Source: Candidatus Aenigmatarchaeota archaeon
Lineage (GTDB): Archaea; Aenigmatarchaeota; Aenigmatarchaeia; CG10238-14
Assembly: GCA_018304545.1 (NCBI GenBank)
Contig: JAGVVZ010000006.1
Coordinates: 1 to 64,000, forward strand
DNA length: 64,000 nucleotides
Reading direction: 5' to 3'
The notes beneath the pieces were generated by a model. The model saw nothing but the letters and a program-made list of their open reading frames with translations. It made no database searches and was not told where the DNA came from. Positions 1-64,000 of this stretch are shown piece after piece (the first letter of the stretch is position 1; every line of letters begins with the position of its first letter). Both the position numbers and the translations under genes were made by a program.

Positions 1-356
1 TTTAACGGTTCGCAGGGTCGGCTTCGCCTAAAACGCCAAGCGTTTTCCCCTGCTCTCCCAAATTTATTTTTCGAGGTCGGAATTTTGTGGGTTGCCTCAT
101 TTTTCGAGGCTCGGATTTTGGAGGAGAAAAAACTTCGTATATCCCTGACGTTAGGTGACATTTATTTTATAGCTCACTGAATAGCAACAATCATTGACTA
201 ATAAGAATGATAATTGATTTTGAATGGAAAATTAACTGCTTATCAGTAATAGTTAAAATAAAATGAAGAAATCAATATAAATTGAATTTGGCAAATACAT
301 TATACAGTTGGCAAATATTGTTTTGCTGCTATTATTTGGCTTTCGGGGGTGTTTTT

Positions 357-3300
357 ATGGAAAGAGATTTTTCTAAATTGAAGAAGAGAGATGGAAGAAT
401 AGTTGACTTTGACAAGAAAAAAATAGCTGATGCTATATACAAATCAGTGAAGGCCACTGGCGGCAAAGATAAGAAACTCGTGAACAAACTTTCAGAAAGA
501 GTCATTGAGCTCATGAACTCAGAATTAAAGAATGAGGTGCCAACAGTTGAAGACGTCCAGGATTTTGTGGAGCGCGTTCTTATAGAGGAAGGACAAGCAA
601 AGGTGGCGAAAGCGTATATACTATATCGACAGAAGAGGGCTGAAGCGAGAGCTGAGAAGGCAAAACTTCTCGATAAAGAAGCGGTAGATGAGATAGACAA
701 GAGATTCGATTTGAATGCGTTGCGTGTTTTAAAATCCCGATATTTGAAAAAAAATGAATTGGGAAAGGCAATAGAATCTCCTAAAGAGCTGTTCTCAAGA
801 ATTGCGGTTCATGTAGGCTTAGCTGACGTAATGTACGACCAGCAGGTGTTCAATATCAACGGCAACGAAAAAACACATAAACAAGATGATTTTGACTGCA
901 TCAAAAATGAAAACAAATTCAGCATAGGCAAATACAAGCTGAATAGATATCACCTCGAAGCACTGAAAAGAGTATATGATCGTGCGAACAGAAATGGACA
1001 AATAAAAATAAGCTGGGATGAGTTGCTAGATCTTATCAAAAATAATAAACTTGATTCATATGAAAAGAGCATGGACGAATATTTTGATATAATGACAAAC
1101 AAAAGATTCATGCCCAATACTCCTGCTATTGCTAATTTCGGGAACAGATTAGGAATGGGGTCTGCCTGTTTTCATCCTAATCAATTAGTAATAACATTAG
1201 ATGGACCTAAAAATATAAGTGAAATTAATGTGGGAGATAAAGTTTTAACTCACAGAGGAAGATTTAGAAATGTTAAACAAATATTTATCAGAGAAACTAA
1301 TTCATTACTTTCTTTTCAGTGTAGGAAGTTGCCTAGAGCTGCCATGTTAGTAACAGAAGAGCATCCTATATTAACTTATAAAGATGGTGAAATGGGATGG
1401 TATCCGGCTTATATGATAAAAGAAAAGGATAAAGTAGCACTCTCATATCCAAATGAAACAAAAGATGTGGAAAAAATTAAAGTAAGCGGCATTGTAAAAG
1501 ATGTAACAATAGAAAATGACAAGTGTTATTATGAATATAAAGGCGGAAAATTTGATGCGTTTGTTCATACCACAAAATCTGTCAATGAGACTATTGAAGT
1601 TGATTATGATTTAATGAAACTATTTGGCTTTTATTTAGCAGAAGGCAATGTGTCTGAAAACGACTGCGTCAGATTTACACTATCTGTGGACGAGATGGAA
1701 TATTGTAATGAAATAATTTCTATAATGGAAAGAAAATTTGGTATTACTGCACGTATAGAAACAAATAGTAATCCTGAAAGAAAGTGGTTGTCACTACGTT
1801 TTCATTCTACTATATTAGCAAAATTTTTTGAAAACATATTTGGTACAGGCTATAATGAAAAAAAAATACCAAACTGGATCACATTGTTACCTGTAGAAAA
1901 ACAGAAGGGTCTAATGTCAGGCATGATAAGAGGGGATGGTACTATATTCAAAAACTGGAATAAAATGAATGCAAAGCTTGTTATGTCAAACACTAATTTA
2001 GTATATGCTTTTTGGCAAATGTGTATGCGTTGCGGTGTTTTTGCTTCACTCCGCAAGGAAAAGATACCTAAACTCGGAAACACAGAACCTTTTATTTGCA
2101 CATTAGGAGACTCAAAAGGACAGTTGCTGATGAACGAATTATTTAGAAAAAAAATACAAGAAGTTGTTAGTCTAAATAAAACCTTTATTATAAATGGATT
2201 TGTATTTACTGATGTTGAGAAAATTGAAAAAATAAACTATCAAGGACCTGTTTTTAATTTAGAAGTGGAAGAAGATCATTCTTATGTAGCTAATATGGTA
2301 TCAGTACATAATTGCTTCGTTTTAGATGTAGATGATTCCTTAGAAAGCATTATGGGAACGTTAGGAAAGGCTGCAATGATATTCCAAGCTGGTGGCGGGC
2401 TTGGTTATAATTTCTCTAGACTAAGACCGGAAGGTGATTATGTTGCATCAACATCTGGTCAAGCATCTGGCCCGTTAAGTTTTATGAGATTGTATGATAC
2501 AATGACTGAAGTAATAAAACAGGGCGGAATTAGAAGGGGGGCGAACATGGGCATAATGAACAGCAACCATCCTGATATTGAGAAATTTATTACTGCTAAA
2601 AAAGGCAATCAGGCGCTAAAAAATTTCAACATCTCTGTTTTAATCACATCTGACTTCTGGGAATATTATAAGAAGAACGAGCCTTATCCACTAATTAATC
2701 CTAGGAATAAACAGATAGTCAGAACTGTCAACCCTAAAATGCTTCTCGATTTGATTGTTTATCAGGCATGGGAATCAGCCGAGCCAGGCGTGATATTTTT
2801 TGACCATGTAAATAAATATAATCCTTTCTTCGAACATTTAGGACCTATCGTTACTACTAACCCATGCGGAGAAGTGCTTCTTTATGGTAATGAATCATGT
2901 AATCTAGGAAGCATAAATGTATGGGCGTTCGCTAAAGAAACGGAAGATGAAGAAATTGAATACGACTGGAATGGATTGGCAGAGACTGTTAGAACTTGCA
3001 CCAAATTCTTGGATAATGTAATTGATGTAAATAATTACCCACTCAAAGAGATTGAAGAGATGACATTAGCCACAAGAAAGATAGGTCTGGGTGTTATGGG
3101 TGTAGGTGATCTGCTTTTTGAACTAGGCATTCCATTTAACAGCGAAGAAGGAAGAAAGTTCATGGAAAAAATAATGCAATTTATAAATTACCATTCCAAG
3201 TTGCAGTCGATTGAACTGGCGAAGGAACGGGGCATACTACCTTATTTTGATAAAAGCTTCTATCCGCAGGGCCGTCTGCCTTTCAGTGGATTTGACAAAA

Positions 3301-4022
3301 AAGATGAATGGGATTTTGACTGGAATGAAGTGACAGAAAAAATCAAGAAGCATGGCATCAGAAATGGCTACACCACTATCATTGCCCCCACGGGCAGCAT
3401 ATCGATGATTGCCGGATGCAGCAGCGGCATGGAACCTGTGTACAGTTTAGTCTTTGAAAAGCACGTGGCTGTCGGCAGTTTTTATTATGTTAATCCTATA
3501 TTTGAAAAAATACTGAGAGAACATGATTTGTTTGACGAGGAGCTAATAGCAGAAATAAGTAAGATGAGAGGAAGCATCCAAAATATCAAATACGTGCCTG
3601 CTAAAGTGAAAAAAATATTTGTCACAGCAATGGATATGACGCCGGAAGATCATATTAGAGCCTTAGCCTCATTCCAGAAATGGATTGATTCATCTATATC
3701 CAAGACAAACAATTTCCCTGCTAACGCAACCGTCGACGACATGAAGAGTAGCTATCTACTTGCATACGAACTGGGTTGCAAAGACGTGACTGTATTCAGA
3801 GACACTTCAATCGCTCAGCAAGTATTAGTTGGTGGCAAGCAGACGTTAACGGATAAAAAAGGAAAAGACGTACAGCCTGTAGTACTAATGACGCCGCCTA
3901 TGGCTTCAGCCAATCCGTCAAATGTTAAAACAATAACAAGATGTCCAGAATGCAATACGCAAGTTAATCATGATGAGGGCTGTGTGCTGTGTCCGGGATG
4001 TGGCTGGGGATTATGCGCCTGA
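357..4022 (+). CDS. nrdJ: Adenosylcobalamin-type (class II) ribonucleoside-diphosphate reductase, interrupted by an intein
   Basis: N-terminal ATP-cone-like region (RDGRIVDFDKKKI), GSAC|FVLDVDDSLESIMGTL, NPCGEVLL, C-terminal CPECNTQ..CVLCPGCGWGLCA cysteines. ORF track opens at 282, but ATG at 357 after a gggggtg motif is the likely start. Confidence 0.95.
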   Translation: MERDFSKLKKRDGRIVDFDKKKIADAIYKSVKATGGKDKKLVNKLSERVIELMNSELKNEVPTVEDVQDFVERVLIEEGQAKVAKAYILYRQKRAEARAEKAKLLDKEAVDEIDKRFDLNALRVLKSRYLKKNELGKAIESPKELFSRIAVHVGLADVMYDQQVFNINGNEKTHKQDDFDCIKNENKFSIGKYKLNRYHLEALKRVYDRANRNGQIKISWDELLDLIKNNKLDSYEKSMDEYFDIMTNKRFMPNTPAIANFGNRLGMGSACFHPNQLVITLDGPKNISEINVGDKVLTHRGRFRNVKQIFIRETNSLLSFQCRKLPRAAMLVTEEHPILTYKDGEMGWYPAYMIKEKDKVALSYPNETKDVEKIKVSGIVKDVTIENDKCYYEYKGGKFDAFVHTTKSVNETIEVDYDLMKLFGFYLAEGNVSENDCVRFTLSVDEMEYCNEIISIMERKFGITARIETNSNPERKWLSLRFHSTILAKFFENIFGTGYNEKKIPNWITLLPVEKQKGLMSGMIRGDGTIFKNWNKMNAKLVMSNTNLVYAFWQMCMRCGVFASLRKEKIPKLGNTEPFICTLGDSKGQLLMNELFRKKIQEVVSLNKTFIINGFVFTDVEKIEKINYQGPVFNLEVEEDHSYVANMVSVHNCFVLDVDDSLESIMGTLGKAAMIFQAGGGLGYNFSRLRPEGDYVASTSGQASGPLSFMRLYDTMTEVIKQGGIRRGANMGIMNSNHPDIEKFITAKKGNQALKNFNISVLITSDFWEYYKKNEPYPLINPRNKQIVRTVNPKMLLDLIVYQAWESAEPGVIFFDHVNKYNPFFEHLGPIVTTNPCGEVLLYGNESCNLGSINVWAFAKETEDEEIEYDWNGLAETVRTCTKFLDNVIDVNNYPLKEIEEMTLATRKIGLGVMGVGDLLFELGIPFNSEEGRKFMEKIMQFINYHSKLQSIELAKERGILPYFDKSFYPQGRLPFSGFDKKDEWDFDWNEVTEKIKKHGIRNGYTTIIAPTGSISMIAGCSSGMEPVYSLVFEKHVAVGSFYYVNPIFEKILREHDLFDEELIAEISKMRGSIQNIKYVPAKVKKIFVTAMDMTPEDHIRALASFQKWIDSSISKTNNFPANATVDDMKSSYLLAYELGCKDVTVFRDTSIAQQVLVGGKQTLTDKKGKDVQPVVLMTPPMASANPSNVKTITRCPECNTQVNHDEGCVLCPGCGWGLCA
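1167..2312 (+). other. Intein with LAGLIDADG-type homing endonuclease inside NrdJ
   Basis: Starts at Cys (CFHPNQLVITLDG), ends VHN|C; blocks LFGFYLAEG and GLMSGMIRGDG; removal restores GSACFVLDVDDS. 1146 nt = 382 codons. Confidence 0.93.
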
Positions 4023-4039
4023 TTATATTATAAATGTCA

Positions 4040-4312
4040 TTACTTCCTTTTCGTTGATTTTCTGTTATTGCTGAATAATGAATAGATGTTTCTTATATAT
4101 GATGCTAATACACTGTTTACTGGTTCAAACCCGGGAATGTTTTCCGTATAAATATCAGGGAATTTTATACGAAATTCGCCTCTTTGTTGATTAATTCTTT
4201 CAAATGTCCCAATCAGATTACTAGGACTACTGAGATAGATGCAACCGCCAGAAACAAAAATAGCTATGTCATCGAATCTGGGCCGATAATAAACAGCAAA
4301 CGCTTGTGTCAT
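4040..4312 (-). CDS. Hypothetical small protein (90 aa)
   Basis: Intact ORF in an otherwise unassigned interval; no recognised family. Confidence 0.5.
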   Translation of the reverse strand: MTQAFAVYYRPRFDDIAIFVSGGCIYLSSPSNLIGTFERINQQRGEFRIKFPDIYTENIPGFEPVNSVLASYIRNIYSLFSNNRKSTKRK

Positions 4313-4403
4313 TTTTTATTAGAGCACGTTTACTTTTTTATCTCTTTCTATTGTTTTTATCGTAATACATCTATCAATTGCTTACTAGAAATAAAGAATA
4401 CAA

Positions 4404-4613
4404 TCAGTCATTGAAGCCGAAGCCAAACTTTTCTGTGTCCACATCTTTAATGTAATCCCCCTGCGGCTTGTATTCTCCTGGTTTTTTGTTGTTTCTATTT
4501 ACTCCTTCAACCGTTTTTTTCTCAAGCAATGATTCTATTCTTTTTATTCTTGCTCTTAATTCCTCTAAATCCATTTCCAATTTATCCAATCTTGCGAAAA
4601 TTTCTCCTTCCAT
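4404..4613 (-). CDS. Small coiled-coil protein (69 aa)
   Basis: MEGEIFARLDKLEMDLEELRARIKRIESLLEKK heptad pattern. Confidence 0.6.
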   Translation of the reverse strand: MEGEIFARLDKLEMDLEELRARIKRIESLLEKKTVEGVNRNNKKPGEYKPQGDYIKDVDTEKFGFGFND

Positions 4614-4702
4614 AATAAAAATGTCCTCCTTAATAGTATATATAACTTATAGAAGCCAAAATGGAAAACTTTATATAATCTCTTATTCCTATAAAGTAGT
4701 AA

Positions 4703-4975
4703 ATGATTATTATGGCAGACTATGCTTTAGTTTTATACAGAATTGGCCCAGAAACAGCGTCTACTACGAAGTGGTATGTTGTAATGGCAGATCTTTCTGG
4801 AAGAGCGATTGTACCTGAAAAAGGTGTTTCTATTGCTAGATACGAGACTGATAGTCCTGATATTGTTAATACTATAAATAGATTGGTAGATGTTTACGTT
4901 GGAAGAGACCGGGGAGATAATGGATTACTAGAAGACATAGAAACTGAAACTGAATTGGAACCGGTTCAAGCTTAA
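4703..4975 (+). CDS. Hypothetical small protein (90 aa)
   Basis: ORF preceded by TATA-like TTTATATAATC and AGTAGTAAATG; possible start at 4712. Confidence 0.6.
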   Translation: MIIMADYALVLYRIGPETASTTKWYVVMADLSGRAIVPEKGVSIARYETDSPDIVNTINRLVDVYVGRDRGDNGLLEDIETETELEPVQA

Positions 4976-4977
4976 AT

Positions 4978-5232
4978 TTGTTGATTGATATGGGTAGCAC
5001 AAAAAGAGCAATTCGAAAAGCTGAAGAGAATTTAGCAAAAGGATATAGGAGATCTGCTATGCACCACTTAACCCAGAGTGATAACCCTCTATTAAAATTT
5101 TACGCCAGAAATATAGGGAGATATGCTTCATGTACAACTCTTCTTTTATTGGGCACGTTGGGATGTGCAGGAACAGCATGTGCTACGATTTATGGACCAG
5201 AATTGATGCGTTATGCGCAATCACTGTTTTAA
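4978..5232 (+). CDS. Hypothetical small membrane protein (84 aa)
   Basis: C-terminal hydrophobic segment CTTLLLLGTLGCAGTACATIYG; directly follows the previous ORF. Confidence 0.5.
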   Translation: MLIDMGSTKRAIRKAEENLAKGYRRSAMHHLTQSDNPLLKFYARNIGRYASCTTLLLLGTLGCAGTACATIYGPELMRYAQSLF

Positions 5233-5257
5233 TACATTATAATTCTTTTTAATTATT

Positions 5258-5536
5258 ATGGATCTTCTTAAAACTCAAAAAGAGATTTTCGATAATAAAG
5301 TTAAAAGAAAGTTCAATACTACGGATGTGGGCAAAGAAATTATTCTCATGACCGAAGAGCTTGGCGAACTTGCTAAAGCCTATAAACATGGAAATAAAGA
5401 TGAAATGATTGATGCTGTAGGCGATCTTATGGTTTATTGCTTAGGATTGTGCGAAATTCTGAAGATAAACAGCGAAGAGCTGTTACAAAAAATAGTTGAA
5501 AACAACAAAACTAGAAGTCATAAAGGAAATTTATAA
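5258..5536 (+). CDS. MazG-like nucleotide pyrophosphohydrolase
   Basis: EELGELAKAYKHGNKDEMIDAVGDLMVY matches the MazG EExxE..ExxD pattern. Confidence 0.8.
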   Translation: MDLLKTQKEIFDNKVKRKFNTTDVGKEIILMTEELGELAKAYKHGNKDEMIDAVGDLMVYCLGLCEILKINSEELLQKIVENNKTRSHKGNL

Positions 5537-5545
5537 CCTTAACCA

Positions 5546-5767
5546 TTAATATAATCGGTGATCCACTCTCTCAACATAAACTCTATCACCATCTAATCCT
5601 GCTACTTCGAATGTGACTTCCATTGTTCCAGTATCCGTTCGAAAGGCATAAACGTGTCTTTCATTTAGTTGAGGTTTTCCGTCTAAACCAAGAAGTACGG
5701 CTAATCCTTTTCCTAAGCAAACTCTTGTTCCATCTCTATGATATAAGTCGAACATATTTCCTGTCAT
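5546..5767 (-). CDS. Hypothetical small protein (73 aa)
   Basis: ORF with strong upstream TATA (TTTATATATTA) on the minus strand. Confidence 0.55.
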   Translation of the reverse strand: MTGNMFDLYHRDGTRVCLGKGLAVLLGLDGKPQLNERHVYAFRTDTGTMEVTFEVAGLDGDRVYVERVDHRLY

Positions 5768-5978
5768 TTTTAATCACGTATTACTACTATATAATGACTA
5801 ATATATAAACATTTCTATTATTCAGTGGTTAAACACTACTTATAAAGAGTAAAAATAGTGCCTCAGCAATTTCAATCTAACTATTCATAACAAGATGGGA
5901 TCACTTTCTTTTAAATTAAAAACAATTTAAATACAGAAAACTCTTAATAATATAACAGTACTATAATTTTGTGATATC

Positions 5979-6758
5979 ATGTCAGAAAGTTTGGAAATTA
6001 AAGACCTACACGTAAAAGTGGAAGGAAAAGAAATTTTGAAAGGTCTCAACATAAAAATAAAACAAGGTGAAATCCATGCTATAATGGGACCTAACGGCAG
6101 CGGGAAGAGCACGTTGGCAAATACGCTTATGGGCCATCCTATCTATGATGTGGAAAGAGGTCAGATACTATTAAACAAAGAGGATGTTCTACAATACAAA
6201 GCAAATGAACGTGCAAAGAAAGGATTATTCTTAGCTTTCCAATATCCTACAGCCGTGCCGGGAGTGACAATGTTTAATTTCTTAAGAACCGCGTATAACG
6301 CAGTAAAGGTAAACGGCCATGCTAAAGATAAAAAACAAGAATTGACATCTGTACTGCAGTTCAGCAAACTACTTAATGAGAAACTGAAAATGCTTAAGAT
6401 GGACGAGTCTTTTGTAAAAAGATATGTAAACGATGGCTTTTCTGGAGGAGAAAAGAAAAGATCTGAAATACTCCAAATGGCTTTATTAGAGCCTAAGTTT
6501 GCTGTACTTGATGAAACTGATTCCGGTCTTGATGTGGATGCATTAAGGATTGTATCGGAAGGCATCAATAAGCTTTCAGGTCCAAATCTTGGCGTATTGA
6601 TAATCACCCATTATCAGAGAATATTAAGATACATCAAACCTGATCATGTGCATGTAATGATTGACGGAAAGATAGTTAAATCAGGCGGACATGATTTGGC
6701 AGAAAAACTGGAAGAAGAAGGATATGATTGGATTATAAAGGAGATAAAAAATGAATAA
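5979..6758 (+). CDS. sufC: Fe-S assembly ATPase SufC
   Basis: Walker [10 protein letters not shown], signature [19 protein letters not shown], Walker [12 protein letters not shown]. Confidence 0.97.
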
Positions 6759-9318
6759 AAACCAGCAAGGAATCTTGCAAATAAATGCGGATTATGCAAC
6801 CAAATACGGATTTAACGTTCCTGAAAATTACGTGTTCAAATCAAGAAAAGGCTTAAGCAGGGAAATAGTAGAAAAAATCTCCGAAATGAAAAATGAGCCG
6901 AAATGGATGACAGATTTTCGTTTGCGTTCTCTTGATATATTCATGAAAAAATCTATGCCAAAATGGGGAGCGAACTTAGATACAATAAATTTTGATGATA
7001 TTTATTATTATTTGAAACCGACTGAAGAAAAAGCGAAAAGCTGGGAAGATTTACCAGAGGAAATTAAGAATACGTTTGACAGGCTGGGTATTCCTGAAGC
7101 AGAAAGAAAGTTTTTAGGAGGAGTTGGCGCTCAATATGAAAGCGAAAATTTATATCACAGCATCAGAGAAGATCTCGCTAAGAAAGGTGTTATATTTCTT
7201 GGCATGGACGATGGCTTAAAAGAATATCCAGAAATTGTAAAAAAATATTTCGGCACTATAGTGCCACCGGAAGATAACAAGTTTGCTGCCTTAAACAGTG
7301 CTGTTTGGTCCGGCGGATCATTCGTTCTTGTACCAAAAGGTGTTAAAGTTGACGTACCACTTCAAGCTTATTTTAGAATCAATGCTGCTAACATGGGACA
7401 ATTCGAAAGAACGTTGATAATAGCAGAAGAAAATAGCTTCGTGCATTACACCGAAGGATGTTTTACAAAAGGTACACCCATAAAGACAATATCTGGATTA
7501 AAAAATATAGAAGATATCAAAGAGGGGGATATAGTGCTCACTCACACGAATTCTTATAAAAAGGTTTACAAAATTCAAAAAAGAAAGCATGATGGAGTAA
7601 TGTGTACAATAAACTATTTTGGTGATACAAGACACGAGATAAAAATAACTGGAGATCATCCTATACTCTCTGTAAGAAGAACAAAAACAGAATACAAAAA
7701 TAATGAATGGGAAACAGAGTGGGTAGAATCAAAGAATTTAGAAAAAGGTGATTATGTTGCAATACCTATTGATAGAACGATTATATCGCAAGACGGAAGA
7801 TTTTTCTCAGTAAAACTGAGCAGAGGAAGGCATACACCAAAAGTAATTGAGTTTAAAATTGATACAGACAAAGACTTTTTCAGATTAGTAGGTTACTATA
7901 TGGCAGAAGGTTCTATAATTAAAGAAAATTATTTGACATTTACTTTTAATAAAAATGAAAAGGCGTTTATAGAAGATGTAAAAGAATTGTTGGAAAAATT
8001 CTTTGGAAAAGCACCTTTAGAAAATGAAGAATACAAAAATGGTATTTCTCTTGTACTTTGTAGCACATTAGCTGCGAGACTTTTCAAGCAGGAATTTGGC
8101 TCTGGAGCAAAAAACAAGTCATTGCCAAAATGGTTTATGCTAGAAGCGCCAGAAAAACAAGTAGAATTCATAAAAGCTTACTGGAGAGGAGACGGCAGCT
8201 TTATCAACAAGAAATATTCATGGGGCAAGAAAAGAATGTTCAGAATAAATACTATCTCAGAAGTTCTTGCAGAGCAAACAAGAGATTTATTGTTAAGGTT
8301 GAATATTTTTGCATCAATAAATGTTTGGAATAAAAAAGAACCTAGAAGCAATTCATTTGCGATATACATAGGCGGTTCTCATTTACATAATTTTGCAGAT
8401 ATTGTGTCTCATAACATAAATGGAAGTGCCAACAACGCTGGAAAGCTATTGCTGAAACAAGAATTGATGTCTTATACGCAGATAACTGATAAATATGCAT
8501 TTGTTCCAATCAAAGATATAAAAAGAGAAATTGTAAAAAATGTGGAAGTTTACAATTTTAGTGTTGAAGATGATGAATCATATATTGCGCATGGAATAGC
8601 AGTTCACAATTGTACAGCTCCCGTATATACAACTGACTCTCTGCATTCTGCAGTAGTTGAAATCATCGCCTTGCCGGGATCAAGAGTGAGATACACGACA
8701 ATACAAAACTGGTCTCCAAATGTTTATAATCTGGTTACTAAAAGAGCATATGCTTATGAAAATGCAACAGTTGAATGGGTTGACTGCAATATAGGATCAA
8801 AAATAACGTCTAAATATCCCAGCGTATTTCTTGTTGGCAAAGGAGCAAAAGGAGAAATATTATCTATAGCCTTTGCTGGTAAAGGTCAACATCAAGATGC
8901 CGGTGGTAAGGCAGTGCATTTAGCACCTAACACTCAATCTACGATTACTTCAAAATCAATCAGCAAGGATGGGGGAAGAACAACTTATAGAGGATTGCTG
9001 AAAGTTTACCCCGGATGCAAGAATGTTAAATCCAACGTTCGATGCGACGCCTTGATATTAGACGACAAATCTGCTTCAGACACAATCCCATATATGGAAA
9101 TTAATGAGAAAGATGTCAGTATAGGCCATGAAGCAAGCGTAGGTAAAATCAGTGATGAACAACTATTTTATCTCATGTCACGTGGCCTTAATGAAGCCGA
9201 AGCGATGGCAATGATTGTTCGTGGCTTTATCGAACCTATTTCAAAAGAATTGCCGATGGAATTTGCATTAGAATTGAATAGACTGATAGAGCTGGAGATG
9301 GAAGGATCTGTCGGTTAG
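6751..9318 (+). CDS. sufB: Fe-S scaffold protein SufB, interrupted by an intein
   Basis: [24 protein letters not shown]; overlaps the sufC 3' end. Confidence 0.97.
7459..8610 (+). other. Intein with LAGLIDADG-type homing endonuclease inside SufB
   Basis: Starts [13 protein letters not shown], ends IAVHN|C; blocks LVGYYMAEG and [10 protein letters not shown]; excision restores [14 protein letters not shown]. 1152 nt = 384 codons. Confidence 0.95.
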
Positions 9319-9338
9319 TAACTGTAAATACTTAACTT

Positions 9339-9629
9339 TCAGCCAGTAAAAACCGCATAAATCGCTTTTAATATAGTTACATAACCAATTAGTTTGAAAA
9401 CAGCAAAAGGGAGTCCTGAACTCAAGAAAAACAGTCCTATACCCGTGAGCAGATCTGTTAAACCCATCCAATCATAGTAATAGCCTAATGCAATACTCGA
9501 GATTATTGAAACAATTCCTTTTATAAAAGAATAATAGATAAAAAATTTAATAATCGGAATATCGGTGCTCGATATCAAAAAAAATCCAGCTATTAAATCC
9601 AATAAGCTCATGAATTTTACTAATAACAT
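9339..9629 (-). CDS. Hypothetical multi-pass small membrane protein (96 aa)
   Basis: Several hydrophobic segments; antisense to the suf operon between sufB and sufD. Confidence 0.5.
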   Translation of the reverse strand: MLLVKFMSLLDLIAGFFLISSTDIPIIKFFIYYSFIKGIVSIISSIALGYYYDWMGLTDLLTGIGLFFLSSGLPFAVFKLIGYVTILKAIYAVFTG

Positions 9630-9740
9630 GATACTACATTAAACTCAGAGTTTTTATTATTTGATTTAGTCTATTATATACGTGAGATAATATTAAATTT
9701 ATTTAAGTTATAACCCTGTTATATTAAAGAAGGTAATTCA

Positions 9741-10922
9741 ATGAACAAAGAGATAATCAATAAAATTATCGAACCACAATGGATGAAAGAAATAAGAATG
9801 GGTGCGTGGGACAAGTTCCAGCAAATTCCAATGCCAACTATAAAAGATGAGGAGTGGAAATATACGGATATATCAAGTCTTGATTTGACTAAAATTAATC
9901 CCTCTACAATCAATAAGATGATGTTTGAAGTAAGCGACAAACTTAAAAAAAGCGGCGTCATCATCACAGATCTCAGGGATGCAATAGAAAATCATGAAGA
10001 GTTAGTAAAGAAATATTTCAGTTCTGTTGTAACACCTAATAAGAAGTTTGATTATCTAAATTTTGCATTCTGGAACAATGGGATATTTATTTACGTGCCT
10101 GAAGGCGTGAATGTGGATATTCCTGTAAGAGCGGCATTTTTAACCAAGGATGTTTCGGCTATTTTCACTCACAATCTCATTATTTTAGAACCAAACTCAT
10201 CTATTAATTTTTATGAGGAATATTCTTCCAATGCATCAGACAAGCAATCGCTACAATCAGGAATAACAGAAATAATTGTAAAGGAGAATTCACATATAGA
10301 TTTTGTTTCTATACAAGAATGGAACGACAACTTTTATGATTTTTCAACAAAGAAAGCTATTCTTGAAAGAGATGCGACAATCACCTGGATCTTTGGTTGT
10401 TTTGGAGGAAAGGTAACCAAGTGGAATATAAATACTGTGCTTAATGGGGAAGGATCACAAACAAAAAATCTTGGCGTGTTTTTTGGAAATAAGAAACAAC
10501 ATTTCGATATATCAACTAATGCGTATCATCTCGTACCCCGCACAACCAACAACATATTAACAAAAGGCGTGCTGAGCGATAACGCAACATCCGTTTATCA
10601 CGGCTTGATATCAGTTGAAAAAGATGCCCAAAAAACCGATTCGTATTTAGCCGATCATACTCTAGTGTTAAGTGAAAATGCCTTAGCAAACAGCATCCCC
10701 GAATTGAAAATAGAAGCGAACGACGTGCGAGCAACGCACGGCGCTACTATAGGCAAAATAGATGAAGAGCAGTTATTCTATTTAATATCGAGAGGATTAA
10801 GCAGAAATGAGGCCGAGCTATTAATCGTCAAAGGATTTTTTGAGCCAGTGATACAAAAAATACCAATGGAAGATATTAGAGGGAAAATACAAAAAATAAT
10901 AGAAGGGAAAATGAGTGTTTGA
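9741..10922 (+). CDS. sufD: SufD-like Fe-S assembly protein
   Basis: Homology pattern to the SufB C-terminal core (ATHGATIGKIDEEQLFYLISRGLSRNEAELLIVKGFFEPV). Confidence 0.93.
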   Translation: MNKEIINKIIEPQWMKEIRMGAWDKFQQIPMPTIKDEEWKYTDISSLDLTKINPSTINKMMFEVSDKLKKSGVIITDLRDAIENHEELVKKYFSSVVTPNKKFDYLNFAFWNNGIFIYVPEGVNVDIPVRAAFLTKDVSAIFTHNLIILEPNSSINFYEEYSSNASDKQSLQSGITEIIVKENSHIDFVSIQEWNDNFYDFSTKKAILERDATITWIFGCFGGKVTKWNINTVLNGEGSQTKNLGVFFGNKKQHFDISTNAYHLVPRTTNNILTKGVLSDNATSVYHGLISVEKDAQKTDSYLADHTLVLSENALANSIPELKIEANDVRATHGATIGKIDEEQLFYLISRGLSRNEAELLIVKGFFEPVIQKIPMEDIRGKIQKIIEGKMSV

Positions 10923-12138
10923 CGTAAAAAAAATCAGAAAGGATTTTCCGATTTTAAATAGAAAAATCCATGGCAAGAAGCTGGTTTACCTGGATAATGC
11001 AGCTACCAGCCAAAAACCTAAACAAGTAATACAGACACTAAAAGACTTTTATGAGAAACATAATGCGAATATCCATCGCGGCGTCTATGTGCTGTCGGAA
11101 GAATCATCACAGATGTATGAAGATGCATACGAGAAGGTTGCCAAATTTATAAATGCTGATGGAATGGAAGAAATCGTTCTTGTCAGAAATACAAACGAGG
11201 CAATGAATATTGTTCTTTATTCTTGGGCGTGGGACAATTTGAAGAAAGGAGATGAAATAATCACCACAATGATGGAGCATCATGCAAATATAGTGCCATG
11301 GCAATTGCTAGAAAAAAGAGGGGTGAAGTTGAAATATGTTGATATAAATGATAACGGCACACTGAGAATGGAAGATTATAATAAATTAATTACAAGAAAA
11401 ACAAGACTAATTGCCGTGGTTCATGTTTCAAATGTTCTTGGAACAATAAACCCAATCAAAAAAATAGGAAAAATGGCGCATGACCACGATGCTAAACTTT
11501 TAGTGGATGCAGCACAATCAGTTCCTCACATGCCTGTTGATGTGAAAGAAATAAACTGCGATTTTCTTGCATTCTCAGGACATAAAATGCTTGCACCAAC
11601 AGGAACGGGTGCGTTATTCGTTAAAAAAGAAATATTAGAGAACATGCAACCGTTCATGAGAGGAAGTGCAATGATAAAAGAAGTTTATTTACATGAAGCT
11701 AAATGGAATGACCTGCCGTGGAGGTTTGAAGCCGGCACGCCAAACATAGCGGATAATATAGCATTTGCAACAGCTATTGACTATCTGCAAAAAATAGGGA
11801 TGAGAAATGTCAGAGATCATGAGAAGCAGTTAACGAAATATGCATTGAAGAGAATGAGTGAGATAAAGCAGCTGAAAATTTATGGACCGCTTGATACAGA
11901 TAAAAGGGGTGGTGTTATTGCTTTTACTCTGGGCGATATTCATCCTCATGATCTATCGACGGTGCTGGACGATTTCGGCATAGCAACGAGAAGTGGTCAC
12001 CACTGTGCGATGCCTTTACACAATAGGCTTAAGCTTGCAGCTTCTACTCGAGCTAGTTTCTATATCTATAACACAAAAGAAGAAATCGACTATTTTATCG
12101 ATGCTCTGAATAAAGCAGCAAAGGTGTTTCGATTATGA
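10915..12138 (+). CDS. sufS: Cysteine desulfurase SufS
   Basis: YLDNAATSQKP, EHHANIVPW, DAAQSVPHMPVDV, SGHKMLAPTGTG, RSGHHCAMP. Confidence 0.97.
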   Translation: MFDVKKIRKDFPILNRKIHGKKLVYLDNAATSQKPKQVIQTLKDFYEKHNANIHRGVYVLSEESSQMYEDAYEKVAKFINADGMEEIVLVRNTNEAMNIVLYSWAWDNLKKGDEIITTMMEHHANIVPWQLLEKRGVKLKYVDINDNGTLRMEDYNKLITRKTRLIAVVHVSNVLGTINPIKKIGKMAHDHDAKLLVDAAQSVPHMPVDVKEINCDFLAFSGHKMLAPTGTGALFVKKEILENMQPFMRGSAMIKEVYLHEAKWNDLPWRFEAGTPNIADNIAFATAIDYLQKIGMRNVRDHEKQLTKYALKRMSEIKQLKIYGPLDTDKRGGVIAFTLGDIHPHDLSTVLDDFGIATRSGHHCAMPLHNRLKLAASTRASFYIYNTKEEIDYFIDALNKAAKVFRL

Positions 12139-12536
12139 ATTCCGAAATGTATGGTGAAATAATTTTGGACTATTACAGAAATCCAAAAAATTTTGGGAAA
12201 CTGGATAGACCAAATATCGTTTCCAGAGATGCTAATCCTCTATGTGGGGATATAATTGAAATACAATTAAAAATCAGCAAAGACAAAAAAATATCCGACG
12301 TGAGGTTTAATGGCAATGGGTGTGCTATTAGCAGAGCTTCTGCATCTATGCTAACAGAATTAATTAAAGATAAAACACTGAATGATATAGTTAAATTATC
12401 AAAAAAGGATGTTCTTGATCTTCTTGGAATTGAATTAAGTCATGTTAGGATGAAGTGTGCATTGCTACCATTAAAGGCTTTAAAATTAGGAGTGTATGGA
12501 TTTTTGGGAAAGACGTTCAATGAAAAGGAAATGTGA
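12135..12536 (+). CDS. sufU: SufU/IscU-type Fe-S scaffold or sulfurtransferase
   Basis: YRNPKNFG, NPLCGD, GNGCAISRASASM, RMKCALLP; 4-nt overlap with sufS. Confidence 0.93.
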   Translation: MNSEMYGEIILDYYRNPKNFGKLDRPNIVSRDANPLCGDIIEIQLKISKDKKISDVRFNGNGCAISRASASMLTELIKDKTLNDIVKLSKKDVLDLLGIELSHVRMKCALLPLKALKLGVYGFLGKTFNEKEM

Positions 12537-12537
12537 G

Positions 12538-12585
12538 CTACTATAGTAGAAAGATTTAAATATACTTAAGTATACTATAGTATAC
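12538..12585. promoter_or_regulatory. Promoter/operator with three perfect palindromes upstream of the TA pair
   Basis: CTACTATAGTAG (12538-12549), TATACTTAAGTATA (12561-12574), GTATACTATAGTATAC (12570-12585) flanking/overlapping the TATA-like TTTAAATA. Confidence 0.6.
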
Positions 12586-12595
12586 ATTGATATTT

Positions 12596-12835
12596 ATGAA
12601 CGAAACAACAGTAAAGTTGCATAAGACTACGAAAACAGAACTAGATAAATTTAGAGAATATAAAAATGAAAGTTATGATGAAGTAATACAGAAGGTAATA
12701 TTCATAGCTAAAACTTTAAAGACACAACCACAACTGAGTAAAGAAACAATAGAAGCTATCGAAATGGCTAGAGAAAGGATAAAAAAAGGCAAATTCATGA
12801 CTGAAGATGAAGCCAGAAAGAGGCTTGGCTTCTAA
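12596..12835 (+). CDS. RelB/VapB-like antitoxin
   Basis: MNETTVKLHKTTKTELDKFREYKNESYDEVIQKVI; overlaps the toxin start (TAATG). Confidence 0.75.
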   Translation: MNETTVKLHKTTKTELDKFREYKNESYDEVIQKVIFIAKTLKTQPQLSKETIEAIEMARERIKKGKFMTEDEARKRLGF

Positions 12836-13089
12836 TGTATGAAGTTATTTTTGATGAAGTTGCAATAGAATTTTTAAACAAATTACCAAATGATTTGAAA
12901 GAAAGAATATTCAAGAAAATATTATCAACTAAACACAATCCATTTCACTTTTTTGAAAGATTAGAGGGAAGAAAGGATTATAAACTCAGAGTTGGGGATT
13001 ATAGAGTTATAGCTGATATTGATCAAAAAACTAAAAGAATAGAAATAGCTGTAATTGGACATAGGAGAAATATATACAAGCAGATATAA
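12835..13089 (+). CDS. RelE/ParE-family toxin
   Basis: YEVIFDEVAIEFLNKLPNDLKERI..RLEGRKDYKLRVGDYRVIADIDQ..IAVIGHRRNIY. Confidence 0.9.
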   Translation: MYEVIFDEVAIEFLNKLPNDLKERIFKKILSTKHNPFHFFERLEGRKDYKLRVGDYRVIADIDQKTKRIEIAVIGHRRNIYKQI

Positions 13090-13226
13090 TATATGATTTT
13101 ATCGAAAAATATTTGATGAAAAGGAAATATAATAGTATCCTCTGTGAAATATAATTCATTTCTCGTTTTTGTATATAATTTTTGTATATAATAAAACATT
13201 TAACCTTTCTATTGGTTTATTGGAAT

Positions 13227-14042
13227 ATGACATATGATAGCTGGGCAGATTGTCGTTATGTGGTCGGCAAAGACGCAAGATTTGGCCCTGCAAAACCAAG
13301 AAATGTGAACTATATACCTAAAGTTCCTGTTATTGGTTTTCTTGGATTTCATGAAGATTACAATCAATATTGTGCTGGATTTTTTGGAGATTTTGGGTAC
13401 TGGTCTCCTGATAGATCTGTGAGGAATGACACATGTCTAAAAACTAGAAAGGCTGGAAAATGTCCGAGGGGATTTGGTATTAAAGTTCCGAATAAATATG
13501 TGCCTGAATATGTAATTTATGGAAGATACAATTTAGAAAAAAGTGATGAGATAAGGGAATTAATTCAATTGATTTTTGCAACAACAGTTAGAGATCTGTC
13601 TGAAATTAATGACGAAATTCCACGTGAGATATTGATGACCAGAAGATGCAAACTAAATATCGATTTGGATGAAGTAATTACCGTAAACTCCCTATATCCT
13701 CTAGAAGGAAGTGTCACCTACCAACCTGTTAGAAGGAGCAAAAAATTTAGAGGCCACACTTTTCAGTTAGGAATAGATGTAGGTAATAGTCCTGGAGAAA
13801 CTGTATTAACTAGTGGCAGGAGTGACATGTCATATTCAATGTCTCTTCACCGTGACGGAAAATGTATTTGGTATTTTGTGTCCTATTACCAACATCCTCA
13901 CCGAACCTCTATAATAAAAATAATGAATCCGTCAATAAATTTTTCAGACCCGAGATATATTAGAAGAAAAATAGCAGAAAAGGAAGAACTGAACGGATTG
14001 AAAAATTTTTTAAAATTCATGGAAAATACTATCTGCCAATGA
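13227..14042 (+). CDS. Hypothetical protein (about 271 aa)
   Basis: Long intact ORF, likely start ATG 13227; no recognisable domain. Confidence 0.6.
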   Translation: MTYDSWADCRYVVGKDARFGPAKPRNVNYIPKVPVIGFLGFHEDYNQYCAGFFGDFGYWSPDRSVRNDTCLKTRKAGKCPRGFGIKVPNKYVPEYVIYGRYNLEKSDEIRELIQLIFATTVRDLSEINDEIPREILMTRRCKLNIDLDEVITVNSLYPLEGSVTYQPVRRSKKFRGHTFQLGIDVGNSPGETVLTSGRSDMSYSMSLHRDGKCIWYFVSYYQHPHRTSIIKIMNPSINFSDPRYIRRKIAEKEELNGLKNFLKFMENTICQ

Positions 14043-14159
14043 CAGAATTATTAACTGTCCTGCTCCACCGCATTTACGGATGTTTTTAAATAACTCCAAC
14101 TACATCTTTTAAAGATTTATAAAATAATCAGTTTATAATATCTCTGGAAAGTAGATCAA

Positions 14160-16214
14160 ATGAAAGGTATAGTTCAGATCACCGATAAGATAAACCGTTC
14201 GGAATTAGACAATTTTAGCACTAAAAAACTTGAAGGACAAATAATCAGAAAAAGCCTGAATTTTCCAGGGACAGATGTTTATCTAATAAAACCGGAAGTT
14301 TACAGAAATTGGAAAACAAATGGAAAACTATCGAACGATTTTTTAAGTGAACTTGATGCTCCGATCAAAAATCTGATAAACAAATACAAATCGATAACCA
14401 TAAGAACATGCTTCTGGTTTAAAGGTTTTGAAAATCCTAGGGCACTGCCATCATGGAGAAACCTCAAAAATAAAAAGGATGTTCTAAAAAGCATTGGAGA
14501 AGCATACAAGTCAGGGGAGACCATTGCAAGAGATAATAAAATCAGCGAGTATGAACTTGGTCTTCTTATTCAAGGACGCTTAGATGCAGAAAAGGGAGGA
14601 TTTGCTGTTGCCGATATTGAAAAGGAAAAATTATGCATGATCGACTCTTGTTGGGGCGATGCACATCTAATAGCAATGGGCGGAGAAGATTTTGACACTT
14701 ATTGGATGGATGAAAATGGCAAGATCATAGAGAAGATCATAAGAAACAAAAAGATTGGCCATTTTTATGTGAAAACCCTGAAAAAGGCCCTGAAAATAAA
14801 AGGAAACAAGCAAATAATGCCAAGCCTAACAGACAGTGAAGTTATTGAAATTTCTAAACATGTTTTCAGGTCTGCAAAAAAATTTAACTGCAATGTCGAA
14901 GCTGAATTTCTGATAACAAAAAATGGGATAATTGATATTTATGAGCTTCAGATGAAACCCGGTTTCACTATATTCAAACCGCAGGAATCTTTGGATGAGA
15001 AAGATGTTATAGTGAAAGGTTTGGGTGCCTATCCAGGAAAAGTCAAAGGCCGGGTTAGAATCATTAAAAATAGATTGGATTTCAAAAAAATAGAGGATGG
15101 TGACATAGCAGTTGTTGATAAAAAAATGATGGCAATTGAGCTACCACTACTAACTAAAGTTGCTGCAATAATCACAACAACAGGCGGTATAACATCGCAC
15201 TTTGCTACTGTTACAAAAGAATTCAAGATTCCGTGTATAGTCGGCGCTCATAATGCGACAAAAATTCTAAAAAATAATCAAGAAATATTTGTTGATGCTG
15301 TAAGAGGAGAGGTCTATTCCAAAATGCCCGAAATAGATGAGTTGGGCACCGACACTGACGTGGTTTGGTTTGCTGAATCCACTAAGAAGATAGATCTCAT
15401 CGGCAATAAGGCATTGAATTTAATAAATATGATGCAATTGGGCCTGCCTGTGCCACCAGGATTTATCATTACTACAAAATCATTAAGTGAGTTTCTCAGA
15501 GAAAATAAAATCGATAAGGAAATGAATAAAATGCTTGCCAACATGAATTTCGGAAAATTGGAAGGCATGGAAGAGAAAATAAAATCTTTTTTCAGCAAAT
15601 CAAAAATTCATAAAAGCCTCGAAAAAAATATTGTAGATTCTTTTGATAAGCTAAAACAAAAATATCATCGCGTGTCCGTAAGATCATCTGCTACATGCGA
15701 AGACAGTGTTAAAGCATCCTTTGCCGGCCAGTTCCAGAGTTTTCTGTTTGTGAATGATAAAAATAATCTACTGAAATCCATCAAAAATTGTTGGGCGTCT
15801 GCATATAGACCTGGCGTGTTTATTTACGCCAATAGACTAGGAATAAATCCGAAAAATATTAAGATGGCCGTTGTTGTTCAAGGAATGATAGAAGGAGAGA
15901 AAGCGGGAGTGATATTTACGAAAAATATATGGGAAGGAGAGAAAGACACTATTCTGATCGAATCTTCTGAAGGAATAGGCGAGAATGTGGTCTCAGGCTT
16001 GAAAACCCCCAGCAGATATGTGATAGATAAAAAATCTGGCAAAATTCTACACAAAAGCGAGAAAAGAGGAGACAGCTTATCTACTGGGGAAATATCCGAA
16101 CTGATTAAGTATGCAAAAATATTGGAAGATTATTATGGTCATCCACAGGATATAGAATGGGCGATAAAAGACGGAAAAATTTATCTTTTGCAAAGCAGAC
16201 CTATAACAGCATGA
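14160..16214 (+). CDS. PEP-synthase-related protein with permuted order: degenerate ATP-grasp, swivelling His domain, PPDK_N ATP-grasp
   Basis: Central TTGGITSHFATVTKEFKIPCIVG; C-terminal NKALNLINMMQLGLPVPPGFIIT...RSSATCEDSVKASFAGQFQSF...HPQDIEWAIKDGKIYLLQSRPIT; N-terminal weakly PPDK_N-like; no PEP/pyruvate-binding TIM barrel. Confidence 0.8.
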   Translation: MKGIVQITDKINRSELDNFSTKKLEGQIIRKSLNFPGTDVYLIKPEVYRNWKTNGKLSNDFLSELDAPIKNLINKYKSITIRTCFWFKGFENPRALPSWRNLKNKKDVLKSIGEAYKSGETIARDNKISEYELGLLIQGRLDAEKGGFAVADIEKEKLCMIDSCWGDAHLIAMGGEDFDTYWMDENGKIIEKIIRNKKIGHFYVKTLKKALKIKGNKQIMPSLTDSEVIEISKHVFRSAKKFNCNVEAEFLITKNGIIDIYELQMKPGFTIFKPQESLDEKDVIVKGLGAYPGKVKGRVRIIKNRLDFKKIEDGDIAVVDKKMMAIELPLLTKVAAIITTTGGITSHFATVTKEFKIPCIVGAHNATKILKNNQEIFVDAVRGEVYSKMPEIDELGTDTDVVWFAESTKKIDLIGNKALNLINMMQLGLPVPPGFIITTKSLSEFLRENKIDKEMNKMLANMNFGKLEGMEEKIKSFFSKSKIHKSLEKNIVDSFDKLKQKYHRVSVRSSATCEDSVKASFAGQFQSFLFVNDKNNLLKSIKNCWASAYRPGVFIYANRLGINPKNIKMAVVVQGMIEGEKAGVIFTKNIWEGEKDTILIESSEGIGENVVSGLKTPSRYVIDKKSGKILHKSEKRGDSLSTGEISELIKYAKILEDYYGHPQDIEWAIKDGKIYLLQSRPITA

Positions 16215-16386
16215 TTTCGTTAACCAAAATAATTCAATAGAAAATATAAAAACTAAATTTTGATTCCTTTCTTTTTCATAAGGTACAGCAACAATATGTG
16301 GCATTAGACCGGTTTGGACATGACGTAAAACAGCAAAAGAATTCTTAGAAGTATTAAATGCGCAATACGCAGAAGCTGCGAGAACT

Positions 16387-16839
16387 TTGGGAATAAATTT
16401 TGAACAACTTAAAGAAATATATACAGAAAGTGGCTATGGTTTAATCACAATAAGAAATGAAAAAGGAGTTGTATATTTAGAAGATCCTGTTGTGCTAACT
16501 GGTACAGACGTGGAACAAGATGTAGACCCACTTACATTTCCAAGACGTTCAAGATTAATAGATGGTGGTCTTGATTATGCTGTCATAGGACCTAATGTTG
16601 TTCCTGTTTTTATAGGTGGTGGTTATGATAGAAGAGACGGCTGGTCAACACTAGTAATTTATGGTGGAACTGGTCAAAAAAATCGCCAGCCCACTTTTAG
16701 GAATGGACTTGAAAAAAAGGACGGATATGATTTAAGCAGAATTGGAAGAACCAGAAAGTATCTATTGGAAAATTTTCCAGGTTATTTTGATCCAAGAATA
16801 TTAGTTGAAAAAAAGACAGAACCTGAAAGGCCATTCTGA
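16387..16839 (+). CDS. Hypothetical protein, 5' end uncertain
   Basis: Frame is open from 16324 (RKTAKEFLEVLNAQYAEAARTLGINFEQ) but has no ATG/GTG before TTG 16387. Confidence 0.5.
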   Translation: MGINFEQLKEIYTESGYGLITIRNEKGVVYLEDPVVLTGTDVEQDVDPLTFPRRSRLIDGGLDYAVIGPNVVPVFIGGGYDRRDGWSTLVIYGGTGQKNRQPTFRNGLEKKDGYDLSRIGRTRKYLLENFPGYFDPRILVEKKTEPERPF

Positions 16840-16846
16840 ATATAAG

Positions 16847-17830
16847 TTATTTGCCAACAACTTTCTTTAGTTCATGATACAGGTTATCTTCGATTTCAAT
16901 TTCTCCTGATGCAAGATTTTTTTCAGTAAGACGATTTCCACGTTCACCAGGAAGAAGAATTTCATTTACACCTTCCAGTTTTCTGGCCGACTTGATGCGC
17001 TTGATTATGGAGGATACTTCCTTCATAAAAGTTTCTCTAGACGTGAGTATTTCTGGGTTGATAGCAATAACTAAATTACCTGCATTATTACTTTTGTTAT
17101 CAAAGGAATCGGCTTGCACTAAAGCACCAGAAAAAATTTGAACAATCAAGGCCAATCCAGAACCTTTATGCTCTCCAAAAGTCTTTATCGCACCTGACAT
17201 AATCTCTGCAGGATCTTGAGTAGGGTTACCCTCCTTATCGTATCCAATATCTTCAGCAACTTTTTTGTTCGCAGTTTTAGCTTCAATCAATCCATAATAC
17301 GCAATTGCAGAAGTAGACATATCAAATATGATGGAATCACTTTCTGTGGGAATTCCATATGCCATTGGATTTGTGCAGAAACGAGCTTCAGTTGACCCAT
17401 GTGGAGCGGTGGTTTGAAATGGGGCCGAAGCATAAGCAATTCCAATTAAACCTTTATCTGCTATTTTCTTTGCGTAGTATCCTAATGCACCAGTGGATTC
17501 AGATGTATTGAAATTGCCAACTATTCCAATTCCAGATTTTTTAGCCTTTTCAATAGCCGTGTCAGTTATCAAATCCATAACTAACATAGCATGAGTTGCA
17601 TTCCCATCAAATAGAGCTGAAACAGGTGTTTCTTTAATAATTTTTGGGGCACCACCATTGTCTCTTTTTGGAATACCCTTACCAATTAACTTGACTACAC
17701 CTTGGTTGTTTCCACGTAATTGCGCATACATTAGCACATCTAAAATAGTCCCTGCTTCTTTTTTAGAATAACCATAATGTAAAAGTGTCTTCTTCCCAAT
17801 GTTTTTTAATTTAGAAATCTTTATTTTCAT
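16847..17830 (-). CDS. Malate/L-lactate (Ldh_2/sulfolactate-type) dehydrogenase
   Basis: TAPHGSTEARFCTNPMAYGIPT, DMSTSAIAYYGLIEA, GEHKGSGLALIVQIFSGAL, LLPGERG. Confidence 0.92.
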   Translation of the reverse strand: MKIKISKLKNIGKKTLLHYGYSKKEAGTILDVLMYAQLRGNNQGVVKLIGKGIPKRDNGGAPKIIKETPVSALFDGNATHAMLVMDLITDTAIEKAKKSGIGIVGNFNTSESTGALGYYAKKIADKGLIGIAYASAPFQTTAPHGSTEARFCTNPMAYGIPTESDSIIFDMSTSAIAYYGLIEAKTANKKVAEDIGYDKEGNPTQDPAEIMSGAIKTFGEHKGSGLALIVQIFSGALVQADSFDNKSNNAGNLVIAINPEILTSRETFMKEVSSIIKRIKSARKLEGVNEILLPGERGNRLTEKNLASGEIEIEDNLYHELKKVVGK

Positions 17831-18249
17831 AGCGGCATCTCATTTCTTATAAAAGAATAGTTGTTAGGAATTTAAAACCGAATTATATTAGAAATGAAAG
17901 AAAATAAAAATTATAATTAAAAACAATTTTTTAATCTACTATTCAGGTCCTCCTCTCGGAATCATCCCTCTTAATTCACTGTCTCCTCAACCACTTCATT
18001 AATCATCATTATCAGCCTCTCCTCATTATTCTTGATCATCATCCCGTTATATTTCTAATATATACTATGCATTGGATTTTATTTAAACTCCGTCTAAAAA
18101 GGCCTTGTAACGGGTTAAAACTAGCATATTGAAACAGGACCAATCAGCACGGAAGCAATAAAAGAATTTTTGTAGAGGGGAAAGAATTTTTCAAATTTCT
18201 ACTTAATAGAAAAGTAAAAGAATAAAACCATTAACACGAACAAAATATT

Positions 18250-19215
18250 ATGAGTTTCACATATGCTTATCCTCGAGAAAAACTTTTAACAGGGGCAACT
18301 ACAGCTCTGGTTGGCTGTATGGGATATAAACCTAGGGAATCTGTTTTGGTATTAACTGATGATTTGCATAGGTCTATAGGACAATTATTTTATGACGCTG
18401 CTCAAAATGTTGTTGAAGGATCTCCTTTACGAATATATGAAATGCAGAACACAGGTGGGAATGGCAGAGAACCTGTTGATAGAGATGTACCCAAATTAAT
18501 GAAAGAATATGATATAGTACTTATAGCAACCAGATATTCATTGACTCATACAAAAGCACGAAGAGATGCTACTAAAAAAGGTGTCAGAATAGCTTCAATG
18601 CCAGGAATCACTGAACTGTCTTTGGCTGAAGGCGGTATGACTGCTGATTATAAAGAAGTGGCGAGGTTAACACAAGAGATGCATGAAGCTGTTAGAAACG
18701 GGGGATTAATGCACGTTTATACCGAACTTGGAACTGATGTTCAAATAAGATTAGGAAAATATCCGTGGCATCTTGATATGGGAATTTATCATAATAGGGG
18801 CGAATTCGGAAATTTGCCTGCAGGTGAAATTTATACTGCACCTTTCGAGAGAGGTGTAAACGGCGTAATAGTTTTTGATTATATGGGTAGCGTCATCAAT
18901 TCTCCTGCTACTGTCGAAATCAAAAACGGAAGAATTGCTGGTGGAGATAAAAGAATATTAAATTTAGCTAATAGTGTTGGTTATAGAGGAAGACAAATTG
19001 CGGAATTGGGCATAGGAACTAATCCAAGAGCAATAGATACTACAAGTGTATTAGAAGCAGAAAAGATGCTACATACTGTTCACATCGCATGTGGAAATAA
19101 CGTGTTTGCGGGTGGCAGAAATGATGTTCCACTTCATCAAGACGGTATAATAGCGAGACCAACCGTTAGATTGAATGAGAAATGGAGAATGGAAAAGGGA
19201 GAATGGAGAATTTAA
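18250..19215 (+). CDS. M29-type aminopeptidase-like protein
   Basis: GNLPAGEIYTAPFERGVNGVIVFD..IAELGIGTNPRA..KMLHTVHIACGNN..VPLHQDGI. Confidence 0.8.
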   Translation: MSFTYAYPREKLLTGATTALVGCMGYKPRESVLVLTDDLHRSIGQLFYDAAQNVVEGSPLRIYEMQNTGGNGREPVDRDVPKLMKEYDIVLIATRYSLTHTKARRDATKKGVRIASMPGITELSLAEGGMTADYKEVARLTQEMHEAVRNGGLMHVYTELGTDVQIRLGKYPWHLDMGIYHNRGEFGNLPAGEIYTAPFERGVNGVIVFDYMGSVINSPATVEIKNGRIAGGDKRILNLANSVGYRGRQIAELGIGTNPRAIDTTSVLEAEKMLHTVHIACGNNVFAGGRNDVPLHQDGIIARPTVRLNEKWRMEKGEWRI

Positions 19216-19252
19216 TTGTTGATGCTTTAAATCTCAAAAATTAATTTCTATA

Positions 19253-20359
19253 TTATTCTATCTTAAAAACGCCGTTTTCTTGAATGACTTTACCATCAAG
19301 ATAGAGCTTGCCGCCACCAGCAGATTCTCTTAAATCAACTAACATGTCCCAGTGAAGACCGGATTTATTCCTTACGCCTTCTGGGGCAGTTCCTTCATAA
19401 GCATTTCCTAAAGCTAAATGAATACTGCCACCTATTTTCTCATCAAAAAGCATATTTCCAGTGAACCTATCAATGCCGTAGTTCAAGCCTATCCCAAATT
19501 CACCCAGTTTTCTCGAACCACTGTCTGTATCTAATTGGCCTAATAAAAACGTTTCATTTGTATCTGAAGTTGCTTCAACAACTACTCCATCTCTGAATGT
19601 TAGCCTAACGCCTCTCACTTCATTGCCAGACTCTATTGCAGGATAGGTGAACCTTACAACACCGTTCGCAGAGCTTTCAACGGGAGCATAATATACTTCA
19701 CCGTCAGGAACATTATGTTTTCCGTAGGACATCCTACCTTCTCTACCTGCAATACTAAATGTTAGATCGGTATCTGTTGCAACTACTTTAACTGAACTCC
19801 CGGTATCGAAAATAGTTTTTATAGATCTCTGTTGTTGTTCCATGATAATATAATCCACTAACACAGCTCCAAAAAAGAAATCTTCATAATCTTTCAAAGA
19901 CATATTCGCTTCTTGGGCAAGCGCTGGCGTGGGATATCTTGTAACTACCCATCTCTTTCTTAATCTTTCATGAAGTATGGAAGCTGTTGCCTTTTGTCTC
20001 ATTGCAATTCTTTTAGGATCTATACCGCTAAGTGATCTTGTATTTTCTGGTGCGCCTATTCTTATATATGCATCCATAGCTTGCATTTCTGCTAGAGCTA
20101 TTTCTGACATGTGCTGCAGTTGTTCGTCACTCGCATAACGCATAAAAGCATCATCCATGCCTTCAAATCCTACATTAGGATCAAGTAAAATATGAGGATA
20201 AGGATATGCTCCTCTTTCTATCACTTTTCTATAGACTACTTCAAACAGAGGCAGACCAAGTGTAGAATCTGTTAACAAATATACTTTATCTCCCGGTTTT
20301 ATTTCGGTAGAATGACCGGTCAGTATATCAGCTAATCTTTCAACTCTTGAATCATACAT
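19253..20359 (-). CDS. M29-family aminopeptidase
   Basis: NVPDGEVYYAPVESSANGVVRF, GEFGIGLNYGIDRFTGNMLFDEKIGGSIHLALGNAY, SGLHWDMLVDLR. Confidence 0.88.
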   Translation of the reverse strand: MYDSRVERLADILTGHSTEIKPGDKVYLLTDSTLGLPLFEVVYRKVIERGAYPYPHILLDPNVGFEGMDDAFMRYASDEQLQHMSEIALAEMQAMDAYIRIGAPENTRSLSGIDPKRIAMRQKATASILHERLRKRWVVTRYPTPALAQEANMSLKDYEDFFFGAVLVDYIIMEQQQRSIKTIFDTGSSVKVVATDTDLTFSIAGREGRMSYGKHNVPDGEVYYAPVESSANGVVRFTYPAIESGNEVRGVRLTFRDGVVVEATSDTNETFLLGQLDTDSGSRKLGEFGIGLNYGIDRFTGNMLFDEKIGGSIHLALGNAYEGTAPEGVRNKSGLHWDMLVDLRESAGGGKLYLDGKVIQENGVFKIE

Positions 20360-20454
20360 AAAAAATGTAAGGATAATAAAAGTTTTAAGCTTGTCTAAAA
20401 GGAAAATACAATAATTTTCATATTTAACAAATCCCAATTAATTATTGGAATTCA

Positions 20455-21924
20455 ATGCAAGAACACAAAATATATATCGACGGCCAGTGGGTAAAATCAG
20501 AATCCGGTCGGACATTCCTCAGTCTAGATCCGGCTACCGAAAGACCTATCGGCAAATTTCAGCAGGGAAATGAGAATGATGTTAAAAAGGCGATAGACGC
20601 TGCTGAAGATGCCTACCATAAATGGAGTGAAATACCTGCACCGAAAAGAGGTGAGGTGCTCTTAAAAGTAGCTGAACTATTAAAAAAAGAAAAACAGAGA
20701 TTAGGCAAACTGGTAGCAACAGAAATGGGTAAAGTGATGCCAGAAGCATTAGGCGATGTGCAAGAAGCTATAGACGTGTTTGAATATATGGCAGGCGAAG
20801 GCAGGCGACTGTACGGCCATACGACGCCTTCCGAGCTAAAAGACAAGTTTGCAATGACTATACGAATGCCGCTCGGCGTTGTCGGATTAATAACTCCGTG
20901 GAATTTTCCTATTGCTATACCGTCATGGAAACTTGCACCGGCATTGATATGCGGAAATGGCATCGTACTCAAACCAAGCTCGGATACTCCATTATGTGCG
21001 ATAGAGCTGGTGAAAATTTTAGAAAAGGCTGGCATACCCAAAGGTGTAGTCAATTTGGTGACAGGTCCTGGAGATACAGCTGGAAAAGAATTGATAAAGA
21101 ATGATAAAGTGCGAGGCATATCATTTACCGGTAACAAAGACACCGGAGAATGGATACTGAAAGAAGCGGGATTAAAAAAGGTTGGTTTAGAACTGGGGGG
21201 GAAGAATGCGATCATTATTATGCCTGATGCCGATCTGAATCTTGCATTGGAAGGTGCATTATGGGGAGGATTCGGCACAACAGGACAGAGATGCACAGCT
21301 GCATCGAGAGTTATAATAGATAGGAGTGTGCAAAAAATATTTGAAAGGAATTTTGTTGATAGAGCAAGAAGATTAAAATTAGGAGCAGGCTACGATAAGA
21401 AGAGTGATGTGGGTCCATTAATAAATAAATATGCCTTAGAAAAAACTCACAAATACACTTTATTTGGGTTGGCTGAAGGCGCTAAATTATTAACTGGCGG
21501 CAGAAGATTTGGTAGCAAAGGGTTTTTCTATGAACCGACAATCTTCACTGATGTTTCGGTCAATATGAGAATCGCAAAGGAAGAAATATTCGGACCAACT
21601 GTTTCACTAATACCTGTCAACGGATTGGATGAAGCAATAGAAGCTGTCAATTCAGTTGAATACGGCCTCAGTTCGTCTATCTATACAAATAATATAAGGA
21701 ATGCATTCAAAGCAATTGAGAAGATAGAAACTGGAATCACATATGTTAATGCTAGCACAATTGGAGCGGAAGTGCACTTGCCGTTTGGCGGAATGAGGCA
21801 TACTGGAAATGGCACGAGAGAAGCTGGAATTGAAGGAATAAATGAATTTTCAGAGACAAAAACTGTTTATATTGATTATTCCGGAAGACTTCAGAAAGCT
21901 CAAATAGATGTTGTGAAAGATTGA
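20455..21924 (+). CDS. NAD(P)-dependent aldehyde dehydrogenase
   Basis: TPWNFPIAIPSWKLAPAL, GLELGGKNAIIIMPDADL, GTTGQRCTAASR, KEEIFGPTVSLIPV. Confidence 0.96.
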   Translation: MQEHKIYIDGQWVKSESGRTFLSLDPATERPIGKFQQGNENDVKKAIDAAEDAYHKWSEIPAPKRGEVLLKVAELLKKEKQRLGKLVATEMGKVMPEALGDVQEAIDVFEYMAGEGRRLYGHTTPSELKDKFAMTIRMPLGVVGLITPWNFPIAIPSWKLAPALICGNGIVLKPSSDTPLCAIELVKILEKAGIPKGVVNLVTGPGDTAGKELIKNDKVRGISFTGNKDTGEWILKEAGLKKVGLELGGKNAIIIMPDADLNLALEGALWGGFGTTGQRCTAASRVIIDRSVQKIFERNFVDRARRLKLGAGYDKKSDVGPLINKYALEKTHKYTLFGLAEGAKLLTGGRRFGSKGFFYEPTIFTDVSVNMRIAKEEIFGPTVSLIPVNGLDEAIEAVNSVEYGLSSSIYTNNIRNAFKAIEKIETGITYVNASTIGAEVHLPFGGMRHTGNGTREAGIEGINEFSETKTVYIDYSGRLQKAQIDVVKD

Positions 21925-22008
21925 GTGAAGTAAGTTTAAATGGACAGAAACCTTTCTTAGACATTACTATAGAAATCCTTATATATTAGTCATCATATAG
22001 TAGTAAAT

Positions 22009-22242
22009 ATGTCTGACAGTGTAACCGTACCATTTATTGTAAAGTACCAAATAGGGGGTTTAGATGAGGGAAGTGGCTGGTCTGTCGGGATATATGAAAA
22101 GAACGAAACATTTTTTGTTGTCGATTATAGACAAGGTTTTACGGGTCGACTTATAGGTCATAATGATGGTTTGGATGCAGCTAAACAAAGAGCACAGAGC
22201 TGGGCTCAAGAAAAGGGTTATGCAATAACAGAATTAGCTTGA
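22009..22242 (+). CDS. Hypothetical small protein (77 aa)
   Basis: ORF immediately downstream of TTATATATTA...ATAGTAGTAAAT. Confidence 0.6.
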   Translation: MSDSVTVPFIVKYQIGGLDEGSGWSVGIYEKNETFFVVDYRQGFTGRLIGHNDGLDAAKQRAQSWAQEKGYAITELA

Positions 22243-22324
22243 TTGTTAGTTCATGTAATAGACGTATGATATTCTTCCAAACTATTAATGGTTAAACCAA
22301 TTAAGATACTTTCTTTTAATTTAC

Positions 22325-22975
22325 CTAAACCCTTTTAACGAAATCTCCGCTCTTCGTTAACAGCAAACGAACAAGATCTGAATAGTCTGTCACTCTGATA
22401 TTGACAACTTCATATACCACATCTCTATAATTCGAGGTAATCCTGCCCTGAGGCAATCCGTATTTGTTAATGAATTGCATTAAAAAATTCAATCTGTTAG
22501 TTGTGACTGACGTATCTAGTCCCTTCTCCTTGAAGAATTTGTTTATCTTTATCAAATTATCTATTGACCGGACCGTGTTCTGTTTTGTTAAATTACGTGT
22601 GTCAATGCTTGCTAGCCGCAACTCATTCCATTCAGTCTTAGAAATTCCGAATGATTTTTTGACATAATTAAAGTAGACATCTGTTCTGTTTGTTTCCTTA
22701 TACAAATACAATAGAGACGAGAGCTTAGCCTGTTCACTATTATTACCAGATTTTATTAACTCGATCCAATTATAACCCAATACATTCTGAATGTTTTTTT
22801 GAGTAAGTAAATCATTCTTCTCATTGGGCATGTAATCTTTAATTTTTATTTCATTGCTTGGTCTGAAATTTAAATTCATTTTTTTGTAGTTCATTAGAAA
22901 TAGGAAAAAGGCCTGAGTTATCAAAACAATAACGATGATTGTTATCAATAAATTGTATCTCATACTATCACACAT
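22325..22975 (-). CDS. Hypothetical membrane-anchored protein, downstream partner of the HerA-like ATPase
   Basis: N-terminal TM LLITIIVIVLITQAFFLFLM; 8-nt overlap with the upstream herA-like gene. Confidence 0.65.
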   Translation of the reverse strand: MCDSMRYNLLITIIVIVLITQAFFLFLMNYKKMNLNFRPSNEIKIKDYMPNEKNDLLTQKNIQNVLGYNWIELIKSGNNSEQAKLSSLLYLYKETNRTDVYFNYVKKSFGISKTEWNELRLASIDTRNLTKQNTVRSIDNLIKINKFFKEKGLDTSVTTNRLNFLMQFINKYGLPQGRITSNYRDVVYEVVNIRVTDYSDLVRLLLTKSGDFVKRV

Positions 22976-24248
22976 TGGCTGCTATAGCAGCTTCACCCGC
23001 ATGCCATGATAGCCTTGGCCTCAACTGCACCGAATAAATTCTTTCCGAGTTGTCATCTAATATTATAGCAGTACCTCTGCTTTTAGGCAGGCTATCAATT
23101 GATTTCCAAATATCTTCCATCAAATAAGTCTGCATCACGCCATGTAACGCATCTAAATCATGCTTCGAAGTCAGCCTATGAGAAATAACCATATCCGCCT
23201 GTGATACGATGTCTTGATGAATTTTATTCGGCATTTGGGTCATAGGCACGAAGCTTATGCCTGGCTCTCTTCCCTGTTTAACAATTGTCAATATGGGACC
23301 AGATGAAACTGTCATCGCATCTGACGGGCAAAAATTATGTGCCTCGTCCATAAACAGCCATACCATGGGAAAGCGTTCTTTCAGTTGAATTGTTCCCATT
23401 TTTGCTAACTCTTCTTGTTTTCTCGCCATTACTCTTTGTTCGTATATCTTTCTAGATATCAATGCAACAAGCAGGTTTCTCACAGACCACGCCTCAGCCT
23501 CTCTCAGTCTTGAAACATCAAATACATTTACTCTTCCTGGTTTCATTACTTCATCTATTTTCACGCCTTCTTCTCCAAACACACCCCATTTGTCAGCAAC
23601 AGAAAGCATATTATCTAGAGCTGATTTAACATGCGTATCTAATGTCCTGTCATCTTTGACTTTAGATATCAAATCGTCAATACTAAACCGTTCATTTTTT
23701 TCATGCAGCTGATTAACGATTTTTTGAAGGCCCAATGCGATAGGATTGGTTGAAGGCAACTGAAATGCCAAAGACCACTCTTCTGGGGAAAATTCGTAAG
23801 GAGGGATGGAAATGCCGAAATCAACAGGTATGTCTGCATCTAAAAATTCTTTTTTTTGTGAGAACGGAACGAAGACTTTGGTTCTGTCTTCAAACGCTTT
23901 TGGTTTCATTTTCCATTGATCCAGCAGTACGATCTGGTCTTCATTGGGCGTCTTCATGCTCCAATAAATACCCATCGTATCAATAATAACCGATGTTAAA
24001 TTGTTCCTGAATTCGTCCGGGAGCGATGCGATTTCCTCCATTATAATTCCGCCAGAGTAGCTTTTTCCAGAACCTCTCTTGCCCGCAATCAAAATTACGT
24101 GCGGCCTCAACAGGTCAAGCATCACTTTATTTGCAAGATACGTATCTTCGCCCTTCCCTATCAGGTTCTTCCCTATATAACCAGTTGCTGTGCTACCATA
24201 TTTTTTTAAATCGTCAGATCGCCTGCCAATAATAATTTCGTGAACCAT
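22968..24248 (-). CDS. HerA-like (DUF87) ATPase
   Basis: Walker A AGKRGSGKSYSGGI, Walker B FPMVWLFMDEAHNF, KQGREPGISFVPMTQMPNKI. Confidence 0.9.
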   Translation of the reverse strand: MVHEIIIGRRSDDLKKYGSTATGYIGKNLIGKGEDTYLANKVMLDLLRPHVILIAGKRGSGKSYSGGIIMEEIASLPDEFRNNLTSVIIDTMGIYWSMKTPNEDQIVLLDQWKMKPKAFEDRTKVFVPFSQKKEFLDADIPVDFGISIPPYEFSPEEWSLAFQLPSTNPIALGLQKIVNQLHEKNERFSIDDLISKVKDDRTLDTHVKSALDNMLSVADKWGVFGEEGVKIDEVMKPGRVNVFDVSRLREAEAWSVRNLLVALISRKIYEQRVMARKQEELAKMGTIQLKERFPMVWLFMDEAHNFCPSDAMTVSSGPILTIVKQGREPGISFVPMTQMPNKIHQDIVSQADMVISHRLTSKHDLDALHGVMQTYLMEDIWKSIDSLPKSRGTAIILDDNSERIYSVQLRPRLSWHAGEAAIAANV

Positions 24249-24280
24249 AATAATGATTTGGTGAAAGTAGTAGAAATAAA

Positions 24281-24949
24281 TTATTTAGAGTTTCTTAATA
24301 CAACAGGCAAGTCTTTCTCTTCAAATTCTCTAATATCTTTCTCTGTATTAAAAGTACTCCAAAATCCCCCGTGTTTGAACAATTTCATTTTCATTTTGGG
24401 AAAAACATCATATTCCAAACTTCCTTTTTCGGGTAAAGATTTTAGAAGCTCATCTCTGTTCAATAAGTACCATCCACAACTTACCCAACTATCAAGAATA
24501 GGCTTTTCAACAAAAAATGCGAAATTATTTTTTTCTTTAACTAATCCGAATGGCAGTCTGGGATGTGCAACACAAATCGTGTTTTCTTTGATTTTCGATA
24601 ATTTAGAAATATTTATATCAGTAATATCATCACAGTTCAATACCAATATGTAATTGGTGTTAGTTTTCGGTAGCGCTTTATTGAGACCGCCTGCAGTTCC
24701 AAGAAGCTGTTCTTCAACCGAGAATTCGATTTTGGAAGGCATATATTTCTTAGAGTTAGAATCAATAAATTTCTTTATTTCATCTGATTTATAACCTATG
24801 GATAAAATAATTTTATTGATTTCTTTTGATTTTAATAAATAATCAAGCTGGTAAGTTAAGATTGGCTTGCCTGCTACTTCCATAAGAGGTTTGGGAAGAA
24901 CATGATTCATTCTAGAACCTTTACCACCTGCTAATATGACGACATCCAT
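24281..24949 (-). CDS. Sugar-phosphate nucleotidyltransferase
   Basis: MDVVILAGGKGSRMNHVLPKPLMEVAGKPIL, LNCDDI. Confidence 0.92.
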   Translation of the reverse strand: MDVVILAGGKGSRMNHVLPKPLMEVAGKPILTYQLDYLLKSKEINKIILSIGYKSDEIKKFIDSNSKKYMPSKIEFSVEEQLLGTAGGLNKALPKTNTNYILVLNCDDITDINISKLSKIKENTICVAHPRLPFGLVKEKNNFAFFVEKPILDSWVSCGWYLLNRDELLKSLPEKGSLEYDVFPKMKMKLFKHGGFWSTFNTEKDIREFEEKDLPVVLRNSK

Positions 24950-25069
24950 GTCAAAAATAATAAAGCTGGACAATTATATAACTTATACATATACTGATAA
25001 AATTATTTTGAATGACATTAAACAGTATTATTTATTTCTTTACAAACAATACTAAAGAATACTCGGTTA

Positions 25070-25879
25070 ATGACGAAATTTGAGTTGGTCTTGTTGGGAT
25101 ATCCGATTTTTGTGATATTAGCTGGCGGCTATGGAATAAGAATGAATGATTGGATAAAAGAACGGTATGGAGACAAACCAAAGGTCTTATTACCATTTGG
25201 CGCAGAAGGAGAACCGATTTTACTTTACAATCTAAGAAATTGTATGGAAATTGGCAGACCAGAAAATATTTATGTAGCCACTGTTCTTCAAGAAATCGAA
25301 GATTATGTTAAAGGTGTTGATATAAGAATCAACGTGATTCGTGAACCACAAGACGGAAAGGACCCACGTACCAATATTGGAAGAGGCGGAGCTATGAGTT
25401 ATTCTGTTGAAAGAAGATTACTGCCAGAAAGAGATATCATAACTGTAAATGCCGTGGATCTCTGTCCAGTCAGTAGTATACAAGAAATGGCTAGTTGCAA
25501 AGGTAGCGGATTTCTAGTGGCTAAACGTTACTATTCAGAAATGCCGGGTTCAAATTTACCGAACGTTGTATACTATCGAAATGGCGTTATAACGGGAATT
25601 CAAAGGGAAAAATATGAAATCAGTGATGGCACGGGATTACATACGGGCATATCTAGAATTGGATTAGATGATTTTTATAGACTAAGAAACATACAAAAGG
25701 GCGAAGAAACCGAGGACACTATTTTCATGCAAATAATGAGAGAAGGAAGGTTACGAGTAGTTGGACCTATAGAAACATGGCTCCCATTAAAAATACCCCA
25801 ACATGTGATAGACTGTAAAAGTGTCTATATAGAAGATTTCAGAAAGACTGGTTTTATCAAAAAAGCACCGGAGCATTAA
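25070..25879 (+). CDS. Nucleotidyltransferase-like protein
   Basis: VILAGGYGIRMNDWIKERYGDKPKVLLPFGAEGEPILLYNL. Confidence 0.8.
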   Translation: MTKFELVLLGYPIFVILAGGYGIRMNDWIKERYGDKPKVLLPFGAEGEPILLYNLRNCMEIGRPENIYVATVLQEIEDYVKGVDIRINVIREPQDGKDPRTNIGRGGAMSYSVERRLLPERDIITVNAVDLCPVSSIQEMASCKGSGFLVAKRYYSEMPGSNLPNVVYYRNGVITGIQREKYEISDGTGLHTGISRIGLDDFYRLRNIQKGEETEDTIFMQIMREGRLRVVGPIETWLPLKIPQHVIDCKSVYIEDFRKTGFIKKAPEH

Positions 25880-25880
25880 T

Positions 25881-26888
25881 ATGCTAAGCAACTTATATAA
25901 AAATAAAATATTAAGTTCAAACACCTTAAAAAAACTCTTAGAGGAAGACGAACAACTACAAAATAAAAACCACGCTATCAATGCTTTAATCAGGCATCAA
26001 AAAAAACACTTATCATTAATCAATGATGCATACGAACAGCTGAATAGAATTAAATCAAAAACCATAGAAATAGATGGTATAGATTTTGAAGTTGATTTTA
26101 ACCAATTAAGAAAACAAAACACGATAGCAGAAATCAACAAAAAAACTATCGAATCACAGAACTGTTTTTTATGCCCTGAATATCTGTATCCGGAACAAAT
26201 GGGTATTAAAATGATGGATTTTATAGCCTTTCTAAATCCGAGACCAATTTATATTAACCATCTAACATTAGTTAAAGAACACAAACCACAACATATTAAA
26301 AAAAGTATAGTATCAAGCATGGTAAAATTGACTAAAGACATATACCCGTATAGATTACTTTATAACAGTCCAGGCTCTGGCGCCACAATGTCGACTCACA
26401 TGCATTTGCAAGCCATACCCTATAAAGCCCCCATTGAAAATGAGTTCATAAAAAGGGAAAACGTGGTAAAATTAAAAAACAACAATATTCATGTTTTGAA
26501 ATTCCCTTCAAGGGTCTTGGTTGTTGAAGGCGAAAATAAAGATGTGGTTAAAGATATATCTGAAATTCTTAATGAAATTAAAAATTTGAGATATTTGGAC
26601 GAGGAATGGGGTCGGCATATAGTAAGTATCTGGGGCAGATATTTACCTGAGAAAGATATTCATCAGTTTTTTGTAATACCCAGATCCAAGTGGAGATCTC
26701 ATGATTATGGTTTAGAGGAAGACAAAATAGCATGCAGTCCCGGAACATTAGAAATGTGTGGCAAAATAATAGTTGCTAATAAAAGCACGTTCGACAAAAT
26801 GGATGAAAAATTAATAAGAAGAATTCTTGACGAAGTTTCTATGAGAAAGGGGAATTTTGAAGAATTGATTAAAAGACTGTTTTCATAA
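25881..26888 (+). CDS. DUF4922/HIT-like (GalT superfamily) phosphorylase or nucleotidyltransferase
   Basis: NCFLCPEYLYPEQMGI..YINHLTLVKEHKPQHI..YNSPGSGATMSTHMHLQAIP. Confidence 0.75.
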   Translation: MLSNLYKNKILSSNTLKKLLEEDEQLQNKNHAINALIRHQKKHLSLINDAYEQLNRIKSKTIEIDGIDFEVDFNQLRKQNTIAEINKKTIESQNCFLCPEYLYPEQMGIKMMDFIAFLNPRPIYINHLTLVKEHKPQHIKKSIVSSMVKLTKDIYPYRLLYNSPGSGATMSTHMHLQAIPYKAPIENEFIKRENVVKLKNNNIHVLKFPSRVLVVEGENKDVVKDISEILNEIKNLRYLDEEWGRHIVSIWGRYLPEKDIHQFFVIPRSKWRSHDYGLEEDKIACSPGTLEMCGKIIVANKSTFDKMDEKLIRRILDEVSMRKGNFEELIKRLFS

Positions 26889-26940
26889 TAATTATATATT
26901 CAATTTAAAGTTAGTCAACTAATTTTAACTAACTACTGAT

Positions 26941-27015
26941 GGGGCAGTGGTCCAGTTTGGTCTACGATTCCAGCTTGGGGTGTTGGCGACCCGAGTTCAA
27001 ATCTCGGCTGCCCCA
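26941..27015 (+). tRNA. tRNA-Pro (anticodon GGG), no encoded CCA
   Basis: Acceptor GGGGCAG/CTGCCCC, anticodon stem CCAGC/GTTGG with loop TTGGGGT, T-loop TTCAAAT. Confidence 0.9.
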
Positions 27016-27078
27016 TGTCGTTTTGTTTAACCGTTCATAGAGGCAATGTATTTATTTTTATATATTTTTAATTCTGAG

Positions 27079-27453
27079 ATGGCTCAATACGATGAAATGC
27101 TACAAATATTTGAAACTTTTAGAAATAGAGCATCTTTAGATTCTGAAGGAGACTGTTATCTGATAATTGATGAATTAGGAGAGGTTTTATCATATTACGG
27201 AAAATGCAAATTTTTAGTTGCTTCTCCTAGAGAAGGCAAAGTCAGACATGCAAATGGCAAGAAATATGATTATCACTGTGCCGTCATAATGGGATCAGAA
27301 ACTGTATGGGATCCGTATTTAGATAAACCTTTACCATTAGACAAATATATGGAGCAGGTATTTGAAAATCCTGAAAATATTGAATTTAAAGTATATGGAA
27401 AATTGGGCGTGTTAGTTGCGCTTATATCTAGAAATTATCGGGGATTGTGGTAA
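27079..27453 (+). CDS. Small protein with a possible papain/transglutaminase-like C-H-D pattern
   Basis: GDCYLIIDELG ... YHCAVIMGSETVWDPYLDKPLPLDKYMEQVF; alternative ORF start 27046. Confidence 0.45.
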   Translation: MAQYDEMLQIFETFRNRASLDSEGDCYLIIDELGEVLSYYGKCKFLVASPREGKVRHANGKKYDYHCAVIMGSETVWDPYLDKPLPLDKYMEQVFENPENIEFKVYGKLGVLVALISRNYRGLW

Positions 27454-27468
27454 TTAACATGTGACTGA

Positions 27469-28293
27469 CTAATCTTTCAAAAATTCTATTAATTTTTCTT
27501 CAGAAATGGTTTCCACCAAGTTCCAGTGCTCCGCATCGACTTTGATCAAAGTTGAATTCTCAATCAGTTTTGACAGCTCTTCTCCTGACTTCTCGCTGAT
27601 CATTCTATCTTTCGAGCCAACAAGAATCAGAGTCCTTGCTTCTATTTTTTGGCAACTCTTTCTTAAATCTAGATTCATCACATTATCAACAATCTCAATG
27701 CAGTCAGATGTTTTTATTCTTCTTAAATCTTCAATAGTATATTCGTAATCTTGTTTTTGTCCAGGATTGTTTGTATCATAACCGCTTATACATTTATAAA
27801 AAACCGGGAAAATTCTATTGTTTCTTATGATATAATTGAATAAATCGTTAATAAACGAAAATTTTTTGTAAAGCCAAATAATAACTTTAGCGGATCTCGC
27901 TCTTAACGGCAACATGTCCGTATAAAAGGGCGGGGCCACAATTATGAGCTTCTTTAATTTATCTGGATGGACAGAAGCATATTTTAAACTTAGCATGCCT
28001 CCGTAAGAAAATCCTATTAGATGAAATTGAGGAATTTTTAATTTCTTAGAAAACGCGTCAATAAAGACAACGTAATCCTCTATGCTAAGTCTTTCTAATC
28101 TTTCCGAATTGCCAAATCCTGGAAGGTTCAAACCAAAAATCTGAAAATGCTTCGAAAGTTCCATTAAAATCTTATCATTTTCTCTGCAATTTCTGGGCCA
28201 TCCTCTTATCAAAACTACAGGTTCCCCATTGCCGCCAAATATAAAATTTGCCTTTTTTCCATTGATGAACATGAATTTGCTTTCAAGACTCAT
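27469..28293 (-). CDS. Alpha/beta hydrolase
   Basis: VVLIRGWPRN, HLIGFSYGGMLSLKYA, LILVGSKDRMI, DAEHWNLVE. Confidence 0.93.
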   Translation of the reverse strand: MSLESKFMFINGKKANFIFGGNGEPVVLIRGWPRNCRENDKILMELSKHFQIFGLNLPGFGNSERLERLSIEDYVVFIDAFSKKLKIPQFHLIGFSYGGMLSLKYASVHPDKLKKLIIVAPPFYTDMLPLRARSAKVIIWLYKKFSFINDLFNYIIRNNRIFPVFYKCISGYDTNNPGQKQDYEYTIEDLRRIKTSDCIEIVDNVMNLDLRKSCQKIEARTLILVGSKDRMISEKSGEELSKLIENSTLIKVDAEHWNLVETISEEKLIEFLKD

Positions 28294-28387
28294 TTCATTA
28301 TTTATTTCTTTTATTAAGCTTAAAATTAGTCGAACTATATCATTTTTAAGCCTTTAAAAGAGTAAATCTTATGTAATTGGCGACGAG

Positions 28388-29176
28388 ATGACTAGAACAA
28401 TAGGAATAGTTTCAGGGAAAGGTGGTGTCGGCAAGACGACATTTTCAACCAATCTAGCCATCGGTTTGACTAAATTCAATAAATCTGTTGTGGTCATAGA
28501 CTGCAATATCACAACACCTCATCTTGCATATTATCTTGGAGCAAACTATTTTTCTGCCACTTTAAATGACGTGTTTAAAGGTAACTTAGACATAAAATTT
28601 GCGCCTGCCGCACAGAATGGCATTCTTTTCATAGCAGCATCAGAAGATATTGAAGACATGATAAGAAGTGATCCTGAGCAACTAAAGAAGCACGTCAAAA
28701 AGTTAGACAAAGCAAACAGATATGACTTCGTAATTTTAGATTCGGCACCTGGTCTCGGGAAAGAAGCTTTATCAACATTGGCTGCTTCAGAAGAAGTAAT
28801 ATTCGTAACCACGCCGACCATTCCCAACCTGATTGACGTAACAAGGTGTGCTGAAGCTGCAGGGAAAATAGGCGGTAAGAAATTTGCTGTTGCTTTAAAT
28901 ATGGTAAGATATGGCAAGTATGAACTAAAGATAAAAGAAGTTGAAGAAATGTTTGGTACACAAATGCTTGGTGTGATACCGTTTGATGACAATGTTCTAG
29001 ACAGTGCAGCCAAGGGCATTCCAATTCTTTGGGACAATCCAGAATCGCCAGCCGCACAGAGCTTCATGGAAATCACAGCTAATTTAATCGGGGAGAAATA
29101 TCAAAAACCGAAGGGAAAATTCATGCATCAAATTTCTGAAAAATTGAAGGCCTTAAAGGGAAAATTCAAGAAATAA
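28388..29176 (+). CDS. minD: MinD/ParA-family ATPase
   Basis: GIVSGKGGVGKTTFSTNLA, VVIDCNITTPHLAYYLG, VILDSAPGLGKEAL. Confidence 0.94.
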   Translation: MTRTIGIVSGKGGVGKTTFSTNLAIGLTKFNKSVVVIDCNITTPHLAYYLGANYFSATLNDVFKGNLDIKFAPAAQNGILFIAASEDIEDMIRSDPEQLKKHVKKLDKANRYDFVILDSAPGLGKEALSTLAASEEVIFVTTPTIPNLIDVTRCAEAAGKIGGKKFAVALNMVRYGKYELKIKEVEEMFGTQMLGVIPFDDNVLDSAAKGIPILWDNPESPAAQSFMEITANLIGEKYQKPKGKFMHQISEKLKALKGKFKK

Positions 29177-29179
29177 TTT

Positions 29180-30484
29180 TCAAAATCTTATCAATTTAGC
29201 CAATTCATCTTTATTTACTTCAACCGTCTCATATCTGACTCTAACTGAAGGTTTGTTTATCTTCATTATTTTACTTATGTCAATTGGCGTTCCTACAACA
29301 ACCAAATCACAATCAGATCTGTTGATAGTTTGTTCAAGTTCTTTAATCTGAACCTTGTCATATCCCATAGCCGGCAAGATTTCATTCAAATGGGTATACT
29401 TTTCAAATAGTTTCTTTATACTACCAATGGCATATTCCCTGGGATCAACTATACTTTTACAAGTGAATTTTTTAGCTGCTTTGTATGCGGCCCCAAACGA
29501 CATGCCACCATGTGTCAATGTCGGACCATCCTCTAAACAAAGAACTCTCTTCCCTTTAATTGAATCAGGATTGTCAACAAATAATTCTAAATTAATTTTA
29601 ACTATTTTTGCTTTAGGATTTGATGTTTTTGCATTACGCAATATTATATCTATATCTTCTTTTTTACTATCATTTACTTTGCTTATTAATATAATATCGG
29701 CCATTCTGAAATTAGTTTCGCCGGGGTGATATTTTAGTTCATGACCCGCTCTGTGCGGATCAGCAATAACTATATGTAAATCCGGCTTAATGAAAGGCAG
29801 ATCATTATTGCCGCCGTCCCATAATATTACATCCGTTTCCTTTTCTGCTTCTCTTAATATTTTTTCATAATCAACACCTGAATAAACAACAAACCCATTA
29901 TCTATATGCGGCTCGTAATCTTCTCTCTCTTCTATGGTTGTGTTATGTCTATCCAAATCCTCTTTTGAAGCAAAACGTTGAACTATCTGTTTTTTCAAAT
30001 CACCGTATGGCATGGGATGTCTTATTATTACCACTTTCTTTCCTCTGTTTTTCAATATATTTGCAATTCTTCTTGTAGTCGGACTTTTACCCGCTCCTGT
30101 TCTTACAGCAGTGACAGCAATGACAGGTTTTTTAGATTTTAACATTGTTAAGTTAGGACCAAGCAGAACAAAATTTGCTCCATTAGCCAAAGCAATAGAT
30201 GCTTTATGCATAACTTCTTCATGAGTTATATCACTATAAGAAAAAACAGCTTCATCTATTTTGAATTTTTTTATAAGTTTAGGTAATTCGTTTTCAGAAT
30301 AAATTGGAATGCCTTTCGGATATAATTTGCCAGCAAGCTCTTTAGGATATTTTCTTCCTTCTATGTTGGGGATTTGAGTGGCAGTGAATGCCATAACTCC
30401 GTAATTCGAATTATTTCTATAAACCATATTGAAATTATGAAAATCTCTTCCAGCTGCTCCTAGGATAATTACTCTTTTTTTCAT
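29180..30484 (-). CDS. Cyclic 2,3-diphosphoglycerate synthetase family protein
   Basis: IILGAAGRDFHNFNMVYR, VTAVRTGAGKSPTTRRI, VIIRHPMPYGDL, DVILWDGGNNDLPF. Confidence 0.88.
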   Translation of the reverse strand: MKKRVIILGAAGRDFHNFNMVYRNNSNYGVMAFTATQIPNIEGRKYPKELAGKLYPKGIPIYSENELPKLIKKFKIDEAVFSYSDITHEEVMHKASIALANGANFVLLGPNLTMLKSKKPVIAVTAVRTGAGKSPTTRRIANILKNRGKKVVIIRHPMPYGDLKKQIVQRFASKEDLDRHNTTIEEREDYEPHIDNGFVVYSGVDYEKILREAEKETDVILWDGGNNDLPFIKPDLHIVIADPHRAGHELKYHPGETNFRMADIILISKVNDSKKEDIDIILRNAKTSNPKAKIVKINLELFVDNPDSIKGKRVLCLEDGPTLTHGGMSFGAAYKAAKKFTCKSIVDPREYAIGSIKKLFEKYTHLNEILPAMGYDKVQIKELEQTINRSDCDLVVVGTPIDISKIMKINKPSVRVRYETVEVNKDELAKLIRF

Positions 30485-30522
30485 AAAATGTTAATTGTGT
30501 TTCTGTTAGTATAAATCTGTTA

Positions 30523-32490
30523 TTATTTTCTAGAACCTTTCAACTTAATTCTTAAATTTTCTCTATATAAATTATAGGACTTTATACCATATCCTAATGC
30601 AATTAAATAGAATACATAAACAAACCATTCAGATATTACAAGAACTTTCAACTCCGTCGGATGTTCTTTAGTTACTAGATGATTCGTTACTCTGATAGAT
30701 TTACCCAAGTCAGGAATCTGCATTTGGACTGGCAATACGCCTTCTTTTGTTGGGACTGTGATCGCTCCTTCGCCTTCTCCTATTTTTTGCAATCCCTGGA
30801 ATGTAGGTGTTACAGCTCTCTCTACAATCATTGCATCTCCTGATACAACATAATCAGACTCATATGCTGTCCTGTAGCTGAACAACGACCCTAAAATTCC
30901 CGTAGCCCCTAGCACGATTAAAGCAACTAACACTATACCTCCGCCTATTATCAAGATTTTCTTGAATTGATCTGGATTCGTGTGCCTCTTTATTATCAAA
31001 ATTAAGCTGGCAGCAACAACCAATAAGAAGAAATAAATATCGAACAAGTATGCGCCTGTTGCAAAGATAAAAAATGAAAACACAAATTTTAGATTCTTTT
31101 GTCCTATCAACAAGTATCCTAATAACAGCATTAAAGATGAGAATATTATTACGGTTTTTATTGAAGGTAGTTCTGATCCTCCTCTGACTCCAAATGTTTC
31201 CAAGACAAACACGTCTTTTGGAAGGAATATCTCAGTATTCTCCTCAGAAATTGGCAGATCAGTTCTAGCTAAAGGTATGCTTATGACATCAACCGGAAAC
31301 ATAGTTGGTCTCGTCGAGAAATAGCTAAATGTCAACTGACCGTTAGTTACTTTTGGAAATGATAAAAGAAGATTTCCTTCATCTTCTGTCAGCTTCACCG
31401 GCTGATAATTAGTAGCTACATATAATGGCGTGCCGTCTACGTTTAATTTCAAGTATTCCACGCCCGTATTGGAATAATAATAATTAGTTTCGCCTAGGAT
31501 GCTGCCAGTCGCTGTTACTGCTACTCTATTTTCTGCCCTGTTCACTGTCGCGGTTAATGATGGTTTCAACCCCAATAACTGGACAAACACGCTAACGGAA
31601 TCATAACCATTCAAAAGAAATGTCCGTGCATTGTTGTATTTGGGCGGTATAGATACTTCTGATATGTCTATTTCTCTGGCAGAAGTCGTTAGAGTCAATT
31701 TCTTTTCCGAGTCGGCTTCTATCAAAACTTTTCCTTGCTGAATTGGAACTTGCAAGTTGTTGGAATCAAAAATACCCTGTATTGTAACAGTTGCTTCGCT
31801 GCCTTTCAAATCAAGAGTGAGTCTGTTCCCATCCTGTTCCCATTTCATAGCACCGTTGACCGATCTTATCTGCTCGTTGTTTTTTAAATCAATGAAATAA
31901 CTTCCTAAATCGCCCCCGAAAGCCCTCAATGTTATGATATAGAAAAATTCGTTAATATCTGCATATGTGAATTTGAACTCGCCATTAATCAGCTTAGAAA
32001 TTTCTGCCGTCCTCTGAATTACTACAACATTATCAACCAACCCGAACTTGTCTCCATCCAAAGCATAGCCGTGTTGCAAATCAAAATGAAGTTTGTTAAT
32101 CGGACCTGGAACGTTCAGATATATTTGACCTATGGTTCTTATATCAACTGTCGCTTGTAAATTGAATTTGCTCTCTTTCGCTAAAAAGAAATATCCTCTG
32201 CTGTCAAACGAAACTGCAGTCGGAACATTATTGATTTTCAAATCTTTAATTAGTATATCAGAAGACGGACCGAGTAAATAAATTTTCACATTCTCTCCTG
32301 AAATCACTTCGCCATTTCCCGTCAATGACAACGAATTCGTTTCTAAATCTCCCGACAATGTTAAACTCTCGATGGAGTAGATCTTCTCTACCGTTTGATT
32401 AATGATTATAATTTCTGTCGCATTGACCGTGTATAATAAAGAAATACTAACTAACAAAAACACTAATAAAATATTTATCGATCTTGACAT
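30523..32490 (-). CDS. Exported protein with multi-TM C-terminal region (655 aa)
   Basis: N-terminal signal peptide; several C-terminal hydrophobic helices; same strand and downstream of the giant secreted protein. Confidence 0.75.
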   Translation of the reverse strand: MSRSINILLVFLLVSISLLYTVNATEIIIINQTVEKIYSIESLTLSGDLETNSLSLTGNGEVISGENVKIYLLGPSSDILIKDLKINNVPTAVSFDSRGYFFLAKESKFNLQATVDIRTIGQIYLNVPGPINKLHFDLQHGYALDGDKFGLVDNVVVIQRTAEISKLINGEFKFTYADINEFFYIITLRAFGGDLGSYFIDLKNNEQIRSVNGAMKWEQDGNRLTLDLKGSEATVTIQGIFDSNNLQVPIQQGKVLIEADSEKKLTLTTSAREIDISEVSIPPKYNNARTFLLNGYDSVSVFVQLLGLKPSLTATVNRAENRVAVTATGSILGETNYYYSNTGVEYLKLNVDGTPLYVATNYQPVKLTEDEGNLLLSFPKVTNGQLTFSYFSTRPTMFPVDVISIPLARTDLPISEENTEIFLPKDVFVLETFGVRGGSELPSIKTVIIFSSLMLLLGYLLIGQKNLKFVFSFFIFATGAYLFDIYFFLLVVAASLILIIKRHTNPDQFKKILIIGGGIVLVALIVLGATGILGSLFSYRTAYESDYVVSGDAMIVERAVTPTFQGLQKIGEGEGAITVPTKEGVLPVQMQIPDLGKSIRVTNHLVTKEHPTELKVLVISEWFVYVFYLIALGYGIKSYNLYRENLRIKLKGSRK

Positions 32491-32624
32491 TTCAAATATA
32501 TTTTAACATGCTTAATAAAATAACTTTCGAAATAGTTAGGTTTTGGCCAAATATTATATCTATAAACTACAAAAGCAAGTTTAATTATAGATTGATGAAT
32601 GAAATATTTTTGAGTTGATGAAGT

Positions 32625-35600
32625 TTATTTACAATAATCTAAATTCTTTCCTGTTGTTGGATTTCTAGCACATGATCTGATTCTGGATAAACCATCTGTT
32701 ACACCTTCACCCCAATCATAACCACAAAATCTTATATCTTCTAATAATTCTACATTCCCGTTATATCGAGCCCAGTGAAACTTACATCTTAGCAATGTAC
32801 CACCTGACCCAGATATCTGTTGTCCCGTAGTACTGTCTCGGTAATTGAAATAAGTATCCACACAAATTGTATTATCTGTTGTTATCTTTCTATCATCGAG
32901 ATCAAGACTATACCCTATAGTGAACCCTCTTATAAAACATTCTTTATCTGTACTACATCTAAATAAGCCTGTTTCTTCATCAATCTTACAATATGTTCCT
33001 TCTGGGCAGACATGAGTATAGAGGCTTCTCTTGTCGCTTTTATCTGCAGCGCAAAAATACACAGTTCGATATCCGTTTTCTGGATTATTACCACAAAAAT
33101 AATTGCCTGCTCTTCTTTCTTGGTCTTCGTATTCACAACTATCTGCCTCTTTCATCCAACCTTGTGGAGGAGGCATTTCGTCAAGTATGCATTGGCATTC
33201 TTTACATTTTCCTGCATGCCCGTTTATAGAACAATCTACCCCGCCCTCAGAAGAATATTCACTATCGCAGTCAACATATTTATCACTTGAATAAGCCCCA
33301 CATTCTTTTTTACATACAAAATATTGTGTGTTATATTCATTGCATCCTAAAGAACTCTGATCAGTAAAGCATTTTAATGTTTTGCCAGATATGCCGTCAA
33401 TACACTTTAATCTTCCACCTATCACACCAGTTCCATCTGCATTTTCTATTCCATCTAACTTATAATCACAAAGTTCTCCTGGTTGCTTTATTCCATCTCC
33501 ACATATAGCAGCTTCATCTTGTCTACATTCACATCCTTTACATACATTATTATCACCACATCGAATTCCATCTAGTATTTTTCCATTATCAAAACAAACA
33601 CTGCTACATTCTTGTTTACACTGACATTTTCCATTATCAGAGAGTAAGCATCTTCCACTATTACTTGACAGAAACGACGTGCATTTATCTCCTTGTACTT
33701 TGCCATTACATGGATCAAACCAACCATTATTACATTTATTGTCCATTTCAGATTGAATCGTTGTTGTGGTTGATATGATGGTAGATAATGTTGAGGGTAT
33801 TTGAGTAGGTATGCTGGTTGATTTTATGGTTGTCGTAGTTGAAGTTGTTGCGGTAGTTCTCATAGTAGATGTGGTAGAGCTGGTGGTAGATGCGGGCTGC
33901 TTGATTGATGTCGTAGTAGTGGATGTTGTAGTGCTGGACGACGTGCTAATAGGCAGACTCGATGTTGGTATGATTAATCTCTGCCCGGAATAAATGACAT
34001 TATCTGTCAAACCGTTAGCCTGTTTTATAGCATCAACTGTTGTTCCATAAATTTGTGCTATTCTGTAAAGCGTCTCACCTGATTGAACAGTATGAATAAC
34101 TTGATTAATGGTGGATGTTGTGATTGATGTGCTAGTTGTTGGAATTGGTTGTACAGTGGCACCCATATTTGCCAATAGAAGATCATTTGATATACAGTAT
34201 TCCTTTGGATCAGATACATCACTATAACCAACAACTAGATACAAACTATCGAATATACCATCAATATAATGTTGAGGTGTTATATGTCTGAATGTATCAT
34301 AATTACTACTAGGATCTTCTCCGATGATATTGTAAACAGGAATATTATTTATAAAAACTGTGCCATCTTTCACATTCAAAACTACAGGAGTTCCACCCAA
34401 AGACAGCCCAATCGGAACCTCATTCACAGGTTGATATTTTGGATCGATGCATCCTCTCTTCTCTGGTTCTAAGGGTTGAGCGTTAATATTGCCACCGGGT
34501 AATATGGAATAAAATGAGTATTTGCTACCCTGTGTAACTGAAAATGATCCCCAAGAAATAAAAATGCCTTTTTCGTAATTTGAAGGTCTGACAATTATTT
34601 CATCTGATGGCTGTGTAACTGTAGGTGTTGGACTAGCAGTGATTGTTGTAGGAATGACAATAATGGTTGTTGTAGCTGGTTTATTTACAAGTGGAGACGT
34701 GTCCGTACAAGTACATTGTTCATTGCAATATTTTTTGTTGAACCATAGAGTTGAATCACATTGCTCTCCTTTATTTTTATTCTGGCATTTTTTATCATTC
34801 CAGTAGCCGTCACATTCCTGAGTATTATCAATATACATTGGTAATAGGCATCTGCAGTTCAAATCACAGTAGAGAGAATCTCCAAAAACTGTTTTATCGC
34901 ATGCATCTCCGCCTATTTTTTTATTTTTACAATTTTTTTCTGCATTTTCATCACAAAAGGTCGCAATTAGAGTTGTGGGTGTAGTAGTTAATCTGATCGT
35001 TGTAGATGTAATGGTTGTAGATGTGCTTGTTGAAGATGATCTAATATCAACACAAGTGAACAAGCCGTAATTCGGGTATTCGCCCCATTCAAACAATGTC
35101 TTGCATTGGCTGGAACAACAGTCCTTGTCAAAAGTGCATGAAGAACTAGGTAAAGCGCAATTTTGTATAGTTGTGGTTGTTGTTGGATTATGAGTAGTTG
35201 TTGTGCTAGTTGCTCTTTGTGCATTTATTCTTTGCATTACTTGCGATTCAATTAATGGTATTAAAGGTGTGATTGTCCGTGCATCGGTCGCGGAACCTAG
35301 CCCGACTCCCTCTGATATAGGAATGTCAATATAGAATGTTCCTATTCCAATTACATATGAAAAAACAGTCGAATAGTGAGTTCCCTTGTTTTCAAAAATA
35401 TTCAGATAATATTTTTCTATATATGAACCATCATTAGTTATCAAAAATTTCCGGTCGCTGCAGCTGCCATCACCAAACCGACATTTTCCACTAGTAGAGG
35501 GATCAAGTTCTAGAATATACAAACCTTCTCCATAACGATCAAATCCTTCTTTATATATAAATGGGGTTGATCGAGATGTAGTTGATGTTGTTGCAGATAT

Positions 35601-38381
35601 TGTAGAGGTTGTGGTTGTTGGCATCTGGACATTATTCAATTTTTTTGCTAATTCTTCCCTAAAGTAATCCATAAAACTTTGCCCCGGGTCTTCTTTGCAA
35701 GACTCATCATAATCATAATTCGGATCATCGATTTCGTAAATGTCTGCTTCTAAATGCCCCCACACGCCAGATTGAGGAATTATTGCTCCCCCATTGTTTA
35801 TACCTAAACATGCCTTCTTTTCATCTCTGACTCTTATTGACTTGGGATCCACATCAGTCTTCACCTGATCCGTTTTTATGTTGTATTGCTTCATCAACTT
35901 TACAACAAGATTTATTGTGTTATCAAATTCTTTTTTTGGCGGATATGAATAATCATTAAATGGTCCTGATGTAAAATATTGACCGCTCATTTCAATATTG
36001 ATTGATTTTTCATTATAATCTCCTGCGCAGTGAGAAAAAGTAACTTCTCTTTCATACATCGGAAGCATCTGAATAACTTCATCTTTACTAACAGCAAAAT
36101 GGCAACTCTGTCCTTTTGCTACTAGTCCGTTATATGTAGGACCAACACTCCACAATAGACTGTTTACATTCTTACATTCTGGATTATTTACCCATTCACT
36201 AGGAGTACATGGACCGGACCAATGAATAATTATCATAGTAGGGGTTATTTTAGTATCATCATAATTGAGGAGTTCTTTATACTCGTAATTATAAAAACCA
36301 CTCGTGGGCGGATAATCACTGCTAAATTTTATATTTCCAGTTGGCCCTGAATAAAGGCCTATCGGTTTTACATTAGGTTCGTCCGATGTTTTTAAATACC
36401 AATCTACGCCGTTTTTTCCTGTTTTACATTCATATTCCTGGTCATTGCTTACAGTAGCCCTATCACCTATATCGTCCGAATCGCATTTGTCCCAGCGTCC
36501 GTTAATAGGATTATCCAAATCTGTCGCGCAAATCCATCCGCCAGATCCTTTCCTACTCACGCAACTATTATCAGTAGAAACACAGTCACTGCTTTTATAA
36601 CACGAAGCAAAAATTGATCCTGGTTCTACAGAATTTTCATTTTCTTTTAAAGATCTTTCCATATATTTGTTAGTCAAGTACCATTCATTTTCATCGTCGC
36701 CAACACAATTAGGAAATCCGTAATTTGTACTATGCTTAAACAAATCTTCACCGAACCCCTTACCTTCATCATCTCGCGTCAAATCAGGACACACATCACC
36801 ATTCATACAGGTTTCTTTCACATTGTCGCAAGCTTCAGTACTCAAAACTATTTTTGCCAGTTTTCCGCCGCCACCTAAAGTTGTTGTTGTACTAGATGAT
36901 GATTGACGCAATAATCGTTCTGCTTCACTCATAGTGGATATCGTGGCAGATCTTTGAGTTGTTGTGGTTACAGAAGATTTTATTGTTGTGGTAGTTGGTT
37001 TAATTGTTGATGATGTTGTGGTTGAAGAGGAAGTAGTGGCAGATCTCAAGGATGTTGTGGTTGAAGAGGAAGTAGTTGTTGAACTGGATGTTGTGGTTGG
37101 TTGAGTGGATATTGTGTAAGGAACGGTTTGCGTGCATTGAACGCCATAATAATAAGCCGAAAGAATTGCATTATACGAATTTGGAGATCCGGCAATACCT
37201 GAAAAAACCCATTTCCAATTGAAAGAACTTCCAGATGATGCTGGCGTAGTTATTGTTGACGGATTTACGCCATTACCTGCTTCTATTTTAAGATTTTCAT
37301 AAGGAATTGTTGAGACAAAAACAAATCTGATTTCTTGCCCTGTAACTGGTTTCTGTGGTTCAACTGTTAATATTCCTGAACAGCTTTTCGGGCTAGATTG
37401 TGTTGTGGTTGTCAGTGGCACTGTTGTGCTTGTGGTCGTAGTGGAGGATGTTGAACTGGATGTTGCGGGAGGCATAACAAAATTAAAAGAGGCGCTCTCT
37501 GTTCCTAATGAATCCACATAATTATTTGTTATCAGTCGTCTTGTTCCAGAACTATCTTTGGTCCAGATTTCTTCCTGTCCGCCGTAGGATGGTTTTTGTA
37601 TGTATCCATAAAACACAATAGAGCCATAAGGCGAATAGAATCCACTTACAATGTCGCCACCTATATCATTATTCGTCTTTTGAATTACCTGAAAAACATC
37701 ACCTGTGCCAGTCAGCTGTATCTCGTACAATTCAAATCTGTTATTATTTCTATTAGATGTAAAAAGAATTGTTCCATCGAGCGATGAAAATTTGGGATAC
37801 CAATCTATCGCCGTTCCTTGAGTCAATCTTTTTAATTCACTGCCGTCATTGGAATTCATAGTATAGATGTCGTAATTGCCGTCTCTGATAGAATTGAAAA
37901 CTATTTTTTTTCCATTGTGAGAGAACATTGGCGAACTGTCATCAAAAGAATTCTTAGTCAACTGCTTTATATTGCTGCCATCTGCATTCATGATATAAAT
38001 CTCATAATTATCATTGCGATTTGACGAAAAAACTATTTTCGTGCCATCGTAAGAAAAGGATGGATAAATATTATTGCCTTGATACCTGGTAAGCTGGGTC
38101 TCCATAGATGTAGTTAAATCCATTAAATATATGTCAACATGCCCATTCCTAGGTGATGAGTAAACAACTCTCCTTCCATCAGACGAGATAGAAGGAGTAT
38201 GATCATCATGACCATTCCAAGTTATTTGCTTTACATTCTGGCCATCATTATCCATAACATAGATCTCATGATCGTCATCTCTATTAGAACTGAAAACGAT
38301 ATAATAAGCCGACGCTGACTGTAAAGTTAATAAAAAAATAAAAATAGATAGTACTATCCCTACCTTTTTCATAAACAACAC
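32625..38381 (-). CDS. Giant exported multidomain protein: TolB-like PD40 propeller, S/T linkers, amidase_2/PGRP-like domain, LysM, Cys-rich modules (1918 aa)
   Basis: Signal peptide; repeated SSNRNDNYEIYIMNADGSNIKQLT; TPTMIIIHWSG..TFSHCAGDYNEKSINIEMSGQ..WGHLEADIY..CKEDPGQSF; IHTVQSGETLYRIAQIYGTTVDAIKQANGL..GQRLIIP; TTTSSSTTT linkers. Confidence 0.9.
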   Translation of the reverse strand: MLFMKKVGIVLSIFIFLLTLQSASAYYIVFSSNRDDDHEIYVMDNDGQNVKQITWNGHDDHTPSISSDGRRVVYSSPRNGHVDIYLMDLTTSMETQLTRYQGNNIYPSFSYDGTKIVFSSNRNDNYEIYIMNADGSNIKQLTKNSFDDSSPMFSHNGKKIVFNSIRDGNYDIYTMNSNDGSELKRLTQGTAIDWYPKFSSLDGTILFTSNRNNNRFELYEIQLTGTGDVFQVIQKTNNDIGGDIVSGFYSPYGSIVFYGYIQKPSYGGQEEIWTKDSSGTRRLITNNYVDSLGTESASFNFVMPPATSSSTSSTTTTSTTVPLTTTTQSSPKSCSGILTVEPQKPVTGQEIRFVFVSTIPYENLKIEAGNGVNPSTITTPASSGSSFNWKWVFSGIAGSPNSYNAILSAYYYGVQCTQTVPYTISTQPTTTSSSTTTSSSTTTSLRSATTSSSTTTSSTIKPTTTTIKSSVTTTTQRSATISTMSEAERLLRQSSSSTTTTLGGGGKLAKIVLSTEACDNVKETCMNGDVCPDLTRDDEGKGFGEDLFKHSTNYGFPNCVGDDENEWYLTNKYMERSLKENENSVEPGSIFASCYKSSDCVSTDNSCVSRKGSGGWICATDLDNPINGRWDKCDSDDIGDRATVSNDQEYECKTGKNGVDWYLKTSDEPNVKPIGLYSGPTGNIKFSSDYPPTSGFYNYEYKELLNYDDTKITPTMIIIHWSGPCTPSEWVNNPECKNVNSLLWSVGPTYNGLVAKGQSCHFAVSKDEVIQMLPMYEREVTFSHCAGDYNEKSINIEMSGQYFTSGPFNDYSYPPKKEFDNTINLVVKLMKQYNIKTDQVKTDVDPKSIRVRDEKKACLGINNGGAIIPQSGVWGHLEADIYEIDDPNYDYDESCKEDPGQSFMDYFREELAKKLNNVQMPTTTTSTISATTSTTSRSTPFIYKEGFDRYGEGLYILELDPSTSGKCRFGDGSCSDRKFLITNDGSYIEKYYLNIFENKGTHYSTVFSYVIGIGTFYIDIPISEGVGLGSATDARTITPLIPLIESQVMQRINAQRATSTTTTHNPTTTTTIQNCALPSSSCTFDKDCCSSQCKTLFEWGEYPNYGLFTCVDIRSSSTSTSTTITSTTIRLTTTPTTLIATFCDENAEKNCKNKKIGGDACDKTVFGDSLYCDLNCRCLLPMYIDNTQECDGYWNDKKCQNKNKGEQCDSTLWFNKKYCNEQCTCTDTSPLVNKPATTTIIVIPTTITASPTPTVTQPSDEIIVRPSNYEKGIFISWGSFSVTQGSKYSFYSILPGGNINAQPLEPEKRGCIDPKYQPVNEVPIGLSLGGTPVVLNVKDGTVFINNIPVYNIIGEDPSSNYDTFRHITPQHYIDGIFDSLYLVVGYSDVSDPKEYCISNDLLLANMGATVQPIPTTSTSITTSTINQVIHTVQSGETLYRIAQIYGTTVDAIKQANGLTDNVIYSGQRLIIPTSSLPISTSSSTTTSTTTTSIKQPASTTSSTTSTMRTTATTSTTTTIKSTSIPTQIPSTLSTIISTTTTIQSEMDNKCNNGWFDPCNGKVQGDKCTSFLSSNSGRCLLSDNGKCQCKQECSSVCFDNGKILDGIRCGDNNVCKGCECRQDEAAICGDGIKQPGELCDYKLDGIENADGTGVIGGRLKCIDGISGKTLKCFTDQSSLGCNEYNTQYFVCKKECGAYSSDKYVDCDSEYSSEGGVDCSINGHAGKCKECQCILDEMPPPQGWMKEADSCEYEDQERRAGNYFCGNNPENGYRTVYFCAADKSDKRSLYTHVCPEGTYCKIDEETGLFRCSTDKECFIRGFTIGYSLDLDDRKITTDNTICVDTYFNYRDSTTGQQISGSGGTLLRCKFHWARYNGNVELLEDIRFCGYDWGEGVTDGLSRIRSCARNPTTGKNLDYCK
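33968..34102 (-). other. LysM domain in the giant protein
   Basis: IHTVQSGETLYRIAQIYGTTVDAIKQANGLTDNVIYSGQRLIIPTS. Confidence 0.92.
35660..36250 (-). other. Amidase_2/PGRP-like zinc amidase domain in the giant protein
   Basis: IIIHWSG, SHCAGDYNEKSINIEMSG, VWGHLEADIY..SCKEDPGQSF; His/His/Cys zinc ligands plausible. Confidence 0.82.
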
Positions 38382-38386
38382 AAAGA

Positions 38387-38974
38387 CTACTTCTTCTTTC
38401 TTGAATTCAGGCTGTTCACTAGCTGCTCGGCTGGCGTATGCAAAATTTCTGTTACTTTAGCATTTGTAAAACCTGCTTGTCTTGTCATTCTCTCAACTTC
38501 ACTCAATCGTTGTTTCATTTGCGACAGCCTCTTGCAGGCCCTAAACTTGTAAATTGCTGAAGTATTTTCGTCAGCGCCCCAACCGCTCGAATCCATCTTG
38601 TCTATTTCATGAATGAAACCGTCTACTGTAGTTCTTGTCTTTTCGTACAGGTTCAACAAATCAACAAGTTCTGGATTATTCAAATCCAAATCTTTCGTTC
38701 TTTTCTTTACGTCAGCTACTTTTCTTTCAAGATCTTCTGCTTCCAAATCAATTTTCCTATAAAATGTCTCTAAATTCATATTGCTTGGACTGCTACTTTC
38801 TCCCCAACTATCTAGTTCATCAAACGACAGATCCTGCATATCATGTTTTTCTTCAGGCATCTCATTTTTCATGCCTTGCATTGGCATAGAGAATTCTGGA
38901 AACGGTGCTGGCTGCTGTAATTGCGTTGCTTGAGAAGTTTCTTTCTCCTTTCGTTTAAACAAATTAAATACCAT
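38387..38974 (-). CDS. Hypothetical cytosolic helical protein (195 aa)
   Basis: Coiled-coil character; 5 bp upstream of the giant gene on the same strand. Confidence 0.65.
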   Translation of the reverse strand: MVFNLFKRKEKETSQATQLQQPAPFPEFSMPMQGMKNEMPEEKHDMQDLSFDELDSWGESSSPSNMNLETFYRKIDLEAEDLERKVADVKKRTKDLDLNNPELVDLLNLYEKTRTTVDGFIHEIDKMDSSGWGADENTSAIYKFRACKRLSQMKQRLSEVERMTRQAGFTNAKVTEILHTPAEQLVNSLNSRKKK

Positions 38975-39059
38975 GTATAAGTTTTTGTTTTCCTTATTTA
39001 AAAATATTAATGAACTTGTTGTCTTTTTCTATTTCTTTAATTACCCTATTTTAAGTTTT

Positions 39060-39341
39060 TTATATGATCAGCATATCGTTACAATACCTCAACATATACG
39101 AGGAATTGCCACGTCTTCCTTTTCTGATTAGTGCATAAGCATGTTTAACTGCAAATTCGATCTCCGACATAATTCCATAAAATTCTTTTTGGCCAGAACC
39201 ATTCTTCAATCCGCCAGCTTCGACATAACAGCCCATAGAACTATGTAAAGTGCAGAAAACAGTCCAAGCTTCAGGCGACATCTTAAAAACTTCGGCTGTA
39301 AGAGGATCTATATAATCGTACTGTTTTCTAGAGTTATACAT
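39060..39341 (-). CDS. Hypothetical small protein (93 aa)
   Basis: Intact ORF with upstream TTTAAAGTTT. Confidence 0.55.
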   Translation of the reverse strand: MYNSRKQYDYIDPLTAEVFKMSPEAWTVFCTLHSSMGCYVEAGGLKNGSGQKEFYGIMSEIEFAVKHAYALIRKGRRGNSSYMLRYCNDMLII

Positions 39342-39432
39342 AGACTACAAGTTTGTATGCTAAACTTTAAATTTCTGATTTTTTCTGTTCTATAGATTTG
39401 CACATAAACCGCAGTAAACCTTTATATGCGAC

Positions 39433-39762
39433 TTATTTACTAGAACTATAGTCGATATCGGCCAAAAAATCGTCTGGACCTTCAAACAATTCTCTACTTC
39501 TTGCAGCTAATTCATCAAACTGAGGACCGTATTGTTCTTTAAATTTAGCCCAGTCCCTTCTTGTTCTCCAAGTGTCAATGGTCACACATCGTAAAGGTTC
39601 ATGAGTATCAACATAAAATTCAGTGCTGACATAGCCTTCGGCTCTACTATATAAATTAACCCAGTCTCCACCGGGTCTGTTCATTGCTTCCCATGCTTGT
39701 TTCATGCCTGGTTTGAGTTTGTATCTGACTATTTGGAGGCACAAAGGTTCTTGAGGTAACAT
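39433..39762 (-). CDS. Antibiotic-biosynthesis-monooxygenase-like (ABM) protein
   Basis: LQIVRYKLKPGMKQAWEAMNRPGG...AEGYVSTEFYVDTHEPLRCVTIDTWRTRRDWAKF. Confidence 0.55.
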   Translation of the reverse strand: MLPQEPLCLQIVRYKLKPGMKQAWEAMNRPGGDWVNLYSRAEGYVSTEFYVDTHEPLRCVTIDTWRTRRDWAKFKEQYGPQFDELAARSRELFEGPDDFLADIDYSSSK

Positions 39763-39780
39763 ATTTTCACGCCAATATGA

Positions 39781-40176
39781 TTATTCCATAATAACTGACT
39801 GTTCTACTGTAGCAACATCTTCATAACTTTTCCTATAAATATCATCCGATGCCAATGACATCAGGAAGACCGTAACGCCAGGAAACTCAAGTATCCAATC
39901 TTTATCAGAACCAGGCCATACTGGTTCACCATATTCAACCAATGCATCACTGTATCGAGTTGCTCTAGTTGCAGTATCAAAGAGCTCCCCACCTGTGGGA
40001 ATATCATCTGAAGTGAGATAAACAGCAGTAATTTCTGGAAGATGTCGGTACGTACCAGGAAAAGATGCGCTTTTTGGTCGTGCTACAGCATAATGAGCTC
40101 GGCAAACACCGTATAATTCTATATATCCCGATCCGTTTGAATCTAAACAGTTTCTGTTTATTCTTAATGATTGCAC
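39781..40176 (-). CDS. Hypothetical protein (131 aa), GTG start
   Basis: ORF with strong upstream TTTATATATTA and AGTAGTAAATT. Confidence 0.55.
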   Translation of the reverse strand: MQSLRINRNCLDSNGSGYIELYGVCRAHYAVARPKSASFPGTYRHLPEITAVYLTSDDIPTGGELFDTATRATRYSDALVEYGEPVWPGSDKDWILEFPGVTVFLMSLASDDIYRKSYEDVATVEQSVIME

Positions 40177-40288
40177 TGAACCACCAGATAATTTACTACT
40201 ATTTAATAGTTAATATATAAACATTTCTTGATCTTTTACACAATTTATATGTGAGATCAACTCCATGTGCAAAATATGCTCCGTAGAA

Positions 40289-41677
40289 TCATTTGCTATA
40301 ACTAATATTAACATCCTTAAACGCGACATTAGGAGAAATGCAACCTGCGGCGCCTCCCCACAATATTGACTGATTCTGAGTTTTGCCTATTCCAATAACA
40401 TTGTTTAACAAATTCAAAATATTGTCGTTTATCCTGAAACTGTTCGGCAGCACGGCTTGTTTTATCTCACCGTTTTCAACCCAAAACGTATTGCTTCTGT
40501 TAGTGCAAGAGAACTCTCCTACTGTCGGATTGATAGGATAGGTATACCATATTCTACCAACATATATGCCCTGTTTGATTTCCTTTATCAGTTCGTCATC
40601 AGAAAAATCTCCTTTGTCTACAACCAGATTTGTGGGCGACGCTGACGGAAGCATGCCGTAATCTCTTCCTGGGACAGCACCAAACCTGAATCCGTTGCCA
40701 GTTAGTTTAACTCCTTTCATTGAATCCATCATTTTATAAACAAAATAACTGTCACCGATAAACGACTTCAATACTCCCTTACTAATCAGCTTCACAGTGT
40801 TTGTAGGCACGCCTTCATCATCCACTGCCTTTGTACCAATTCCGGTTGGGTGTCGCCCATCATCATAAACGGTCACTCTCTCATCAGCAATCTTCTCATT
40901 CATCTTATCCCCAATATACGAAAAGCCCGAGTCCACGGATGGCAGCAGCACAGCATAAGATATTATATGTTCAAGCAGATTGGCCATGGCATGCGTTCCG
41001 AAGACAACTCTGAATTTGCCTGGAGAAACTTTTCTTGGGTTACTCACTTTCAGATCTTCAATTGCTTTTGTTACGACTGCTTCAGATTTGAACTCACTCA
41101 ACTTTCTTCCGCCAAACTCACCTAATGAAGAATTCTCCTCTCCCTTTTCCACAGTCAATGAGTGCATGATAAATGTGTTAATATCTGAAATGTCCACATC
41201 ATTAGAATTCCTTATCCAAGCTTTTTCAGTAACAATGTTGATTGAACCTGAAATGTCAAGTTTAGGATCTAATCCCAATCCTATATCGATTATTTCTTTT
41301 CCCCAATCAACAACTTTCGTCATCTCCAAATCGAAAAATTTCTTATCATACAAATCTCGAACGGGTTTTATTTTTTCTGGATCCGGCAATTTTTTAAAAA
41401 AAGGATCTGCATCTTTTGATAAAGCATGCCTGTTTGCTTCGTCGATAAGCATATCAGTCTTCGACAGATCGTTTGTCGCGGCAAAACCAACAGACTTATT
41501 CTTAATGAAACGAACGCTGCATCCGTCCGAAATCAATTGTTTAGCTTCAACGACCTCATTCATTGCAATTCTGACTGTTACCACAGAATTCTGGGAAGCA
41601 TAAGCTTCAAACTGATCTGGCTTTTTTCTCAAACTCGATTTCATTAATTTTTCTACAAGGTCTTCCATGTTGATCAC
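40289..41677 (-). CDS. pmbA: TldE/PmbA-family protease subunit
   Basis: SPGKFRVVFGTHAMANLLEHIISYAV, DDGRHPTGIGTKAVDDEGVPTN. Confidence 0.9.
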   Translation of the reverse strand: MINMEDLVEKLMKSSLRKKPDQFEAYASQNSVVTVRIAMNEVVEAKQLISDGCSVRFIKNKSVGFAATNDLSKTDMLIDEANRHALSKDADPFFKKLPDPEKIKPVRDLYDKKFFDLEMTKVVDWGKEIIDIGLGLDPKLDISGSINIVTEKAWIRNSNDVDISDINTFIMHSLTVEKGEENSSLGEFGGRKLSEFKSEAVVTKAIEDLKVSNPRKVSPGKFRVVFGTHAMANLLEHIISYAVLLPSVDSGFSYIGDKMNEKIADERVTVYDDGRHPTGIGTKAVDDEGVPTNTVKLISKGVLKSFIGDSYFVYKMMDSMKGVKLTGNGFRFGAVPGRDYGMLPSASPTNLVVDKGDFSDDELIKEIKQGIYVGRIWYTYPINPTVGEFSCTNRSNTFWVENGEIKQAVLPNSFRINDNILNLLNNVIGIGKTQNQSILWGGAAGCISPNVAFKDVNISYSK

Positions 41678-42030
41678 TCATTCAGTACCTCATGATTTTC
41701 TACTTTGAACGCAGGTGACGTAAATGTTAACACTTTGATATCGCCTTCATAATAATACTTTTTACCCGGTTTCAACATGACTGCATCATTTTTTGTCAAA
41801 TCATACGATTTGCCATCTATTGTTATTCTTCCCTTTCCATTCAAAACAAAGATTATTTCCTCAAACACTTTGTTTATTGCAAAACCCCTATCAGGATATC
41901 TATTTTTCATTTCAATTAATGCTAGACTAGTTTTACCACTTCCAAAGAGATATTCATAAGCAACACATTTTTCAGAGTTTGCTACTTTGTTTGTTTCTTT
42001 CAATTTAATTATTTCTTTCATGTCAATCAC
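41674..42030 (-). CDS. Cupin-domain protein
   Basis: EEIIFVLNGKGRITIDGKSYDLTKNDAVMLKPGKKYYYEG; 4-nt overlaps with both neighbours. Confidence 0.85.
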   Translation of the reverse strand: MIDMKEIIKLKETNKVANSEKCVAYEYLFGSGKTSLALIEMKNRYPDRGFAINKVFEEIIFVLNGKGRITIDGKSYDLTKNDAVMLKPGKKYYYEGDIKVLTFTSPAFKVENHEVLNE

Positions 42031-43436
42031 TTTGGTCCTGTAACCATACCTACGCCACGTATATGCGGTCCGCCATTACCCACCTGCAACGTCTGCATCG
42101 GATCTCCCTTACCGCAGTTGGGAACACCAAATATCTGAACGTCTTTTCCTACGGCGTCGATACTCGAAAAGAATTCCGGCGTTACTCCTGTCAATGTCGG
42201 TCCTCTCAAATGCTCGGTTAATTCGCCATTTTTAATCATATATGCCTCTTTCGCTGATATCTGGAAATTGTATCTTCTTGAATCAACTGATGGTATTTTG
42301 TGACCTTTAACATAAACACCGTCTTTCATATCTGCCAGCATTTCTTCAAAAGTCGCGTCGCCCTTCTCAATATAAGTTATCGGCATCCTGATCAAAGGAG
42401 CAAAAACGTATGCTGTCGCCCTCATTCCTCCGTTCGGTTCTGTATCAAAAGTTTCGGCTGTCTCTCTCGAATGCAAAAATTCTTTTAGCACACCATTCTG
42501 TACATGAACTATCTTTCTTGTCGGCACTCCTTCATCGTCATATTTATACGATCCGAAATTCCCAAACATTGTCGGATCTGAAACAACTGTCAGTTTATCG
42601 GAAAATATTTTTTTATTCTGTTCGTCTTTCCACCACGCTCTTCCTGCCCATGCAGCTTCCTTTCCTAAAACCCTATCCGCTTCTGATGGATGGCCCAGTA
42701 CTTCGTGTGTTATCAATGCGACAAAGTTCGGATCTAACAAAACAGGCGTCTTGATTGTAGGACACGGCTTTGCATTAGCAAGACTTACTGCCTTTTTGGC
42801 AATTTCCTCGGCATGAGATAAAGGATCGTAATCATCAACCACCTCATATCCCTTCGTATATCCTTCTTCCCATGAATAATATTCCGTAGCATTCAATGAT
42901 CTGGCAACTGCACCAAGAGAAAAATAAGTGAACACTTTTTTTTGCTCTATAAATGTTCCTTCGCTTGAGCAAAATATTTTTTGAGCTTTAGCTGTGACTA
43001 TACCCATAGAAGATTTTTTCACGGATTTATCCGTCTCGCTTATTCGCTTCGTCACTTCTCTGCATAGTTCAGCCTTTTCCTCTAAAGGTATTTCCATCGG
43101 GTCTTTCTTAAACTGGTAATTAACAGTGTCTTCTATTATTTTCACTTCAGCTAATCTTATTTTGGTTTTGTCATTAGCTTTCGCCAGTTTTACCGCATTT
43201 TCCACCGCCTTCAGAATGTTTATATTTTCTCCTGATATAGGCATTGCGCAGAAACCCCATCCACCGCTAACCAGTGCACGAACACCTATGCCTTTCTCCA
43301 CAGATACACCTGACTCGTGAATTTTTCCATCAGTAGAACTAACGCCGGTTGAGATGCCGTCTTCATATCTTATATCCACATATCTTGCGCCGAATTTTTT
43401 TCCGTGGTCTAGTGCTCTCAGAAGAACTTCTTTCAT
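42027..43436 (-). CDS. tldD: TldD-family metalloprotease
   Basis: ALITHEVLGHPSEADRVLGKEAAWAG (HExxxH), DDEGVPTRKI, MRATAYVFAPLIRM. Confidence 0.95.
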   Translation of the reverse strand: MKEVLLRALDHGKKFGARYVDIRYEDGISTGVSSTDGKIHESGVSVEKGIGVRALVSGGWGFCAMPISGENINILKAVENAVKLAKANDKTKIRLAEVKIIEDTVNYQFKKDPMEIPLEEKAELCREVTKRISETDKSVKKSSMGIVTAKAQKIFCSSEGTFIEQKKVFTYFSLGAVARSLNATEYYSWEEGYTKGYEVVDDYDPLSHAEEIAKKAVSLANAKPCPTIKTPVLLDPNFVALITHEVLGHPSEADRVLGKEAAWAGRAWWKDEQNKKIFSDKLTVVSDPTMFGNFGSYKYDDEGVPTRKIVHVQNGVLKEFLHSRETAETFDTEPNGGMRATAYVFAPLIRMPITYIEKGDATFEEMLADMKDGVYVKGHKIPSVDSRRYNFQISAKEAYMIKNGELTEHLRGPTLTGVTPEFFSSIDAVGKDVQIFGVPNCGKGDPMQTLQVGNGGPHIRGVGMVTGPK

Positions 43437-43696
43437 TTAATTACCCTCTTAAAATCGTCAATTGTTAAATTATTGATTAATATCCTTTTATTCTTTGAAT
43501 TCAAACCAGATATAATTTTTACTTCTCGTTTAGTAATGGTTTTTAACTCTTTAATTATTTCTAAATTTGCTTTATTATTTACTGGTGGTGACTTGCAGTA
43601 GATTATTCCTTTTTCCATATCTATTCTGAATTCCTTAGAATTCGGTTTAATCTTGGCTCTTAAAATCAAATTTTCTTGCATAATTATAATCAGCAA
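43433..43696 (-). CDS. DUF167/YggU-family protein
   Basis: RAKIKPNSKEFRIDMEKGIIYCKSPPVNNKANLEIIKELKTI. Confidence 0.85.
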   Translation of the reverse strand: MLIIIMQENLILRAKIKPNSKEFRIDMEKGIIYCKSPPVNNKANLEIIKELKTITKREVKIISGLNSKNKRILINNLTIDDFKRVIK

Positions 43697-43780
43697 TCCA
43701 AAAATTAATCATATCGTTATATATTCCATAATTGTCTCATAGAATGCAGTAAATTAAAATCCAAGAGGTAATATTAAATT

Positions 43781-44203
43781 ATGAAAATAACAATTTGTGC
43801 AAGTCTGAAATTTATCAAAGAAATAAACGAGATCAAATCTGTTTTAGAAAAAAGAGGGCACATAATACTGGTTCCTTTGTCAGCAGAGATAAACCAAGAT
43901 AAAAAATATTGGAACCAACTAAAATCTGAAGACATTAAAAAGTTTGCTGATATGAAAGGTGAAAGGATGCGCGGACACTTTGACAAAATAAAATCCTCGG
44001 ATGCAATTCTGGTCTTGAACTATGACAAGAACGGAAAAAGGAATTATATCGGACCCAACACTTTCATAGAGATAGGTATAGCTTTTGAACATGATAAAAA
44101 AATATTCATTCTGAATGAGCTGTTGGAAAATGACCCAAATCATGAAGAACTGGTTTCGATGTCACCTGTTTGTTTGAATGGAAACTTAAATTATATAAAA
44201 TGA
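43781..44203 (+). CDS. Nucleoside 2-deoxyribosyltransferase-like protein
   Basis: MKITICASLKF..IKSSDAILVLNYDKNGKRNYIGPNTFIEIGIAFEHDKKIFIL. Confidence 0.75.
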   Translation: MKITICASLKFIKEINEIKSVLEKRGHIILVPLSAEINQDKKYWNQLKSEDIKKFADMKGERMRGHFDKIKSSDAILVLNYDKNGKRNYIGPNTFIEIGIAFEHDKKIFILNELLENDPNHEELVSMSPVCLNGNLNYIK

Positions 44204-44237
44204 ATTAATTAATTTGCACGATCAATTCTTAATATAT

Positions 44238-44340
44238 GCCCTGGTAGCTCAGTTTGGATAGAAGCTTATAGCTATTAGGCAGCGCTCTCCTATCTAAGGA
44301 AGAAAGGCGAAGGTCTGGGGTTCAAATCCCCTCCAGGGCA
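44238..44340 (+). tRNA. Intron-containing tRNA, probably tRNA-Arg (CCT), attachment site of the downstream element
   Basis: Acceptor GCCCTGG/CCAGGGC, TAGCTCAGTTTGG D-arm, T-loop TTCAAAT. Unspliced 103 nt; removing 44262-44277 and 44293-44304 gives a 75-nt cloverleaf (27-43 G-A and 49-65 T-T mismatches). Anticodon tentative. Confidence 0.65.
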
Positions 44341-44341
44341 T
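44330..44341 (+). repeat. attL core direct repeat CCTCCAGGGCAT
   Basis: Exact 12-bp match to 51959-51970; lies in the 3' end of the tRNA. Confidence 0.75.
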
Positions 44342-44349
44342 CCTCAAAA

Positions 44350-44362
44350 TGTAAAATCCCCA
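44350..44362 (+). repeat. Inverted terminal/arm-type site TGTAAAATCCCCA
   Basis: Exact reverse complement of 51933-51945. Confidence 0.7.
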
Positions 44363-44399
44363 TCTGGCATATTTAGGCTGGAAGTGGGGATAGAACATC

Positions 44400-45587
44400 A
44401 TGGACATACATAATTTTGATAAAAGTTTAGAGAATATATCTAAGAGACTTGAAGGGTTAAGAGAACAAGATAGAAATGATATTTTTCAGTTCAAGAGACA
44501 GTTAGTAGTTGATAACATCAGTTCTGGCAGAATAATGAAATGTCTGTATACGCTCAAAAGACTTTCTGAGATGAATGATAAACCTTTTAGAGACTGCAAC
44601 AGAGATGATATTGTAAACCTAGTTGAAAAGATACAGCAACAGAGCTATACCGACTGGACTAAGACCGATTTCAAAAAGATATTGAAGAAGTTCCATAAAT
44701 GGTTAAGACAAACGGAAGAATTTCCACCTGAAGTAAAGTGGATAAAAACAAATGTCAGAAATCACAAAAAACTTCCTAACGAACTATTAACAAAGGAAGA
44801 AGTAGAAAGGTTAGCCAATACTACAGATAACTCTAGAGATAAGGCATTTATTTTAACGCTGTATGATAGCGGATGCAGGATAGGAGAATTCCTCCCTCTG
44901 AGAATAAAAGATATCATTTTTGATGAATATGGTTGTGTGATTTTAGTAAGTGGGAAGACAGGCGAAAGGAGAGTTAGGATATTAGATTATAGTAAGGAAT
45001 TACTGATGTGGCTTGAAGACCACCCCTCTAAAGAGAATCCAGAAGCATTTGTGTGGTGTCAATTTAATAAGAACAACGAATTAGTAAAATATTCGCATAT
45101 ATGCAGAATATTAAATGTAGCAAAGCAAAAAACAGGAATAACTAAGAAAGTTAATCCGCATGCTTTTCGACATGCTAGAGCTTCCAATTATGCTACTCAG
45201 ATACCAGAACAGACTATCAAGAAGCACTTTGGGTGGACCAATTCCAGTAAGATGTTGGATATATACATAAGTGTAGACGATAAGCAGGTTGATGATGCTT
45301 TACTAAAAAATATAAAAGGACTTAAACCAAAGGATGGTGAAATAAAGAAAATAGAAACAAAAATATGTCAAAAGTGCAATGAAACAAATTCCATATTGAC
45401 TCAGTTATGTGTGAAGTGTGGGAATCCATTCAATATAAACATATTAAAAGAAGACGAACATAGAAATGAGTTTGACAAATTCTTGAAAGATTTCTTAGTT
45501 GAGTTGGCAAAAAAGGACTCTACCGTGAAAAAGGTATTTAGACAAATGGTTAAGGAAAGAAAGTTAGAATATTTGTTTCAAAATTAA
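44400..45587 (+). CDS. int: Tyrosine recombinase/integrase with C-terminal zinc ribbon
   Basis: LTLYDSGCRIGEFLPLRIKDI, HAFRHARASNYATQ, HFGWTNSSKMLDIYI; CQKCNET..CVKCGNPF. Confidence 0.96.
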   Translation: MDIHNFDKSLENISKRLEGLREQDRNDIFQFKRQLVVDNISSGRIMKCLYTLKRLSEMNDKPFRDCNRDDIVNLVEKIQQQSYTDWTKTDFKKILKKFHKWLRQTEEFPPEVKWIKTNVRNHKKLPNELLTKEEVERLANTTDNSRDKAFILTLYDSGCRIGEFLPLRIKDIIFDEYGCVILVSGKTGERRVRILDYSKELLMWLEDHPSKENPEAFVWCQFNKNNELVKYSHICRILNVAKQKTGITKKVNPHAFRHARASNYATQIPEQTIKKHFGWTNSSKMLDIYISVDDKQVDDALLKNIKGLKPKDGEIKKIETKICQKCNETNSILTQLCVKCGNPFNINILKEDEHRNEFDKFLKDFLVELAKKDSTVKKVFRQMVKERKLEYLFQN

Positions 45588-46429
45588 GTACTGTGGTGCC
45601 GAGTTTCCTCTCTGTTCTGCACTTTCTTTTGAATAAAACTCCTGACAACTAATTCAACAGGAATTCCTATAACTACGCCTATGAGCGCACCCATGAATGC
45701 CCAAAAAAATGGTGTGAGAATCTCAGTTTCAGAAGATTTTGAATACCAAACTTGCTTATAATCGTATGAACTTGTTAATATTACCCATTTATTATATGGT
45801 CTGTCTACTCTTGCTCCATCAGGAATTCTTTCAATAACAGAGTCTTCTGTGGGCAAAACTAATACTCTAAATATGGAACCTTCTGGCGGGCACTGTGGAA
45901 TTCCTGGTTGACAAACAGTTCCGAACCAAGCAATATAATTTTTGCCTTGTTTTATAACAAAATTTGGAAGTTTATAGCTTACACTTACCATATAGTTTTC
46001 ATAATTGCTGGAATTCTGAATGGGAAAGGTAATTTCATATTCGTCCGGAGTGTTTGGCATGCTGGTTTTATTTACAAAAATTTGAAGAGGAGACTCATCA
46101 CATATTATTGTCACATAAAAATACCCGTAACCAGATGAGTAGCCTTTACAAATTGTTACATTAAAGTTTTTTACAGGTTGATGCCACGTACCTTCAAAAG
46201 GATAAAACTTGAAAGTGAAATTGTTAGTATATTGCGAAATATTTGGAGAGACATATAAATTCATTCCAATACTACTATATAAGTCATTATTATTAATCTC
46301 ATCAACTTCATACATTGACGTAATACTTCCAAACGGGTACCAACTCCAAATACGGGAACTGTAGGCAACATTTGAACTAAAAATAAGTGCAGACAAAATT
46401 ACTAGGAAGACATTAATCAACTTCATCAT
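45584..46429 (-). CDS. Exported protein with C-terminal TM anchor (281 aa)
   Basis: Signal peptide; C-terminal FFWAFMGALIGVVIGIPVELVVRSF; 4-nt overlap with the upstream HTH gene. Confidence 0.75.
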   Translation of the reverse strand: MMKLINVFLVILSALIFSSNVAYSSRIWSWYPFGSITSMYEVDEINNNDLYSSIGMNLYVSPNISQYTNNFTFKFYPFEGTWHQPVKNFNVTICKGYSSGYGYFYVTIICDESPLQIFVNKTSMPNTPDEYEITFPIQNSSNYENYMVSVSYKLPNFVIKQGKNYIAWFGTVCQPGIPQCPPEGSIFRVLVLPTEDSVIERIPDGARVDRPYNKWVILTSSYDYKQVWYSKSSETEILTPFFWAFMGALIGVVIGIPVELVVRSFIQKKVQNREETRHHST

Positions 46430-46644
46430 TTTCCCATATTTTTCTTATAATTTTTGTTAATCCACCACTGGTTTTGTCTTCCTACCTTTCTGTACATCAC
46501 TTTACCTTCTGCATACATTCTCATCAGATGCACTTGGGCTGTGTGCCATGTTATCTCTAGAGCTTTGGCCATATCTTCTGTGGTAGTTGGCCATTGTTGT
46601 TTGGATAGAAATTCTAATATTTTCTTGTCCGTATCGTTTGACAT
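46426..46644 (-). CDS. Small winged-helix DNA-binding protein (72 aa)
   Basis: DKKILEFLSKQQWPTTTEDMAKALEITWHTAQVHLMRMYAEGKVMYRKVGRQNQWWI. Confidence 0.8.
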   Translation of the reverse strand: MSNDTDKKILEFLSKQQWPTTTEDMAKALEITWHTAQVHLMRMYAEGKVMYRKVGRQNQWWINKNYKKNMGK

Positions 46645-46676
46645 ACTGTTATAATATATAGTGAGATTAAACTTAA

Positions 46677-48044
46677 ATGTTTCTATCCAAATATCATATT
46701 ATGAGAAGTTTTGTTTTTACAATACTCATTATATTTCTATTTTTGATGAATTTTGTTTCTGGATATATATATGATGATTTTTCTGTAAATATTTTAGATA
46801 CAAAAAAATGGCAAGAAATTCCTGGTAGTGATTTAAATAATCTATTTGTCGATGAACATTTTGTTGATTATTCAAAAAATGTTTATCACACGGCACAGTT
46901 AAATCCTGCTGACAGAGGAGTTACTATACAAATTACAAATCATACTTTTGTTTCTGGGGAAGTTTTAGAGTATGACATTAATTATCTAAGTGGGTCTGGT
47001 AACAGAATTAGTGTAATTGATTTAGATAGTAAAACAAAACATATTGGTGTTATTGGCTATTGGAATAAAATAGAACCCGGGGGTAATGACTTTGGTTTAT
47101 ACCATGTTATTGTTGAATTTGGCAACAATGAAGCAAATATAACCATAACAAAACCCGATGATAGTATCTCGAAAATGAGATTTGGTTCTATCGGAAATGC
47201 TCACTCTATTGGAATTGGGACTAGAACAGGACATGATGGTGTAGTTAGTATAAATTATGACAATTTCAAAATTTACGAACATGATAATTTTGCGCATCCT
47301 CTAGATATTACTTCAAAAGAAATTACAGCTCAAACCATAAAAAACACAGGGTCGAATACTATAGAAAATAAAAAATCAGATGGTATAACTGACTTTCTAT
47401 CTGGTTTAGTAATTATTTTATTATTCATATTTTTGTATAAGTCAATCACCAAAAAAATAAAATATGAGAAAGAAAAGAAAATTTTAGAAGAGGAGAAGAG
47501 AGAAAGAAAAATATTTGAGGAAGAACAAAAGAAAATACAGGAACAAGTGGAAGGAGAGAGAAAGATTGAAGAAGAACAGAAAAAGATGGGTCTAATTAAA
47601 TATATAGACAATATGGGTAATGAAAAATGGGATACAGAGAAACAAATAAAAAAATGGAAAGAGATTGATATAGGATTAAGTAATAATTTTGCTCATTTAA
47701 GTCCATATCAGTTCGAAGAATTTGTTTCTGAGCTATTTCAAAAAATGGGATATAAAACAAAAGTAACAAAAAAATCTGGTGATTTTGGTGCTGATGTAAT
47801 TGCCGAAAAAGAAAATGAAAGGATAGTAATACAAGTTAAAAAATACGCGAAAGGTAATAATGTAAATCCAGAAGAAATTCAAAGAACTCTTGGTGCAATG
47901 TGGAAATTCAAGGCGGATAAGGCTATATTCGTTACTACTTCTGATTTTACAGTTAGAGCTAAAGAAGTTCAAAAAGAAGCACCTATAGAATTATGGAATA
48001 ATAAGATACTACAGGAAATGGTGAGAAAATATTTTATACAATAA
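46677..48044 (+). CDS. Membrane-anchored Mrr-type restriction endonuclease-like protein
   Basis: N-terminal signal, extracytoplasmic beta-rich region (YIYDDFSVNILDTKKWQEIPG), TM FLSGLVIILLFIFLYKSI, coiled coil, C-terminal LSPYQFEEFVSELFQKMGYKTKVTKKSGDFGADVIAEKENERIVIQVKKYA. Confidence 0.88.
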   Translation: MFLSKYHIMRSFVFTILIIFLFLMNFVSGYIYDDFSVNILDTKKWQEIPGSDLNNLFVDEHFVDYSKNVYHTAQLNPADRGVTIQITNHTFVSGEVLEYDINYLSGSGNRISVIDLDSKTKHIGVIGYWNKIEPGGNDFGLYHVIVEFGNNEANITITKPDDSISKMRFGSIGNAHSIGIGTRTGHDGVVSINYDNFKIYEHDNFAHPLDITSKEITAQTIKNTGSNTIENKKSDGITDFLSGLVIILLFIFLYKSITKKIKYEKEKKILEEEKRERKIFEEEQKKIQEQVEGERKIEEEQKKMGLIKYIDNMGNEKWDTEKQIKKWKEIDIGLSNNFAHLSPYQFEEFVSELFQKMGYKTKVTKKSGDFGADVIAEKENERIVIQVKKYAKGNNVNPEEIQRTLGAMWKFKADKAIFVTTSDFTVRAKEVQKEAPIELWNNKILQEMVRKYFIQ

Positions 48045-48354
48045 CTAAGATTATTTATAAGTAGGTACCATTTAACATATACCAACAAAAAAGAATTCTT
48101 TTCATTACTAGTTTTGTGACACTGTGTCTATATATTTTTTAACTAAAACAAAGAATATCAGAAAGCCGAATATTATACTTATAGATGTCTATACTACCTG
48201 TTTTTTGTAAGTTCAATATTTTAATTATTTCTTATTGAATTACATCTAATATTGAATAACCGTTCATTGTTAGAACCGTGTTTTTGCTTTTTTAATATAG
48301 AGATTGTATATCATCTTTTGTTTTACACAATTTGTTGTTTTTACCTTCTATAGA

Positions 48355-48813
48355 CTAGCAAAAAGGTTTTTTAGATTTTTGTTCCATAGTAATTCTTGTC
48401 CCGTCCATGGGATAAGTAACTAGAGCTTGCATAGGATTTTCTTTTAAATTTTCTTCAAATTGTCGATTAGGTATATGGGTAACAGAGCCTGTGACAGCAA
48501 AGTTTTGAGTGTTGAAAAATGGTGCATCAAAGGTTGTCAGTACTCTACTATTTGCTATCTCAGGTTTTTTTAAATTGAGCCCTTCCAAGTATTTTGAACC
48601 TTTGGGGGATATGAAATATTTGTTACCTACTTCATCAATAAAACCAAGTTCCACATATCTATAAATAGTGTTGGGGGACAAGTGGGTTTCTTTTTTTATT
48701 TCTTCTAAATTCTTACCTTGATGGTGCTCTACTAAAAATTCTAAAACTCTTATAAGCTTTTCATCTTTTATGACTGAACAAAAATGTTCAGTTTCCTCAT
48801 TTTCAAAGACCAT
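48355..48813 (-). CDS. Winged-helix transcriptional regulator-like protein
   Basis: IRVLEFLVEHHQGKNLEEIKKETHLSPNTIYRYVELGFIDEVGNKYFISPKG. Confidence 0.75.
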   Translation of the reverse strand: MVFENEETEHFCSVIKDEKLIRVLEFLVEHHQGKNLEEIKKETHLSPNTIYRYVELGFIDEVGNKYFISPKGSKYLEGLNLKKPEIANSRVLTTFDAPFFNTQNFAVTGSVTHIPNRQFEENLKENPMQALVTYPMDGTRITMEQKSKKPFC

Positions 48814-48825
48814 ATATAAAGTATT

Positions 48826-48969
48826 ATGAAAAAGAAATTTATCTTTGCTGCAATACCGGTCTTAGATTACGAGAAACTAGAAAGAATAGTTAATTCTGGG
48901 AAATATCGAACTAAAGTTGATTTTCTTTGCACCAAAATTCGTGAAGAAAAGGTGAATTCGGATGAATAG
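48826..48969 (+). CDS. Ribbon-helix-helix-like small protein (47 aa), not in the ORF track
   Basis: MKKKFIFAAIPVLDYEKLERIVNSGKYRTKVDFLCTKIREEKVNSDE read by eye. Confidence 0.55.
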   Translation: MKKKFIFAAIPVLDYEKLERIVNSGKYRTKVDFLCTKIREEKVNSDE

Positions 48970-49046
48970 TTCGAAGGTTTTCCAACTACTTAAGCAATGG
49001 TTTTTAGAAAGAGAGCCATCATCCAATCCGGCTCAAGGTGTCAGTG

Positions 49047-49310
49047 ATGAAAAGAATTGATTTCGAAGCCCAAATAGACCACTTTAATGATTTTTATTAT
49101 AGACAGTTATTCGAGAGATTTGCAGCATCTGTCCATAATTCTCCATATAAACTCAAGACATGTCCGTTTAATTTCGTCTACTCCTTTTTCAGTTACTCTA
49201 AAATAGACAAGAGAACTGCCAGAGAGATTGTGAAACATTGGACAGCCAACGACTGGTGTCAAAGGGCAAAATATCACGGATTAAAATTAAAAGGTGAGTT
49301 GAGTGGATGA
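49047..49310 (+). CDS. Hypothetical small protein upstream of the helicase
   Basis: MKRIDFEAQIDHFNDFYYRQLFERF...; overlaps the helicase start by 8 nt; ORF track start 49038 (GTG). Confidence 0.6.
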   Translation: MKRIDFEAQIDHFNDFYYRQLFERFAASVHNSPYKLKTCPFNFVYSFFSYSKIDKRTAREIVKHWTANDWCQRAKYHGLKLKGELSG

Positions 49311-50913
49311 AATAAAAGATGATAATAGCGGGAAATATTTTTCTCAAGATAAGCCATCAGGAAGTTTCGTTCCAGAATCTCTTGCCCAAGACATAATGTT
49401 AACAACTAAATTTCTAACTTTCGTGGATTCAAAAGAAATTTTTTGGTTTGATAGAACAGAGGGTATATGGGAACTAAACGGTGAGGTTCTAATCAGACAG
49501 ACGGGAACAGAACTGTTGGGTAAAAAAACAAAACAAAATTATCTAAATGAAACTATTGACTACATAAAAAGCAAAACCTATACTGATAGGAAAATTTTTG
49601 ATAACCAAAACCTTAATTTGATGCCTTTGAAAAATGGAGTTTTGAATCTCGAAACTATGAAGTTGATGCCTTATTCTCCAGATTTTTATTTTACTTCAAA
49701 ATTAAATGTTAAGTATGACCCTAATGTAAACTGTCCAACAGTAACGAAATTCCTTGAAGAAGTTGTTAGTAGCGACGATATTATTCTCTTGTTTGAATTA
49801 GCAGGTTACTGTCTCTATCGAAAATATCCAATTCAAAAAGCTTTCATGTTAGTTGGAGATGGTGCAAATGGCAAATCAACTTTCTTAAATTTAATCATAT
49901 CTCTCTTAGGCCCAGAGAATGTTTGCGCTGTTTCCCTTCAAGATTTAGAGCGTAACAGGTTTGCGAGTGCTAGTCTATATAGAAAACTGGCGAACATTTA
50001 TGCTGACTTGCCAAATGTTGCACTAAAGAATCCCGGTATATTTAAAATGTTGACTGGCGGAGATGTGATGCACGGCGAGAAGAAATTCAAAGATTCATTC
50101 TTTTTTTCGAATCATGCAAAGCTAATTTTTTCAGCTAATAAAGTACCTTTCGTGCAAGATGAAAGCTCAGCGTTTTACCGCCGTTGGATAATTATAAATT
50201 TCCCTAACAAATTCGAAGGGGACAAAGCCAATCCTTTGCTGCTAAAAATACTCACTACTGAAGAAGAATTGAGCGGTTTTCTGAATTTAGCACTACTAGG
50301 ATTAAAAAGAATTTTAGAGAGTGGTTGTTTCTCATATACAAAATCAACAGAAGAGATTAGGGAAGCATACATAAGAGCAAGTGACCCTATTGGCGCATTC
50401 ATTATTGATTGTATAATATCATCTCCAGAGGATTGTGTTTCAAAAGATGAGCTTTATAATGCCTATTGCCTATACTGCAAAAATAAAAAGCTTCTGACTT
50501 TGGATAAGAACGTGTTTTTCAAGAACATTAGAAAGTATGTGCAAATAGACGATTATAAACCAACTATAGACGGCAGGAGAGTTATGGCATGGAAGGGGAT
50601 AAGACTTGTTGCCCCTGTCAATGATGTCAGGGGTAATTCTAATTTAAATTCCATACAAGATTCTGATGAAATTAAAATAATAGAAAAATCCGACAGCCTT
50701 GACAACCCAGACACAAGGATTGATGGTATATCAATAAAAGAGCAACATTCTGAATCTAAAAATGGGTGGAAGAAAATATATTCATATTTTGGGTTGTGTG
50801 AATGGGGTCAACATGAGACTATAGTGGAGTATAAGATAAAGGACGATATAGACCTTAAGTGGAAAACATCTTGTAAAGGTTGTTTTGACAAGGAAATGAA
50901 ATCCTTTCTATAA
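49303..50913 (+). CDS. D5/P4-family phage/plasmid replication helicase (SF3)
   Basis: FMLVGDGANGKSTFLNLIISLLG, LANIYADLPN, GGDVMHGEKKFKDSFFFSNHAKLIFSANKVP, FYRRWIIINFP. Confidence 0.93.
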   Translation: MDEIKDDNSGKYFSQDKPSGSFVPESLAQDIMLTTKFLTFVDSKEIFWFDRTEGIWELNGEVLIRQTGTELLGKKTKQNYLNETIDYIKSKTYTDRKIFDNQNLNLMPLKNGVLNLETMKLMPYSPDFYFTSKLNVKYDPNVNCPTVTKFLEEVVSSDDIILLFELAGYCLYRKYPIQKAFMLVGDGANGKSTFLNLIISLLGPENVCAVSLQDLERNRFASASLYRKLANIYADLPNVALKNPGIFKMLTGGDVMHGEKKFKDSFFFSNHAKLIFSANKVPFVQDESSAFYRRWIIINFPNKFEGDKANPLLLKILTTEEELSGFLNLALLGLKRILESGCFSYTKSTEEIREAYIRASDPIGAFIIDCIISSPEDCVSKDELYNAYCLYCKNKKLLTLDKNVFFKNIRKYVQIDDYKPTIDGRRVMAWKGIRLVAPVNDVRGNSNLNSIQDSDEIKIIEKSDSLDNPDTRIDGISIKEQHSESKNGWKKIYSYFGLCEWGQHETIVEYKIKDDIDLKWKTSCKGCFDKEMKSFL

Positions 50914-50919
50914 TTATAT

Positions 50920-51090
50920 CTATCCCAATTTACCTTCCTTAATTTCTTTTATAGTTTTTTTCCTAATCTCTTCTTCATTTTCTTCAATATTCTTATCTGG
51001 TATAGCTGGTATAATTTCTAAGCTTTTTAGGAATTCTGACCTTAATTTACCATATATTACTGGGTCAAATTCTTCTTTCTTCTCCAACAT
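50920..51090 (-). CDS. Charged small protein (56 aa) downstream of the Ntn hydrolase
   Basis: MLEKKEEFDPVIYGKLRSEFLKSLEIIPAIPDKNIEENEEEIRKKTIKEIKEGKLG read by eye; 5 bp after the Ntn gene. Confidence 0.55.
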   Translation of the reverse strand: MLEKKEEFDPVIYGKLRSEFLKSLEIIPAIPDKNIEENEEEIRKKTIKEIKEGKLG

Positions 51091-51095
51091 CCATT

Positions 51096-51875
51096 TCACC
51101 CAAACCCTAAAAAACCTATTACTCTACCTAGTTTATCATTAGTTTTTCCATATTTTAACTCTTCTTCGTATATGTCAGCTAATAATTTTATTTGTCCCTC
51201 TCCCAGTTTAATCATTCCAGATTTAGTTAAAACTAGTGTATCAGTCTCCTTTCCTACGCCAACAGACACTTCTGCATTTCTTTTAGCTTTATAGACATTA
51301 TAAATCGTGGTTTCTAAATTATCATTTTTTGAGTGTTTTTGGAAAAGAAGTGTATTGATAGCTTGCGTACCTCCGGACCCTATTGCACCAAAATTTATGT
51401 CTCTCATATTTACCATGTCGCGCTCTGTTATTTCTACTATTTGAGCCTTTTTATCCTTAAATCCTATCAAAAGAACGTTTGTTTTAAGAGTAAATTTAGT
51501 TATGAAATCTAACATTCCTTGCGTATAAGGATTTGCCAACTGGATTCTTAGAAGTTCCTTCAAGTAATTGTAATCAATTTTATAAATATCCAAAAGCTGT
51601 TTTTGTATCATATCTTCTCTGAGTTTAACCATATTCTTGTGTATTTTCTTTTTGGCTTCATCGAAATTGGTCTCGTCATAAACCTCATCCAATAAATCTT
51701 CGAACCTCAAAGCTTCACCAGATAACATGGCTATAGTAGTATGAGTTATTTTTTTGAACTTCTCAATCGAATGTTCAAATTGTCCTATTTGTTGAACGCT
51801 TATCATATGGTCTGTAGCAAAAACAATAATTTCACTTTCATTATACTTGCCTATAGCTGCTATACATATTGTCAT
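51096..51875 (-). CDS. Proteasome-like Ntn hydrolase
   Basis: M-TICIAAIGKYNESEIIVFATDHMIS with Thr at position 2, FATD (Asp17-like), KFKKITHTTIAMLSG (Lys33-like), FGAIGSGG. Confidence 0.75.
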   Translation of the reverse strand: MTICIAAIGKYNESEIIVFATDHMISVQQIGQFEHSIEKFKKITHTTIAMLSGEALRFEDLLDEVYDETNFDEAKKKIHKNMVKLREDMIQKQLLDIYKIDYNYLKELLRIQLANPYTQGMLDFITKFTLKTNVLLIGFKDKKAQIVEITERDMVNMRDINFGAIGSGGTQAINTLLFQKHSKNDNLETTIYNVYKAKRNAEVSVGVGKETDTLVLTKSGMIKLGEGQIKLLADIYEEELKYGKTNDKLGRVIGFLGFG

Positions 51876-51932
51876 GATAATATCTTATTCGAAAATAATA
51901 AATACTAAAAATAACAATATTTATTTAGTCAG

Positions 51933-51945
51933 TGGGGATTTTACA
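51933..51945 (-). repeat. Inverted terminal/arm-type site (TGGGGATTTTACA on the plus strand)
   Basis: Reverse complement of 44350-44362. Confidence 0.7.
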
Positions 51946-51958
51946 AATTCTAGATGCT

Positions 51959-51970
51959 CCTCCAGGGCAT
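51959..51970 (+). repeat. attR core direct repeat CCTCCAGGGCAT
   Basis: Exact 12-bp copy of 44330-44341. Confidence 0.75.
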
Positions 51971-52089
51971 GACTAAAATATAAAAGTTATTTATTGAAAA
52001 ACTGAAAACGCTGTCTTTTAATGAGCAAAATTTTTTTAAGTTGGTTTAAGTAGAAAGAGGATTTAAATTACAATTAATATGCTAATACT

Positions 52090-52641
52090 ATGTATGTAAG
52101 ACCACTTCTGAGGTTAGCTGCACTAGTTGGAATAGTGACGACGTGCTATATTACTGTCTTTAGGGAAGCGATTGGGTTAACAGACTTTACTTCAATGGAC
52201 GAAAGAATATTGTTTGGTGCGCAGGTCGTGGAATATCGAGACGTTCAAATTATTGGTGATGAAGATTTTATTAGACGAACTGAAGAGGCATTAGATTATA
52301 TTGCAGAAAAAGATCCGGAGTCTTATGAATTAGTTTGGAGAAACATTTCTGGCGCGGAGAATAATGGGTTTGCGGCATTAAATCCATCTACACGTCATTA
52401 TAGTATAGGCGACGCAACAGTAAATAGTGGACTTGAACCGTACGCATCGATGATAGTTCATGATGCATGCCATGTAAAATTGGCTAGAAAGAAGGAGATG
52501 CTGACTAGAATGGAGGAAGAAAGACTATGTCTGGAAGACCAAAACACATTCCTACAAAGAATCGGCTATCCTCTTATCGATATTGATGCTGCGTTGGAGA
52601 CAAGGTATTGGGAGATTTATCCTCTCTTTAGAAATTGGTGA
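52090..52641 (+). CDS. Membrane-anchored protein with an HDxxH metallopeptidase-like motif
   Basis: N-terminal hydrophobic helix; SMIVHDACHVKLARKKEMLTRMEEERLCLEDQNTFLQRIG. Confidence 0.6.
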   Translation: MYVRPLLRLAALVGIVTTCYITVFREAIGLTDFTSMDERILFGAQVVEYRDVQIIGDEDFIRRTEEALDYIAEKDPESYELVWRNISGAENNGFAALNPSTRHYSIGDATVNSGLEPYASMIVHDACHVKLARKKEMLTRMEEERLCLEDQNTFLQRIGYPLIDIDAALETRYWEIYPLFRNW

Positions 52642-52645
52642 TTCT

Positions 52646-53110
52646 ATGGACGATCATCTCACCAAAATAAATGAGTTGGAATCATTTAATGTAGAACTTG
52701 TCAGCATCCACTATCTAAAACCACATGAAGAAATAGATAACAATCGATTAACTGAAATCAAGGAAAGCATTATCAAAGAAGGTTTGAAATTTCCAATAGT
52801 TGTAGACATAGAGAGCAAGATAATTTTGGATGGTCATCATAGACTTGCTGTTTTTAAGGAACTGGAAATCGATAAGATACCTGTATATTATGTAAATTAT
52901 TCAGACAAAAAAATAATCATAGACACTTGGAATGAAATAAGAGTGACGAAAGATGATATTATAAAAATGGTTAATTCGGGAAAGCTGTTCCCAAATAAGA
53001 CAACCAAACATATGATTTTTTCTAATAATGGCTATAGACACATCTCATCAATAACTCCGAGAATAAATGTCAATATATCCGAGATATTAAACACGATAAA
53101 AAAACAATAA
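52646..53110 (+). CDS. ParB/Srx-fold protein, SerK-like free serine kinase
   Basis: YLKPHEEID..ILDGHHRLAVFKEL..VNSGKLFPNKTTKHMIF...ITPRINVNISEIL. Confidence 0.7.
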   Translation: MDDHLTKINELESFNVELVSIHYLKPHEEIDNNRLTEIKESIIKEGLKFPIVVDIESKIILDGHHRLAVFKELEIDKIPVYYVNYSDKKIIIDTWNEIRVTKDDIIKMVNSGKLFPNKTTKHMIFSNNGYRHISSITPRINVNISEILNTIKKQ

Positions 53111-53194
53111 AATTTGAAAGCTCAATAGCACATTAAACTCGAAACACATAATTCCTCGCAAAGACTTAAAAAATTAATCTTTCCTATAGTTTCT

Positions 53195-53755
53195 ATGACA
53201 ATTTCAGATCATACACAAAGTTTTAATGAATATTTAGGTTGGTACAAACAAAATTTTGGTTATCACAGATCCCCGAAGGATTTGGAAATTATGACGGGTT
53301 TAGCAACACCTTATTGTCTTAGAGGAGAGATAGATGCTAAAACGGCTTTTGATGCCCTATATGGTGCTATTTGTTATCTAAGACAAACGACAAATCTTGA
53401 TTATACAGCTATTGATGTTATTAGACTAATAGTCAGTCAATACGGCGGTTTGCATAGCGAATATATAGCACCTTCAACTGGTGAATTGCTGACTTATGAA
53501 GCACAACACATAAACGATACTGCACCAAAGGACAAGGAGATAATCTGGGCTTTGTGTGCGCCATTGACATTAAACTCGAGGACTAGAATGAATGCGAATC
53601 TTGCAACTACTATTGTTCATGGCGCAATAAGTTTATTGAGACAAACTAAGGGTATAGGTAATTACGATATACGAGATGTCATTGATACTATAGACCAAAC
53701 TTATAGCGAACGTGGTAGAACACAAATGTTAAGACTACTGAAAAGGGGAACTTAA
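53195..53755 (+). CDS. Hypothetical protein with internal duplication (186 aa)
   Basis: YGAICYLRQTTNLDYTAIDVIRLIVSQYG versus HGAISLLRQTKGIGNYDIRDVIDTIDQTYS. Confidence 0.65.
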   Translation: MTISDHTQSFNEYLGWYKQNFGYHRSPKDLEIMTGLATPYCLRGEIDAKTAFDALYGAICYLRQTTNLDYTAIDVIRLIVSQYGGLHSEYIAPSTGELLTYEAQHINDTAPKDKEIIWALCAPLTLNSRTRMNANLATTIVHGAISLLRQTKGIGNYDIRDVIDTIDQTYSERGRTQMLRLLKRGT

Positions 53756-53826
53756 TTTATAAAAAATTTTAAAGCTTGATTAGTAAATTAGAAATAATAA
53801 TTCAAGAAAAGAAAAAAGAAAAGATT

Positions 53827-53913
53827 TTATCCTCCAAAGGCGGAGTTTGCCATCGTCGATAAAAAGCCGACAATTAAAACTAAAATCAAAACCAACAATG
53901 CTTCAAACACCAT
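53827..53913 (-). CDS. Putative 28-aa single-TM microprotein
   Basis: MVFEALLVLILVLIVGFLSTMANSAFGG; TATA-like ATTTAAATT upstream on the minus strand. Confidence 0.4.
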   Translation of the reverse strand: MVFEALLVLILVLIVGFLSTMANSAFGG

Positions 53914-54107
53914 TGTCTCAGATAAATGTTATATGGAAGTGCAATTTAAATGATTTGTATGAAAAAGTATATAGAAAAATCTATATTAACAAGTAGTGAA
54001 AACATTTCTATTGCATTATCTCAACGCATTTATTAAATATGCCTACAGGAAGATATCAAGAATAATTTTTTGATATGATTTAATAATGGAACGACAAATA
54101 TTATTAC

Positions 54108-54713
54108 ATGAGGAGAATACTGAAAATACTGATTGCGACATCTGTTTTCTTTACAATGGCCGGAGGCATGTTAGGTCCAATATATGCCGTGTATGTTGAA
54201 GAGATAGGCGGGGATATCTTGTCAACTGGCGGGGCTTATGCCATATTCGCTTTAGCTGCAGGTCTGCTCACACTGATAACGGCCAAATGGGAAGATCATT
54301 TAAAACACATAGAAAAAGTGGTTGTTCTAGGTTATTTACTATCCAGTATTGGATTCTTCATTCATTTATTAGTTAAAAGTCCGTCCCAATTGTTTTTCGT
54401 CCAGGCTCTGTTCGGATTTAGTGCAGCGATATTAAATCCGGCATATGACGTGCTATATTCAAAATACTTGCAAAAAAACAGGGTCGCATCCGGTTGGGGT
54501 ATCTGGGAAGCTGAAAACTTAATAGTGACTGCCGTTGCTTCGCTAGTGGGGGCCTACATAGCCAAAATATACGGATTCAAAATATTGCTTATGTTAATGT
54601 TTGGTTTTTCAGTAGTTGGATTTTCGCTTTCATTATTTTTATTATCAAAAAGAGTGATGATGAGAATATTTTCAATAAAAAATTTGAAAAACGTCGAACA
54701 CGTTTTTACTTAG
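54108..54713 (+). CDS. Half-length MFS-like membrane protein (201 aa)
   Basis: MAGGMLGPIYAVYVEEIGGDILSTGGAYAIFALAAGL...; about six hydrophobic helices. Confidence 0.75.
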   Translation: MRRILKILIATSVFFTMAGGMLGPIYAVYVEEIGGDILSTGGAYAIFALAAGLLTLITAKWEDHLKHIEKVVVLGYLLSSIGFFIHLLVKSPSQLFFVQALFGFSAAILNPAYDVLYSKYLQKNRVASGWGIWEAENLIVTAVASLVGAYIAKIYGFKILLMLMFGFSVVGFSLSLFLLSKRVMMRIFSIKNLKNVEHVFT

Positions 54714-55227
54714 CATCTTCTTTCTTACCGACGACTACATTATCGCCGACAGTAATGATATAACCACGTTCTCTAAGCATTTGTCCTACAGCGCCTTTCG
54801 TTACATCGGTCCACTGATCAAATCCATACACCACTACTTGTCCGGATCCTTGAGTATCCAAAGCTGGACCAAGTACACCAAATTTCAATAATATTGCAGC
54901 CAAGAAAGCTGTATTAACGTTATATTTTGTTTTTGTTACATCTCCTTCACCAGGTCCTACATGAAACTCCACGCCTGTATATTTTTTATCAGCTTGTGCC
55001 TTTCTACCTGTAGCTTCATCATATTCCACTGCAACCGTTCTCCATCCCAACACATTATAAGGATCTGACAACAAAACCTGAGTTATCGGAATTACTTGCT
55101 CAGCATCACTATACCCACAGCCTAAATCGCCTATTCTATCATTTATTCCTCCCCCTAAAGAAATACCTAAAGAACTGGCTTCATTTACATATCCTCTGGC
55201 TTGAGCTAGTGTTGACATGAATTGCAC
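54706..55227 (-). CDS. Hypothetical protein (173 aa)
   Basis: Intact ORF, upstream TATTTAAGTTT. Confidence 0.6.
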   Translation of the reverse strand: MQFMSTLAQARGYVNEASSLGISLGGGINDRIGDLGCGYSDAEQVIPITQVLLSDPYNVLGWRTVAVEYDEATGRKAQADKKYTGVEFHVGPGEGDVTKTKYNVNTAFLAAILLKFGVLGPALDTQGSGQVVVYGFDQWTDVTKGAVGQMLRERGYIITVGDNVVVGKKEDAK

Positions 55228-55309
55228 CTTTCTAAAAGTTTAGAGATGAAAACTTAAATACTTATTTTGAACTTTCGTAGTAGAGTAAACTCTGTCGAAA
55301 AAAAATTAT

Positions 55310-55909
55310 CTAATTAACTTCATGCACTTCTATCGTATGGCTCAAATCGCAGCCGGGAACTGTCACAGTGATATTAGTCACATCTTCACCAACTTCTAAA
55401 ACATCAAACCTTTCAATCTCTCTCGGCTCTACTGTTAAGTTATAGAAGTGTTTCATTTCCTGTTCGTTGCCGCGATGAATGATGAGATCGTAATTATAAA
55501 TCACAGAAGACCCAACGTTCTGGAAATAAACCGTCAGATCTCCATCCTTATAGCCGTATGATTTTATTCTGGATCTAGTTATTTTACAATTATATTCATT
55601 AACAATAGTGGTTATCGTGCTTTCTATTTCTTCGCTTATCTGATTTTCTTGGATAGTGGTTGTCGTTGTAGCATGGGCGCCTTTAGCATGGCATCCAATA
55701 TCCAAGCATGCAGAACAAGAAGAACCGACTTCGCATTGATCGGGGCATTCGTCATACGTAAACCTATGACAGTAATCATCAGTAAAAGCTATAGTTGTAG
55801 TGGTCGGCTCGATTCCACGTTCTCTGTAATTTTTAACCGTAACAAATGCCAAAAGCACAGCTAAGATTAATGTTGTTGCTAGCAAATAAGCGATTTTTTT
55901 CTTCATCAA
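55310..55909 (-). CDS. Exported Cys-containing protein with short Thr-rich linkers (199 aa)
   Basis: N-terminal TM/signal; TTTTIAFTDDYCHRFTYDECPDQCEVGSSCSACLDIGCHAKGAHATTTTTI. Confidence 0.7.
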   Translation of the reverse strand: MMKKKIAYLLATTLILAVLLAFVTVKNYRERGIEPTTTTIAFTDDYCHRFTYDECPDQCEVGSSCSACLDIGCHAKGAHATTTTTIQENQISEEIESTITTIVNEYNCKITRSRIKSYGYKDGDLTVYFQNVGSSVIYNYDLIIHRGNEQEMKHFYNLTVEPREIERFDVLEVGEDVTNITVTVPGCDLSHTIEVHEVN

Positions 55910-56028
55910 AAAAATATTGTTTCTTATTAATTTAATTTTTCCTCTCCTCAGCTTTTTAAGGCTCTCTTCATTAAGTCAAGTCGCCCATCAATCTTCATCG
56001 GATTTGAGGATAATATTGATATATAGAA

Positions 56029-57456
56029 TTAGTTTTTAATCATAATTGATTTTATATTGCAGAACTCCCATAGGCCGTGCTTTGATAACCCTCTGCCGAT
56101 GCCCGATTCTTTGACACCACCATAAGAAACCTGCGGAAATACAATAAGGGTATCATTTATCCTCACAGATCCGCATTCTAATTTTTTAGAAATTTCATTG
56201 GCCTTTTCAATATCATTTGACCAAACAGATGCACCCAGTCCATATTGTGTATTATTCGCTTGTTCGATAGCATCATCAATATTCTTGGTTACAACTACTG
56301 GCACGACAGGTCCGAACACTTCCTCTTTCAACACTCTCATTCTTTCGTTTGCTCTTATCATAACTGTCGGCAAATAGAAATATCCTCTTTGAAAATCGGA
56401 TTGTTTTCTGCCGCCAGTAAGAATTGTCGCCCCGTTGTTTTTAGCGTCTTTGACTTGACTTTCTAAATTATTTAGCTGTTCAAAACTGACTATCGGTCCC
56501 ATGCTGACGCCGTCTTCCATCGGGTTTCCTACTTTCAGTTTATTCGCTGCCTCGACAAACGCATCAATGAATTGATCGCTGATCTTCTGATCAACAAAAA
56601 ATCTTTTATCAGCCGAGCAACATTGACCGCAATTATAATATCTGCCCGTTATCAATCCGCTGACCGTCTTTTCAATATCTGCATCTTCGCATATTATGGC
56701 TGGATCGCTACCACCTAACTCCAACACTACTTTTTTTAATGAGCCGCCCCCTTTGCTCGCTATTTCTTTTCCTACTAGCGAACTGCCGGTGAACGAAATC
56801 ATGTCGATGTTGCTCTCGACTAAATATCTACCTGTTTTAGCTTTGCCTAAAATCAGATTCAAAACATTTTTCGGTATGCCTGCCTCGTGATATATTTTCA
56901 CCAGTTCATGACCGACTATCGTACTCAGCTCGGACGGCTTAAACACGACAGAATTTCCTGTCAGTAAAGCTGGAGTTATCGCCCATGTAGGTATGCCAAT
57001 AGGAAAATTCCACACACTTATTACACCTACAACGCCCAATGCCTCGTATCTAAGCATGCCCTTATAATCCGAAGTTTCCAAATTCACTTCCTCATCTTGC
57101 AAATATTCTATACCTTTAGTTGCCATCCATTTCGTTTCTTTAATGACAGAATTAATTTCATCTTCCGATTCGGATAACGGCTTGCCAACTTCTGATGTTA
57201 TCAGTTCTTTCATTTGTTTTCTTTTACTGTCAAGAATCTTTGTCATTTCAAGAAGGATTTCAGCTCTTTCGTCTATGCTTGTCCGTCTCCATTCTGATAG
57301 TGATTGCCTCGCAACCTTAACCGCTCTGCCAACATCATTTTCATCCGCCGTCCTAGCCTTTCCAAAAATTTCCTCAGTGGCTGGATTATAAGAATAGAAC
57401 ATCTCAGCTGTTCCTTCTATCTCCTTTCCATCTATCAAATGCGTAGCAAAAAACAT
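56029..57456 (-). CDS. Aldehyde dehydrogenase (second paralogue)
   Basis: SVWNFPIGIPTWAITPALLTGNSVVFKPSE, LELGGSDPAIICEDADI, YNCGQCCSADKRFFV. Confidence 0.95.
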   Translation of the reverse strand: MFFATHLIDGKEIEGTAEMFYSYNPATEEIFGKARTADENDVGRAVKVARQSLSEWRRTSIDERAEILLEMTKILDSKRKQMKELITSEVGKPLSESEDEINSVIKETKWMATKGIEYLQDEEVNLETSDYKGMLRYEALGVVGVISVWNFPIGIPTWAITPALLTGNSVVFKPSELSTIVGHELVKIYHEAGIPKNVLNLILGKAKTGRYLVESNIDMISFTGSSLVGKEIASKGGGSLKKVVLELGGSDPAIICEDADIEKTVSGLITGRYYNCGQCCSADKRFFVDQKISDQFIDAFVEAANKLKVGNPMEDGVSMGPIVSFEQLNNLESQVKDAKNNGATILTGGRKQSDFQRGYFYLPTVMIRANERMRVLKEEVFGPVVPVVVTKNIDDAIEQANNTQYGLGASVWSNDIEKANEISKKLECGSVRINDTLIVFPQVSYGGVKESGIGRGLSKHGLWEFCNIKSIMIKN

Positions 57457-57504
57457 AATTCATATATGATTGACTAATTATAAATTACTGATTAGAGACC
57501 TGGA

Positions 57505-59937
57505 TCAGAACGATTCATGTCTTCTTCTTCCTTTATGAGGATCATATTTGAAAGTAAACCACAGTATGACAATAACTAGAATGAAAAACAAAATCATTAA
57601 CCAAAACCAATCAGGCAGAGTCATTCTTCTTTTTACATTCAAACTTGAAGTAATGGAATAATTGACTTGCCCGGCAACTGTCAATGTGAACTGATAAATC
57701 TTTTCTTCAGCATCACATGGCACATCAACTGTCGCTTCAACAGGCTTGACCTCATTGGATTTCACATAAATTTTTGTAGACGGCAACAAGAACCATTCAC
57801 CTGTTTCTCCTAGTATTTTCAATTCAAAGGCATCATCATTCTCTCCTTTATTAGTGACCCAAAATTTGATTTTATTTGTTTCACAACTGAAAACATCATA
57901 TTGACTCTGGACTTGTATGAACGGCAAGCCGCCTGCAGAATTAAATTCTCTGGTCAAAGAATCGGAGACGTATTTGTTCGTGGCAAAAGCACTCATCCTA
58001 AATATTCTGCTAAGATCTGTTGGAGTGTAAACTGTGAAAAGGATATCTTTCGTCTGATTGACACCAAGAGAAAATATTGGGGAATAATAAGATTTCCTGA
58101 ATGCCTGCAAACTTGCGATTATATTTCTCTCAGTATTCTTACCGCAATTTGAAATCTTTGCTCTTACATCAACATTTTTTTGTGGAGTGGTCTTGTCCTC
58201 CACCCAGATATCTTCAGCAACCAAGCAATGATCAGGTTTAGAGGACAGCAAATCTTCAATGCTCTTCCCGCCACAGTCTTTCACGACAAACTTCGTAAAT
58301 TCCGTATCCCTGCCTTCTCCCTGAACTATAATCTTTGCCTCATGCATTCCCGGATCTAACTGGAAAGGTTTTATGCCGTATCTTACCGAAAGCATATCAT
58401 CCTCATTCTCATCCAGAATTTCTTCATCATCACCGATCAAAATAAATTTGCCGCTATTATCTTTGACGAAAAACATCGCTTTTATTTTTGAGGGATCTGG
58501 TAACTGTGATTTGATTCTGGCAAAGAGGAACAGCTCCTCATTCTCATCATTGCATATGCTTATCGGACTAACTCCTACATCGTCAATCAATACGAACTGC
58601 GGTGTTTCTTCGATTTCCAATTCCTTGGTTTCTTTATCAGAAGATTCTTCTACAGACGCTTCGACTGTCACGTTGTGAATGCCTTCTGTGAAATTATTTG
58701 CCTTCAGATTGAAGCTGATTGACTGGGATTCTGTTTTCGCCAAATTCAAAGTTTCTGAATCAAACTCTCTGTCGTCTATTGACATGCTAACTGAAACGGG
58801 ATGCTTGCCATCAGGCGCTTCGCTTAATCTGACATTGCTTAGAATTACCATTTCCCCGTCCTGTTTTACAGATGACGGCTGCACTTCGGTGTCATAAACA
58901 TCCACCACAAATTTAACGGGCTTGGATTTTACGACAACCGTCACTGCGTCTAAATCAGCAGCTCCTTTATTATCAGTAACCTTTAACGATATTGCATGGC
59001 TGCCGACAGAATAAACTCTGCTAAAAGATATAGAATTGCTTAATAATATTTCCTCTTCCCTCCATTCGTATGAAACTATGTAGCCATCCGGATCGTATGA
59101 TTTGATTCCATCTAACACTACAAATTCGTTTTCAAAAACTGTTTGGTCAGGACCGGCATCTGCAACTGGCGGCATGTTTTTGATTGTTGTTGTGGTTGGT
59201 GGAACTGTAGTTGACGTGGCTTTGGGATTCACTCTATATCCCCCTGAACCAGAACACATAATAGATCCAGAAATACCTATACAAGTTGCTCCGCCCTTTT
59301 CACCTGTGAAGGTTGCTGTATAAAAATTAGGGTTTAATGTTCTTCCTATCCATGACCACGTGCATACTCCTCCGCTACAGCTGATCGAATCGGGTGAGTT
59401 AGAATTGACATAAGCCCCTCCGCCTGAATTCATAGAGACACATGTGTAACCGTAACTTGATTGCGCTTGGAATGTAACTGTATCTCCAGAAGTTACGCTA
59501 TTTGGTATCACTGTAACGGTAATCGGATCGCAGGTACTTGGAATTGTAGGCGGTGGAGGAGAAGACGGTGGCGCGGTAGATGGTGGTGGTTGATACGGAG
59601 CTTTATACCAAATGGTATTACCGCAATAGCTGCACTTGGTCGAACATACTTGGCCCGGACTGCATGTACTTGTCAGATATTGTCTTTCCCCCTGACAATC
59701 ATCATTGCATCCAGTAGCGGATAGATCCTTGCATGCGGGCTGATTATATTTGGGACACATCTCAATGAGAAATTGCCCTGAGGTGACCTGAGACCCGCAT
59801 CCACCCCAGTTAAATGAACATCCTCTGCCGCATCCGCCTCCAGCATTATAATCACTGCATGAACAGCTAACTGATAAAACTGGTTGGAGCAACAAAACAA
59901 AAGCAAGCAAGATAGATAGATAGAATTTAGAAGACAT
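57505..59937 (-). CDS. Exported PKD-domain protein with C-terminal TM anchor (810 aa)
   Basis: Signal peptide; Cys-rich N-terminus; PKD ADAGPDQTVFENEFVVLDGIKSYDPDGYIVSYEW; C-terminal WFWLMILFFILVIVILWFTF. Confidence 0.88.
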   Translation of the reverse strand: MSSKFYLSILLAFVLLLQPVLSVSCSCSDYNAGGGCGRGCSFNWGGCGSQVTSGQFLIEMCPKYNQPACKDLSATGCNDDCQGERQYLTSTCSPGQVCSTKCSYCGNTIWYKAPYQPPPSTAPPSSPPPPTIPSTCDPITVTVIPNSVTSGDTVTFQAQSSYGYTCVSMNSGGGAYVNSNSPDSISCSGGVCTWSWIGRTLNPNFYTATFTGEKGGATCIGISGSIMCSGSGGYRVNPKATSTTVPPTTTTIKNMPPVADAGPDQTVFENEFVVLDGIKSYDPDGYIVSYEWREEEILLSNSISFSRVYSVGSHAISLKVTDNKGAADLDAVTVVVKSKPVKFVVDVYDTEVQPSSVKQDGEMVILSNVRLSEAPDGKHPVSVSMSIDDREFDSETLNLAKTESQSISFNLKANNFTEGIHNVTVEASVEESSDKETKELEIEETPQFVLIDDVGVSPISICNDENEELFLFARIKSQLPDPSKIKAMFFVKDNSGKFILIGDDEEILDENEDDMLSVRYGIKPFQLDPGMHEAKIIVQGEGRDTEFTKFVVKDCGGKSIEDLLSSKPDHCLVAEDIWVEDKTTPQKNVDVRAKISNCGKNTERNIIASLQAFRKSYYSPIFSLGVNQTKDILFTVYTPTDLSRIFRMSAFATNKYVSDSLTREFNSAGGLPFIQVQSQYDVFSCETNKIKFWVTNKGENDDAFELKILGETGEWFLLPSTKIYVKSNEVKPVEATVDVPCDAEEKIYQFTLTVAGQVNYSITSSLNVKRRMTLPDWFWLMILFFILVIVILWFTFKYDPHKGRRRHESF

Positions 59938-60110
59938 TCGACTCTAAATATAATTGTATTTAACTAGTATTTCTATTTTGCAATTAGGAACTTTAGCAAT
60001 TTTAATATATATTTCTCGAAGAGTTGAATGAGTTAATTCTAAAAGAACTGAGTTGTAAATGCTCGAAATTAAGTTATATAATTTTATAGTTGTAAATTTT
60101 AGTTGGTAAC

Positions 60111-61058
60111 ATGAAGTTCAATAAAATTGTTATGATCGGAATTGGAGAAACATCATTAGACTCAGTATATTGGAGAAAAATAGATGCACTAGGTGAAAAG
60201 GTAGTTAAACTTTCTAAGGATAGTTCTGAAATTGAAAAGCAACTTATGGATGCCGATTGTTTGGTTGTAGGTTTTGGTGTAAAGGTAGATGAAAACAGGA
60301 TAAAAAATTCACCTAAATTGAAGTATATAGGAATGCTTGGAACAGGTTATGGAAATATTGATGCTAATTATGCGAATAGCAAGAAAATTGCAGTGACAAA
60401 TATTCCAGGATATTCAAGAGAAGCTGTAGCTGAACTTGTCTTTGGAATGATATTGGATCATATAAGAGAATTGGAAAGGGCTAAGCAAAGAGCAAGAAAA
60501 GGTGATTATTCTGATTCGGGATATTTTGTTTCTGAAATTAAAGGAAAGACATTCGGGATAATTGGATTGGGTAGAAATGGAAGCAGAGTTGCGGAAATTG
60601 CTTTAGGTTTCGGTGCAGATGTTAGGTATTGGTCTAGAAACAGAAAAAAAGAATTAGAATCGAAGGGGATAAAATTTGAAGATATAGATGTATTGATTCC
60701 CAAATGCGATCTCTTATCGTTGCATCTTGCGTTAACAAGAGAAACTGAAAATTTTCTGAACGAAAAAAGAATTGAGAAAATCAAGAACGATGCAGTAGTT
60801 ATCAACACTTCTCCCATGGAATTAGTGAATTTAGATGCGTTAGAAAAGAGACTTGTTAAAGGTGATATGACATTTATTTTAGATCATTCTGATGAAATGA
60901 GTGAAGAAAATTTAAGAAAACTTTCAAAATATAAAAATTGTATGATTTATCCGCCAATTGGTTATATAACAAAAGAAGCAAGAATAGCAAAACAGGATAT
61001 TTTCGTTGGGAATATGGAAAATTTCTTGAAAGGATCGCCAACAAATAAAGTTAATTAA
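60111..61058 (+). CDS. D-2-hydroxyacid dehydrogenase
   Basis: GKTFGIIGLGRNGSRVAEIALGFGADVRYWSRN, CDLLSLHLALTRETENFLN. Confidence 0.92.
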   Translation: MKFNKIVMIGIGETSLDSVYWRKIDALGEKVVKLSKDSSEIEKQLMDADCLVVGFGVKVDENRIKNSPKLKYIGMLGTGYGNIDANYANSKKIAVTNIPGYSREAVAELVFGMILDHIRELERAKQRARKGDYSDSGYFVSEIKGKTFGIIGLGRNGSRVAEIALGFGADVRYWSRNRKKELESKGIKFEDIDVLIPKCDLLSLHLALTRETENFLNEKRIEKIKNDAVVINTSPMELVNLDALEKRLVKGDMTFILDHSDEMSEENLRKLSKYKNCMIYPPIGYITKEARIAKQDIFVGNMENFLKGSPTNKVN

Positions 61059-61162
61059 ATCGCGACATCAGATTTTGTAGCTACTGTGCATCGACAATAA
61101 ATCAGTAGATATAAAACAGAAATCAAAAACCAAATCTTTTTAAACTTAATATCATAATATTT

Positions 61163-61282
61163 GAGATACGGGTTGAATATAATGACGGGTAAAGGAACCG
61201 GTGTAAGCCGGAACATGGTATAATCGTTTACTTATTCTCCTAAATATATCTGTCTGCGATTGCTTTTCTGTGAGGTTTTTCT
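61163..61282 (+). promoter_or_regulatory. Long leader of ppsA with a CCGG hairpin and 13-codon uORF
   Basis: TATA-like TTTTTAAACTTA near 61137; ATG 61182..TAA 61223 encodes MTGKGTGVSRNMV; stem CCGG-TGTAAG-CCGG. Confidence 0.4.
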
Positions 61283-63673
61283 ATGGTTAGTGCTGCCTAT
61301 AACCACCGGACAGAAAAACTGTTGTGGTTGAAAGAAGTCGGAATGAAGGATATCGCACTAGTCGGCGGCAAGAATGCATCACTGGGCGAAATGATTCAGA
61401 ACTTAGCAAGTAAAGGAATAAAAATACCGAATGGGTTTGTTGTCACAACTAATGCATATTTACACTATTTGCGAAGTGCTGGCTTGTATGACAACGTTAT
61501 GAACATAGCTTCTAGCATAGATCACTCTAGTATAAATGATCTAAAAGAAAAGGCGGAAAAAATCAGATGGATGATAACGAACGCGCAAATGCCGAAAGAT
61601 CTGGAAGAAGAAATATACAAATACTATAAAGAATTAGGTGATGGCAAAGAAACAGATGTTGCCGTAAGAAGTTCTGCCACGGCTGAAGATTTGTCTGATG
61701 CATCTTTCGCAGGCCAACAAGAAACTTTCCTCAACGTTAAAGGAAAAAAACATCTGATTGGATCTGTGAAGAACTGCTTCGCGTCGCTGTTTACTGAGAG
61801 AGCCATCTCCTACAGACACAGTAGAAAAATAGATGACGTTGCTATCTCGATCACTGTACAAAAAATGGTTAGAAGCGAACATGCATGCTCGGGTGTCATG
61901 TTTTCCATTGACACAGAAAGCGGATTCAAAGATGTTGTATTAATAAATTCTACATATGGATTAGGTGAAGCTTTGGTAAAAGGCATCGTCAACCCCGATG
62001 AGTTCATAGTTTTCAAACCCACATTAAAGAAAGGATATAAATCAATAATCAGCAAAAAGGTTGGTTCGAAATCTGTAAAGATAATATATTCATCAAAGGG
62101 CACCGAGCAGATAGATGTTCCCGCTCATGACAGAAACAAATTCAGCTTAACTGATGATGAGATAATCCAGCTAGCAAACTATGCATGCATAATTGAAGAT
62201 TATTATAAGAAGCCTATGGACATAGAATGGGCTAAAGATTCGTTAACTGATGAATTACTCATATTACAGGCAAGACCAGAAACAATTCACTCAATCGACA
62301 GCAAAAGCTATATAGAAGAGTATGAATTGAAAGAGAAGAGCAACATATTAGTAAAGGGGCTGTCTGTAGGATCAAAAATAGGTGTGGGAAAAGTAAACGT
62401 TGTTTTGAACAGAAATCAGATGGCTGATTTTAAAGAAGGAGAGATTCTAGTAACAGATATCACTGATCCTGACTGGGAACCTATAATGAAAAAATCATCG
62501 GCTATAGTAACTAACAAGGGCGGGAGAACATGTCACGCTGCCATCGTATCCAGAGAGCTGGGAATTCCCTGCATAGTTGGAACGGAAAAGGCTACTGGAA
62601 TATTGAAAGATGGTCAAGACGTCACCGTATCTTGTGCTGGTGGTGAGATAGGCGAAGTGTATGACGGCAAATTGAAATATGAGATAAGAAAAACGGATAC
62701 GAAACATCTGCCTGAAACAAAAACTAAGATAATGATGAACATTGGCATACCTGATAGCGTATTCTCATACGCCAAAATTCCTTGCGATGGAGTTGGATTG
62801 GCAAGAGAAGAGTTCATCATAAGTTCATATATAGGCATACATCCTTTGGCCTTGGTTGGTTTTGATAAACTAACTGAAGACTATCATAAAGATATTGTCA
62901 AATCGATAAACGAAAAAACGGGAGGATATGAAGATAAAAGGCAATTTTTCATTGATAATTTAGCTCAAGGCGTTGCAAGAATAGCTTCGGCATTCTATCC
63001 GAAAGATGTCATTGTCAGGTTGTCAGATTTCAAGACGAATGAATATTCCAACTTGATCGGCGGCGAACTTTACGAGCCGGTGGAATCAAACCCTATGATC
63101 GGATGGAGGGGCGCATCTAGATATTATGATAATAGATTTATCGATGCTTTCAAATTGGAATGCATTGCTCTGAAAAAAGCGAGAGACGAACTTGGATTGA
63201 CAAACATAAAAATAATGGTGCCGTTCTGCAGAACTCCCGAGGAAGGAAAAAAAGTCATAAAAATAATGGAAGAATGCGGACTCAAGCAGGGAGATGGTTT
63301 GCAGATATATGTCATGTGTGAAATACCATCCAACGTCATACTTGCTGAAGAATTTGCTGAAATATTTGATGGTTTTTCTATCGGTAGCAACGACCTGACA
63401 CAACTGATACTTGGTTTAGACAGAGATTCCGAGTTGGTATCACATATTTATGACGAGAGAAATGAAGCAGTCAAAAAAATGATAAGAAATGTGATAAAAA
63501 CCGTTAAATCAAAAGGAAAGAAAATAGGCATATGCGGACAAGCACCATCGGACTTTCCCGACTTTGCGGAATTTCTGGTCGAATGTGAAATAGACAGCAT
63601 ATCATTAAACCCTGATACAATTATCAAAACTAAAATGCTGATTGCAGAGAAAGAAAAAATTCTTGGGAGATAA
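61283..63673 (+). CDS. ppsA: Phosphoenolpyruvate synthase
   Basis: KNASLGEMIQNL, AVRSSATAEDLSDASFAGQQETFLNV, TNKGGRTCHAAIVSRELGIPCIVG, SIGSNDLTQLILGLDRDSELV. Confidence 0.97.
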   Translation: MVSAAYNHRTEKLLWLKEVGMKDIALVGGKNASLGEMIQNLASKGIKIPNGFVVTTNAYLHYLRSAGLYDNVMNIASSIDHSSINDLKEKAEKIRWMITNAQMPKDLEEEIYKYYKELGDGKETDVAVRSSATAEDLSDASFAGQQETFLNVKGKKHLIGSVKNCFASLFTERAISYRHSRKIDDVAISITVQKMVRSEHACSGVMFSIDTESGFKDVVLINSTYGLGEALVKGIVNPDEFIVFKPTLKKGYKSIISKKVGSKSVKIIYSSKGTEQIDVPAHDRNKFSLTDDEIIQLANYACIIEDYYKKPMDIEWAKDSLTDELLILQARPETIHSIDSKSYIEEYELKEKSNILVKGLSVGSKIGVGKVNVVLNRNQMADFKEGEILVTDITDPDWEPIMKKSSAIVTNKGGRTCHAAIVSRELGIPCIVGTEKATGILKDGQDVTVSCAGGEIGEVYDGKLKYEIRKTDTKHLPETKTKIMMNIGIPDSVFSYAKIPCDGVGLAREEFIISSYIGIHPLALVGFDKLTEDYHKDIVKSINEKTGGYEDKRQFFIDNLAQGVARIASAFYPKDVIVRLSDFKTNEYSNLIGGELYEPVESNPMIGWRGASRYYDNRFIDAFKLECIALKKARDELGLTNIKIMVPFCRTPEEGKKVIKIMEECGLKQGDGLQIYVMCEIPSNVILAEEFAEIFDGFSIGSNDLTQLILGLDRDSELVSHIYDERNEAVKKMIRNVIKTVKSKGKKIGICGQAPSDFPDFAEFLVECEIDSISLNPDTIIKTKMLIAEKEKILGR

Positions 63674-63675
63674 AA

Positions 63676-64000
63676 ATGAAAATACCTCGCATAATGTCAA
63701 CACAACATCCCGACTGTGCAAACATGCCTAGTTGGGCAAAGGGAGAAATGTTTACAAACGGGGAGGAAGTAGAAGAGGTACTAAACGCATTTAAATTGGG
63801 ATGTGAGGAGCAGCTATGGGATTGGGAAGGAAAAGATGTTGATTCACATGTTATAAGAAAATTATTTTTGCTGGATAAAAATTTTTTTGAAAAAAATATT
63901 TTAGGAAAAGACGTATTCATTACATATAGAATTCCAAATCCCGATGTAGAAAAAACTGAAAGGAAAATGATTGTGGAAGCGTTGGAATCAATAGCAAGAA
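63676..64000 (+). CDS. ppcA: Archaeal-type phosphoenolpyruvate carboxylase (partial, runs off the window)
   Basis: MKIPRIMSTQHPDCANMPSWAKGEM...LGCEEQLWDWEGKDVDSHVIRKL. Confidence 0.88.
   Translation, partial: MKIPRIMSTQHPDCANMPSWAKGEMFTNGEEVEEVLNAFKLGCEEQLWDWEGKDVDSHVIRKLFLLDKNFFEKNILGKDVFITYRIPNPDVEKTERKMIVEALESIAR

Follow-up and report, generated by a model that had tools for sequence, protein, structure and literature searches.

A giant, probably secreted aenigmatarchaeal protein combining a predicted peptidoglycan amidase with LysM and a beta-propeller

The Locus and the Domain Layout of the Giant Protein

The window analyzed here is a stretch of 64,000 nt from a Candidatus Aenigmatarchaeota archaeon (assembly GCA_018304545.1, contig JAGVVZ010000006.1, positions 1–64,000). 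Its minus strand carries an uninterrupted open reading frame of 1918 amino acids, about 211 kDa, at 32625..38381, which probably encodes a secreted peptidoglycan amidase. A preliminary description, made from the DNA letters without database searches, had proposed a giant protein with amidase, LysM, and TolB-type propeller domains at this location. The frame is indeed intact, and PD40 (8e-26), LysM (7.6e-16), and Amidase_2 (7.5e-14) all score above the curated Pfam cut-offs. Translation probably does not begin at the GTG that opens the frame; the ATG found in frame three codons further, at 38372, is the likelier start. Hydropathy places a signal peptide-like segment with an Ala-Ser-Ala site at the N terminus (38310..38381, minus strand, like all features of this gene); it is the only hydrophobic segment of the protein, and the C terminus has none. 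The product looks secreted and free of an anchor, and the secretion proposed at the outset is supported by this single signal-like segment.

The N-terminal segment is followed by a TolB/PD40-type beta-propeller (aa 25–300, 37482..38309; PF07676, 8.2e-26) in which about six blade repeats can be counted by eye, the PD40 repeats recognized by Pfam falling in the first 240 residues. TolB of the Tol–Pal system was considered as an identity and rejected, as TIGR02800 scores 150 bits against an equivalog cut-off of 343 bits, and the propeller part alone matches. Next come a probable Ig-like domain set between Ser/Thr linkers (aa 332–424, 37110..37388), recognized by inspection and without a Pfam match, and a Cys-rich module (aa 509–675, 36357..36857) with no family match, including in PHROG. 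The Amidase_2 catalytic domain occupies aa 700–915 (35637..36284). Beyond it lie a domain with neither a PHROG nor a Pfam match (aa 941–1057, 35211..35561), a run of short disulfide-knot-like Cys modules seen by inspection between Ser/Thr linkers (aa 1074–1232, 34686..35162), and another domain that neither PHROG nor Pfam matches (aa 1261–1413, 34143..34601). A single complete LysM (aa 1430–1472, 33966..34094; PF01476, 58.2 bits, positions 1–43 of 43) precedes the Cys-rich C-terminal region (aa 1545–1918, 32628..33749), in which hydropathy and inspection indicate no membrane anchor. In all, the protein contains 76 cysteines and numerous runs of Ser/Thr/Pro, and PADLOC gave no match to the gene.

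The Amidase Domain

The PF01510 match covers aa 713–840 and scores 52.6 bits against a cut-off of 26. It ends at residue 840, short of the second zinc-binding histidine, because the giant protein has a long loop there. The motifs picked out in the preliminary description are all present: IIIHWSG (His720), SINIEMSG (Glu797), GHLEAD (His876), and CKEDPG (Lys896/Asp898). Amidase_2 sequences were aligned in a set of 18 comprising the giant protein and bacterial, phage or viral-contig, and archaeal relatives. His720, Asn790, Glu797, and His876 form invariant columns in this alignment, and the Lys896-x-Asp898-Pro-Gly of CKEDPG coincides with the K-x-DP(G) present in most rows. The first zinc ligand is His720 (codon 36222..36224), the second is His876 (35754..35756), which follows the long lineage-specific loop, and the third is Asp898; codons 896–898 span 35688..35696 and include the catalytic Lys896, while Glu797 (35991..35993) is the catalytic or water-orienting glutamate. 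The placement of His876 is backed by a similarly long loop before the GH in one viral sequence (L034) and two aenigmatarchaeal sequences (L067 and L068). A MAFFT alignment of four sequences had suggested replacement of the second zinc histidine by arginine, a result overturned by the set of 18 and by the relatives that have the long loop. Judged by alignment, the domain keeps the canonical H-H-D zinc site together with the catalytic Glu and Lys. The zinc site was claimed to be intact from the start, and the loss of ligands that would have spoken against the amidase is not what the larger alignment displays.

The domain is divergent, with 15–24% identity to the other rows. Structure prediction, which had been put forward as a check, gave an AF2 model of medium confidence (pLDDT 63, pTM 0.69); a model from the four-sequence alignment was poor (pLDDT 46). 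All 27 Foldseek matches at E<=0.001 to the medium-confidence model are AmpD, AmpDh2, AmiD, AmiA, PGRP, T7 lysozyme, or endolysin amidases, with TM to target up to 0.55, so that the model finds this fold and no other. A profile of the giant amidase and three archaeal relatives has AmpDh2, AmiD, and AmpD as its best PDB matches. The original label "PGRP-like" holds at the level of the superfamily, but in the profile search and Foldseek the AmpD and AmiD amidases are closer, and the modeled domain is better called AmpD/AmiD/endolysin-like than specifically PGRP-like. It shares the catalytic fold and the H-H-D zinc site with Glu and Lys with AmpDh2, AmiD, AmpD, and phage Amidase_2 endolysins, of which PGRPs are cousins, but differs from them in its low identity, the long loop before the second histidine, and its embedding in a multi-domain archaeal protein. 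A tblastn search of phages and plasmids with the amidase returned no match, no close relatives were found among viral contigs, phages, and plasmids, and a scan of genome contigs with the domain gave no match.

Archaeal Origin and Neighboring Genes

The source genome comprises 0.96 Mb in 11 contigs and is 92% complete, with a contamination estimate of 0.57%; a 16S gene was not found in it. The giant gene is located mid-position in a 104-kb contig. Its GC content is 0.369, compared with 0.357 for the window, and its codon usage correlates at 0.92 with eleven pooled genes of its contig. The LysM of the giant protein is identical at 31 of 43 residues (72%) to that of a gene on another contig of the genome, C10, which therefore ties the two contigs together, and C10 carries genes with homologues in named Aenigmatarchaeota. 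Related genomes include G008 from the same GTDB family (PFTQ01000044.1, Candidatus Aenigmarchaeota archaeon CG_4_9_14_3_um_filter_37_18) and G016 from the same GTDB order (JACPAE010000001.1, an Aenigmatarchaeota archaeon from groundwater). A tRNA near the giant gene (44238-44340) has a length of 103 nt and, in archaeal fashion, intron-like insertions. An archaeal origin is supported by contig context, codon usage, and the LysM common to C10, and the same three observations contradict the bacterial contamination of the contig that had been raised as a possible refutation.

Immediately upstream, a gene for a 195-aa coiled-coil-like protein (38387..38974, minus strand) stops 5 bp from the giant gene, and the two are possibly co-transcribed. 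Downstream, inspection indicates a 655-aa protein with several membrane segments (30523..32490, minus strand); a search of 156 genomes of the phylum found a real homologue in none but its own. A separate segment of the window (44238-50913) begins with the tRNA with intron-like insertions and continues with a phage-type integrase (44400-45587), an Mrr-like restriction enzyme, and a D5/DUF5906 primase-helicase (49303-50913). It is probably an integrated element, although the window showed no directly repeated copy of the tRNA end. The window also holds inteins with LAGLIDADG endonuclease domains at 282-4022 and 6751-9318, in a ribonucleotide reductase and a SufB/D-core protein.

Other Wall-Targeting Genes in the Genome and the Phylum

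The end of contig C10 (L048 6847-10000; from about 168.7 kb to the contig end at 171,893) encodes a LysM protein with a glycosidase-like domain and then an SLT transglycosylase–metallopeptidase. The LysM protein has a TIM-barrel domain that looks like a glycosidase, and its gene is cut by the contig end; the domain has neither a Pfam nor a PDB sequence match, and its glycosidase nature is read from motif inspection alone. The next gene encodes 611 aa that comprise a membrane helix at the N terminus, an SLT domain, and a stretch resembling reprolysin-type metallopeptidases that scores just below the cut-off. Genes for several pilin-like proteins and one prenyl-reductase-like gene come after it. 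In its SLT region, the 611-aa protein shares 39% identity with SLT–Amidase_2 proteins in G008 and a further genome, G005, and the reductase gene is 53% identical to the counterpart near the genes for those proteins. In G008 (L049 8608-17999) and G005 (L050 8540-17894), the SLT–Amidase_2 proteins are pilin-like and clustered with a T2SSE/FlaI-type ATPase, a FlaJ/TadC-like protein, and small pilin-like proteins. The counterpart ATPase of the genome studied here (65% identity to the G005 enzyme) and its pilins are on contig C4, where no wall hydrolase was noticed beside them when the frames were read by eye. The SLT–Amidase_2 genes of G008 and G005 and the SLT cluster on C10 therefore place wall hydrolases in pilus-like clusters in this family, and the arrangement may reflect a functional link. 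The G005 and G008 proteins resemble the giant protein in phylum, family, and an extracellular Amidase_2, but they are apparently anchored in the membrane by an N-terminal helix, have SLT instead of LysM, and belong to a pilus-like cluster.

SLT domains are found in 46 of the 156 genomes of the phylum (17 of the 39 of high quality), Amidase_2 in 10, and LysM in 12. When the places of the matches are compared across the 156 genomes, the giant protein is the only chain with both Amidase_2 and LysM. No real homologue of the full-length protein or of its C-terminal region was found in these genomes, nor a close homologue of its amidase within the phylum. Open reading frames with wall hydrolase domains are often very large in this phylum, reaching 2254 aa (SLT and Amidase_2) and 3646 aa (SLT and F5/8 type C). 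The latter, from G088 (L079 469-11406), is a probably secreted protein with 104 cysteines and a segment resembling a C-terminal membrane anchor. The genome G124 (L077 3538-8169) encodes a protein of 1544 aa with Amidase_2, Ig/FN3 domains, and a Kelch propeller. Like the giant protein, it combines Amidase_2, Ig-like domains, and a beta-propeller in the same phylum, but its propeller is C-terminal and of the Kelch type, and it has FN3, no LysM, and few cysteines. Since the G124 protein is independent, the amidase-plus-propeller plan has probably been built more than once. Mur_ligase_M-family proteins are present in 24 of the 156 genomes and in 8 of the 39 of high quality.

Relation to Known Systems

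Among archaeal genomes, about 5% carry modular peptidoglycan hydrolases, and bacteria were shown to be killed by two such enzymes from Halogranum (Strock et al. 2025, PMC12352652). In the text of that study, such proteins are defined by at least one Pfam catalytic and at least one Pfam wall-binding domain, and an export signal is reported for 32% of homologues. The giant protein has both kinds of domain (PF01510 and PF01476), and its genome yields no Mur_ligase_M candidate at 92% completeness, in keeping with a producer that has no peptidoglycan of its own. As far as the enzymes are described there, it resembles them in being archaeal and apparently secreted, in joining a catalytic to a wall-binding domain, and in this lack of own peptidoglycan. 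It differs from Woldo, the example detailed in PMC12352652 (Halogranum Woldo/DanWoldo) and an M23 peptidase with PG_binding_1, in being an Amidase_2 and LysM protein built into 1918 aa of propeller and Cys-rich sequence. Aenigmatarchaeota are not named in the main text of that paper; its supplementary tables may list the giant protein.

Extracellular DPANN proteins that contain a murein transglycosylase domain and can reach 3,000 aa have also been described (Castelle et al. 2021, PMC8204110), and DPANN transglycosylases appear in Vigneron et al. 2022 (PMC9723730) and in a study of oxygen-deficient zones (PMC10936187). Like the giant protein, fam00969 of Woesearchaeota and Pacearchaeota (PMC8204110) is a very large extracellular DPANN protein with a murein-hydrolase domain for which bacterial walls were proposed as the target. 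The giant protein differs in having an amidase rather than SLT, as well as LysM and a propeller, and in coming from another phylum; Pfam finds no SLT or murein transglycosylase domain in it, the one in its genome being elsewhere. The preliminary description treated murein enzymes in an archaeon as a surprise, which the archaeal precedents in these sources (PMC12352652, PMC8204110) remove, but its reading that the murein is foreign is supported. What is new here is the combination of Amidase_2, LysM, and propeller and the Aenigmatarchaeota context, the kind of protein being already published.

Proposed Function and Alternatives

The search that found no Mur_ligase_M candidate in this genome rang in 12 of 14 control reference genomes. 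Because a Mur ligase was not found, the target wall is probably foreign, with the reservation that the assembly may be short of 8% of the genome; the same result speaks for the foreign-murein proposal made at the outset. We consider it likely that the aenigmatarchaeal cell secretes the protein as a modular peptidoglycan hydrolase aimed at bacterial neighbors. The union of a catalytic and a wall-binding domain in one polypeptide and the adjacent LysM and SLT genes on C10 point in the same direction.

Judging from the N terminus, and from a sequence otherwise free of hydrophobic segments, Sec export followed by removal of the signal peptide would release the protein outside the cell. Its LysM, as the family is known to do, would grip GlcNAc-containing glycan strands; LysM also binds chitin. 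The zinc amidase, given its intact ligands and fold, would then cleave the MurNAc–L-alanine bond. In the weakest step of the proposal, the propeller, Ig-like, and Cys-rich modules with their Ser/Thr spacers might serve as an adhesive or scaffold that keeps the enzyme attached to the target or to the surface of the archaeon. The pilin-like SLT transglycosylase–metallopeptidase and the LysM–glycosidase-like protein of the same genome are probably its partners, and the cell would likely benefit by reaching, attaching to, or feeding on bacteria as hosts or prey. The earlier wording "weapon or host-interaction/feeding factor" is plausible, and the present data do not separate killing from a gentle opening of the wall.

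The alternative with the most to recommend it, which we find quite possible if short of an even chance, keeps the chemistry and changes the purpose, thereby overlapping with the proposal above. Here the protein would mainly anchor the archaeon to bacterial or archaeal surfaces, and local trimming of the wall by the amidase would serve only attachment, DNA uptake, or symbiosis, not killing. Non-catalytic sequence makes up most of its length, the G124 protein joins Amidase_2 to Ig/FN3 domains and a propeller in the same phylum, and in relatives the SLT–Amidase_2 proteins are encoded alongside a pilus ATPase and pilin-like proteins; set against this are the full catalytic set and the complementary lytic enzymes in the same genome. 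That catalytic set, with all zinc ligands and the Glu and Lys kept, also makes a dead peptidoglycan sensor or binder, like the non-enzymatic PGRPs, very unlikely despite the divergence and long insertion of the domain. Remodeling of the archaeon's own envelope, or of the pseudomurein wall of a host, is unlikely. Many DPANN archaea do live on archaeal hosts, but Amidase_2, SLT, and LysM together fit murein chemistry, no Mur ligase was found in the genome, and pseudomurein differs from murein in its sugar and linkage. In the text of PMC12352652, LysM is described as able to bind other GlcNAc polymers, which leans toward such an envelope target.

Two further explanations concern where the gene came from. 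A lysin captured from a phage or mobile element, and not used on bacteria, would agree with weak PHROG lysis matches and with the integrase and primase-helicase about 6–11 kb away beside a tRNA gene. The giant gene, however, is outside the tRNA–integrase segment and fits its contig in codon usage, no close phage homologue was found, and a signal peptide-like N terminus, propeller, and Cys modules are unlike endolysins, all of which leaves capture highly improbable. Bacterial contamination of the assembly is the least credible of all, to the point of being nearly negligible: Amidase_2 and LysM-type domains are typically bacterial, but the gene is in the middle of a 104-kb contig of a genome with a 0.57% contamination estimate, matches its neighbors in GC and codon usage, shares its LysM with a contig whose genes have homologues in named Aenigmatarchaeota, and is close to an archaeal-looking tRNA with intron-like insertions.

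Implications for the Aenigmatarchaeota

The reading of the giant protein as a secreted hydrolase aimed at bacterial neighbors can be extended to the phylum, as a tentative proposal that we hold to be possible rather than probable. Many Aenigmatarchaeota without murein may carry a coordinated extracellular wall-opening kit of amidase, transglycosylase, glycosidase-like protein, and peptidase, partly on type IV pilus-like proteins, with which they would attach to, breach, and feed on bacteria as episymbionts or predators; the giant protein would be its secreted arm. The usual view is that DPANN archaea live on other archaea, and we know of no identified hosts of Aenigmatarchaeota. Murein hydrolases in about 30% of the genomes of the phylum, some of them in pilus-like clusters, point to bacterial partners or prey. 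The giant protein is, in addition, a further source of wall amidases that are divergent and rich in disulfides.
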